NCBI GenBank assembly: GCA_035533095.1
Contig: DATLUM010000065.1
Coordinates: forward strand, 1-38,618
Direction: 5' to 3'
Length of the DNA stretch: 38,618 bases
From: Acidimicrobiales bacterium
GTDB lineage: Bacteria; Actinomycetota; Acidimicrobiia; Acidimicrobiales; Palsa-688
Every line of letters starts with the position of its first letter. Position 1 is the first letter of the stretch. This document shows, piece by piece, positions 1 to 38,618 of the stretch. Position numbers and translations under genes: made by a program. The notes below the pieces were generated by a model. That model made no database searches. It was not told the DNA's origin and was given only the letters and a program-made list of their open reading frames with translations.

Positions 1-170
1 TCGCCGGCCGAGCTGTGCTCGCCGATATCCGCGGGGATGTCGTACAGCTTCTGGAATGCCGCTTTCCAGCAGCGCGCCCCCGACCCGCCGGTATGAACCA
101 AGGTCTCATCCACGTCGAACAGCACGACCATCGCCTCGGCGGTCTTGGCCTCGTCATGGCTCTTTTTCAT
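1..170 (-). CDS. HAD-superfamily hydrolase, N-terminal part (runs off the window)
   Basis: The reading frame starts at ATG 170 and is still open at position 1, giving the first 56 residues. Residues 17-24 read LFDVDETL, the HAD motif I with nucleophile Asp19 and acid/base Asp21, followed by a short run leading into a helical cap. This fits the phosphoglycolate phosphatase/beta-phosphoglucomutase type of HAD phosphatase; the substrate cannot be told from this fragment. A GGAGG Shine-Dalgarno sequence lies 5 nt before the ATG, so the start is good. Met14 is a less likely alternative. It lies downstream of the MarR/small-protein genes on the same strand, but about 290 bp separate them, and a promoter-like sequence at 338-367 suggests its own transcript. 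Confidence 0.8.
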   Translation of the reverse strand, partial: MKKSHDEAKTAEAMVVLFDVDETLVHTGGSGARCWKAAFQKLYDIPADIGEHSSAG

Positions 171-337
171 CGTGGCCTCCGAAGCCTTTGCGCCTCGGTC
201 ATCTCAGGCGTACCCCTCCACGTCGTGGTGACCGTCTGCCCGGACGGTTGGGCCGTGGGATGAGAGCAGCGCCGTGCGCACCGTCGCGCATGGCGTCGAG
301 CGCTACGTCTCGGCCGCACTTGCTTAGTGCTGAGACA

Positions 338-367
338 ATCATGGCTCCTGGGAACCCACATAGTCAA
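338..367 (-). promoter_or_regulatory. Candidate promoter for the HAD gene
   Basis: On the minus strand TTGACT (367-362) is followed after 18 nt by CATGAT (343-338), a reasonable sigma-70-type -35/-10 pair. Transcription would start near 330, leaving a leader of about 160 nt before ATG 170. The rest of 171-463 shows no open frame with coding character on either strand that I would support. Confidence 0.3.
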
Positions 368-463
368 ACGCCAAGGCACGAGGGCCGTCCGATACCCAGC
401 CCATCACAAGGCGCCTCGGCGGCCGTCGTCACCCTGGGCCTTGCCGCCGTCCACAGTGCGCCG

Positions 464-778
464 TCAGCCCGCCGAGATCTGGGGGCACACCTCATGTATC
501 CAATGGCCGTCTGGTAGCCGCCTCACATCTTGACCAGCGGTGATGACCGCTCGGCACCGCTCACACACCTTGCCGGGAGCGTGGGCCTCGTTGTCTTCCG
601 GTTCCAGGTATGCGGACTCTCGCTCCGCACGGTCGTGCTCCTCGATCTCGCGCTCGGCTGGGTCCTCGCGGTCCTGTGACAGGACACCCTCGGATCGTCG
701 CTTCAGGTCCTCTTCCTGTTGCGTCATGTGCTCTTCCTCGCCGTATTCGGGCACCAATGTCATCATGTCCCCCTTCAT
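464..778 (-). CDS. Small acidic protein with a CxxC...HxxHxxC tail, function unknown
   Basis: I do not recognise this family. From ATG 778 the product has 104 residues. The first two thirds are very rich in Glu, Asp, Arg and Gln and probably disordered or helical. The last third holds CERC (Cys71, Cys74) and then HWIHEVC (His91, His94, Cys97), spaced as in a small zinc-binding knuckle. ATG 778 is chosen because GGAG sits 5 nt upstream; ATG 763, with GGGGG 5 nt upstream, is a real alternative, and the open frame extends back to 841. It lies downstream of the MarR gene and another small gene on the same strand. Zinc binding is inferred only from the Cys/His spacing. Confidence 0.55.
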   Translation of the reverse strand: MKGDMMTLVPEYGEEEHMTQQEEDLKRRSEGVLSQDREDPAEREIEEHDRAERESAYLEPEDNEAHAPGKVCERCRAVITAGQDVRRLPDGHWIHEVCPQISAG

Positions 779-886
779 GTATTCTCCGGCACTTCGAGAG
801 CCCAGCGGGTTCAGTTCGACGCACCACCACCCTTGCGGCATCGGCGCCGACTCGCCGGAGCCCCGATCGATCCCTCCACCTCCTGC

Positions 887-1249
887 TCAGCGTCGGAGAT
901 AGCCGGCTCGCAGCCCTCTTGCTGTTTCGACGTCGATTCCCTCCGACCGCCACCGTATCGCCTCCTTCGCTGCGAATCCCGCCCGATGCCAACGCAGCCC
1001 GTCGGCGGAGGCCAAGCCCAGCGTCCTCCACCGATCGGCTGTCTTACGCAGTTGACGGTGATAATGAGCGGCGTTCATTGGCGTGAACCCGTCCCCGTGG
1101 GCCAAGGCGGCCTCGAAGGCATCAAAGCCCAGCTGGTCCCAGCCCGGCACCTCGGCCGGGTCGACACCGAACGGCTCCCAATCCTGCTCGCCTGGGTTCG
1201 ACTTCTGTACTGGAACGGCGATTTGGCTTCTTCGCAGGTGTCCAAGCAT
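887..1249 (-). CDS. Hypothetical 120-residue protein with short W-x-x-x-G helical units
   Basis: I do not recognise this protein. It starts at ATG 1249, only 6 nt after the stop of the MarR gene, so the two are likely co-transcribed and perhaps translationally coupled. Its C-terminal third shows three successive units of about 13 residues beginning LRWHRAGF, IRWRSEGI and RGLRAGYL, each with an aromatic/Arg-rich start, a Gly at position 7 and an Ala-rich helix. Such units look like a short helical repeat. There is no signal peptide or membrane segment. Neighbouring MarR suggests a part in the same response, but no function can be assigned. Confidence 0.5.
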   Translation of the reverse strand: MLGHLRRSQIAVPVQKSNPGEQDWEPFGVDPAEVPGWDQLGFDAFEAALAHGDGFTPMNAAHYHRQLRKTADRWRTLGLASADGLRWHRAGFAAKEAIRWRSEGIDVETARGLRAGYLRR

Positions 1250-1255
1250 CTATGG

Positions 1256-1870
1256 CTATCTCCGGTTCGTGGTGTCGAGCCGCGTCGTCCTCGATCCCGA
1301 TCGGCCCTCTTGTGGCCCGACAGGGCTTGGTCGGACCGGCCAATCGGCGGTGGCGCTTGTTGTGTCATGGTGGGGGGCCATCGCCGACTCGATACCTGCT
1401 TGTACAAGTCTGAGAAGCTGCTCGGTCGTGTCTCGATCGGCGTCATCGAGGTGAGCGAATGCCTCGGCGTCCGCCTCAGCTACCGCCTCGATCAGTCGGC
1501 CCGCCAGCCGACGGCCCCGCGGGGTGAGCCGGACTAGCACGGCGCGGCCGTCGCTCGGATGCGCCTGCCGAGCCAGCAGGCCCTGCTTCTCGAGCCGGCT
1601 CACAACGAACGTGATGCCACCCGAGGTCACGAGCATCTCGCGGTTGATCTCGGTGAGGGTGAGTTCGCGCGGAGCTTGGCGTGCCAGCGTCGTCAAAACG
1701 GCGAGGCCCGACAGCGAAACGTCGAAGCGTTCAGCAATATCGCTGTAGTAACGCTGCACCAAGTTGCTCAGATGCAGCAGCCGGGCGGCGACGGCCTTCA
1801 GTCGTAGGTCGATCTCTGGGCGCAGACGCTCGAGATCGGCCACCAGTCGATCGACCCGGTCCACCTCCAC
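1256..1870 (-). CDS. MarR-family transcriptional regulator
   Basis: The 204-residue product has the MarR winged helix-turn-helix: a dimerisation helix region (residues 1-40), helices from about 45-80, a recognition helix near 81-97 (MLVTSGGITFVVSRLEKQGL) and a wing at 104-118 with the family's DGR...V.LT..G pattern. The last 40 residues after the final dimer helix are a low-complexity Thr/Arg/Pro tail, unusual for the family. The start is GTG 1870; a TAAGGT box 7 nt upstream suggests a leaderless transcript. It is divergent from the DUF2231 gene, and a TTAG-N7-CTAA dyad between them (1881-1895) is the likely operator, so self-repression and control of the divergent operon are probable. Ligand unknown. 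Confidence 0.9.
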   Translation of the reverse strand: MEVDRVDRLVADLERLRPEIDLRLKAVAARLLHLSNLVQRYYSDIAERFDVSLSGLAVLTTLARQAPRELTLTEINREMLVTSGGITFVVSRLEKQGLLARQAHPSDGRAVLVRLTPRGRRLAGRLIEAVAEADAEAFAHLDDADRDTTEQLLRLVQAGIESAMAPHHDTTSATADWPVRPSPVGPQEGRSGSRTTRLDTTNRR

Positions 1871-1880
1871 GCGTCATACC

Positions 1881-1895
1881 TTAGCACTTGACTAA
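1881..1895. promoter_or_regulatory. Probable MarR operator
   Basis: TTAGCACTTGACTAA is an imperfect dyad (TTAG-N7-CTAA) of the kind bound by MarR dimers. It covers the minus-strand TAAGGT box of the MarR gene and the plus-strand -35 TTGACT of the divergent promoter, so one bound dimer could block both. The operator role is inferred from position and symmetry. Confidence 0.45.
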
Positions 1896-1916
1896 TGGGC
1901 GCTGGGGGAGCATAGT
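1888..1916 (+). promoter_or_regulatory. Candidate promoter of the DUF2231-transketolase-ndh operon
   Basis: TTGACT (1888-1893), a 17-nt spacer and CATAGT (1911-1916) form a sigma-70-type promoter pointing to the right. The transcript would begin near 1923 and carry a leader of about 160 nt before GTG 2084. I see no riboswitch that I can name in that leader. Confidence 0.45.
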
Positions 1917-2083
1917 TATCTCAGCACTCAGGAAGCGCGGCCGAGACCGAGTTGTCTTGCCCCTCGACATCGTTGCTCCAGATCCTGGCGACGCCGGCCC
2001 CGAGCGTGGTACCCGGAAGATAGCCAGCTCCGTGGCGGGCTGGAAATGCTGCAACAAACTCCGTCACAAGAAGGAGGTAGCTG

Positions 2084-2707
2084 GTGCGACACTTCTCGTT
2101 CCGCCCGACGCTCACTTTCCGAGGGCGAACATTCAAGGGTCTGCGAGGTTTCTCGGGCAAGCCGCTGCACCCGCCGCTGACCGATGTTCCTATCGGGGCC
2201 TACGTGATCGCCGCCGCGTTCGACGTGATCTCTTTCATCGGCGACCACACCGCCTGGCAGCGCGAGTTCTACCAAGCTGCCACCTTTGCTTTTATCGCCG
2301 GGGCTCTGGTCTCCCTCGGCGCGGTCGTGACCGGTGTGTGGGATCGTTGGCGTTCGAGCGAGGCGGGCACCCAGGCCCGGCGCACGATCAACTCCCACGC
2401 CTTGTTGATGGTGGCGATGACGGTGCTTGTCCTGGTCGACCTCGGATTGCGCTGGTTGCGTTACCACAGCTTGCCCGGGCCGACCTCGGCGCTGCTGGGG
2501 CTCAGCCTGGCGGCCGCCCTGATCGGGGCGCTGGGCGCGACCTACGGGGGGACGCTCGTGTTTGGCTACGGCTTCAACGTCGAGACCGCAGGCGACCATC
2601 CCGTTTGGCACCGCTCCGAGGTCGACGTGTTCCCCGGCCAGCCCGACCCGCCGCCTGCGGTTCCTGCCGCGGGAGCGGAAACCAAAGGCGATGGGAGGCC
2701 GAAATGA
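2084..2707 (+). CDS. DUF2231 family integral membrane protein
   Basis: The product has 207 residues and four clear membrane segments (about 38-56, 63-87, 103-121 and 137-157), preceded by the GKPLHPPLTDVPIGAY sequence typical of DUF2231 proteins, whose conserved His-Pro near helix 1 is present. The family is thought to be a cytochrome-b561-like or haem-binding membrane fold, but no reaction is established. The start is GTG 2084, set by a perfect AAGGAGGT Shine-Dalgarno 5 nt upstream. The C-terminal 30 residues are a Pro/Ala/Gly-rich cytoplasmic tail. It leads a co-directional set with transketolase, NDH-2 and an Sdh-type iron-sulfur subunit, which suggests a link to redox metabolism. Confidence 0.85.
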   Translation: MRHFSFRPTLTFRGRTFKGLRGFSGKPLHPPLTDVPIGAYVIAAAFDVISFIGDHTAWQREFYQAATFAFIAGALVSLGAVVTGVWDRWRSSEAGTQARRTINSHALLMVAMTVLVLVDLGLRWLRYHSLPGPTSALLGLSLAAALIGALGATYGGTLVFGYGFNVETAGDHPVWHRSEVDVFPGQPDPPPAVPAAGAETKGDGRPK

Positions 2708-2749
2708 CCGGCCGGATGCCTCGATGCATCCACCCGGCGCTTTCCGACA

Positions 2750-4705
2750 ATGAGCACCCTTATGACCGCCCGTCGCTCTCCGAGGACTACCTGCAGGGCC
2801 ATGAATGTCAACTTCTGGGACCAGGGTGAGGCTGTCGCCGCCGCGGTGATGGACGACGAGAAGCTCGAGCTGGTGGCACGGCTGGCCGCTCAACTCCGAG
2901 TGGACTCGATCCGTTGCTCCACCGAAGCCGGCTCGGGTCACCCCACCTCCTCGCTGTCGGCGGCGGATGTGATGGCCGTCCTGCTCGTAGGGCACCTGCG
3001 CTACGACTGGGAGCGGCCCGACCTTGCGACCAACGACCATCTGATCTTCTCCAAGGGCCACGCCTCCCCCTTGCTGTATGCGATGTTCCGGGCGGTCGGG
3101 GTTATCGACGAGACCGAGCTGGTCAAGACCTACCGGCGATTGGGGGCCCGCCTGGAGGGACACCCCACCCCGCTCCTGCCCTGGGTCGACGTGGCCACCG
3201 GCTCGCTCGGCCAGGGGCTGCCCGACGCGATCGGGGTGTGCCTGGCCGGCCGCCGCCTGGACCGCCTCGACTACCACGTCTGGGTGCTCTGCGGCGACAG
3301 TGAGACCGCGGAGGGCTCGATGTGGGAGGCGTTGGACAAGGCCGGCTACTACCAACTGGGCAACCTCACCGCCATCATCGACATCAACCGGCTCGGCCAG
3401 CGCGGCCCCACCGAGCTGGAATGGGACCTCGACCGCTACGCCGCCCGAGTCGAGGCCTTCGGCGCCCGGCCGCTGGTCATCGACGGCCACGACCTCGCCG
3501 CCGTCGACGTCGCCCTGAGCCAGTCGCGATCGGACCCGGACCGCCCGAGCGTCATCCTGGCCCGCACGATCAAGGCCAAGGGCGTCCCCGAGCTCGAGGA
3601 CAAGAACGGCTGGCACGGCAAGGCGCTGCCCCCCGACATGGCCGAGCGCGCCATCGCCGCCCTCGGCGGGCCGACCAACCTGCACGTCGTGACCGCGCGA
3701 CCGGCGCCGGGCTCGCCTGCGATCACGCCAGCTCCGGACGCTTCGATCACCCTCCCCACGTACGAGCTTGGGGAGGGCGTCGCGACCAGGGTCGCGTTCG
3801 GTGCTGCAGTCGCCGCCCTGTCCGCCCGGCCGGAGGTGGTCGTTCTCGACGGCGAGGTCGGCAACTCAACCCATGCCGAGGAGTTCGGCAAGGTCGCCCC
3901 CGACCGCTACTTCGAGATGTTCATCGCCGAACAGCAGCTGGTTGCGTGCGCGACCGGTCTCGCGGTACGCGGTTACCGTCCGTTCGCCTCGACCTTCGCA
4001 GTGTTCTTCTCGCGTGCCTTCGATTTCATCCGCATGGCCGGTATCTCGGGGGTCAACATCGCTTTGGTGGGCTCGCATGGGGGGGTGGAGATCGGCCAGG
4101 ACGGGCCGTCCCAGATGGCCTTGGAGGATCTCGCCGCCATGCGGGCTGTGCACAGCTCAGTCGTCCTCTATCCCTCAGACGCCACCTCGACGGTGGCCCT
4201 GGTCGCCCGGATGGTGGACACCGATGGCATTGTCTACCTGCGCACGACCCGGGGCGCCTATCCGGTGATTTACCCGGCCGGGGAGGTCTTCACGGTCGGC
4301 GGGTCCAAGGTGCACCGGGCCGGCCCCGATGACCAGGTGGCGCTCGTCGGGGCCGGGGTGACCTTGCACGGGTGCCTGGCCGCCGCCGAGGAACTGGCCG
4401 GCACTGGCATCGCGGCTCGGGTGATCGACCTGTACTCGGTCAAACCGCTCGACCGCCACGCGCTGGTGGACGCCTGTGAGGTGACCGGCGGTCGGCTGGT
4501 CATCGCCGAAGACCACTACCCGGCCGGCGGGATCGGCGGCGCCGTCCTCGAGGCCCTGGCTGACGCCGGGGTCCCGGCCCTGCTGGTCGCGCACCTCGCC
4601 GTCTCGGGTCTGCCCGGCTCGGGGACCCCGGCCGAGCTTTTGGACGCGGCGGGTATCTCGGCTCGCCACATCGCGGCCGCCGCCCGGCGACTGGCGGGCC
4701 CGTGA
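2750..4705 (+). CDS. tkt: Transketolase, animal (TKT) type
   Basis: Transfers two-carbon ketol units in the pentose phosphate pathway using thiamine diphosphate and a divalent metal. The sequence follows vertebrate transketolase closely: GSGHPTSSLS, FSKGHASPLLY, VATGSLGQGLP, EGSMWEALDKAGYY and DINRLGQ in the ThDP-binding domain; then catalytic Glu in MFIAEQQ, SHGGVEIGQDGPSQMALEDLA, and a C-terminal domain with KPLDRH and AEDHYPAGGIGGAV. The diphosphate-binding GDG is GDS here. The open frame allows a start at 2750, but homology begins at MDDEKLEL, so ATG 2849 or ATG 2801 may be the true start; none has a strong Shine-Dalgarno. Its stop overlaps the next GTG by 4 nt. The separate two-protein transketolase form is ruled out because both halves are fused. 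Confidence 0.93.
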   Translation: MSTLMTARRSPRTTCRAMNVNFWDQGEAVAAAVMDDEKLELVARLAAQLRVDSIRCSTEAGSGHPTSSLSAADVMAVLLVGHLRYDWERPDLATNDHLIFSKGHASPLLYAMFRAVGVIDETELVKTYRRLGARLEGHPTPLLPWVDVATGSLGQGLPDAIGVCLAGRRLDRLDYHVWVLCGDSETAEGSMWEALDKAGYYQLGNLTAIIDINRLGQRGPTELEWDLDRYAARVEAFGARPLVIDGHDLAAVDVALSQSRSDPDRPSVILARTIKAKGVPELEDKNGWHGKALPPDMAERAIAALGGPTNLHVVTARPAPGSPAITPAPDASITLPTYELGEGVATRVAFGAAVAALSARPEVVVLDGEVGNSTHAEEFGKVAPDRYFEMFIAEQQLVACATGLAVRGYRPFASTFAVFFSRAFDFIRMAGISGVNIALVGSHGGVEIGQDGPSQMALEDLAAMRAVHSSVVLYPSDATSTVALVARMVDTDGIVYLRTTRGAYPVIYPAGEVFTVGGSKVHRAGPDDQVALVGAGVTLHGCLAAAEELAGTGIAARVIDLYSVKPLDRHALVDACEVTGGRLVIAEDHYPAGGIGGAVLEALADAGVPALLVAHLAVSGLPGSGTPAELLDAAGISARHIAAAARRLAGP

Positions 4706-6027
4706 CCAACACAGACCGCCCCACCCGTCCGCACGTCGTCGTGGTCGGCGGGGGCTTCGCCGGAATGAACGCGGCGCAGGCCTTGGCGCGTTCGGATGCC
4801 GACGTAACCCTGGTCGACAGGCACAACTACCACACCTTCCAGCCGCTCCTTTACCAGGTGAGCACCGGCTACCTCCCGCCTGAGGAGGTGGGCGCCGCGT
4901 TCCGCTCGGTGTTCCGCCGCCAGGCCAACCTGACCGTGCTTGTGGCCGTCGCGGTCTCGGCCGACTGGACGCGGGGGAGGCTGGGCCTGGCCGATGGTTC
5001 GCAGCTGGACTTCGACTACCTGATCCTCGCCGCGGGTGCCGAGACCAACTTCTTCGGCATCGCCGGCATGGCCGAGCACGCCTGGCCGCTCTACACCCTC
5101 GCCGACGCCGTCGCACTAAGAGCCCACGTGCTCTCCACTCTTGAAGCGGTGGCGGCCAGCCGCCCACCCGCCGATGCAGCCGTCACGACCGTGGTCGTGG
5201 GCGGAGGCCCGACCGGGGTCGAGACCGCCGCGGCGCTCGCCTCGATGGCGCAGGAGGTGGTCGGGCCGATCGCCACGCTGCGGGTGGTCCTCGTCGAAGC
5301 CGGACCACGGCTGCTCAGCGCCTTCAACCCCCGCTCGTCGGAACGGGCCCTCCAAGATCTCCGCCGACGCGGTGTCGAAGTGCTCCTCGGCCGAAGCGTA
5401 GAAGCCGCCGACGCTCGCGGAGTCACCCTCGGTGGCGGCGAGCGGATCGACACCGCCACGGTGATCTGGGCGGCCGGGGTGCAGGCGAACCAGCTCGGCC
5501 AGCGCCTCGGCTTGCCCCTAGACCGGGGCAGGGTGGTCGTCGATCAGTACCTGCAGGTCGCCGGCCACCCCAACGTGTTCGTCGCCGGCGACCTGGCAGC
5601 AGTGGCCGCTCCCCGGCCCGGAACCCTAATGCCGATGCTGGCACCGGCCGCGATCCAGGCCGGCCGCCACGCCGGCGGGCAGGTGGCGCGGCTCCTCACC
5701 GCGGAACCCCTGGCCCGGTTCCGTTACCACGACAAGGGAATGATGGCGGTGCTCGGGCGAGGCGACGCGGTGGCCGAGCTGCCCCTATTGCTCGGTGCTG
5801 GCATCAGCAACCGCTACCGGCTGCGTTTCGGTGGGCTGCCGGCGTGGCTGCTATGGGTCGGGGTACACATCGCCTACCTGATCTGCTTCTCCAACCGGAT
5901 CAAGGTCCTGGTGGACTGGGGATGGAACTACTTCACCTCCCGCGGCGCCGGAGCCATCCTGGTGCACCCTCCCGACGGTTGGCGGGGTGGAAGGGCTGTG
6001 TCGGAAACCGTCGCAGGACGGCACTGA
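4702..6027 (+). CDS. ndh: Type II NADH dehydrogenase (NDH-2), FAD-dependent
   Basis: A single-subunit, non-proton-pumping NADH:quinone oxidoreductase at the inner face of the membrane. The 441-residue product has an N-terminal FAD-binding Rossmann motif VVVGGGFAGM (12-22), the NDH-2 hallmark FQPLLYQV, a second nucleotide-binding motif VVVGGGPTGVE (about 165-175) for NADH, and the FAD-contact VFVAGDLAAV near 293. The C-terminal third contains a hydrophobic stretch PAWLLWVGVHIAYLI, the usual membrane-docking region. It begins at GTG 4702 inside the transketolase stop codon (GTGA overlap), so the two are translationally coupled. Length is normal for the family. Confidence 0.93.
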   Translation: MTNTDRPTRPHVVVVGGGFAGMNAAQALARSDADVTLVDRHNYHTFQPLLYQVSTGYLPPEEVGAAFRSVFRRQANLTVLVAVAVSADWTRGRLGLADGSQLDFDYLILAAGAETNFFGIAGMAEHAWPLYTLADAVALRAHVLSTLEAVAASRPPADAAVTTVVVGGGPTGVETAAALASMAQEVVGPIATLRVVLVEAGPRLLSAFNPRSSERALQDLRRRGVEVLLGRSVEAADARGVTLGGGERIDTATVIWAAGVQANQLGQRLGLPLDRGRVVVDQYLQVAGHPNVFVAGDLAAVAAPRPGTLMPMLAPAAIQAGRHAGGQVARLLTAEPLARFRYHDKGMMAVLGRGDAVAELPLLLGAGISNRYRLRFGGLPAWLLWVGVHIAYLICFSNRIKVLVDWGWNYFTSRGAGAILVHPPDGWRGGRAVSETVAGRH

Positions 6028-6028
6028 C

Positions 6029-6253
6029 ATGTCGACCACCTCTACGCCAGCGCGAGCTCGCGGGCGGGTCACGACCCGCACGCTGTGGCGTGACCGTTGG
6101 TGGCTCCAACCGGTCCTGACCCAGTTCGGGCTCCTCGCCTTCGTGATCCATCGGTGGCCGGTTGCGGGCGTTCTCCCGCCATCCGCTGCGCTACCGCTTC
6201 ATCACCGATCCGAGGTTCTTCTGATGGCCTCGAAGCCCGCGCCCAACGGCTAG
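6029..6253 (+). pseudogene. Truncated Sdh/Frd membrane-anchor remnant
   Basis: ATG 6029 follows the ndh stop directly. Its first 40 residues (TTRTLWRDRWWLQPVLTQF then GLLAFVIH) resemble the N-terminus of the actinobacterial anchor subunit that precedes SdhA/SdhB of the mycobacterial Rv0249c-Rv0247c type, which normally has about 250 residues and several helices. Here the frame ends after 74 residues with only one membrane segment. From about 6156 a different frame reads RAFSRHPLRYRFITDPRFF and ends in TGA 6222-6224, suggesting a frame slip near 6151-6160. The rest of the anchor and the entire flavoprotein gene are absent before the iron-sulfur gene. The family match is from memory of the sequence pattern and is moderate; it could instead be a small protein with no Sdh role. 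Confidence 0.5.
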
Positions 6254-6259
6254 GCCCCG

Positions 6260-7021
6260 ATGAGCACCACGGCAATCCTGAGAATCTGGCACGGCGATGC
6301 CGCGGGGGGCGCGCTGGTCGACCACACGGTACAAGTCGACGAGGGCGAAGGCGTTCTCGACGCGGTCCTGAGCGTGCAAGCCGAGCAGGCCGGAGACCTC
6401 GCCGTCCGGTGGAACTGCAAGGCGGGCAAGTGCGGGTCCTGCAGCGCCGAGATCAACGGCTTCCCCAGGCTGATGTGCATGACCCGCCTCTCGTCGCTCC
6501 CGCCGGGCGAGCCGGTGACGGTCACACCCCTGCATACGTACCCGCTCATCAAGGACCTGGTCACCGACGTTTCTGTCAACTATGAGAAGGCCAAGGGGAT
6601 CGCGGCCTTCAGGCCGCGAGAACCCGAGGCCGACGGCACCTACCGTATGAGCCAGGCCGATGTCGGGCGCTCCCAGGAGTTCCGTAAGTGCATCGAATGC
6701 TGGCTGTGCCAGGACGTCTGCCATGTCATCCGTGACCACGAGGAGAACGTGCCGACCTATTCGGGGCCTCGGTTCTTCATCCGCTACGCCGAGCTCGACA
6801 TGCATCCCCTCGACACCCTCGATCGCAGCCACTACCTGCAGGAGACACAAGGCCTGGGCCTCTGCAACGTCACCAAGTGCTGCACCGAGGTGTGCCCACA
6901 GCTCATCAAGATCACCGACAATGCGATCATCCCTATGAAGGAGCGCGCTATCGACCCCAACGACCATCGACTTGCCTGGCTTGGGTTGACAATCCGCCGT
7001 CGACATAGAAATGACGACTGA
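6260..7021 (+). CDS. sdhB: Succinate dehydrogenase/fumarate reductase iron-sulfur subunit
   Basis: The 253-residue product carries electrons between the flavoprotein and the quinone site of complex II. It has the plant-type [2Fe-2S] motif CKAGKCGSC (53-61) with a fourth Cys in RLMCM, a 4Fe-4S motif CIECWLCQDVC (about 144-154) and CNVTKCCTEVCP (about 201-212) for the remaining clusters, all intact. The sequence CNVTKCCTEVCP...IKITDNAIIPMKER is typical of the mycobacterial Rv0247c-like branch. Length is normal. ATG 6260 is the first Met of the conserved region. No flavoprotein gene lies beside it in this window, so it must find its partner elsewhere or be an orphan. Confidence 0.92.
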   Translation: MSTTAILRIWHGDAAGGALVDHTVQVDEGEGVLDAVLSVQAEQAGDLAVRWNCKAGKCGSCSAEINGFPRLMCMTRLSSLPPGEPVTVTPLHTYPLIKDLVTDVSVNYEKAKGIAAFRPREPEADGTYRMSQADVGRSQEFRKCIECWLCQDVCHVIRDHEENVPTYSGPRFFIRYAELDMHPLDTLDRSHYLQETQGLGLCNVTKCCTEVCPQLIKITDNAIIPMKERAIDPNDHRLAWLGLTIRRRHRNDD

Positions 7022-7125
7022 TCTACCAACACGTCAGAGCGGAGGCCCGGTGCCGTATGGGATGGGTCCGTTTGCGGTCCATCGTGGCCTGACGGGCTAT
7101 AAAAGTCCTGTTCAGAGGCACAAAT

Positions 7126-7476
<351 letters not shown>

Positions 7477-7493
7477 GGCACCAGTGTGCCAGA

Positions 7494-8399
7494 TCAAGTG
7501 GCTACGACGGTCCGCAGACCATGCACCATCCACTCGGTCTCGCTCTTGCGCGCCTCCTCGATAGGACGACCGCAGTCCGGGACCGGCAACGTGCGGCCTG
7601 GCTTCACGTCCGCTTCCCACGACATGGGGTGCCCGTCCGCGTCGACGGCATCCAGACGAACGGCGTTCCCGTCAATCGGGCGACCGGAGCGCTCCCATCC
7701 CAGGAGGTCCCACCCGACTTCCTTCAGCACCTCGCGCTCGAGGGCCTGGACCCGCGGGCCGTCCAGCGCCGAGCACCCGCGGTAACGATCGGCGACGTCG
7801 GCGGCGTCGCCTCGGCGTTGGAGCACGCGCATCACCAGGTCGATGTCCGCGAACGCCCAGAGGGTCGCCTCGGGCAGCACGATGAAGGTCGGGGCGAAGC
7901 GGTGCCCTCCGGTGTGGCTCGTCCGGTGCAGCCTGACATCAGGCGGCAGGGAGCCGCGCGCGAGCTTCATCGCAAGGTCTGTGCCGGCCGATCCGCAGCA
8001 GACGTCCCGCCGGCCGTGGCCGCACACGAGCAGATCGCGACCGGCCTGGGGGTTGCCGCCGCCCGCGAGCAGCCCCTCGACGGCTGCGACCAGGCTGTCG
8101 CCGACCGGGGTCGAGCGGCCCTCGAACGAACCCGTCCATGCGGTGCCGGTCCGAAGCCGGTACAGGACGGCTCTGTGCGGGGAGCCGGAGGGGACCGTGG
8201 CCTGGACCCGCAGCTGCGACCCGGACAACCGTTCGGAGAGCGCGGCGACCTCAGGGATCTCCGACACGTCCCTTGGCCAGGGCAGAGGGATGTCGAGGAG
8301 CAGGTAGCCCGAGTAGCTGCCGGCCGTCCCCGCGGGATCCAGCCCCTGGGCGCGTGCCCAGAGCGAACAACGAAGCGAACCGGTCATCACAGCGCTCAC
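7494..8399 (-). CDS. Sucrase/ferredoxin-like family protein
   Basis: The 301-residue product matches the sucraseferredoxin-like family: a thioredoxin-fold domain with LLVCGHGRRDVCCG (about 122-136, three Cys likely to bind a 2Fe-2S cluster) and RTSHTGGHRFAPTFIVLP followed by W, the family signature. The reaction of the bacterial proteins is not established; a ferredoxin-like electron carrier is the usual inference. GTG 8399 lies 3 nt after the stop of the MFS gene; an AGAGG at about 8403 better fits GTG 8390 or ATG 8387, so the true start may be 3-4 codons further in. It is co-transcribed with the MFS exporter and followed by rnpB. Confidence 0.85.
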   Translation of the reverse strand: MSAVMTGSLRCSLWARAQGLDPAGTAGSYSGYLLLDIPLPWPRDVSEIPEVAALSERLSGSQLRVQATVPSGSPHRAVLYRLRTGTAWTGSFEGRSTPVGDSLVAAVEGLLAGGGNPQAGRDLLVCGHGRRDVCCGSAGTDLAMKLARGSLPPDVRLHRTSHTGGHRFAPTFIVLPEATLWAFADIDLVMRVLQRRGDAADVADRYRGCSALDGPRVQALEREVLKEVGWDLLGWERSGRPIDGNAVRLDAVDADGHPMSWEADVKPGRTLPVPDCGRPIEEARKSETEWMVHGLRTVVAT

Positions 8400-8402
8400 C
8401 TC

Positions 8403-9932
8403 TCAGAGGCTACTGGCGCGCCACCTTCGCACCAGCAGGGCGGCGGCGACCGCCGACGCGAGCATCAGCGCGGCGGCGGTGGAGAGGACGAAGTCGAGCC
8501 CGTTGGTGAACGCCGAGCTGACGTCCGGTATCACCTGATCGACGACCTTGACGAGCGGACCCTTCGTCGGCAGGTTGCCAGTCGTCACCGCCACTATGAC
8601 CTGGTCGCGCGCTGCGGGGGTAAGCCCCGGGATATGCGCGAGGTGGTGCGCGAGGGTGCTGGTGATCTGACCGTTGATGATCGCGCCGAGCACCGCTACG
8701 CCGGCGACCGCGCCGAGCTCGCGGCTGGTGTTGACCGACGAGGCCGACATTCCCGATCTCTCCGCGGGAACGACGCCGAGGACCGACACGGTGACGGCGA
8801 CCGTGACCACGCCGAGGCCGGCGCCGACCGCGGCAAGGCTCCACCCGAACAGCCCGACTCCGGACGACGGCTGTACGTAGAGATTGGTGAGGATGATCCC
8901 TCCGCCGGCGACGACGCTACCGAGGACCATCGGGACCCCGGGTCCGCTCCGGGCGATCCACGGACCGGTCAGGGCGGATGCGGCGATCATGCACGCAGCC
9001 ATCGGGAGGAAGTCCACAGCGAGCTTGTACGACGAGGTCGTGCCGAGCAGCTCGATGTAGAGCGGAATGAAAAAGAAGACAGCGAAGGTCGAGAAGTACC
9101 CGGTGAACGCGACCGTGTTCCCGCCGACGAACGGCCCGATCTTGAAGAAATGCAAGTCGAGGACCGGTTCCTCCGCTCGGCGCTCCGCGACGAGAAACAG
9201 ACCGAGCGCCACCGCTGCCAGCGCGTACAGGGCGATGATCCACCAGGTGGCGTAACCCTCGGTCTCCCCCGCGATGGTCGCGAACGTCGCCGAGGTGAGG
9301 GCTGTCGCCCCGAGCACGAAACCGGGGATGTCGAAACGCCGGCGTTGCGGTGTGACGATCTCGGGGAGTACCGACCGCACGCCGGCGAGTGCCACCGCGC
9401 CGACAGCGACGTTGAAGACGAACACCGCCCGCCAGGACCAGACACCCACGAGGGCCCCGCCGATCACGGGACCGAGGGCGAGGGCCAGGCCGGACACCGC
9501 TGACCAGACTCCGAGTGCCTGGGCGCGCTCGCCGCGGTCGGGGTACAACTGGCGGATCATCGACAAGGTGCCCGGCTCAGAAGCAGCGGCGCCGATTCCC
9601 ATGATGACCCGGCCCGCGATGAGCATCCCGCTCGACGTGGCGACCGATCCCACGATCGAACCGATCGTGAACGTGACCAGCCCTATGACCATCACCCTCC
9701 GCCGCCCAAGGTGGTCCCCAAGGGTCCCGAAGGTGAGCATCAGCGCGGCGAATGTCAGGGCGTACGAACTGACCACCCACTGCAGGGCACTTATACCCGC
9801 GTGCAGGCTCGTCTGGATGTCCGAAAGCGCCGCCGCGACGATCGTGTTGTCGAGGAAGGTGACGAAGAGCACCATCGACAGCACTGCCAGGGAGAGCCGG
9901 GGCCTGGTGGTTCCTTCCTCGGTCACGGCCAC
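8403..9932 (-). CDS. MFS drug exporter, DHA2 (EmrB/QacA) family, 14 TM
   Basis: A 509-residue membrane protein that would use the proton gradient to export small hydrophobic or cationic compounds. It shows motif FLDNTIVAAALSDIQ in helix 1 (the DHA2 D1 motif), motif A GTLGDHLGRRRVMVIG in loop 2-3, motif C-like LALALGPVIGGALVG in helix 5 and fourteen hydrophobic segments. The large loop between the last two helices (about 420-475) is normal for the family. It starts at GTG 9932 with TACTTT 6 nt upstream, suggesting leaderless transcription, back to back with aftD. Substrate unknown. Confidence 0.93.
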   Translation of the reverse strand: MAVTEEGTTRPRLSLAVLSMVLFVTFLDNTIVAAALSDIQTSLHAGISALQWVVSSYALTFAALMLTFGTLGDHLGRRRVMVIGLVTFTIGSIVGSVATSSGMLIAGRVIMGIGAAASEPGTLSMIRQLYPDRGERAQALGVWSAVSGLALALGPVIGGALVGVWSWRAVFVFNVAVGAVALAGVRSVLPEIVTPQRRRFDIPGFVLGATALTSATFATIAGETEGYATWWIIALYALAAVALGLFLVAERRAEEPVLDLHFFKIGPFVGGNTVAFTGYFSTFAVFFFIPLYIELLGTTSSYKLAVDFLPMAACMIAASALTGPWIARSGPGVPMVLGSVVAGGGIILTNLYVQPSSGVGLFGWSLAAVGAGLGVVTVAVTVSVLGVVPAERSGMSASSVNTSRELGAVAGVAVLGAIINGQITSTLAHHLAHIPGLTPAARDQVIVAVTTGNLPTKGPLVKVVDQVIPDVSSAFTNGLDFVLSTAAALMLASAVAAALLVRRWRASSL

Positions 9933-9938
9933 CGGTTG

Positions 9939-9944
9939 AAAGTA
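9939..9944 (-). promoter_or_regulatory. -10 box for leaderless MFS transcript
   Basis: TACTTT on the minus strand ends 6 nt before GTG 9932, so transcription should begin at or next to the start codon; no Shine-Dalgarno is present. Confidence 0.4.
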
Positions 9945-9994
9945 CCCGTAACGGCCGGTCCGGTCCCGGATACCGCCGGGGGCATCGCGATCCC

Positions 9995-10000
9995 TACACT
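9995..10000 (+). promoter_or_regulatory. -10 box for leaderless aftD transcript
   Basis: TACACT ends 8 nt before GTG 10009 and no Shine-Dalgarno precedes that codon, so a leaderless transcript is likely. Together with the opposite box at 9939-9944 it fills the 76-bp divergent region. Confidence 0.4.
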
Positions 10001-10008
10001 GCCGCCCG

Positions 10009-13000
10009 GTGCGGAGCCGACTGAAGGACCGGGTCTTCTACGTCGCGCTCGCCGCAGCGACCTACGTGCCGCTACTGCTCACAAAGCCGGGCTCGGTCGC
10101 GGCGGATACGAAGCAGTACCTGTACCTCGATCCGGGCCGGCTCACGCAGGGTGCCGCGTCCATGTGGGACCCCAACGTGGGGCTCGGCACGGTCACACAT
10201 CAGAACATCGGCTACCTGTTCCCGATGGGCCCCTACTACGCCGTGATCCGCTGGATACACCTGCCCGTATGGGTCGGCCAGCGCTTGTGGATGGGGACCC
10301 TGCTGTTCATGGCAGGGCTGGGAGTCGCGTACTGCGCGAGGCGCCTGGGCATCGAGGGCCCCGGGAGGGTGGCCGCCTCGTTCGCCTACGCCCTCAGCCC
10401 CTACCTGATCGACTACATCGCGCGGATCTCGGCGATCCTCATGCCGTGGGCCGCCCTGGGCTGGATGATCGGCCTCACCGCCGCCGCGGCGAGAACGGGC
10501 AAGTGGCGCTACCCCGCTTTGTTCGCCGCTGTCGTCGCGCTCGTCGGCGGCGTAAACGCGACTTCCATCCTCCTCGTGCTCGTAGCGCCGGGGCTTTGGC
10601 TCGTCTTCGCGGTCTGGGGCAGCAGGGAGGTAACGCTGCGGCGGGCGGCGTCGGCGGCCGGGCGCATAGCGCTGTTGAGCGTGCTGGTTTCGCTGTGGTG
10701 GGCGGCGGGATTGTGGGCGGAGGACAAGTACGGCATCAACGTCCTGAGGGTCACCGAGACAGTCCCGACCGTGTCCCGGACTTCGTCGGCATCCGAAGTG
10801 CTGCGCGGTCTTGGCTACTGGTACTTCTACGGTTGGGACAAGGTCCAGCCGTGGACGATGCCCGCCGTCGACTACACGCAGAGCCTGTGGTTGGCGGTGG
10901 TGAGCTACATAGTCCCGGTCGTCTGCGTGTTGCTCGGGTTCGCGGCCCGGTGGAGGTACCGGGCCTACGCCGTAAGCCTGGTGGGCATCGGGGCCGTCGT
11001 AGCGGTCGGTGCGTTCCCCTACGGAAATCCCTCTTTGTTCGGGTCCCTGCTGAAGAACGCTTCGGCGGGCTCGACGATCGCGTTGGCCATGCGGTCCGTC
11101 GACCGGATCGTGCCGATCCTCGTGCTGGGGCTAGCGCTTCTGATGGGGGCGGGCGTAACGAGCATCTGGGCGCGCTGGCCCGCCAGGGGTAATGCCGTCG
11201 CACTTCTTTGCCTCGCGGTCGTGGCCGCGGACCTGCCTCCGCTGTGGAGCGGGAACCTCGTCGCCTCGAACCTCGCGAGGCCGTCGTCGTTGCCCTCGTA
11301 CTGGCTCCAGGCGGCCCGGTACCTCGACTCGAGTGGCTCCGACCGGGTGCTGGGGCTGCCCGGAGAGGATTTCGCCGCCTACTCGTGGGGAGTCACCCAG
11401 GATCCGGTCGTCCCGGGCCTCATCACCCGGCCGTACGTATCCCGCCAGGTGGTGCCAGCGGGGACGCCGGCGTCGGCGAACCTCTTGCAGGCGCTCGACG
11501 AACCGCTGCAGGAAGGCACCCTCGACATGTCGGCTCTCGCGCCCATCGCGCGCCTCATGAGCGCCGGGCAGGTACTCCTTCAATCCGACCTGCAGTACGA
11601 GCGCTACCACCTGCCGCTGCCGAAGTACCTGTGGCTCGAGATGACGTCACCGAGAGCGGGGCTAGGCCAGCCCGTCACCTTCGGTGCGCCGAACCCGGCG
11701 AAGCAGATCAGATATCCCCTCGACAGCGAGCAGCGTTTGGGGCTTCCCACCGGCGAGCCGGAACCGCCGGCGCTCGCCGTGTTCAACGTCCCCGACCCGC
11801 GGCCGATGGCCCGCGCGGAGAGCCAGGGGTCGCCCCTGGTGGTAGCCGGCGACGGCAACGGTCTGGTCGACGCCGCTTCGGCGGGATTGCTCAACGGCAA
11901 CCAGGCGATCCTCTACAGCGCGTCGATGAACCAGGCGCAGTTGCGCAGCGCGGCGGCCGCGGGTGCGACGTTGGTGCTCACCGACACCGACACACTGTCC
12001 CTGCAGCGTTGGGGCAGCCTCCGGGACAACCAGGGAGCCGTCCAGCAGCCTGGCGTGAAACAGCTCTCGTCGAACCCGTCCGACTACTCGTTGCCTGTGT
12101 TCCCGAACCAGACCACCTCGGACCAGACCGTTGCTCAGCTGTCAGGCGTGAAGTCTGTCACGGCAACCGACTACGGGGATTCGCTGTCTTTCACCCCTGA
12201 GAACCGGCCGGCCAACGCCGTCGACGGAAACCTCTCGACGGCATGGACATTCGGGGCTCACATGCCGGCCGTCGGTGGACGGATCGAGATCGATTACGGC
12301 AAGAAGGTGACCGCCGATCAGGTCACCTTGATCCAGGCGCAGCTCCAGCGCCCCAACCGCCGCATCACGGAGGCCACCCTCACATTCGACGGCGGGCGGC
12401 CGGTGCGGGTGCGGTTGACGCCGGCGTCTTTTCATGCGCCGGGACAGAAGGTGTCCTTTCCGGCACGCAGCTTCAGCCGGCTGGACGTGACCGTCGACGC
12501 GGCGCCGGGCGGATCGGACAAGAACTACGACGGTCTCGCGCAGGTCGGGTTCGCGGAAATCGAGGTCCCGGGGGTGAAGCCGGCGACCGACGCGCTTCGT
12601 CTGCCGGACAGGCTGCTCTCGTCGGCCGGCGCCGCGGCGTCCAGTGATGCCATCGACATCTTGATGAACCGCGAGCGCGCCATAGAGCCGCCGCGTCACG
12701 ACCCCGAGCCGCAGATGTCGCGCGTCTTCCGGCTTCCGTCGACGCGGACGTTCACCGTCGGAGGGACGGCGGAGATCAACGCGGGCGACTCCGACTACCT
12801 GATCAACCAGATGATCGGCCTCACACCACCGCCCTCCATCTCGGGCACCGGCGCGACCGTCGTGGCAGCCAACTCCTCGACCCGCCTCGATGGCGACCGC
12901 ATGGCGCGCGCCAACTCGGCCGTCGACGGCGACCCTACGACGGCCTGGATCGCCGAGACGGGACCGCAGGCAGGGGAGTGGCTGGACGTCGAGCTGAACA

Positions 13001-14451
13001 AACCCGTCACCTTCGACCACCTAGACCTCCAGGTCCTCAACGACGGGCGCCACTCCATCCCCAGCCGCATCACGGTCTCCGCCGGTGGGACCGACGCCAC
13101 GGTCGACGTGCCGGTGCCCCCCGTCGGCCGGGGTAGACCACAGAACGCGACGACCGCTGTCACCGTCTCCCTCCCCAAGCTCACCGGATCGAAGATCAAG
13201 GTGACCATCGACGCCGTGCACCAAGTCAGGGCGCTCGACTACTACTCGACGTTCGCCGGTAGGACGGACATCCTTCCGGTCGGTATTGCCGAGCTGGGTA
13301 TCCCCGGTGTCGTGCAGGAGAAGGCACCGGAGAGCATCCCCCCGAATTGCCAGAGCGGTCTGCTCTCTGTCGACGGGCAGCCGGTCGACGTCGAGATCAC
13401 GGGCTCGACGGCTGGCGCGCTCGCCGGCCAGCCGCTCGCCATCCGGGCCTGCGGGAACACCGCGCACGGCCTCACGCTCGGGCCAGGGGATCACAATGTG
13501 AGCACCAGCCCCCGTCTCCCGTCGGGGTGGTCCATCGACTCCCTGTCATTGGATTCGCCGGCCCGGAGCCCGGTTGCGGCGACCCCGCGTGCAGCGAGCA
13601 CCGGCTCACCCGCGGCAGTCACGATCGACCATCACAACCGGACGTCGTGGGACTTGACGGTGAAGTCGTCGGGCAAGTCGTTTTGGCTGGTCCTCGGGCA
13701 GAGCTTCAGCGACGGATGGACGGCCACCCTCAGCGGGGGTCACGGCCTCGGACCCCCGCAGCTGGTGGACGGTTACGCGACCGGTTGGCTGGTCCCTGCC
13801 GGTCTGGTCAACGGCACGGTCAAGGTGCAAATCAGCTGGTCCCCGCAGAAGATCGTCTGGACGGCGATAGCGGTCTCCGCTGCAGCGCTCCTTCTGTGCG
13901 TACTGGTCGGCGTGCTGCCCTACGCGGCGGAGCTCGCGCGGCGCAGGCGCCGGGCGAGCGCTCGCCGCTCGATGCCCGCCCCCGCCGGCAGCTGCATGCC
14001 GTTCTCTCTTGCGGGGGCGGCCCGAGCAGGTGGCCGGGCGGTGCCGTGGGTCACTGCGGTCGTCGTCGCGGCTGTCTGGTCCGGTTTGAGCACATTCGTC
14101 AGCCGCCCGGCCATCGGCGTGCTGTGCGGAGTGGCCGTCCTCGCGGGATGCCGGCTCGCCTGGGGCCGCGCGGTCGTGAGAGCTGCGGCGGTGATCGCCC
14201 TGCTGGCGATCCCGGCATACGTGGCCGAGCAGCAAGCGGTGCACGGCTACCTGCCGACCATCGACTGGCCCTCGGCGTTCACGTCCGCCAACGACCTCGC
14301 CTGGCTCGGCATCTGCCTGCTCGTAGCGGACCTGGTCGCCGGAGCCGCCCGAACCCGACTTGCACGACGCGAGACCGCACCCGCCGGCCCGCAAGCCGCC
14401 GCCGATGGCCGACCGAATACGCTCGTCGCCGGGAGGAACCAGCCGGCTTGA
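10009..14451 (+). CDS. aftD: Alpha-(1->3)-arabinofuranosyltransferase AftD family (DUF3367, GT-C)
   Basis: A 1480-residue membrane enzyme that in mycobacteria adds arabinofuranose from decaprenyl-phosphoarabinose to arabinogalactan/lipoarabinomannan outside the membrane. Residues 1-430 hold about ten membrane helices with the GT-C acidic loop AADTKQYLYLDPGRL and the family block QNIGYLFPMGPYYAVIRW. Two discoidin/F5-8C-type carbohydrate-binding modules follow, seen as VDGNLSTAW (about 736) and VDGDPTTAW (about 971), then a beta-rich region and C-terminal helices (about 1281-1310 and 1346-1450). Start GTG 10009 is preceded by TACACT. Size and domain order match AftD. Its stop overlaps the next gene (TTGA). 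Whether the host makes true arabinogalactan cannot be told here. Confidence 0.92.
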   Translation: MRSRLKDRVFYVALAAATYVPLLLTKPGSVAADTKQYLYLDPGRLTQGAASMWDPNVGLGTVTHQNIGYLFPMGPYYAVIRWIHLPVWVGQRLWMGTLLFMAGLGVAYCARRLGIEGPGRVAASFAYALSPYLIDYIARISAILMPWAALGWMIGLTAAAARTGKWRYPALFAAVVALVGGVNATSILLVLVAPGLWLVFAVWGSREVTLRRAASAAGRIALLSVLVSLWWAAGLWAEDKYGINVLRVTETVPTVSRTSSASEVLRGLGYWYFYGWDKVQPWTMPAVDYTQSLWLAVVSYIVPVVCVLLGFAARWRYRAYAVSLVGIGAVVAVGAFPYGNPSLFGSLLKNASAGSTIALAMRSVDRIVPILVLGLALLMGAGVTSIWARWPARGNAVALLCLAVVAADLPPLWSGNLVASNLARPSSLPSYWLQAARYLDSSGSDRVLGLPGEDFAAYSWGVTQDPVVPGLITRPYVSRQVVPAGTPASANLLQALDEPLQEGTLDMSALAPIARLMSAGQVLLQSDLQYERYHLPLPKYLWLEMTSPRAGLGQPVTFGAPNPAKQIRYPLDSEQRLGLPTGEPEPPALAVFNVPDPRPMARAESQGSPLVVAGDGNGLVDAASAGLLNGNQAILYSASMNQAQLRSAAAAGATLVLTDTDTLSLQRWGSLRDNQGAVQQPGVKQLSSNPSDYSLPVFPNQTTSDQTVAQLSGVKSVTATDYGDSLSFTPENRPANAVDGNLSTAWTFGAHMPAVGGRIEIDYGKKVTADQVTLIQAQLQRPNRRITEATLTFDGGRPVRVRLTPASFHAPGQKVSFPARSFSRLDVTVDAAPGGSDKNYDGLAQVGFAEIEVPGVKPATDALRLPDRLLSSAGAAASSDAIDILMNRERAIEPPRHDPEPQMSRVFRLPSTRTFTVGGTAEINAGDSDYLINQMIGLTPPPSISGTGATVVAANSSTRLDGDRMARANSAVDGDPTTAWIAETGPQAGEWLDVELNKPVTFDHLDLQVLNDGRHSIPSRITVSAGGTDATVDVPVPPVGRGRPQNATTAVTVSLPKLTGSKIKVTIDAVHQVRALDYYSTFAGRTDILPVGIAELGIPGVVQEKAPESIPPNCQSGLLSVDGQPVDVEITGSTAGALAGQPLAIRACGNTAHGLTLGPGDHNVSTSPRLPSGWSIDSLSLDSPARSPVAATPRAASTGSPAAVTIDHHNRTSWDLTVKSSGKSFWLVLGQSFSDGWTATLSGGHGLGPPQLVDGYATGWLVPAGLVNGTVKVQISWSPQKIVWTAIAVSAAALLLCVLVGVLPYAAELARRRRRASARRSMPAPAGSCMPFSLAGAARAGGRAVPWVTAVVVAAVWSGLSTFVSRPAIGVLCGVAVLAGCRLAWGRAVVRAAAVIALLAIPAYVAEQQAVHGYLPTIDWPSAFTSANDLAWLGICLLVADLVAGAARTRLARRETAPAGPQAAADGRPNTLVAGRNQPA

Positions 14452-15401
14452 AATCCATGCTCATAGCAACCTGGATGCCCGCGAGCAGCGGAAGGGTGAT
14501 CGCCGGTCTGGGTGTCGCCATCGTCTCCGCAGGCCTGTACGACCTGGGGTACATCCTCGAGAAGCAAGCCCTCACCGATCTCCCGGCGGTCCGTCCGAAT
14601 CCGGTGCACCTCGCACGCACCGTTGTGCGGTCCCGGCGCTGGCTGGCCGGGTTCGTCGCCATGCTCGCCGGGCTGGGCCTGCAGGTAGTCGCCCTCACCC
14701 TGGCTCCGGTGTCGGTGGTGCAACCCGTCCTGGCGGCCGGCCTGGTCGGCCTCGTCGTCGCCGGCGGTCCCGTCCTCGGGGAGCGGTTGCACTGGCGCCA
14801 GCGGGCGGCGCTCATCCTCGTGATCGCAGCCGTCGTGGCGATCGCGATCTCCTCCCAGCCGGGCGCCCGCCTGGCGAGGTCCGTCCCCGCCGGCCGCTTC
14901 GCTGCGCTGGCCGTCCCAGCGGCGCTCCTCGCGGTCGTCGCGGCGGTGACAGGTCTGCGGGCTTCGAGTCGCGGACCCGGCCAGGTCCCGCCGGCTTGGA
15001 CGGCGGCAGCTCTGGCCGGCGCAGCCGGCCTGCTGTACGGGCTGGGCGCGGTGGCAGAAAAGGCGGTCGCCACCGACGTCGTCGGGCGGGGGATCTACGG
15101 CGGGGTGGTGGCATCGTTGTCGTCGTCGTACCCGTGGCTGTTCGTGCTCGTCACCCTCGCGGGGATGGTCGTGTTCCAGGTGGCGCTGCAGGCGCATCCC
15201 GCCTCGATGGTTGCGACCGTCTCCAACGTCGTGTCCAGCGTGTGCGCCCTGGCCGGTGCCTCGATGATCTTCGGCGAACTTCTCCTGCCGCACGGGTGGT
15301 GGTCGGTCGCCCGCTTCGCCGGGTTCGCCGGTGTGGCGGGTGCACTGGGGCTTCTGGCGAGGGCCCCACGGGAGCTGCCTGTCGAGGCGGCGATCACATA
15401 G
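14448..15401 (+). CDS. DMT-superfamily (EamA-like) membrane transporter
   Basis: A 317-residue protein with nine to ten hydrophobic segments in two similar halves, the drug/metabolite transporter pattern, including the ALTLAPVSVVQPVLAAGLV helix typical of NIPA/EamA-like carriers. The start is TTG 14448, overlapping the aftD stop by 4 nt, with GGGAGG 11 nt upstream; ATG 14457 is an alternative. It ends by overlapping the following glycosyltransferase by 1 nt (TAGTG), so aftD, this gene and the GT39-like gene form one operon. A role in moving a lipid-linked sugar or other envelope precursor is attractive but only inferred from context. A paralogue lies at 36479-37396. Confidence 0.82.
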   Translation: MKSMLIATWMPASSGRVIAGLGVAIVSAGLYDLGYILEKQALTDLPAVRPNPVHLARTVVRSRRWLAGFVAMLAGLGLQVVALTLAPVSVVQPVLAAGLVGLVVAGGPVLGERLHWRQRAALILVIAAVVAIAISSQPGARLARSVPAGRFAALAVPAALLAVVAAVTGLRASSRGPGQVPPAWTAAALAGAAGLLYGLGAVAEKAVATDVVGRGIYGGVVASLSSSYPWLFVLVTLAGMVVFQVALQAHPASMVATVSNVVSSVCALAGASMIFGELLLPHGWWSVARFAGFAGVAGALGLLARAPRELPVEAAIT

Positions 15402-16723
15402 TGATCGTCGATACGGCGCCGGCGGGCACCGCGGAACACCCGGTGGCAGCGCGCAGCCGCTCCTGGCAGATCGGCATCGCCGCTGCGTTCGCGCTCGGGC
15501 TGGCGATCCGCCTGGCATCGGTGCTCCTGCGGCCGCACCTGGCCGTGGGCGGGGACCCTTTGGAGTACGTCGGCCAGGCGAACCTGCTCGTCCAGGGGAA
15601 GGGCTGGATCGAACCGATGCTCTACCACCATGGCGTGACAGCGCAGACCGCCAAGTTGCCGCCGCTTTTCACGCTGCTCATGGCGGTCTGTTCGCTGGCC
15701 GGGTTCAAGAGCTTCTTCGCGCACCGGATATGGTCCGCCATCCTCGGCTCCGCCGCCGTCCCGGTGGCGGCGTTGCTGGGGAGAGAGGTGAGCGGGCGCA
15801 AGGTGGGTTTTCTGGCGGCGGTTCTGGTCGCCGTGTACCCGAACATGTGGATGAGCGACGGACTGGTGATGTCGGAGACGATCTCGCCCATCCTCTCGAT
15901 GCTCGTCGTGTGGGCCGGCTATCTGATGTGGAAAGACCCCCGTCCGCGCCGTGCCGCCGTCCTCGGAGTCACGATCGGTTTAGCGGCGCTCGCCAGGGAC
16001 GAACTGCTGCTGCTCGCAGTACTGGTGCTCCTGCCCGTCGCGCTGCTCGCGCGTGAACGAACCGTGCGCGAGAGGATCAAGCTTGTGGTCGTCGGTACCG
16101 CATGCACCGTCGTGGTCATAGCGCCGTGGATCGGGTTCAACCTGAGTCGTTTCTCGCATCCCGTGCTCATATCCGACCGGTTCGGGCTGACCGTCGCGGC
16201 ATCCAACTGCGACTCCAGTTGGAACGGTCCGCTGCGCGGCTACTGGTCCATGCCCTGCGCGCTCCAGTCAGCTGTCGGTGTGCGAGGCGACGAATCAGCG
16301 GTCGACCCGGTAGCACTCCGAAAGGGCTTGCACTACGCGGCGGGCCATCTCGGTGGGTTGCCTTCGATCGAGCTGGCCAGGCTCGGCAGGACGTTCGCGT
16401 TCTACCGGCCGGTGCAGCAGATCAACGTCGACAGCTTCGTCGAAAGTCGACCGCGGTTGTGGGCGTTCGTCGGGTTGGGGATGTTCTACGGGTTCGCGGC
16501 GGGAGCGATAGCCGGCGCAGTCCTGCTCAAGCGGCGCGGCGTTCCCGTCTTTCCCATGATCGCGGTCGGCGTCGACGTGGTCGCAGCGGTGCTGCTGACC
16601 TATGGACAGACGCGGTTCCGAGCGAGCCTCGAGCCGCTGCTCGTGATCCTCACTTCGGTGGCGGTGGTCGCGCTCATCTCGCGAGAACCCTCATCGATTC
16701 CAGCGCCGTCCGATCCCACGTGA
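15401..16723 (+). CDS. GT39/ArnT-like polyprenyl-phosphate-dependent glycosyltransferase
   Basis: A 440-residue GT-C membrane protein. After helix 1 it has the acidic external loop GGDPLEYVGQANLLVQGKGW, where the Asp is expected to be catalytic, then about ten helices with the PMT-like stretches YPNMWMSDGLVMSETISP and LARDELLLLAVLVLLPVALL, and a C-terminal external region before the last helices. The family moves a sugar from a polyprenyl-phosphate donor to an envelope acceptor or protein. GTG 15401 shares one base with the previous stop. Its 3' end overlaps the converging GT4 gene by 50 bp. Sugar and acceptor are unknown. Confidence 0.87.
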   Translation: MIVDTAPAGTAEHPVAARSRSWQIGIAAAFALGLAIRLASVLLRPHLAVGGDPLEYVGQANLLVQGKGWIEPMLYHHGVTAQTAKLPPLFTLLMAVCSLAGFKSFFAHRIWSAILGSAAVPVAALLGREVSGRKVGFLAAVLVAVYPNMWMSDGLVMSETISPILSMLVVWAGYLMWKDPRPRRAAVLGVTIGLAALARDELLLLAVLVLLPVALLARERTVRERIKLVVVGTACTVVVIAPWIGFNLSRFSHPVLISDRFGLTVAASNCDSSWNGPLRGYWSMPCALQSAVGVRGDESAVDPVALRKGLHYAAGHLGGLPSIELARLGRTFAFYRPVQQINVDSFVESRPRLWAFVGLGMFYGFAAGAIAGAVLLKRRGVPVFPMIAVGVDVVAAVLLTYGQTRFRASLEPLLVILTSVAVVALISREPSSIPAPSDPT

Positions 16724-17888
16724 GCTTCGACGCGTAGTCGAGAGCGCCGGCATGGAGGCGGCGCCGGAGCAGGTCGTTGGAGATGATCCAATCGAGAGCG
16801 TCGACCATCGGGTCACCTGGCTCCGCGAGGAACCCGCTCCTGCCATCGAGCACTGCGTCGACGTGACCCGAGATCGGGCTCGCCACTGCAGGCGTTCCGC
16901 ACGCAGCGGCCTCGGTGAGGGTGAGCCCCCATCCCTCGTAGGCGGACGCCGAGGCGACCACCCACGCCCGCTGGTACAGCTCGACCAGTTCGGCGTCGCC
17001 GATCCTTCCTGGTATCGACAGCCATCCGGTCGCGCCGTGCGCTGAGGCGAGCGCCTCGAGGGCTTGTCGTTCGGAACCTTCTCCCGCTATGACAGCTTGC
17101 AACGACGGGTGGCGTTCACGCAGCTTCACGAGCACCTCGATGAGGCGATCGAATCGCTTGTAGGGCACCAGTCTTCCTACAGCCACGATGAGGGGGTCCC
17201 TGTCCCGCCGGCGCGCCGGGCGGAACCGCTCGTCAACGCCCGGTCGCACGACGGTCACCTGGGCGGCGTCCAGACCGAGGTTGGAGACGATCTGGTCGCG
17301 CGACGACTCGGACAGCGTGACTACCGGCGTGCGCCTGTAGCAGCCGGGCGCGAGACGGCTCTCGATCGTCCTCCCCAACGCCGCCAGCGGTGCCGGCATC
17401 ACGAGATCCCACATGCGGTCGTGCACGTGGTGGAGGAAAACCATTCGCCGCTCGCCCGCCCACAGCGGTGAGAAGAAGGGCATTCCGTTCCAGATCTCGA
17501 CCGTGGCGTCGGGGCGTGCGCGCCGCCGGCGGGCGACTGCGCGGGCGGCGGCGACAGGGAAGATCGCGTACCGGCCGGCGGGGCGTTCGACCTTGTATCC
17601 CTCGACCGTCGCGGACCTCGGCTCGCCGGGCGACCGTGAAGCGGTGATCGTGACGTCCACCCCGGCCGCGGCCCAGCGCTCGGCGACCCGAGACGCGTGG
17701 ACTTCCGAACCGCCGGCCTCTGGGTGATCGAGGTCTCTCCACGCCAGCATCTCGATGCTGCGGATCCCTGCGTGCTTCGCTAGATCGTCGACACTCGCGT
17801 ACGGGTCGTCGACCACGCCGAGCGGTTCGGCGTCGAGCTCGCCGTCGTCACCCGAGCGCAGGCGGGCGTCGAGCCAGTCCTTCGTCAC
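16674..17888 (-). CDS. Glycosyltransferase family 4 (GT-B)
   Basis: The 404-residue product has the two Rossmann domains of GT4 enzymes. N-terminal domain: LAWRDLDHPEAGGSEVHA with the glycine-rich acceptor loop. C-terminal domain: VTVVRPGVDERF, VAVGRLVPYKRFDRLIE, VIAGEGSERQALE and the nucleotide-sugar EX7E motif within SAYEGWGLTLTEAAACGTPAV. It is cytoplasmic and retaining by family. The start is GTG 17888, which overlaps the acyltransferase stop by 4 nt (GTGA), so both belong to one operon. The first 50 residues before LAWRDL are acidic and variable. Its 3' end overlaps the GT39-like gene on the other strand. Confidence 0.9.
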   Translation of the reverse strand: MTKDWLDARLRSGDDGELDAEPLGVVDDPYASVDDLAKHAGIRSIEMLAWRDLDHPEAGGSEVHASRVAERWAAAGVDVTITASRSPGEPRSATVEGYKVERPAGRYAIFPVAAARAVARRRRARPDATVEIWNGMPFFSPLWAGERRMVFLHHVHDRMWDLVMPAPLAALGRTIESRLAPGCYRRTPVVTLSESSRDQIVSNLGLDAAQVTVVRPGVDERFRPARRRDRDPLIVAVGRLVPYKRFDRLIEVLVKLRERHPSLQAVIAGEGSERQALEALASAHGATGWLSIPGRIGDAELVELYQRAWVVASASAYEGWGLTLTEAAACGTPAVASPISGHVDAVLDGRSGFLAEPGDPMVDALDWIISNDLLRRRLHAGALDYASKLTWDRTALESMRVLAR

Positions 17889-19033
17889 GATCGTCCCGCC
17901 ACGCTCGGCACGGGAGATCCCGGTGCGCCGTCGCGGGCAAGAGCCGTTACAGGAGCGGCGGGCTGTACGGGACGGAAGCGGAGCTTGGCGCGGAGTACGG
18001 GTCGTTCGACGAGGAGGTAACTGGCGGCAGCGCTCAACGTCGCCAACCCTCCAGCGAACGCGACCAGGTCGACGAGAGGGATCGTGAACAGCTTGTCGCC
18101 GGTCCAGCGCAGGAACAGCTCGATCCACGCCTCGTGCCACAGGTAGATCCCATAGGAAACGACTCCGATCAGCGCGAGCGGCTTGAAGGCGAGCAGGCGC
18201 CGGACGAAGCCGGAGTCCTGCCGGCCCACCACGGCGGGCAGGACGATGAAGAAGGCGAACAGACCGTAGAGCGTCTGGCGGAGGAGGCTCACACCGACGG
18301 GCGAGTTGGTGATCGGCGTCAAGGGCAGTCCGATGTTCGACACTCCAATGAACGCCGCTGCCGCCAGGCCCCAGCTGACCCACGGGAGCGAGGGGTGCCA
18401 GAGAAGACGCGGCCGGCGCCCGGTCGCCTGCGACCATGCGCTGAACACCGCGAGCAGCATGCCGAGCGCGAACAGATCGGCGTAGCCGGGGAGCCAGTTC
18501 GGCATCGTCAACGCGAGCGTCCCGTGAGCCTGCAGGACGACGGCCCGGTAGATCACGCTCAGCGCGAAAAGCCCGGCGAGACCGGCGAGCTCCACCCTCA
18601 TCTGGGAGCCGGGGTCGCGGCGCTTACGGCCGATCAGGAGTGCCCACAACGGCAGTGCGAGGTAGAAGGACATCTCGGTGCACAAGGACCACGCTTGGGT
18701 GATGCCGCTCACCGCGTACGCCGGCGAGTAGATCTGGGCGAAGCCGAGATACACGGCCAGCGCGCCCACGCCGCGATGTACCTGGTCGGCATGCAGGACG
18801 TAGCTGACGACGATGAAAGCGAGCCAGTAAGCGGGGATGATCCTTTTCAACCTTCGGACCCAGAATGCGCCGATCGCGGGGCTGTCCCTGTGGTCGAAAT
18901 GGCTGACGGCGAACTGCCGGTACAGAAGGAATCCGGATATCACGAAGAACACCGAGACGCCGATTTCGAGCCGGGACGTGTAGTCGCCGATGCCGCTGCG
19001 GCCCGTGTAGCCGGACACGAAGGTGGTGTGCAC
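17885..19033 (-). CDS. Acyltransferase family 3 (OafA/YrhL-like) with a disturbed 5' end
   Basis: A membrane O-acyltransferase of the type that acetylates or acylates surface sugars. It has about ten helices with the family blocks VFFVISGFLL, RRLKRIIPAYWLAF, AWSLCTEMSFYLALP and YGIYLWHEAW. From GTG 19033 there are 382 residues, but the family's N-terminal block FDGLRAIAALTVLGVH, including the conserved active-site His, begins about 20 codons upstream in the same frame. That upstream frame has no ATG, GTG or TTG before an in-frame TAA. ATG 19146 (MSQMDPG) is in the next frame and stops at 19114; one extra base near 19126-19134 would join it to the conserved frame. So the true gene probably spans 17885-19146 with a frameshift, real or from assembly. 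Confidence 0.82.
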   Translation of the reverse strand: MHTTFVSGYTGRSGIGDYTSRLEIGVSVFFVISGFLLYRQFAVSHFDHRDSPAIGAFWVRRLKRIIPAYWLAFIVVSYVLHADQVHRGVGALAVYLGFAQIYSPAYAVSGITQAWSLCTEMSFYLALPLWALLIGRKRRDPGSQMRVELAGLAGLFALSVIYRAVVLQAHGTLALTMPNWLPGYADLFALGMLLAVFSAWSQATGRRPRLLWHPSLPWVSWGLAAAAFIGVSNIGLPLTPITNSPVGVSLLRQTLYGLFAFFIVLPAVVGRQDSGFVRRLLAFKPLALIGVVSYGIYLWHEAWIELFLRWTGDKLFTIPLVDLVAFAGGLATLSAAASYLLVERPVLRAKLRFRPVQPAAPVTALARDGAPGSPVPSVAGRS

Positions 19034-19165
19034 ACCGAGGACGGTGAGCGCTGCGATCGCTCGGAGGCCGTCGAAGCACGGGAATCGGGTTGTCTTGCTC
19101 GGCTTGGCGAGGGTTATCGGAGCGCTCCCGGGTCCATCTGGCTCATGGCTGGGCGAAGGCCGAGG

Positions 19166-21478
19166 TTACCGAACTACCGGTCTTGCCGTCGCCCTGCGAC
19201 CGGGGAGCTTCACCACCTCTATCGCGTTCGGGAGCTGCTCTTTGATCTCCGGATCGTGTGTGACGACCAGCACCTGGCGGAACCTGGCGCGAAGCCGCTC
19301 CAGGGCCAAGAGCATGCGGGCCTTGCGGTCCTCGTCGAGCGGCCCGAAGACCTCGTCGAGCACCAGCAGCCCGACCGACCCGCCCGACTGGAAGTGGATG
19401 TGCTCGCTGATCGCGACCCGCAAGGCCAGATTTGCCAGGTCTATCTCCGACCCGGAAAAACGATCCAGTCCGAAGACCCTCCCGCCGTCGCTGATCTGCA
19501 GTTCGTACGTATCAGGATCGACGAGCAGCTCGTCGTATTCGCGGTCTGTCAGCTCTGCGAAGAGCTCAGCTGCGTGAGTCGACAGCCGCGGCCCTACGGA
19601 CGCCACGACGGTGTTGCGGAACTCCGACAGCAGATCTGCCACCCGGGCGGTGTGGCGGGCGTCCGACTCGAGCCTCGACAGCTTGGCGTGCTGCTCGCGG
19701 GCCTCCTCCAGTCGCTTGGCGGCTCCGGCCGCCCGTTCGGATTCGCGAGCCGCGACCAGGGCGGACTCCGCGGCCGCTTTGGACGCCATCCGCCGGGCGG
19801 CCGCCACGGTCTCCTGCGTTTCTTTAGCCGCTCGCAGTGCGTCGGAATCGAATCCCAGAGCGCGCACCTTTTCGCGTAGGGCCATGACCTCCTGGGTGGC
19901 GATCTCCAACCTCTCCGACGTCGACGCGATCGACGCCTCCAGGGCAGGCCGGCGTGCGAGCATGCCCTGCAGCCGTTCGGCCTTGGCGCCGGCGGCTCGC
20001 TTGGCGTCCAGGAGCGAGCGCAGTGCCGTCGTCTCTGCCTCGAGGGTTCCGAGGGGGCGAGCGCTGCCACCCCAGCGCGGGCACTCGGACACCAGCTTCT
20101 CCCACGCGCCGGCCAAGGAACTCTCCGCATCCGCGCGCCGCGCGGCGAGTCGTTCCCAGTCCGCCCGCGCCTTGGTCATCTCGTGTGCCGTCTTCTCGTA
20201 GCCGGCGAGATCCCGCGCCGCTCGGCCGGCGATGCCGGTGGCCGATTCCGAGCTCGCCACCGCCTCGCGGTGGCGCTGCTGCGCTGCAGCCAACTCGGAC
20301 GCGCGGTGGGCCTGGACGGTTTCGAACGCGTCGCCGAGCGCCTGGCCGCACACCGGGCAGTCAGCCTCCGCGGACAGTCCCGTGGACCGCTCCACCGTCT
20401 GGCGCGCGCGCTCCAACTCCGATGCGGCCGAATCTGCAAGGGCCGTAGCGCGGGCGGCATCCTCGCGCGCTTGGGAGCAGCGGGCGCGGGCCACCTCGAG
20501 ACGCTCGAGATCCGGTACCGGGGGCTCAGGGGGAAGCTGGAGCGCGCCGAGCGCGCCGGCAGCGTTGAGGACCGCTTCCAGCAGGCGAAGTTCGAGTTCT
20601 GACTCCGCCCACCCGTCAGCCAGCAGCGCCAGCTCGACCAACTCCTGTGCCGCGCCGTCCAGCAGCTGCAGCTCTGCCCGCTGTTCGCCGAGCGCCGCCG
20701 TCGCGCTGTCCAGTTCGTGGCGGGCGGCCTTGCCCTCGAGCACCAACGCCTCATGCTCCTGCCGGCGCAGGTCTTGCTCCGCTACGACGCCGGCTGCTGC
20801 TTCCAGTGCGGCGTCTGCTGCTTCAGCAGCCGCTCCGTCGTCGGCCGCGACCACCGCCGCAGCAGCTGCCCTGGCTTCTGCGTCGGACACCTCTACTTCG
20901 AGGGCGGGCACGTCGGCGAGCATTCCCCGGAGGCGGTTGTGGTCGGCGGACAACTGCCGGGCGTCGCGGCGGGCGGCGTCGCGCGCGGTGTCCAGCGGGG
21001 TCACGCCGAGAAGCTGGAGCACCAGCTTGCGGCGGTCCGCCGGCGCCTGGTTGGAGAACGCCGCCAGCTGCTTCTGCTCCGCGAACACCGATGCCCTGAA
21101 CGCGGCGTCGTCCATGCCGAGCACCGATTCGACATAGCGCTCGGCATCCCGGATACCGGTCGACATGAGAAGGCCGTCGCAGTGCATCTCGACGCTGACG
21201 GTCGAGTTGATGCCCTTCAGCGTGCGTCGCGCGAGGTAGAGGTGCCCCTCGTGCTCGAACTCCACCTCCGTGACGCAGTCCCCGCCGACCCCTGAGGAGC
21301 GAACCTGCTCTTTGTTGGTGCGGGACTTCCCCCACAGCGTGAACAGGATCGCTTCCAGCAACGCCGACTTGCCCGCCCCGTTCGGCCCGTAGATGCCGAC
21401 GAGCCCGGGCGGGATCTCGAGGTCGAGCTCGTCCTCGTAGACCCGGAAGTTCCGCAGGTATATCCGGGTGAGCAGCAA
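19166..21478 (-). CDS. sbcC: SbcC/Rad50-like ATPase subunit of the SbcCD nuclease
   Basis: A 770-residue SMC-like ATPase that clamps and opens DNA ends for the SbcD nuclease. It has Walker A GPNGAGKS (about 31-38), a Q-loop region near FAEQKQLAAF, two long Ala/Glu/Arg-rich coiled-coil arms, the zinc hook CPVCG at about 375-379, the ABC signature FSGSEIDLANLALR near 675 and Walker B LLVLDEVFG near 702 with the D-loop PLDEDR. It is shorter than E. coli SbcC but normal for actinobacteria. The start is TTG 21478, 6 nt after the sbcD stop, with GGGGGAG about 10 nt upstream. It is the downstream gene of an sbcD-sbcC operon. Confidence 0.94.
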   Translation of the reverse strand: MLLTRIYLRNFRVYEDELDLEIPPGLVGIYGPNGAGKSALLEAILFTLWGKSRTNKEQVRSSGVGGDCVTEVEFEHEGHLYLARRTLKGINSTVSVEMHCDGLLMSTGIRDAERYVESVLGMDDAAFRASVFAEQKQLAAFSNQAPADRRKLVLQLLGVTPLDTARDAARRDARQLSADHNRLRGMLADVPALEVEVSDAEARAAAAAVVAADDGAAAEAADAALEAAAGVVAEQDLRRQEHEALVLEGKAARHELDSATAALGEQRAELQLLDGAAQELVELALLADGWAESELELRLLEAVLNAAGALGALQLPPEPPVPDLERLEVARARCSQAREDAARATALADSAASELERARQTVERSTGLSAEADCPVCGQALGDAFETVQAHRASELAAAQQRHREAVASSESATGIAGRAARDLAGYEKTAHEMTKARADWERLAARRADAESSLAGAWEKLVSECPRWGGSARPLGTLEAETTALRSLLDAKRAAGAKAERLQGMLARRPALEASIASTSERLEIATQEVMALREKVRALGFDSDALRAAKETQETVAAARRMASKAAAESALVAARESERAAGAAKRLEEAREQHAKLSRLESDARHTARVADLLSEFRNTVVASVGPRLSTHAAELFAELTDREYDELLVDPDTYELQISDGGRVFGLDRFSGSEIDLANLALRVAISEHIHFQSGGSVGLLVLDEVFGPLDEDRKARMLLALERLRARFRQVLVVTHDPEIKEQLPNAIEVVKLPGRRATARPVVR

Positions 21479-21484
21479 CGCCGG

Positions 21485-22606
21485 TCAGCTCCCCCCGGCG
21501 GCGACGATCGCCCCATCCAGGTAGTCGTGACCGAGGTCGCGCACCCGCTTGCGGTCGAGGCCGGTCAGGTCCTGACCCTCGAGGTAGCCGTCCCACTGGG
21601 CTCCGAGCGTCGTCACGGTGGGCAGCTCGGCATGCATGGTCGTAGCCACGAACTGCGGTTCCAGCCTCAGCGCCAATGCAGCCGCGGCGGCGTCGCGGAT
21701 CTCCTGCATGTCGAGCATGCGGTACACGTCGGGGTCGATCCCGTCTATGTACAGCCGGGCGACCGCACCGACTGGGACCTCGGACGCGCGGGCGAGCACC
21801 CGCTCCTGCAGCTCGCGCGGAGAGAGACCGAGCGCGTACACGGTCTCGAGGGTTACGAGAGGCCGGCATCCCTCGAGCGGCACGTGGCGGCACTCGCCGC
21901 TGTCGGTGTCGAGCACGACGATTCCCTTGGCGGTGCCGGGATCGTCGGCGAAAGTGAAGGTGTCGGTGGAGCCGGCATACCACATACCGTCCGCAACACG
22001 TGCGAAGGAGTGGTAGTGACCGAGGAGCACGAGGTCGGAGCGGAGGCGTCCGGCGTCGACCTCGATCTCGTTGATGTCCGCATGCTGCGGCTGGAGCTGG
22101 ACCAGCCTCGGGTGGGTCAGGAGCAGGTTGGTCCGGCCGGGATCGCGCCGGCGGGCTGCCTCGTCGAGAGCCTCGAGAGCCGCCTCGACGGTCATCATCT
22201 GGGGGACGGCGTGGATGACCAGCCCGGCGACCTCGAAGCGCTCGTAGGCGAGGCGGTGGGCGAAGTGCATCTCTGGGAACGTGTCGGCCAGCGCGGAGTA
22301 GGGGCTGCCCGTGCCCGGCAGGCGCGGGGTGTCGTGGTTGCCGCTTATGACGGCTGCCTTGAGGCCGTGCTCGCGGATCTTGGCCATGCCGCGCTGCGCC
22401 ACCCGGAACGCTCGGTAAGTCGGTCGCGGGTGGTCGAACACGTCGCCCAACCAGACCACGAGATCCGGCTCCTGGGCCAGGGCGAGGTCCACGGCGGCCT
22501 CAAAGGACTGCTCGAAATCGACCTCCCGCTGGTTGACCCCGCCAGCCGTGGTGATGGGTAGGTAGGAGCGCCCGAGGTGCGCGTCCCCTATCGCCGCAAC
22601 ACGCAT
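21485..22606 (-). CDS. sbcD: SbcD/Mre11-like nuclease subunit
   Basis: A 373-residue metallophosphoesterase-type nuclease that, with SbcC, cuts DNA ends, hairpins and blocked breaks. All metal-binding motifs are present: GDAHLG (7-12), GDVFDHPR (54-61), GNHD (89-92), an active-site His in LLLTHPR and GHYHS (about 196-200). The C-terminal half contains the capping and SbcC-binding region. ATG 22606 is chosen because the conserved fold begins at residue 3 (VAAIGDAHLG); an in-frame extension to 22651 adds 15 unlikely residues. It is divergent from the NERD gene across 67 bp. Confidence 0.93.
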   Translation of the reverse strand: MRVAAIGDAHLGRSYLPITTAGGVNQREVDFEQSFEAAVDLALAQEPDLVVWLGDVFDHPRPTYRAFRVAQRGMAKIREHGLKAAVISGNHDTPRLPGTGSPYSALADTFPEMHFAHRLAYERFEVAGLVIHAVPQMMTVEAALEALDEAARRRDPGRTNLLLTHPRLVQLQPQHADINEIEVDAGRLRSDLVLLGHYHSFARVADGMWYAGSTDTFTFADDPGTAKGIVVLDTDSGECRHVPLEGCRPLVTLETVYALGLSPRELQERVLARASEVPVGAVARLYIDGIDPDVYRMLDMQEIRDAAAAALALRLEPQFVATTMHAELPTVTTLGAQWDGYLEGQDLTGLDRKRVRDLGHDYLDGAIVAAGGS

Positions 22607-22661
22607 GCCCCCAGCAAACCAGAGTGGTAGGACGAATACCAAGCATGTCATTTGCTCCTCG

Positions 22662-22667
22662 TAGTGT
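22662..22667 (+). promoter_or_regulatory. -10 box for leaderless NERD transcript
   Basis: TAGTGT ends 6 nt before GTG 22674 and there is no Shine-Dalgarno, matching the leaderless pattern at other genes in the window. Confidence 0.35.
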
Positions 22668-22673
22668 GGTCGT

Positions 22674-23462
22674 GTGCGAAACGAGCCCGCCCGTGCCGGG
22701 CGCTCGGCGCTGGAGTGCTACCGGACCGAGGTCCGGGAGCGCCGGCGAGCGTTCACGCGCTGTGCTGCCGCAACATTTGCGTCGGCGGGCCTCGGCTGGC
22801 TGGCGCTTCGTCTCGGGGGCGACGCCGGCAACGCGGCGTTTGCCGGCGCCATCGTGCTGCTGGTTTCCGCCCTGTGGATGCGGCCCAGCCCCGACCCCGA
22901 GCGGTGGTTGCGGGGCGCGGCCGGCGAGGTGGCCACCGCCCGGATGCTGGAATGCCTGCCCGACCGCAAGTGGGTGGTCCTCCACGATCTTGCGGTGCCG
23001 GGGAGCAGGTCCAACGTCGATCACCTGGTGATCGGCCCGACGGGAGTGTGGGTCGTCGACTCCAAGACCAAGCGGGGGCGGGCTCGCCGGGGACTCGGCG
23101 GCGTGAGGTTCGGGGATCACCGTCTCGACACCGGGCCGGTTCGCTTCGAGGCGTCGGTGGTCGAGGAACGGCTTGGTGTGAGGGTCCGGGCTGTCGTGGC
23201 GGTTCACGGCGCGGGGTTGCCGCGGCGCGGCGTGAGAAGCGGGGGAGTGCGGGTGGTCCCGGCCGGCAGCCTGGTCGGCCTTCTCACGCGGCCTGGCTGG
23301 CCGCCGTGGCGGCGCAGGTGCAGGCGTTCCGAGGTGCGCCGGCTGGCCCGCTTGGCGGAGTCGCAGCTCGCACCGGCAAGATGTAGCAGTCCATACGGGG
23401 GGTGGTACCGGTCGAAGCGAGATCCGAGGGAACCGAGCCGGCAGGTGGACGGGAGGCGGTAG
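22674..23462 (+). CDS. NERD (nuclease-related) domain membrane protein
   Basis: The 262-residue product has two N-terminal hydrophobic segments (about 28-45 and 52-69) and then a NERD domain: GEVATARMLECLP, WVVLHDLAVPGSRSNVDHLV and GVWVVDSKTKRG. The D...D-x-K arrangement (NVDHLVI then VVDSKTK) is the restriction-endonuclease-like active-site pattern of this family. A DNA-processing role is presumed from fold, not proven. GTG 22674 is preceded by TAGTGT. Its 3' end overlaps the NUDIX reading frame by 61 bp if the earliest NUDIX start is used. It sits between the sbcDC and herA-nurA operons. Confidence 0.83.
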   Translation: MRNEPARAGRSALECYRTEVRERRRAFTRCAAATFASAGLGWLALRLGGDAGNAAFAGAIVLLVSALWMRPSPDPERWLRGAAGEVATARMLECLPDRKWVVLHDLAVPGSRSNVDHLVIGPTGVWVVDSKTKRGRARRGLGGVRFGDHRLDTGPVRFEASVVEERLGVRVRAVVAVHGAGLPRRGVRSGGVRVVPAGSLVGLLTRPGWPPWRRRCRRSEVRRLARLAESQLAPARCSSPYGGWYRSKRDPREPSRQVDGRR

Positions 23463-24169
23463 GCGCCGGAGGGATGGTGCCGGCAGCCACGGTGGTGCCC
23501 CTGAGGGAAGAGCGTGACGGGCTGGAGGTTCTCCTGCTCCGGAGGAATTCTCGTGGCGCGTTCGGCGGGATGTGGGTATTCCCCGGTGGCAAGGTCGACC
23601 AAGCGGACTCCGTGCAGCCAGCGGGAGATCCCCCAGGCGAGGGCGATCTCGGCACGGGTAGCCCGGCCGAGATCGCCGCTGCGCGCCGGGCGGCGGTGCG
23701 CGAAGCCAAGGAGGAGGCCGACCTCGACCTGGACGAGTCGTCGCTCGTCACTCACTCGTTCTGGTTGCCTCCGCCGGAGGCTCCGCGGAGGTTCGCCACG
23801 TGGTTCTTCCTCGCGCCGGCGGGCGGCGAGATCGTCGTGGACCAGGGGGAGATCCATGAGCACCGGTGGCTGGCGCCGGTGGAGGCGATGGCCGCCCGTG
23901 ACAGCGGGGAGATCGAGCTGGCGCCGCCGACCTTCATGACGCTGTGGTGGCTCAGCACCAAGAAGACGGTCGCCGAGGCGATCTCGGAAGCGGCGGCGCG
24001 CGAGCCGGAGCGGTTCCAGACGAGGGTGGCGCTGGACGGGTCCGGGCGCCTGGCGGCGACGATGTGGGCCGGTGACGCCGGCTACGCCGACGGGGACCTG
24101 GAGCGGCCCGGGCCGAGGCGCCGGATGTGGATGACGGCCGGCGGCTGGCGGGTCGAGGTGGACGGCTAG
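23402..24169 (+). CDS. NUDIX hydrolase, NUDT19-like
   Basis: A cytoplasmic pyrophosphohydrolase of 231-255 residues. The NUDIX core begins at PAATVVPLREE and has GMWVFPGGKVDQAD, then an insertion of about 30 residues, then AVREAKEEADLDL, which supplies the REUXEE metal-binding part of the NUDIX box. An insertion inside the box is typical of NUDT19-like CoA diphosphatases, so CoA or another nucleoside diphosphate derivative is a possible substrate. The Gly after REAKEEA is Asp. The earliest start GTG 23402 overlaps the NERD gene; ATG 23474 after GGAGGG is also possible. It ends immediately before the converging herA stop with no intergenic base. Confidence 0.87.
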   Translation: MVPVEARSEGTEPAGGREAVGAGGMVPAATVVPLREERDGLEVLLLRRNSRGAFGGMWVFPGGKVDQADSVQPAGDPPGEGDLGTGSPAEIAAARRAAVREAKEEADLDLDESSLVTHSFWLPPPEAPRRFATWFFLAPAGGEIVVDQGEIHEHRWLAPVEAMAARDSGEIELAPPTFMTLWWLSTKKTVAEAISEAAAREPERFQTRVALDGSGRLAATMWAGDAGYADGDLERPGPRRRMWMTAGGWRVEVDG

Positions 24170-25774
24170 TCAGTCCACAAGTGCCGAGGTGTTCGCGGCG
24201 GCCGACGGTCTGGGCGCGGGAGGCGCCGGCGTCGAGCGTGCGAGGTCCGAGTAGAGGTCGACCAGAGCCGGCACCGCGAAGGGGGCGTGGAGGTTGACGA
24301 GCAGGCACTCACCCGGCATGAGCGTCTGGATCTCCGCGCTTTGAGCGCTGATGTCCTGCTTCGCGGAGGAACGCAGCATGTTGCGATCCTTCTCGTCTGC
24401 GAGCCCGAGGATGAAGAAGGTGTTGAACTGGCTCAGCAACTCGTCATCGAGCAGCTTCGGCTGCTGGGTGACCGCGCAGAGCCCGACATTGAACTTGCGT
24501 CCCTCGCGTGCGACGCGCGGGAAGACGTTCGATTCCCTGTCGCCCCGGGCGCCGAGCACCCTCTGCGCCTCCTCCAACGCGATCGACACCACCGGCATTC
24601 GCTGGTGCCGGTCGGCGTCGTCGAGGTACGCGGCCTGCCACGTCTCGAGGACGCGGCGGGCGAGAAACGACGCCACCAGCACCTCTTCCGTCGACCCCAA
24701 CCCGCTCACGTCGACGAGCACGACCTTGCCTGAAAGCAGGTCGTCGATTATCCGACCGCCGGCGGACAGCCCGGGGTCGGTTGCCACACAGCGGAGATCC
24801 ACGATCCGCCGGGCCCGGCGGTGCACAACCTGGAGCGTGTTCAGCGCGACGCGCGATGAGATCTCCACGTCGCGAAAGCCCGTGAGATCCTCGACGGCAG
24901 CGAAATCTGCCAGCCACGCCAGGCCCGCCGTCCCGTAGTGTCGCTCGAGCTCGTACAGAGCCTCCTCCTGCGGGCGGCTCCAGTCGTAGGCAGTGCGCAG
25001 ATCGTCGACGGTGAGCTCGGCGAGGCTGATCTTCAACGCGGAAGTGCCTGGAAGCGAGCGGTTGGCATATACGCGAAGTGACTCCGACGCCCAGGGGTGC
25101 CGGGTCAAAGCCGTGCGGTACTCGCCGTGGGGATCGACCAGCAGCAGCGAGTAGCGGCCGTTGGCACGCATCACTCCCGCGGCCAGAACCTGCATGAGGT
25201 TGGACTTGCCCATGCCGGTGGTGGCGAAGACCCCGATGTGGGTCGCGAGCGAGGAGCCCGGGATCCCCACCGTGAAGTCGACGACGGCTTCTCCGCTGCG
25301 CAGGCGCCCGATCGGAAGATCGCCCATCCTCTCGGACAGGAAAGCGAAGTCCTCGGCTTCGGGCGCCACGACGGCGGAGAACTGGGTCGGCAGGCTCTTG
25401 GGTTTGCGAAAGGTCTCGCGCGGCCCCGATCCCGACTCCGGGGGGGCGAGGTATCCGAGGCAGCGGCAGTCGGCGATCCGGTACGTGCGCCGGTCCTGCT
25501 CGTGCAGCGGGTGAATCCCGGCTTCGCCGCGCTCGTCGTCGGCGAGCAGCGTGCCGGCGACCCGCTCGGCCCAGCCCGGTTCGCGGTGCTCGGATCCGTA
25601 CGTGACGTCGACGACCCGGAAGAGGTAGCGGCGGTCGGTTACCGGGTCGACACCCACGAGGAGCTCGCCTATGAAGAGATCCTCGTCGGGCGCCGCCCGG
25701 AAGGTTCCTTCCAGCACGTTCCGCCCGTACAGCCTGCCTCTGACCCGCCGCGCCGTCGCCGCGAAACCCATCAT
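24170..25774 (-). CDS. herA: HerA-like hexameric DNA translocase ATPase
   Basis: A 534-residue ATPase of the HerA/FtsK branch that pumps DNA and works with the NurA nuclease in end resection. An N-terminal beta-barrel (HAS-like) region (1-110) is followed by Walker A FATTGMGKSN near 186-195, the strand LLLVDPHGEY, a helical insertion, and Walker B VSIALEEAQRVL near 398 with the double Glu of the family. The C-terminal part has the sensor-type VTQQPKLLDDELLSQ stretch. ATG 25774 overlaps the nurA stop by 1 nt (TGATG), with AAAGGG 4 nt upstream; ATG 25771 is equivalent. The tight nurA-herA coupling supports the assignment. Confidence 0.92.
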   Translation of the reverse strand: MMGFAATARRVRGRLYGRNVLEGTFRAAPDEDLFIGELLVGVDPVTDRRYLFRVVDVTYGSEHREPGWAERVAGTLLADDERGEAGIHPLHEQDRRTYRIADCRCLGYLAPPESGSGPRETFRKPKSLPTQFSAVVAPEAEDFAFLSERMGDLPIGRLRSGEAVVDFTVGIPGSSLATHIGVFATTGMGKSNLMQVLAAGVMRANGRYSLLLVDPHGEYRTALTRHPWASESLRVYANRSLPGTSALKISLAELTVDDLRTAYDWSRPQEEALYELERHYGTAGLAWLADFAAVEDLTGFRDVEISSRVALNTLQVVHRRARRIVDLRCVATDPGLSAGGRIIDDLLSGKVVLVDVSGLGSTEEVLVASFLARRVLETWQAAYLDDADRHQRMPVVSIALEEAQRVLGARGDRESNVFPRVAREGRKFNVGLCAVTQQPKLLDDELLSQFNTFFILGLADEKDRNMLRSSAKQDISAQSAEIQTLMPGECLLVNLHAPFAVPALVDLYSDLARSTPAPPAPRPSAAANTSALVD

Positions 25775-26772
25775 CACGCCCTTTCCATCAATCGGTGCCG
25801 GTCCGCGAACGCCCGCTCTCTCACGTCCCAGGGCACTCCCGCCGAATCGAGCACGTCCTCGATCGACGCCCACACCTCCTCGCGGACGTGGGAGGGGCAG
25901 GCGGCGAGCCTGTCGGCCACGCTGAGCGGGTAGGGATAGCCAGGGAAGGCGGCATCGTCGCACAACGCCGAGATCGTGGCGAGCAGGTCTTCGACTTCCG
26001 CCCGCCCAAGCGAGCCCGGCAGGTCGACGCGAAAAGAGAACCGCGCGTCGGGATCGAGCCTGGCCACCACCACCTGAATCCCGGCTCCGACATCGGGACG
26101 GGTACGCGCAACCGGAGCCCACCAGCACGAGCGTGGGCCGAGCTCGTCGGCGGCGAGCCGTTCGAGCCGCCCCAGCAGTGGAGCGCCGCCCCATGTGAGC
26201 GAGGTGTGTTTCGTGATACCGGCGACGACGACCCCGCGGCTCGCGGCCGTGGAAAGGAGTTGCTCGAGCCAAGCCGAGGAGATGCGCCAGTCGGGCTGCA
26301 GATCCCCGTCGACGAGCACGACACCCCCTGGGAGCGTGTCCTGCACGCACGACGCGACCGCCTGCCACTCCAGCCAGTCGCGCAGGAGATTCACATCGAC
26401 CGGTGACTCGGGTGAGACGGGGGCGTCCGATCCTGCCAGCGCACGCTTCTCCTCTCCCATTCCGAAAAGACAGACGCGCAGCGTGCCCTCGTCCTCCACG
26501 GTGCAACGCCCCGCCTGCCAGCGGACACGGGAAGCTCGCGCGGCGTACACCTGGACGCACCGGGCGTCCGCGACGAGTGCCTGGCCCCCGTCGACCGCCC
26601 AGACGTCGGGAGGTTCCCCTCGGCGCTCGAGCGTGTTCAGGCGAATGTCGGGCTCGAACTCGAGGTCGCTTCGACCCGGCTCGCGCAGCTGCGGACCTTC
26701 GCCACCCAGGATCTCCGCCAGGCGGGTGCCGGTTGCCACAAGGGTTGTATCGGAGTGCGCCGCTTCGAACAT
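25774..26772 (-). CDS. nurA: NurA-domain nuclease
   Basis: A 332-residue nuclease of the NurA fold (RNase H/PIWI-like), which with HerA degrades DNA ends. The metal-site motifs are WAVDGGQALV near 56-65 (first Asp), VVLVDGDLQPDW near 149-160 (second acidic motif) and FRVDLPGSL plus YPYPLSVADRLA in the C-terminal third. The start ATG 26772 lacks a Shine-Dalgarno. It lies only 17 bp from the divergent ku start, sharing a GAACAT/ATGTTC inverted repeat. Its stop overlaps herA. Bacterial members are far less studied than the archaeal ones, so polarity of digestion is inferred from family. Confidence 0.88.
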   Translation of the reverse strand: MFEAAHSDTTLVATGTRLAEILGGEGPQLREPGRSDLEFEPDIRLNTLERRGEPPDVWAVDGGQALVADARCVQVYAARASRVRWQAGRCTVEDEGTLRVCLFGMGEEKRALAGSDAPVSPESPVDVNLLRDWLEWQAVASCVQDTLPGGVVLVDGDLQPDWRISSAWLEQLLSTAASRGVVVAGITKHTSLTWGGAPLLGRLERLAADELGPRSCWWAPVARTRPDVGAGIQVVVARLDPDARFSFRVDLPGSLGRAEVEDLLATISALCDDAAFPGYPYPLSVADRLAACPSHVREEVWASIEDVLDSAGVPWDVRERAFADRHRLMERA

Positions 26773-26787
26773 CGGGGAAGAATGTTC
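26767..26787. promoter_or_regulatory. Inverted repeat between nurA and ku
   Basis: GAACAT, 9 nt, ATGTTC: a perfect 6-bp dyad that fills the 17-bp gap between the two divergent start codons. It could be a shared operator. The half-site resembles the SOS-box half-site GAAC/GTTC, but the spacing is too long for a LexA box. Confidence 0.35.
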
Positions 26788-26789
26788 TC

Positions 26790-27578
26790 ATGCCCAGGGC
26801 CATATGGAGCGGATCGGTCAGCTTCGGTCTGGTCAACGTGCCGGTGAAGCTGACCACAGCGACCTCGCCGAAGGACGTGCGGTTCCACCAGCTGCACGAC
26901 GAGGACGGCGGTCGCATCAACCAGAAGCGGGTCTGCTCCATCGACGGCGAGGAAGTCGACTACAGCCACATCGTCAAGGGGTACGACCTGGGCGGGGGGC
27001 GCTACGTCACGGTCACGCCCGAAGAGCTCGCGGGCCTCGATGTCGCGGCGACCCGCACGATCGACATCGAGGAATTCGTCGATCTCGCCGAGATCGATCC
27101 CGTCTACTTCGAGCACAGCTATTACCTGGTTCCTGACGGCCGGGCCGAGAAACCGTACGCCCTCCTGGTCGAGACCATGTCACGCACGGGCAAGGTGGCC
27201 ATCGGCCGCTTCGTGCTTCGCACCAAGCAGTACCTCGCGACCATGCGCGCACGCGACGGGGTGCTGATCCTGTCGACCATGCTCTTCGCCGACGAGGTGG
27301 TCGATCCTGCGGACCTCGACGTGCCGAGCGCGGCCGACATGCAACCGACCGACAGGGAGCTGAAGATGGCGGAGCAGCTGGTGGAGTCGTTGTCGGCTCC
27401 GTTCGATCCGGCCAAGTATCGCGACGACTATCGCGAGAAGGTTCTCGCGCTCATCGACGCGAAAGCCGAGGGTGAGGAGATCGTGGCTCCCGAAACCCCG
27501 GCGGCTCCTGCCCCCGTCGTCGATCTGATGGCCGCGCTCGAGGAGAGCCTCGCGAGAGCGAAGAAGCGGTCGGCCTGA
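26790..27578 (+). CDS. ku: Ku DNA end-binding protein
   Basis: A 262-residue homodimeric Ku that binds broken DNA ends and recruits LigD for non-homologous end joining. It begins with the family hallmark MPRAIWSGSVSFGLVNVPVKL and has FHQLHDEDGGRINQKRVC, DLAEIDPVYFEHSYYLVPD and YRDDYREKVLALIDAKAEG, the full bacterial Ku core. The C-terminal tail is short and Ala/Pro/Lys-rich, without the long Lys-rich extension of some actinobacterial Ku proteins. ATG 26790 is preceded by GGGGAAG 9 nt upstream. The LigD polymerase gene follows after 4 nt. Promoter elements must overlap the divergent nurA coding region. Confidence 0.95.
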   Translation: MPRAIWSGSVSFGLVNVPVKLTTATSPKDVRFHQLHDEDGGRINQKRVCSIDGEEVDYSHIVKGYDLGGGRYVTVTPEELAGLDVAATRTIDIEEFVDLAEIDPVYFEHSYYLVPDGRAEKPYALLVETMSRTGKVAIGRFVLRTKQYLATMRARDGVLILSTMLFADEVVDPADLDVPSAADMQPTDRELKMAEQLVESLSAPFDPAKYRDDYREKVLALIDAKAEGEEIVAPETPAAPAPVVDLMAALEESLARAKKRSA

Positions 27579-27582
27579 GATC

Positions 27583-28479
27583 GTGGCGGCGGGACAGAAG
27601 CGGGTCGAGGTCCACGTAGGCAAGCGCACCCTCAGCCTGTCGAACCTGGACAAGGTGCTCTGGCCCGAGACCGGCTTCACGAAGGGGCAGCTGATCGATT
27701 ACTACTCCCGAGTCGCGGAGGTGATGGTCCCGCACCTCACGCGCCGCCCTATAACCCTCAGAAGGTGGCCGAACGGCGTCGACGGGCAGTCTTTCTTCGA
27801 AAAGAACTGTCCGTCACATCACCCGGCATGGGTGGAGTCGGTCCAGATGGGCGACGTCCGCTACTGCACTCTCGACGAGCCGGCGGCGCTCGTGTGGGTC
27901 GCAAACCTCGCCGCCATCGAGTTGCACCCGAGCCTCGCCCGGGCGCCCGACCTCGAAGTCCCCACCGCGGTCGTGTTCGATCTCGACCCCGGAGCGCCCG
28001 CCGACATACTCACCTGCGCCAAGGTCGGGTTCATTCTCCGGTCGGCGCTCGAACGGCTCGGATTGGAGACGTGGCCCAAGACCTCTGGCAGCAAGGGCCT
28101 CCAGATATACGCACCCCTGAACTGCGGCGCCGGTTACGACCGCGTCAAACCCTTCGCGCAAGCGGTCGCCCAGCTTCTCGAACGCGACCACCCGGACCTC
28201 GTCGTCAGCAACATGGAGAAGTCGATACGCAAAGACAAGGTGCTCATCGACTGGAGCCAGAACACCGCGTCGAAGACGACGGTTTCCGTCTATTCGGTGA
28301 GGGCACTCGACCGGCCGAGCGTCTCGACACCGGTCACCTGGGACGAGCTCGATCACGCGCTCTCCTCGCGAGACGCCTCAATCCTGCGCTTCGGGCCACA
28401 GGAGGTGCTCGAACGGGTCGAACGGTTGGGGGACCTGCACGCACCCGTCCTGGAGCGTCGCCAGGAACTGCCCCTCTGA
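27583..28479 (+). CDS. ligD: LigD-type primase-polymerase (stand-alone polymerase domain)
   Basis: A 298-residue archaeo-eukaryotic primase-like polymerase that fills gaps at Ku-held ends, preferring ribonucleotides. Metal-binding Asp133 and Asp135 lie in VFDLDPGAP; the SGSKGLQIYAP block near 166-176 and the third acidic site in KVLIDWSQN near 226 are present. The N-terminal TLSNLDKVLWPE-like block (LSLSNLDKVLWPETGFTKG) is typical. The ligase and phosphoesterase domains found in full-length LigD are absent, so ligation must come from another gene. GTG 27583 is 4 nt after the ku stop. The gene ends in a hairpin shared with the converging glycerol kinase gene. Confidence 0.93.
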   Translation: MAAGQKRVEVHVGKRTLSLSNLDKVLWPETGFTKGQLIDYYSRVAEVMVPHLTRRPITLRRWPNGVDGQSFFEKNCPSHHPAWVESVQMGDVRYCTLDEPAALVWVANLAAIELHPSLARAPDLEVPTAVVFDLDPGAPADILTCAKVGFILRSALERLGLETWPKTSGSKGLQIYAPLNCGAGYDRVKPFAQAVAQLLERDHPDLVVSNMEKSIRKDKVLIDWSQNTASKTTVSVYSVRALDRPSVSTPVTWDELDHALSSRDASILRFGPQEVLERVERLGDLHAPVLERRQELPL

Positions 28480-28512
28480 AGAGTCTGCGCCGCGAGCGGC
28501 GCGAGCCTCTTC
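28478..28512. terminator. Bidirectional terminator between ligD and glpK
   Basis: GAAGAG/CTCTTC outer arms (28478-28483 and 28507-28512) and GCGCCG/CGGCGC inner arms around a CGAG loop make a two-part hairpin. The arms overlap both converging stop codons. There is no U-run, as is common in actinobacteria. Confidence 0.6.
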
Positions 28513-29956
28513 AGAACTCGAGCGCGCTTAGGTCCGGGTACCACTTCGCGGCGCGGTTGGTTGCCTCCCGCCAACGGTCCCGGTAATTGGGCCGGCCGCT
28601 CGGCTCAACGGTCTGCGCGGGATTCCACGTGGCGGCGATGTCGTCCATCCCCTTCCAGGTGCCGACGGCGAGACCTGCGAGCAGCCCCGCCCCGAGCGTC
28701 GTCGCCTCCAGCTCACGTGAGACCTCCACCGGCCGGTCGCAAGCATCGGCCAGTGCCTGCACGAACACCTGGTTGGCGCTCATGCCACCGTCGACGCGCA
28801 GGCGCTCGACGCGCAGGCCGGCGTCCTGTTCCGCGGACTCCAGCAGGTCGGCGCCGGAATGGGCGATTCCTTCGAGCACGGCGCGCACGATCTCCGGCCT
28901 GCCGGAACCTCGTGTCAGCCCGAACAGCGCGCCTCTCGCCCCGAAATCCCATTGGGGGGTGCCGAATCCGAGCAGCGCCGGTACCGCCACCACCCCGCCG
29001 GTTTCCTCGCACTCGCCCGCCACGGCTTCGGACTCGGCGGGACTCGAGAGGAGACCCAGATCCTCCACCAACCAGTCGATGGCCGTTCCCGCCGCGAGCA
29101 TGATCGCCTCGACACCCCACGTGATGCGCCCCTCCCGCTGCCAGGCGATTATCGGGAAACAGCCGCCTCCCCCGCGGGTCGAGAACCCCGGTCTCGAGTC
29201 GCCGGTGCACACATCGAGCATCGCTCCCGTGCCGAACGTCGCTTTGGCGAGGCCCGGTCCCGTGCAGCCCTGCCCCGCGAGGGACGCCTGCTGGTCCCCT
29301 ATGAGCGAGCACAGCGGGGGGGCTCCGGGAAGCTCGCTGGCAACGCCGAGCTCGCCGCTGGAATCGACTATCCGAGGGAGAGAATCCGGCGGCAGCCCGA
29401 GCTTGTCGAGGAGGTCCTGGCGCCAGCCGAGGCCGTCACGGCTGTAGAGGCCCGTCACCCCCGCGTTGCTCGGGTCGGTGATGTGCAGCCGACCTCCGCT
29501 CACGTTCCACGCGATCCACGAGTCGACCGTACCGAGCTTCGCGTGCGCGCACCGGTCTGGGCCGGCCTGCTCGAGAAGCCAGGCGAACTTCGTCGCCGCC
29601 TCGCTCGGCGAGAAACGGACTCCCTGGGCCTGCAACTCCAGGCACATACCGACGGTCCGCAGGTCCTGCCAACCAAGACCGGGACCGAGCGGTTCGCCGG
29701 TGGTGGAATCCCACGCGATCGCCGACGACCGTTGAGCCGTGACGCCGACAGCGTCGACCGGACCACCCGCGTCCAGGGCCTGGTGCGCGACCTCCATCGC
29801 GGCGGAAGCCATGGCGGCGGGATCGAACTCCACCAGACCCGGCATCGGTACGTGCGGAGGAAGCGGGCGGCGGCGGACGTGCTCGACGGTCGCGTCGGGG
29901 CGCACGATCGCGGCGCGCACGCTGCTCGTTCCCACGTCGATGACGAGAATGCTCAC
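28511..29956 (-). CDS. glpK: Glycerol kinase-like FGGY carbohydrate kinase
   Basis: A 481-residue kinase that should phosphorylate glycerol to glycerol-3-phosphate with ATP. It has IDVGTSSVRAAIV at the N-terminus, the metal/substrate stretch GDQQASLAGQGC, FGTGAMLDVCTG and the C-terminal adenosine motif RVDGGMSANQVFVQALAD with DRPVEVSRELEATTLGAGLLAGLAVG, the usual FGGY glycerol-kinase pattern. Some substrate-contact stretches differ from E. coli GlpK, so a related polyol is possible, but the neighbouring glpD supports glycerol. GTG 29956 overlaps the upstream flavoprotein stop by 4 nt. It is the last gene of the glpD operon. Confidence 0.87.
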   Translation of the reverse strand: MSILVIDVGTSSVRAAIVRPDATVEHVRRRPLPPHVPMPGLVEFDPAAMASAAMEVAHQALDAGGPVDAVGVTAQRSSAIAWDSTTGEPLGPGLGWQDLRTVGMCLELQAQGVRFSPSEAATKFAWLLEQAGPDRCAHAKLGTVDSWIAWNVSGGRLHITDPSNAGVTGLYSRDGLGWRQDLLDKLGLPPDSLPRIVDSSGELGVASELPGAPPLCSLIGDQQASLAGQGCTGPGLAKATFGTGAMLDVCTGDSRPGFSTRGGGGCFPIIAWQREGRITWGVEAIMLAAGTAIDWLVEDLGLLSSPAESEAVAGECEETGGVVAVPALLGFGTPQWDFGARGALFGLTRGSGRPEIVRAVLEGIAHSGADLLESAEQDAGLRVERLRVDGGMSANQVFVQALADACDRPVEVSRELEATTLGAGLLAGLAVGTWKGMDDIAATWNPAQTVEPSGRPNYRDRWREATNRAAKWYPDLSALEF

Positions 29957-31473
29957 GGTTCGGGCCACTCCTTGCGGATATCGCCGAACGGCGACGGAAG
30001 TCCCAGCTTGCCTGGGTTCAAGATGCCGTTCGGATCGAGTGCGGACTTGATCGAAGCGAGCACGTCGAAGCCGCCGCCGAGGTGGTCCGCCATGTATCCC
30101 GCACGGTTGATCCCGACACCGTGGTGGTGGGAGATGGCGCCGCCCCGCTCGGCGGTGGCACGCATGATCGCTCCGAACGCCTTGCGGTAGTAGGCCTCGC
30201 CGGCACCGTTCGTTGGGGACTCGGGCCGGCCGGCGAAGGTGAAGTAAAGGCACGCCCCGTCGGTGTAGGCGTGGGACTGGTGCGCCGAGGCGGTGATCGT
30301 CCCGTCGATCGCGCGCAGCGCTTCGGTAGCGGCCCGGTAGATGCCGGGAAGCGCAGCCCAGATCCCGGAGATCTCGACGGTCTCGACGATGATCCCAGCG
30401 CGCACGAGCGAGTCGAGCGACGGAAGCTCGTTGCGGTGCTCGAGCCAACGAGCTGCGATTCCGGCATCGAGCGTCCTCCCTTGACGGGCGCACTCCTCGT
30501 CGACGACCTTCATGACGCCATCGATTAGCGCGGGGTCGCCCTCGTCGATCACCACGAGAACCGCTTCCCCGTCGACCTCGAAGTTACGGCGCGACTCCGC
30601 AGCGTCGTAGAGCCGGAGCACGGCCGGCGTCGCGCCCCGCCGCATCACCAACCGGCAAGCCTCCAGCCCCTCTTCGAATGTCGGGAACCCGTACACGGAC
30701 CGCCGTTCGGCCGGCGGCGCCGGGTGGACTCTCAGCTGTACCCCCGTGACGACGCCGAGAGTGCCCTCGCTGCCGACGAACAGCTGTGTGAGATCGGGAC
30801 CTGTGGCCGCACGGGGTGCTTTGCCGCCGGTGTGGATCACGGTCCCGCCGGCGAGAACCACCTCGAGGCCGGCGACGATGTCCTCGATCTTGCCGTAGCG
30901 CGTCGAATACTGACCCGCGCCCCGGCACGCAACCCATCCACCGACAGTCGACAGCGCGATCGACTGCGGCCAGTGCCCGGCGGTCATCTCGTGGTTCGAT
31001 CGCAGCTGGGCTTCGAATTCGTCGCCGAATGTTCCCGCCTTCGCCGTGACCAGAAGCGAGGTGTCGTCGACGTCGGTGATCCCGGTGAGCCCGGTGAGGT
31101 CGAGCGAGATCCCACCGAATACTGGGATGCTTCCTCCGCAGACGCCGCTCCTGCCGGCGAAGGGGACGACGGGGACGTTGGCGTCGTTGCACGCACGGAG
31201 CACAGCGGACACCTCGGTGGTGTCGGCAGGTCTCACGACAGCGGTGGGGATCGCGGGGTTGGTGCCTTCGAGGGCCCACACCACCGACAGCGGCCACCAA
31301 TCCCGCCCGGCACGCACCCTGGCCTCGTCGCTGCTTTCGACGGAGCTGCACACGTCGCGGAGGCGCCGGATGAGCTCGTCGGCCGGGGTGGCTGCGGCGG
31401 TCGAGCCGGAGAACCTCGAAGGCCGGCCCGCCGCGTCCGCTCCGAGCTCGGCCGGCACGTCACGACCGGTCAT
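29953..31473 (-). CDS. FAD-linked oxidase, alkyl-dihydroxyacetonephosphate synthase-like
   Basis: A 506-residue flavoprotein of the FAD_binding_4/FAD-oxidase C class. The FAD domain shows VVRPADTTEVSAVL, PFAGRSGVCGG, STVGGWVACRGAGQYSTRYG and FVGSEGTLGVVTG. The C-terminal domain has CLYFTFAG and the triple-His loop SHHHGVG near 448-453, both hallmarks of alkylglycerone-phosphate synthase (AGPS), which swaps the acyl chain of acyl-DHAP for a fatty alcohol to form an ether. D-lactate/glycolate dehydrogenases lack the HHH loop, so AGPS-like is preferred. ATG 31473 overlaps the glpD stop (ATGA) and its own stop overlaps glpK. Actinobacteria often keep such a gene near glpD. Ether-lipid synthesis is inferred. 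Confidence 0.85.
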   Translation of the reverse strand: MTGRDVPAELGADAAGRPSRFSGSTAAATPADELIRRLRDVCSSVESSDEARVRAGRDWWPLSVVWALEGTNPAIPTAVVRPADTTEVSAVLRACNDANVPVVPFAGRSGVCGGSIPVFGGISLDLTGLTGITDVDDTSLLVTAKAGTFGDEFEAQLRSNHEMTAGHWPQSIALSTVGGWVACRGAGQYSTRYGKIEDIVAGLEVVLAGGTVIHTGGKAPRAATGPDLTQLFVGSEGTLGVVTGVQLRVHPAPPAERRSVYGFPTFEEGLEACRLVMRRGATPAVLRLYDAAESRRNFEVDGEAVLVVIDEGDPALIDGVMKVVDEECARQGRTLDAGIAARWLEHRNELPSLDSLVRAGIIVETVEISGIWAALPGIYRAATEALRAIDGTITASAHQSHAYTDGACLYFTFAGRPESPTNGAGEAYYRKAFGAIMRATAERGGAISHHHGVGINRAGYMADHLGGGFDVLASIKSALDPNGILNPGKLGLPSPFGDIRKEWPEP

Positions 31474-33137
31474 CTCGAAGCTAGCTCCTGAAAGGCTCTG
31501 CGGTCCGACTCGATCCCGGCTTCGAACGCTGCAAGCTGACGCGCCGTCTCGCCACCGTCCCACCCGAGCTCGGCGGCGAGCAGCTGCGCGACGGACGACG
31601 CCGCGGATGCCGCCGCCTCCCTGTCGAGGATGCGTGCCCTGGTCCTGCGCGACAGGACGTCGTCGAGCGTGAAGGCCATTTCGTGACGGGCCGCGAACAC
31701 GGCCTCAGCCTTGAGATACGGCAGCGAGTCCGAGATCGGGTCGGCAAGGCCAGGTAGCTCCCGGCACAGGCGGGCGATCTCGGCCGCCTCGCTCCCGTAA
31801 CGGCCACTGAGGTGTTGCGATACCGGGTCCCCGGAGTCCCGCCCCGAGCTTGGCGCCGACACCGGCGCGCCGGCGAGGCTCAGGCGAGCAGTGCTCGAAC
31901 GGCGACGCGCGCCCTTGGCATCGGGGAGGACACGGAGTGCGGCGCCGACGGTGTCGGCGGCCATCAGGCGATACGTCGTGAGCTTCCCTCCGGTCACGGT
32001 GACGAGGCCGTTGGGCGAGGTCGTGACGGAGTGGCGGCGCGAAAGGTCCGCCGTCCTGGAGTTGCGGGCGTCGCTGACGAGCGGGCGCAACCCGGCCCAG
32101 CTGCCGGTGACGTCCGCCGGCGTCAACCCGGCCGAAGTCCAGCGGTTCACGGCGCGCAGGACGTACTCGACGTCACCGGCATCGCATTGGGGATCGTCGA
32201 GGGGGCCGTCGTAGTCGGTGTCGGTGGTGCCGATGTACGTGAAGCGGCGCGAACCGTCGGGCCCTTCGGCCTCATCGGCGGCCCACGGCACGACGAAGAC
32301 CGATCGCCGGTCCCCCGGCACCGCGAGCACGGCGGCGAAGTCGCACGGGAGCTTCGAGGCAGGGACGGTCAGGTGGATACCTTTCGCGGGCCGGATGGCC
32401 ACCGGGCTGCCGGCCGCGTGCCCGTCGAGGGTCGCCACCTTCTCCGACCAGACACCGCCGGCGTTGACCACCACGCCCGCCTGGATCCGGGTGCCGTCGG
32501 CGAGGACGGCGCCCGCCACACGGCCACGCTCCTGCACGATCTCCGCAACAGGCGAGTAGTTGGCGAGCACCGCGCCGTGTTCCGCTGCGGTGCGCGCAAT
32601 CGCGAGGGTGAGGCGAGCGTCATCGGCCTGGGCGTCCCAGTAGAGGAAGGACGCGACCAGCTGGTCGGTCCTAATTGACGGAAAATGGCGGAGCGCCTCG
32701 CTGGCGTCCAAGCGTCGGTGGCGCTTGCCTATACGGATACCGCCCGTGAGGTCGTAGGTCCACAGCGCGACCGAATACGCCTTCGCCACGCTCTTTGACA
32801 CCACTCCGTCCTTGCCGAAGAGAGGCACGAGGAAGGGGAGAGGGTGCACCAGGTGCGGCGCGTTCGTGAGGAGTCGTTGGCGCTCGTGCAGAGCCTCGTA
32901 CACCAACCGGTAGTCGTGCTGTTGGAGGTAACGCAGGCCTCCGTGCACCATCTTCGAAGACTTCGAAGATGTCCCCGAGGCGAAATCCCGCGCCTCCACC
33001 AGCGCGGTGCGCAGCCCGCGCGCAGCGGCATCGAGAGCGGTCCCGCAGCCCGTGATCCCTCCGCCGATCACGAGCACATCGAACCTCTCTGCGGCTAGGC
33101 GCTCCAAGGAGCGCCGGCGGTCGAACGGCACGGTCAC
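31470..33137 (-). CDS. glpD: FAD-dependent glycerol-3-phosphate dehydrogenase
   Basis: A 555-residue membrane-associated enzyme that oxidises glycerol-3-phosphate to DHAP and passes electrons to quinone. It has the N-terminal FAD motif DVLVIGGGITGCGTALDAAARG (split here as VIGGGITGCG near 23-32), the family block ASGTSSKSSKMVHGGLRYL, ITDP-type substrate region and GLRPLVSD, plus the C-terminal DUF-like helical domain with SRRTRARILD. GTG 33137 is preceded by TAGGGT 6 nt upstream, a likely leaderless start, and it heads the glpD-AGPS-like-glpK operon, all coupled by 4-nt overlaps. Length is normal. Confidence 0.94.
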   Translation of the reverse strand: MTVPFDRRRSLERLAAERFDVLVIGGGITGCGTALDAAARGLRTALVEARDFASGTSSKSSKMVHGGLRYLQQHDYRLVYEALHERQRLLTNAPHLVHPLPFLVPLFGKDGVVSKSVAKAYSVALWTYDLTGGIRIGKRHRRLDASEALRHFPSIRTDQLVASFLYWDAQADDARLTLAIARTAAEHGAVLANYSPVAEIVQERGRVAGAVLADGTRIQAGVVVNAGGVWSEKVATLDGHAAGSPVAIRPAKGIHLTVPASKLPCDFAAVLAVPGDRRSVFVVPWAADEAEGPDGSRRFTYIGTTDTDYDGPLDDPQCDAGDVEYVLRAVNRWTSAGLTPADVTGSWAGLRPLVSDARNSRTADLSRRHSVTTSPNGLVTVTGGKLTTYRLMAADTVGAALRVLPDAKGARRRSSTARLSLAGAPVSAPSSGRDSGDPVSQHLSGRYGSEAAEIARLCRELPGLADPISDSLPYLKAEAVFAARHEMAFTLDDVLSRRTRARILDREAAASAASSVAQLLAAELGWDGGETARQLAAFEAGIESDRRAFQELASR

Positions 33138-33143
33138 GGCGCA

Positions 33144-33149
33144 ACCCTA
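33144..33149 (-). promoter_or_regulatory. -10 box for leaderless glpD operon
   Basis: On the minus strand TAGGGT lies 6 nt before GTG 33137 with no Shine-Dalgarno; the simplest reading is leaderless transcription of the glycerol operon. Confidence 0.4.
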
Positions 33150-33250
33150 GAGCCTGCGGTCTGCGGCGGCCGAGGCTGTGGTCTGCGGCGGCCGAGCCTG
33201 CAACCTCGAATCCTGCGACACTCGGACGCCACCTGGCAGGATCTGCGCCC

Positions 33251-34324
33251 GTGCTTCCCGTCCCGCGCCGGTGGTCGGACATCTCGCCCGCGTGGATGAC
33301 CGCAGCGCTGTCCGGGCGCCATCCCGGGGTCGTCGTGTCCGCAGTCACGGTCGAGGACGCCGTCGACGGCACGAACAGCAGGGCGCGCCTCCGCCTCTCG
33401 TACGGAACCGGATCGTCGCACGAAGGACCACCCTCGGTGTTCGTCAAGCGGGAAGGTCCCCTCATGCACAGGCTCGCTCTCGCCGCCCTTGGCGCGCTCA
33501 CCGCCGAAGCACGGTTGGCACTGTCGGGAGCTCTGCTACCCATCGAGCATCCGCTGACCTACGACGCGGGCATCGACCTGGCACGGCTGGCGGCGATCGT
33601 CGTGATGGACGACGTCACCTCGCTCGGCGCGCGGCCGAACCAGGCCACCACGGCTCTCACCGTCGACGAGGTGCGCGACGGGCTCGCCGGTCTGGCATCT
33701 CTACACGGCGCCTTCTGGGAGAGCCCGCTACCCCCCGGCCTACAGTTCCTACGTCCCTGGCGTCTCGGCAAACGGTGGGCGCCCGTGTCCGCTGCGAGCC
33801 TCGCCCGGGGCATCAGGCGGTTGAAAGACGGGGCACCGCGACTCAACCTCCCGCGGTCCGTCGACGCTATCCGCCTAGAACGTCAGTTCCGGCGCAGCGC
33901 CTCCCTCGCCGCAACTGGTCCCCAGACCGTGCTGCACGGCGACCCGCACCCCGGAAACACGTACGCGCTGCCCGGATATCGAACCGGTTTCTACGACTGG
34001 CAGCTCGTGCGCACCGGCAACTGGTCGCACGACGTCGGCTATTTCATGGTCAGCAGCCTCTCGATCGAGGACCGGCGCGCGCACGAACGAGACCTGCTTG
34101 CGGGTTACCTCGAGCTATTGGCCGGCGCCGGCGTCGAGCCACCCGGTGCCGGTCCTGCGTGGGATCGCTACCGGTCGACGCCGGCGTTCGGCCTGGGTAC
34201 GTGGATGCACACGATCTCGGCGGGCAGCTTCCAGCCTGTTGACGTCTGCGTGTCGACCATCGAGCGTTTCTCGGCGGCCTACGCGGACCTCGACACCGCC
34301 CGCTCCGCGGTCGCCGGCGGCTAG
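33251..34324 (+). CDS. Aminoglycoside phosphotransferase/CHK kinase-like protein
   Basis: A 357-residue kinase-fold protein. The catalytic loop is VLHGDPHPGNTY near 226-237 (Asp base and Asn), and the metal-binding Asp lies in FYDWQLVRTGNWSHDVGYFM near 247-266. An N-lobe Lys is present in VFVKREGP. The pattern is closest to the ecdysteroid-kinase/DUF1679-like branch of APH kinases, which act on small hydroxyl compounds; resistance to aminoglycosides should not be assumed. GTG 33251 starts the gene, divergent from glpD across 113 bp. Its TAG stop shares the palindrome CTAG with the stop of the converging PIG-L gene. Confidence 0.85.
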   Translation: MLPVPRRWSDISPAWMTAALSGRHPGVVVSAVTVEDAVDGTNSRARLRLSYGTGSSHEGPPSVFVKREGPLMHRLALAALGALTAEARLALSGALLPIEHPLTYDAGIDLARLAAIVVMDDVTSLGARPNQATTALTVDEVRDGLAGLASLHGAFWESPLPPGLQFLRPWRLGKRWAPVSAASLARGIRRLKDGAPRLNLPRSVDAIRLERQFRRSASLAATGPQTVLHGDPHPGNTYALPGYRTGFYDWQLVRTGNWSHDVGYFMVSSLSIEDRRAHERDLLAGYLELLAGAGVEPPGAGPAWDRYRSTPAFGLGTWMHTISAGSFQPVDVCVSTIERFSAAYADLDTARSAVAGG

Positions 34325-35226
34325 GGCTGCCGGCTTCGCCGTCGCGGAGGAGTCCGGTCGTGCAGCGATGCCAGCGGGTCGTGCAGCGATGCCAGCGGGT
34401 CGTGCAGCGATGCCTGCGGGTCGTGCAGCGATGCCAGCGGGTCGTGGAGGCGTCGGCGACCGGGTAGGCGGCCTACCTCCGTGAACCACTCCCTTCCCAT
34501 CGCTAGCCGGAACACCGGCCCGGGGAGGCGCAGCAGCCATGCGATGGTCCTGTCCTCGCGATCGGCACTCGCCTGGCTGGCATGGGCCGCGATGGCTGCT
34601 CTCTTGCGGTCCGTGTACGGGCGCACGTCGACAGCATGCGTGATGGTCGACGGGTCGGCGTACCTGCTGTCGAAGCGGGAGGGTTCGAATTCCGACGATC
34701 TCGGCCGGAACCAGGTCACGGCCTTGAGAGCCCGTTGAAGCGCTCGCCGGTCAACCGTCGCTTCGAGCAGCACAGGGACCGAGGCCAACGACGACGCGAT
34801 CCTGCCCACCCGGTGTACCTGCACGTGATCGGGGTGACCGTACCCGCCGGCGGGGTCATAGCTGACGAGCACGCTCGCCTGCTCTTCGAACAACAATGCC
34901 GCGAGGCGGTGCGCGGGCACCTCCGGAGGAAGGTGGCAGAAGCCGTCGACGGGCGCGTCGGTGCCGTCCATCCCGGAGTCCGCATAGCCGAGGATCTCGA
35001 GTCGTGCGCATCCCAGCAACCTCGCGGATTCCTCGAGTTCCAAAGCGCGAGCCGACGCGAGCCGACCGCCGGCGGTGAACTCTTGGGAGGCGAGTCCCGC
35101 CTCACCGCAAGTTGCCACGGCGAGCACGACCCGGTGTCCCTCGGCGGCAAGACGGGCCATGGTCCCTCCGGTGAGCAGAGCCTCGTCGTCAGGATGGGCG
35201 TGGAAGAAGACGATGGTGAAGGTCAC
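34321..35226 (-). CDS. PIG-L family (LmbE-like) zinc deacetylase with a repeat tail
   Basis: A 301-residue N-acetylglucosaminyl-deacetylase-type enzyme. The zinc/active-site motif HAHPDDEALL lies at residues 9-18 and the third ligand in YGHPDHVQVHRV near 128-139. The family removes acetyl from GlcNAc-bearing compounds, including the mycothiol precursor (MshB), but the sequence is not clearly MshB. The last 40 residues are unusual: five tandem LHDPLAS-like units followed by an Arg-rich end, coded by a 21-bp DNA repeat. GTG 35226 overlaps the upstream GT4 stop by 4 nt, so the two enzymes are made together and may act on the same glycoside. Confidence 0.88.
   Translation of the reverse strand: MTFTIVFFHAHPDDEALLTGGTMARLAAEGHRVVLAVATCGEAGLASQEFTAGGRLASARALELEESARLLGCARLEILGYADSGMDGTDAPVDGFCHLPPEVPAHRLAALLFEEQASVLVSYDPAGGYGHPDHVQVHRVGRIASSLASVPVLLEATVDRRALQRALKAVTWFRPRSSEFEPSRFDSRYADPSTITHAVDVRPYTDRKRAAIAAHASQASADREDRTIAWLLRLPGPVFRLAMGREWFTEVGRLPGRRRLHDPLASLHDPQASLHDPLASLHDPLASLHDRTPPRRRSRQP
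34358..34452 (+). repeat. 21-bp tandem repeat, four copies plus a partial
   Basis: Copies start at 34358, 34379, 34400 and 34421, with an 11-nt partial at 34442. The third copy differs by one base. On the minus strand each unit codes LHDPLAS (LHDPQAS in the variant), so copy-number change keeps the PIG-L frame. Confidence 0.95.
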
Positions 35227-36368
35227 CCGATCAGGGCGAGCTTGCGCCGCGGGTCCTCGCTGGCTCCGGCGACAGCGCGTGCGCGGTCGTACAACGCTTC
35301 TGTCGCGTCGAGGATGCCCGGCCACGAGACGGGCGGCGGGACAGCACGAGCATGGGTGCGCATGCATCCACGCAAGGACTCCGAACCAGCCAACCTGACG
35401 ATGCTGTCCACCATCTCCGCGTCGCCGCAGGACAGCAGGCCGTCGGTTGCGTCGACGATGAACTCGGACACGCCGGAACCGCGGTGAGCGACCACGGGAA
35501 GCCCGGCGCAACGGGCCTCCAGGGCGGCGATGCCGAAGGACTCGAGTGTCGCAGGGGCGATGTAGAAGTCCACGCCGGCGTACATGTCCCTCAGCTCGGT
35601 GTGGGTCGCAGGCCCACGCAAGCTAACCCAATCGGCCATGCCGGTCGTCTCGACGTAACGCTCCAAAGGCCGGCGCAGCGGCCCGTCTCCCACGAGAATC
35701 GCCTCGAGGCGTATGTCTGCAGGCAGCCGCGCTCTCGCCTCGCGGAGCATGCGGAGCAGCGGCCCCGGTCTCTTGCGCACCGCGAGCCGGCCGACAGTCG
35801 CGACCACGACTCGATCGGGCGAGCGGGGCAGATCCTGCACCTTCCATTCCGCCGCATCGACCCCGTTGGGGAGGATGGTCACCGGCGTTCGGCCTCCGAG
35901 GATACGCCTGAGCGGTTCCGCGGCCGGTGAGCTGACGGCCGACCAGGCGACGCGCCACTCGCCCCATCGAGCCAGACGATCTGCGGCCTGGAACAGCGGA
36001 GTCGCGCCCGCCCACAGAGAGTGGACTGTGACCACGGTCGGGAGGCGGGCCGCGGAGGCTCGTGACGCGGTGACGAACGCGAGCGGGGAGAAGCTCGACG
36101 CGTGGACGTGCACTACATCGAAACCACCTCGAAGAACTGCCTTGCAGCCGACGACGGACCACTCGTAGCGCATCCGGGTCGGGGAGGCGCCCCGGGCCGG
36201 TCGCACGACTTGGATGCCGTCCGCGGCACGCGAACCGTCTCCAGGTGCCGATGTGACCACGACGACGTCGTGCCCGGCGTCTCGCTGGCGGATCGCCAGC
36301 TCGTGGACCTGGCGCTCGATCCCCCCGAGGCGAGGTAGATAACAGTCGCTCACGTGAGCGACTTTCAC
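35223..36368 (-). CDS. Glycosyltransferase family 4 (GT-B)
   Basis: A 381-residue cytoplasmic GT4 enzyme. It starts VKVAHVSDCYLPRLGGIERQ with the acceptor loop GGIE, continues with FDVVHVHASSFSPLAFV, VTILPNGVDAAEW, VATVGRLAVRKRPGPLLRML, ILVGDGPLRRPLE and the nucleotide-sugar site APATLESFGIAALEARCAGLPVV (EX7E). This is the PimB/MshA-like branch by general appearance, but donor and acceptor are not determined. GTG 36368 is the start. It is translationally coupled to the PIG-L deacetylase downstream. The 110 bp to the divergent DMT gene holds no promoter that I would name with confidence. Confidence 0.9.
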   Translation of the reverse strand: MKVAHVSDCYLPRLGGIERQVHELAIRQRDAGHDVVVVTSAPGDGSRAADGIQVVRPARGASPTRMRYEWSVVGCKAVLRGGFDVVHVHASSFSPLAFVTASRASAARLPTVVTVHSLWAGATPLFQAADRLARWGEWRVAWSAVSSPAAEPLRRILGGRTPVTILPNGVDAAEWKVQDLPRSPDRVVVATVGRLAVRKRPGPLLRMLREARARLPADIRLEAILVGDGPLRRPLERYVETTGMADWVSLRGPATHTELRDMYAGVDFYIAPATLESFGIAALEARCAGLPVVAHRGSGVSEFIVDATDGLLSCGDAEMVDSIVRLAGSESLRGCMRTHARAVPPPVSWPGILDATEALYDRARAVAGASEDPRRKLALIG

Positions 36369-36478
36369 CGCCGCGCCCCGAGGCGTCGCCTATGTTCCAT
36401 CTAGCGACACATTACCTGTACGACCCATGCGCCACATGATCGTTCACCTGCTCGACCAGGCCCGTTCGAGGGAGCACA

Positions 36479-37396
36479 GTGCTCCATGATTGGGTCGTCG
36501 TCGCCCTGGGGCTGGGCGCGGCGTTCGCCTTCGCTCTATCGAGCTCGCTGAAGCATGTAAGCGCCGGGCACCAGCCGGACGCGCAGAGCATGCATCTGGG
36601 GAAGCTGCGGCGATTCGTGGGGTCGATGCTCTCGCACCCGTTGTGGCTCGGTGGTATCGGTTGTGACGTCGTCGGGCTGACGCTGCAGGTCTTCGCGCTG
36701 CACATCGGCGCGCTCACCGTGGTCCAGCCTCTGCTGGTGAGCGGGCTCCTGTTCGCCCTCGTGCTCCGCCAATTCCACGAGCACCACCAAATCAGCGGGC
36801 GGCAGATGGCCTGGGCGACGGTTCTGTGCGCGGCACTGGCGGGCTTCGTCGTGCTCGCGGCTTCGGGGAACAATGCGCACCGCCACGAGTCGGCCGACCA
36901 CTGGCCGGCGGCGGTGGTCGGCGCCTGCGGGATCGTCCTGGCCGGGGTGTGCGTCGAGTTGGGTCGCCGCCAGCGGCGCGGCGGCAGGTCGGCGGCTCTG
37001 CTCGGCATAGCGGTCGGGACGATCTACGCGGCTCTTGCAGCGCTCCTGAAGGCAGTCACCGACATAGTGGCCCGGTCGCCGCTCGACGTGTTCACCAGCT
37101 GGCAGCTGTACGTCGTCTTGATCGTCGGTGCACTGGGACTGCTGTTGAACCAGCTTGCGTTCCAGGCGGGCCCGATCACCGCCAGCCTGCCCGCCGTGGC
37201 CACCGTGGACCCCCTTCTGAGCGTCGTCGTCGGAGTGGTGGTCTACGACGAGCACATTCGCAGCGGTCCCGGTGGCGGGGTCGTCCTTGCCCTGCTCGTC
37301 ATACTGCTGGGCGCAGCGGTCATCCAGGTCGCCAGGACCCCTGGTGTCGCGCAAGAAGCCGCCGGCAGCTCGGGTAGCGCTGGCGATCTCGGGTAG
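36479..37396 (+). CDS. DMT-superfamily membrane transporter (second copy)
   Basis: A 305-residue membrane protein with nine to ten hydrophobic segments in two halves. Blocks such as LTLQVFALHIGALTVVQPLL and QLAFQAGPITASLPAVATV mirror the protein at 14448-15401, so the two are paralogues of the EamA/NIPA-like group. A His-rich short loop (NNAHRHESADHW) follows helix 4 and could bind metal, but that is speculative. GTG 36479 has GAGGGAG a few nt upstream. The substrate is unknown; it lies upstream of, but probably not in, the fur-rubrerythrin operon. Confidence 0.82.
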   Translation: MLHDWVVVALGLGAAFAFALSSSLKHVSAGHQPDAQSMHLGKLRRFVGSMLSHPLWLGGIGCDVVGLTLQVFALHIGALTVVQPLLVSGLLFALVLRQFHEHHQISGRQMAWATVLCAALAGFVVLAASGNNAHRHESADHWPAAVVGACGIVLAGVCVELGRRQRRGGRSAALLGIAVGTIYAALAALLKAVTDIVARSPLDVFTSWQLYVVLIVGALGLLLNQLAFQAGPITASLPAVATVDPLLSVVVGVVVYDEHIRSGPGGGVVLALLVILLGAAVIQVARTPGVAQEAAGSSGSAGDLG

Positions 37397-37423
37397 CGCG
37401 TGGCGGTCGCTAGCAGCGTCCAC

Positions 37424-37453
37424 TTGTCAACAAGGATTGTTATCTACTAACCT
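37424..37453 (+). promoter_or_regulatory. Promoter and operator of the fur-rubrerythrin operon
   Basis: TTGTCA (37424-37429), an 18-nt spacer and TAACCT (37448-37453) lie 7 nt before ATG 37461, with no Shine-Dalgarno, so the mRNA is probably leaderless. The dyad AACAA-GGA-TTGTT (37429-37441) covers the end of the -35 and the spacer; it is a likely autoregulatory site. Confidence 0.5.
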
Positions 37454-37460
37454 TTGTCAT

Positions 37461-37907
37461 ATGCGTTCCCCGGCGGAGATGGTCTTCCTTTTCAGGGAAC
37501 GGGGTCTCAAGGTGACCCCGCAACGCGAGTGCATCTTCGACGTGCTCTGGGGGGCGGAAGCCCACCCCAGCGCTGAAGCGGTCTACGTCGAGGCGCGTAC
37601 CCGGATGCCGACGATGTCGTTGAAGACGGTGTATCAGACGCTCAACGATCTCGCGTCCATGGGCGAGATCCAGCAACTGGATCTAGGCACGGGTGCGACC
37701 AGGTTCGACCCGAACGTCGACTCGCACCATCACCTCGTGTGCACACGGTGCGGCAAGGTGAGGGACCTCTACGCCGACTACAGCGCAATCGAAGCTCCGC
37801 CCGCGGAGAGCCACGGCTTCACGGTCGGCAGCGCGGAGGTCGTGTTCCGCGGCCTGTGCGCCGAGTGCTACGCAGATCCCCAGACAACCCCAGAAGGAGA
37901 TAGATAG
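37461..37907 (+). CDS. Fur-family regulator, PerR-like
   Basis: A 148-residue metal-dependent repressor. An N-terminal winged helix (about 1-80) with [12 protein letters not shown] and [16 protein letters not shown] is followed by the dimer domain with HHH (89-91), CTRC (Cys94, Cys97) and CAEC (Cys133, Cys136), the structural zinc site kept in PerR and many Fur proteins. PerR is favoured over Fur or Zur because the next gene, 3 nt on, is rubrerythrin, a peroxide-removing protein. ATG 37461 starts the conserved region and has a -10 box 7 nt upstream. It probably represses its own operon until peroxide or metal change releases it. Confidence 0.92.
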
Positions 37908-37910
37908 CCG

Positions 37911-38330
37911 ATGCCGTCACTCAAGGACAGCAAGACACACTCGAACCTCAAGGAGGCGTTCGCCGGCGAGAGCCAGGCCAACCGCCGGTACTTGTACTTC
38001 GCGCAGAAGGCAGACGTCGAGGGATACCCGGACGTCGCGGCGTTGTTCCGCTCGGTCGCCGAGGGCGAGACGGGCCACGCCTTCGGTCACTTCGACTTCC
38101 TCGCGGAGATCGGGGATCCGGTGACCGGCGTAGCGGTCGGTGCAACCGAGGACAACCTGAAGTCCGCCATCGAGGGCGAGACCTACGAGTACACCGAGAT
38201 GTATCCCGGCTTCGCGAAGACCGCCCGCGACGAGGGTTTCGACAGCATCGCCGAGTGGTTCGAGACGCTGGCCAAGGCCGAGAAGAGCCACGCCGGACGG
38301 TTCACCAGCGGGCTTTCGAACGTCAGCTAG
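37911..38330 (+). CDS. Rubrerythrin-like diiron protein without rubredoxin domain
   Basis: A 139-residue four-helix diiron protein that reduces hydrogen peroxide. The carboxylate ligands appear in [14 protein letters not shown] (helix 1), [13 protein letters not shown] (helix 2), [18 protein letters not shown] (helix 3) and [11 protein letters not shown] (helix 4). The C-terminal rubredoxin-like FeS4 domain of classic rubrerythrin is missing, so it needs an outside electron donor; such short forms (sulerythrin/erythrin type) are known. AAGGAG lies 11 nt before ATG 37911. It is co-transcribed with the Fur-family gene. Confidence 0.93.
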
Positions 38331-38455
38331 GGCCCGGCGAGACGGCGGCGACCTGCATCCGCTTGGCGCGCTTTCTTCCGAGAGCCCCGAGCGAGTGCAG
38401 GACCCGCTCCGCTCGCCCAGGTTCGGCCACCCTCGGGCGGCCGAGTTCCGACCTT

Positions 38456-38498
38456 CTGGGTAGCCTAAGTATCCCAAAACCATACTTAGGCTACCCAG
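38456..38498. repeat. Perfect 17-bp inverted repeat (hairpin)
   Basis: CTGGGTAGCCTAAGTAT (38456-38472), a 9-nt loop, and its exact complement (38482-38498). It lies 125 bp after the rubrerythrin stop and could end that transcript, but no U-run follows and the stem is AT-richer than its surroundings. Between 38331 and 38455 I see only weaker GC-rich stems. Confidence 0.85.
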
Positions 38499-38511
38499 TT
38501 GCGGGCGCAAT

Positions 38512-38618
38512 GGCTGAGGAGTCGAGCGGCTGAGGAGTCGAGCGGCTGAGGAGTCGAGCGGCTGAGGAGTCGAGCGGCTGAGGAGTCGAGCGGCTGAGGA
38601 GTCGAGCGGCTGAGGAGT
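38512..38618. repeat. 16-bp tandem repeat array, cut by the window end
   Basis: The unit ggctgaggagtcgagc is present in six identical copies from 38512 and 11 nt of a seventh at the edge. There are no spacers, so it is not a CRISPR array. Unit length is not a multiple of three and no gene is seen in it. Confidence 0.97.

Follow-up and report, generated by a model that had tools for sequence, protein, structure and literature searches.

A bacterial HerA-NurA-Mre11-Rad50 gene set head to head with ku and a stand-alone polymerase gene in an uncultured actinobacterium

The window, a 38,618-nucleotide stretch of DNA from an uncultured actinobacterium, encodes a four-gene end-trimming set, of a kind familiar chiefly from archaea, that stands head to head with two genes of the competing end-joining route. 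An open reading frame and profile search of the window found eight open, intact genes in the block 19166-28479 (Table 1), the same eight genes and exactly the span given by an initial annotation of the sequence. That annotation had grouped them as three pairs, sbcD-sbcC, herA-nurA and ku-ligD. All the genes are present, but the natural unit is one four-gene nurA-herA-mre11-rad50 run, split here by the NERD gene and its NUDIX neighbor. This inverted NERD-NUDIX pair places 1.5 kb between herA and mre11, which are co-directional and adjacent in relatives.

Table 1. Features of the block in window coordinates
Feature	Position	Strand	Remarks
Rad50-type ATPase (initially annotated as sbcC)	19166..21478	-	770 aa; profile, motif and PDB matches
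Mre11-type phosphoesterase (initially annotated as sbcD)	21485..22606	-	373 aa; ends 6 bp before rad50
NERD-domain protein	22674..23462	+	profile match
NUDIX hydrolase	23474..24169	+	profile match; convergent with herA, stop codons abutting
HerA ATPase/translocase	24170..25774	-	534 aa; start on last base of nurA stop (TGATG)
NurA nuclease	25774..26772	-	332 aa; profile and fold
17-bp gap, nurA and ku start codons head to head	26773..26789	.	
Bacterial Ku	26790..27578	+	262 aa; TIGR02772, 320.1 bits, above cut-off
Stand-alone LigD-type primase-polymerase domain (polK-like)	27583..28479	+	298 aa; 4 bp after ku

The window Rad50 contains Walker A (GPNGAGKS), zinc hook (CPVC), signature (SGS) and Walker B (LLVLDE) motifs. 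The window Mre11 contains the phosphoesterase motifs DAHLG, GDVFD, GNHD and GHYH; GNHD is absent from 8 of 44 Mre11 sequences, two of the eight being truncated. The names sbcD and sbcC were not retained. Both proteins score under the curated cut-offs for SbcD (TIGR00619, 44.8 vs 77.65 bits) and SbcC (TIGR00618, 106.8 vs 478.5 bits), and PDB entries named Mre11 and Rad50 rank above those named SbcD and SbcC. The top PDB match of Rad50 is Rad50 3qkt (82.9 bits; top SbcC entry 6s6v, 57.8), and that of Mre11 is Mre11 3auz (53.9 bits; SbcD entry 7dog, 32.0). Both top entries are presumably from archaea, and by these scores the two proteins appear closer to archaeal structures than to SbcCD. Scores also fell below the NCBIfam archaeal equivalogs for Rad50 (124.4 of 847 bits), Mre11 (52.1 of 500 bits) and HerA (87 of 800 bits). 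With all three far under the archaeal cut-offs, and Mre11 and Rad50 under those of SbcCD, the proteins are remote from archaeal and SbcCD models alike.

NurA has a weak sequence score (PF09376, 24.6 bits vs a cut-off of 21), and PF09376 matches 38 of 41 aligned NurA relatives. The predicted NurA model has a pLDDT of 94, and its best fold match is Sulfolobus solfataricus NurA 2ygk (E=8.2e-12). The predicted identity is firm by profile and modelled fold, and weak by sequence. Residues D61, E135 and D155, which we take to be the catalytic acidic residues, are invariant in the 41 aligned sequences (41 of 47; L035, L053, L056, L058, L097 and L099 were left out). HerA matches PF01935 at 79.6 bits in the profile search. 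A P-loop (ATTGMGKS) was read by eye in the window sequence, which also contains a Walker B motif (LLLVDPHGE) whose pattern is found in all 49 HerA sequences. Its nearest solved relative in a PDB sequence search is 4d2i, a Sulfolobus HerA according to passages of PMC9960219.

Conservation of the run was assessed in 118 genomes of the order, 27 of which have a strong HerA (> 300 bits; weaker HerA-superfamily matches were uncounted), and in 396 genomes drawn from the phylum, with up to three HerA candidates scored per genome, which gave 16 strong-HerA genomes outside the order. Wherever contigs reach, nurA-herA-mre11-rad50 are co-directional in the sampled HerA-positive relatives, and nurA leads the run at the loci read. 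No counter-example to this gene order was seen among the order's 27 strong-HerA genomes; the run leaves the contig in G025, G036 and G114 and is divided between contigs in G009, G021 and G105. Outside the order, nurA-herA occurs in 16 of 16 HerA-positive genomes, the run reaching mre11 in 13 and rad50 in 12, and the rest stop at contig ends. Two Bacillaceae megaplasmids (Pontibacillus and Priestia) encode the four genes in the same order and on the same strand. Genomes G048, G063 and G067 encode mre11-rad50 without herA-nurA alongside, and in the named MAG L033 the contig stops 3.3 kb past herA, a stretch in which no mre11 was seen. Conservation across families and phyla speaks against chance clustering for this part of the block. 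Judged from gene order, the four-gene set is a widely shared, putative bacterial operon.

Canonical SbcD (TIGR00619 above cut-off) was found in 0 of 27 HerA-positive vs 33 of 91 HerA-negative genomes of the order (p=5e-5), and by family in 1 of 15 vs 22 of 46 (p=0.005). Because 58 of the 91 HerA-negative genomes likewise have no canonical SbcD, the "replacement" of SbcCD is an association. AdnAB-sized PDDEXK_1 frames (at least 900 aa) above cut-off occur in 9 of 21 HerA-positive vs 29 of 37 HerA-negative good-quality genomes (p=0.01; the 37 were sampled as alternate genomes from 74, and 3 of the 29 positives are weak), and in none of the window's family. These counts favor the operon being the cell's only resection machine, with AdnAB/RecBCD and SbcCD displaced. 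That reading is extremely improbable, however, and is rejected for the window's family, where RecBCD was traced via UvrD_C matches. RecC-, RecB- and RecD-like genes are neighbors in G000, and G069 and G105 encode RecC- and RecB-like genes, the G069 proteins matching RecB at 350.7 bits and RecC at 356.5 bits. The PF12705 profile, which had pointed to a lack of AdnAB in the window's family, hardly detects the RecB proteins found there (G069, 23.6 bits; G000 and G105 unlisted).

NERD genes were found in six loci, all in the window's clade (G000, G015, G069, G105, JAJYLA and JAUTXN), and tblastn found none in the remaining stretches of the order that were read. In this clade NERD, in some loci with NUDIX, is inserted in inverted orientation between herA and mre11. 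Relatives of the window NUDIX protein occur only in L032 and L044, two of the five other NERD loci. The nuclease residues GE, DH and D(S/T)K are invariant in the six NERD sequences and intact in the window, and the modelled NERD fold weakly matches PD-(D/E)XK nucleases including Hjc, none at E <= 0.001. Both observations favor the initial proposal that NERD is an additional nuclease of the resection machine. We nevertheless consider this role quite unlikely, given a gene limited to six loci of one clade, on the opposite strand, with a NUDIX partner in so few of them. A hydrophobic N-terminal stretch in five of the six proteins also counts against it and suggests a membrane protein.

The polymerase gene matches PF21686 at 281.5 bits and TIGR02778 above cut-off. 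Of LigD only the polymerase domain is matched, and the initial ligD annotation is corrected accordingly. Two ATP-ligase matches lie elsewhere in the genome, and one, on contig C50, matches PRK08224 above cut-off and is presumably LigC. Ku is encoded by 26 of 27 HerA-positive vs 43 of 91 HerA-negative genomes of the order (p=1e-6), and by 14 of 15 vs 27 of 46 families (p=0.013).

Among the 26 genomes of the order with both HerA and Ku, nine, from 4 of 14 families, have ku no more than about 7 kb from nurA; in the remaining 17 it is on a different contig, over 7 kb away. An 8-kb limit for linkage was set after the data were seen; with a limit of 2 kb, linkage persists in 7 of 26 genomes, from three families. 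This linkage is far above random placement, as computed for eight linked genomes; the ninth, G105, with nurA 56 bp from ku on another contig, was added after that calculation. Across 12 linked loci the nurA-ku gap is 16-17 bp in three, 56-165 bp in three and 0.7-7.0 kb in six. Ku is beside nurA in 4 of 4 same-family genomes (window included; G105 over two contigs) and in three of four named MAG loci; in the fourth, L035, the contig ends 1 kb upstream of nurA. The neighborhood is kept in close relatives, where scattered pairs would, by the initial annotation's own test, have meant chance clustering. The link between resection and end-joining genes is real and kept in only part of the order. Outside the order, 8 of 16 HerA-positive genomes are without Ku. 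With Ku unlinked in 17 of 26 genomes and absent from these eight, the machine needs no non-homologous end joining (NHEJ) partner. The neighborhood with NHEJ genes is best read as conserved but dispensable, recurrent and not universal.

The position of ku-polymerase beside nurA has about an even chance of reflecting inherited synteny alone, an old arrangement that some families retain and others have lost through rearrangement, with no functional or regulatory coupling. Metabolic FGGY-GlcD-GlpD genes accompany the block as well: of 14 loci with FGGY, six of the 12 linked loci have it on the ku side (window, L032, L033, L044, L037 and L038) and eight unlinked loci on the rad50 side. Trees of Ku and of HerA-NurA-Mre11 are compatible with a single origin of the linkage, and both systems are retained in the 17 genomes with ku unlinked. 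Arguing the other way are the persistence of the linkage in four families, a spacing of 16-17 bp at three loci and a HerA-Ku co-occurrence that holds also where the genes are unlinked. For the four-gene part, synteny alone is compatible with the explanation preferred below.

Joint control of the two routes, also suggested initially, is possible and was not borne out, as ku is so often unlinked, Ku is absent from half of the HerA-positive genomes outside the order, and pattern searches of the window and 81 sequences for the actinobacterial LexA box and the RecA-NDp/PafBC motif turned up no convincing box of the SOS or PafBC type. LexA-like matches with up to three mismatches number 35 in the whole window vs 19.4 expected (0 of 100 shuffles had as many); they are scattered over the whole window and not readable as regulation of the block. 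RecA-NDp matches number nine vs 5.7 expected, with as many in 15 of 100 shuffles. A stricter pattern search of the 81 sequences gave three rows for two sites, both within mre11 (L049 and L053). A LexA-like match with two mismatches lies within nurA at 26654-26669, about 100 bp from the nurA start.

HerA-like and Rad50-like ATPases are known in anti-phage defence systems, and PADLOC models match the ATPase domains here (HerA, best 83.0 bits; Mad3, 108.1; LmuB, 80.4). Plasmid records with HerA-like proteins number 260, including 117 predicted to be conjugative, although only three records cover at least 80% of the window HerA. It is very unlikely that the block is such a system. At E <= 0.01, no PADLOC family is matched by NurA, Mre11, NERD, Ku or the polymerase; the single NUDIX match is weak (25.5 bits), and genomes of the same family cluster in the HerA-NurA-Mre11 tree. 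HerA matches occur in only three phage records, and none covers 80% of the protein. With no PADLOC partner effector and few, partial phage matches, a defence island and a phage origin are disfavored.

The block is probably a bacterial version of the machine with which archaea process DNA ends, HerA-NurA-Mre11-Rad50, and its nurA end faces a minimal NHEJ module head to head. By analogy with the known families, Mre11-Rad50 would bind and clip blocked or hairpinned ends, and a HerA ring on a NurA dimer would translocate along the duplex and degrade its 5′ strand, so as to expose a 3′ tail to RecA. The machine would occupy the niche of SbcCD next to RecBCD. Ku would compete for the same ends and recruit the stand-alone polymerase; sealing would fall to a LigC-type ligase from another locus. 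In the window's clade the head-to-head starts would make both routes expressible from one short region; that this region balances them is a guess. PMC9960219 describes modest or improved resistance in Deinococcus and Thermus strains mutated in nurA or herA, so that for bacteria a role in repair is not to be assumed. A further, unlikely idea is that in this clade the 17-bp divergent region is an "end-fate" switch setting the ratio of Ku to HerA-NurA, with HerA-NurA-Mre11-Rad50 exchanging ends with Ku, perhaps at the membrane via NERD; resection and joining would then be dosed against each other. As a putative operon the complete set recurs in part of the phylum and on two plasmids of Bacillaceae, and it shows an association with Ku. 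Its role in a bacterium with RecBCD and NHEJ becomes a testable question.

The archaeal operon comprises the same four gene families, and the nearest solved structures of the window proteins are named HerA, Mre11, Rad50 and NurA (the last by fold). The archaeal order, which we presume in part to run from herA first to nurA last, differs from that of the window and its relatives, which put nurA first. The window's clade further differs in its NERD-NUDIX insert and divergent ku-polymerase neighbor, and the window in scores below the archaeal equivalogs and in a bacterial host that also has RecBCD. In Sulfolobus islandicus, herA-mre11-rad50-nurA lie in one operon, according to excerpts of PMC4351679. 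According to PMC9960219 and a second paper, NurA-HerA occurs in few bacteria, such as Deinococcus-Thermus. The Deinococcus pair shares the bacterial NurA and HerA families with the window, and its complex 7f6d ranks third among the fold matches of the window NurA; 7f6d is absent from the entries of the nine PDB sequences that match the window HerA at E<=0.01. A literature search found no work that treats HerA and NurA together with LigD and NHEJ; papers that mention them with end joining, Actinobacteria or Firmicutes exist, and an earlier report of the arrangement or of bacterial four-gene clusters is possible. The Pontibacillus and Priestia nurA-herA-metallophosphoesterase-SMC clusters share the four genes, order and strand, but their HerA is 33-34% identical and the window Ku is unmatched in the 13.5 kb stretches. 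Canonical SbcCD belongs to the same Mre11-Rad50 superfamily and has the same gene order, D then C, whereas the window proteins score below its cut-offs and the 27 HerA-positive genomes have no canonical SbcD. The Streptomyces kuA-polK arrangement resembles the window in that Ku is directly followed by a stand-alone polymerase domain, with a LigC-type ligase elsewhere (C50), and differs in that the window pair stands head to head with nurA-herA. Sections of PMC5124664 describe kuA-polK and ligC as separate in Streptomyces.

The draft genome is 3.44 Mb in length and 97% complete, and the window is one entire 38.6-kb contig of it. Its nearest named relatives are MAGs labelled Acidimicrobiaceae (three) or Actinomycetes (one). 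The DNA-break gene cluster described in the initial annotation is real: all eight genes are present and intact, and the block is well conserved. The nurA stop codon shares its last base with the herA start, mre11 and rad50 are spaced by 6 bp, ku and the polymerase gene are spaced by 4 bp, and the nurA and ku start codons lie head to head, 17 bp apart. G+C content across the window is 0.64–0.73 in 1-kb steps. LexA-box-like palindromes (≤3 mismatches) number 35 over the whole window versus 19.4 in shuffles, and this excess is scattered throughout.

Coordinates of features in the window and in related loci
Stretch	Position	Strand	Feature
Window	7127-7471	-	Class A bacterial RNase P RNA
Window	19166-28479		Block filled by rad50, mre11, NERD, NUDIX, herA, nurA, ku and LigD-type polymerase genes
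Window	28511-33137		FGGY kinase, GlcD-type oxidase and GlpD-type genes flanking the block (GlcD-type and GlpD-type names from reading, no family search behind them)
L044 (G069)	8140-8970	+	MarR-type DNA-binding domain between NUDIX and herA
L038 (G003, f4)	14632-16026		WYL/WCX regulator just past ku-polymerase
L037 (G062, f4)	6620-7534		WYL/WCX regulator just past ku-polymerase

Protein identities were checked with profiles, PDB matches and, for NurA, a predicted fold. The NurA Pfam score is only 24.6 bits, and 38 of 41 aligned sequences (taken from 47 read at the loci) match the NurA family. A profile of the 41 matches Sulfolobus NurA (2ygk) at 2.7e-5 over three collinear stretches, and D61, E135, and D155 are invariant in the alignment. 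Comparison of the NurA structure prediction (pLDDT 94) with the PDB puts 2ygk first, and the NurA proteins of Deinococcus and Thermococcus third and fourth. The top PDB match of HerA is Sulfolobus HerA (4d2i). Window Mre11 and Rad50 fall under the SbcD/SbcC cut-offs; Mre11 gives 53.9 with PDB entries named Mre11 versus 32.0 with those named SbcD, and Rad50 gives 82.9 with entries named Rad50 versus 57.8 with those named SbcC. Mre11, Rad50, and HerA are all far under the NCBIfam archaeal equivalog cut-offs, and "archaeal-like" denotes the nearest solved relative rather than a position in a tree.

A HerA match >300 bits (our own threshold) defined HerA+ genomes, which are 27 of the 118 sampled from the order. 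Besides the window's genome, 28 stretches from 26 HerA+ genomes and four named MAG loci were read, with stretch L108 completing G105. The genes nurA-herA-mre11-rad50 lie on one strand in that order in all 27, as far as contigs extend; the run goes off contig ends in G025, G036, and G114 and is split over contigs in G009, G021, and G105. Among the named MAG loci, L035 has a 5.5-kb stretch with the NERD gene separating herA and mre11, in L033 the contig continues for 3.3 kb past herA and shows no mre11, and the L034 contig stops directly past herA. In a draw of 396 genomes from the phylum, HerA >300 bits is encoded by 16 that lie outside the order. All 16 have nurA-herA, with mre11 reached in 13 and rad50 in 12; the rest stop at contig ends. 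Bacillaceae megaplasmids of Pontibacillus (L144, with gyrase genes nearby) and Priestia (L145) have the identical order. Because this gene arrangement recurs in the order, the wider phylum, and the megaplasmids, the run is a predicted operon shared among bacteria. Of the three pairs initially annotated, herA-nurA and sbcD-sbcC are present, but their natural unit is this single four-gene run. Loci L131, L132, and L133 (G067, G048, and G063) carry an mre11-rad50 pair of the window's kind with neither herA nor nurA adjoining, and G063 has a canonical SbcD in addition.

The arrangement recurs in close relatives, the check proposed with the initial annotation: ku is placed head to head with nurA, on its upstream side, in family f1 genomes G000 (the window's own), G015, G069, and G105. 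The same holds for G003 and G062 (f4), G030 and G080 (f30), and G001 (f2), with ku-nurA distances of 17 bp to 7.0 kb across the nine linked genomes. Named MAGs L032, L033, and L034 also have ku upstream of nurA. Seventeen other HerA+ genomes with Ku have it on a separate contig, >7 kb off however contigs join. Random placement within 8 kb is expected at ~0.5% per genome, which puts the chance of 8 linked genomes in 26 at 3e-13 and of 4 linked families in 14 at 5e-7, with shared ancestry ignored and eight linked genomes used (nine once G105 is added). The linkage label changes four times on the HerA-NurA-Mre11 tree versus a shuffled mean of 10.8, and a single origin would be compatible with this tree. 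The Ku tree shows a single change of this label, at an unsupported branch. Six linked loci carry FGGY next to ku and eight unlinked loci carry it on the side of rad50; these 14 are all the loci with FGGY, and the pattern suggests one old ku-linked arrangement that was rearranged later. In unlinked relatives the GlcD-type and GlpD-type genes likewise occupy the rad50 side. Between nurA and ku, G062 has a glyoxalase-like gene (related frame in G003) and G080 a Rieske/FAD oxidoreductase gene (related frame in G030), neither of which is a repair gene. The neighborhood of the four-gene and NHEJ halves is significant and lineage-restricted, and putative control common to both is a fair idea. The L044 nurA-ku gap holds short tandem repeats between the two starts, possibly read into the NurA N-terminus. 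One of the f4 WYL/WCX regulators has a PafC helix-turn-helix; PafBC is a LexA-independent damage regulator of actinobacteria.

Within the order, Ku is encoded by 26/27 HerA+ versus 43/91 HerA- genomes (p=1e-6) and ATP-dependent ligase by 27/27 versus 48/91 (p=6e-7), whereas canonical SbcD is found in 0/27 versus 33/91 (p=5e-5). By family, with families themselves non-independent, the values are 14/15 versus 27/46 (p=0.013), 15/15 versus 29/46 (p=0.006), and 1/15 versus 22/46 (p=0.005), respectively. Canonical SbcD is missing in 58/91 HerA- genomes too. The four-gene half probably does the SbcCD job. Outside the order, Ku occurs in 8 of 16 HerA+ genomes, always on a different contig from herA; the eight Ku-less genomes, with assembly sizes of 0.8–1.8 Mb, come from families f71, f87, f112, and f118. 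The four-gene machine therefore does not require NHEJ.

AdnAB-sized PDDEXK_1 proteins are found in 9/21 HerA+ versus 29/37 HerA- genomes and were not detected in the window's family. This had pointed to the operon as the only resection machine, a reading that was withdrawn because this family carries RecBCD. RecC-, RecB-, and RecD-like genes adjoin one another on contig C42 of the window's genome (L140), and G015 has a matching pair of large frames, seen as frames only, with the RecBCD family scan made elsewhere in f1. Use of RecBCD or AdnAB seems to differ between genomes of the sample.

Among the loci read, a NERD gene separating herA from mre11 was seen in just six: the window, G015, G069, G105, L032, and L035. 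Its nuclease residues are invariant in the six sequences. The modelled fold (pLDDT 80; alignment of six rows) has weak PDB matches only, PD-(D/E)XK nucleases among them. A hydrophobic N-terminal stretch in five of the six suggests a membrane protein. NERD had been proposed as an extra nuclease of the machine, to which position alone ties it. Frames similar to the L044 MarR-type frame occur in L032 and L046; the window lacks one, and NUDIX and herA abut there.

A PRK08224-family ligase, which we take to be LigC, is encoded on contig C50 of the window's genome, where a short RecB/Cas4-like PD-(D/E)XK nuclease gene lies ~4 kb from it (L134). In published work, bacterial NurA-HerA is described as limited to few bacteria, such as Deinococcus-Thermus, and its deletion in bacteria gives modest or improved resistance (PMC9960219); it contributes little to Deinococcus radiation resistance (PMC4663267). 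The mutual proximity of Ku and LigD in bacteria has been examined in a study whose text, by term search, contains neither SbcC nor NurA (PMC7719229). Sulfolobus islandicus has all four genes in a single operon, and every one of them is essential (PMC4351679). The window's four-gene half is a bacterial edition of this archaeal resection kit. In Streptomyces, kuA-polK and ligC-polR are described as two separate conserved loci (PMC5124664), and this kuA-polK layout with a separate ligase is the NHEJ layout of the window's genome. The NHEJ half is of the known kuA-polK type.
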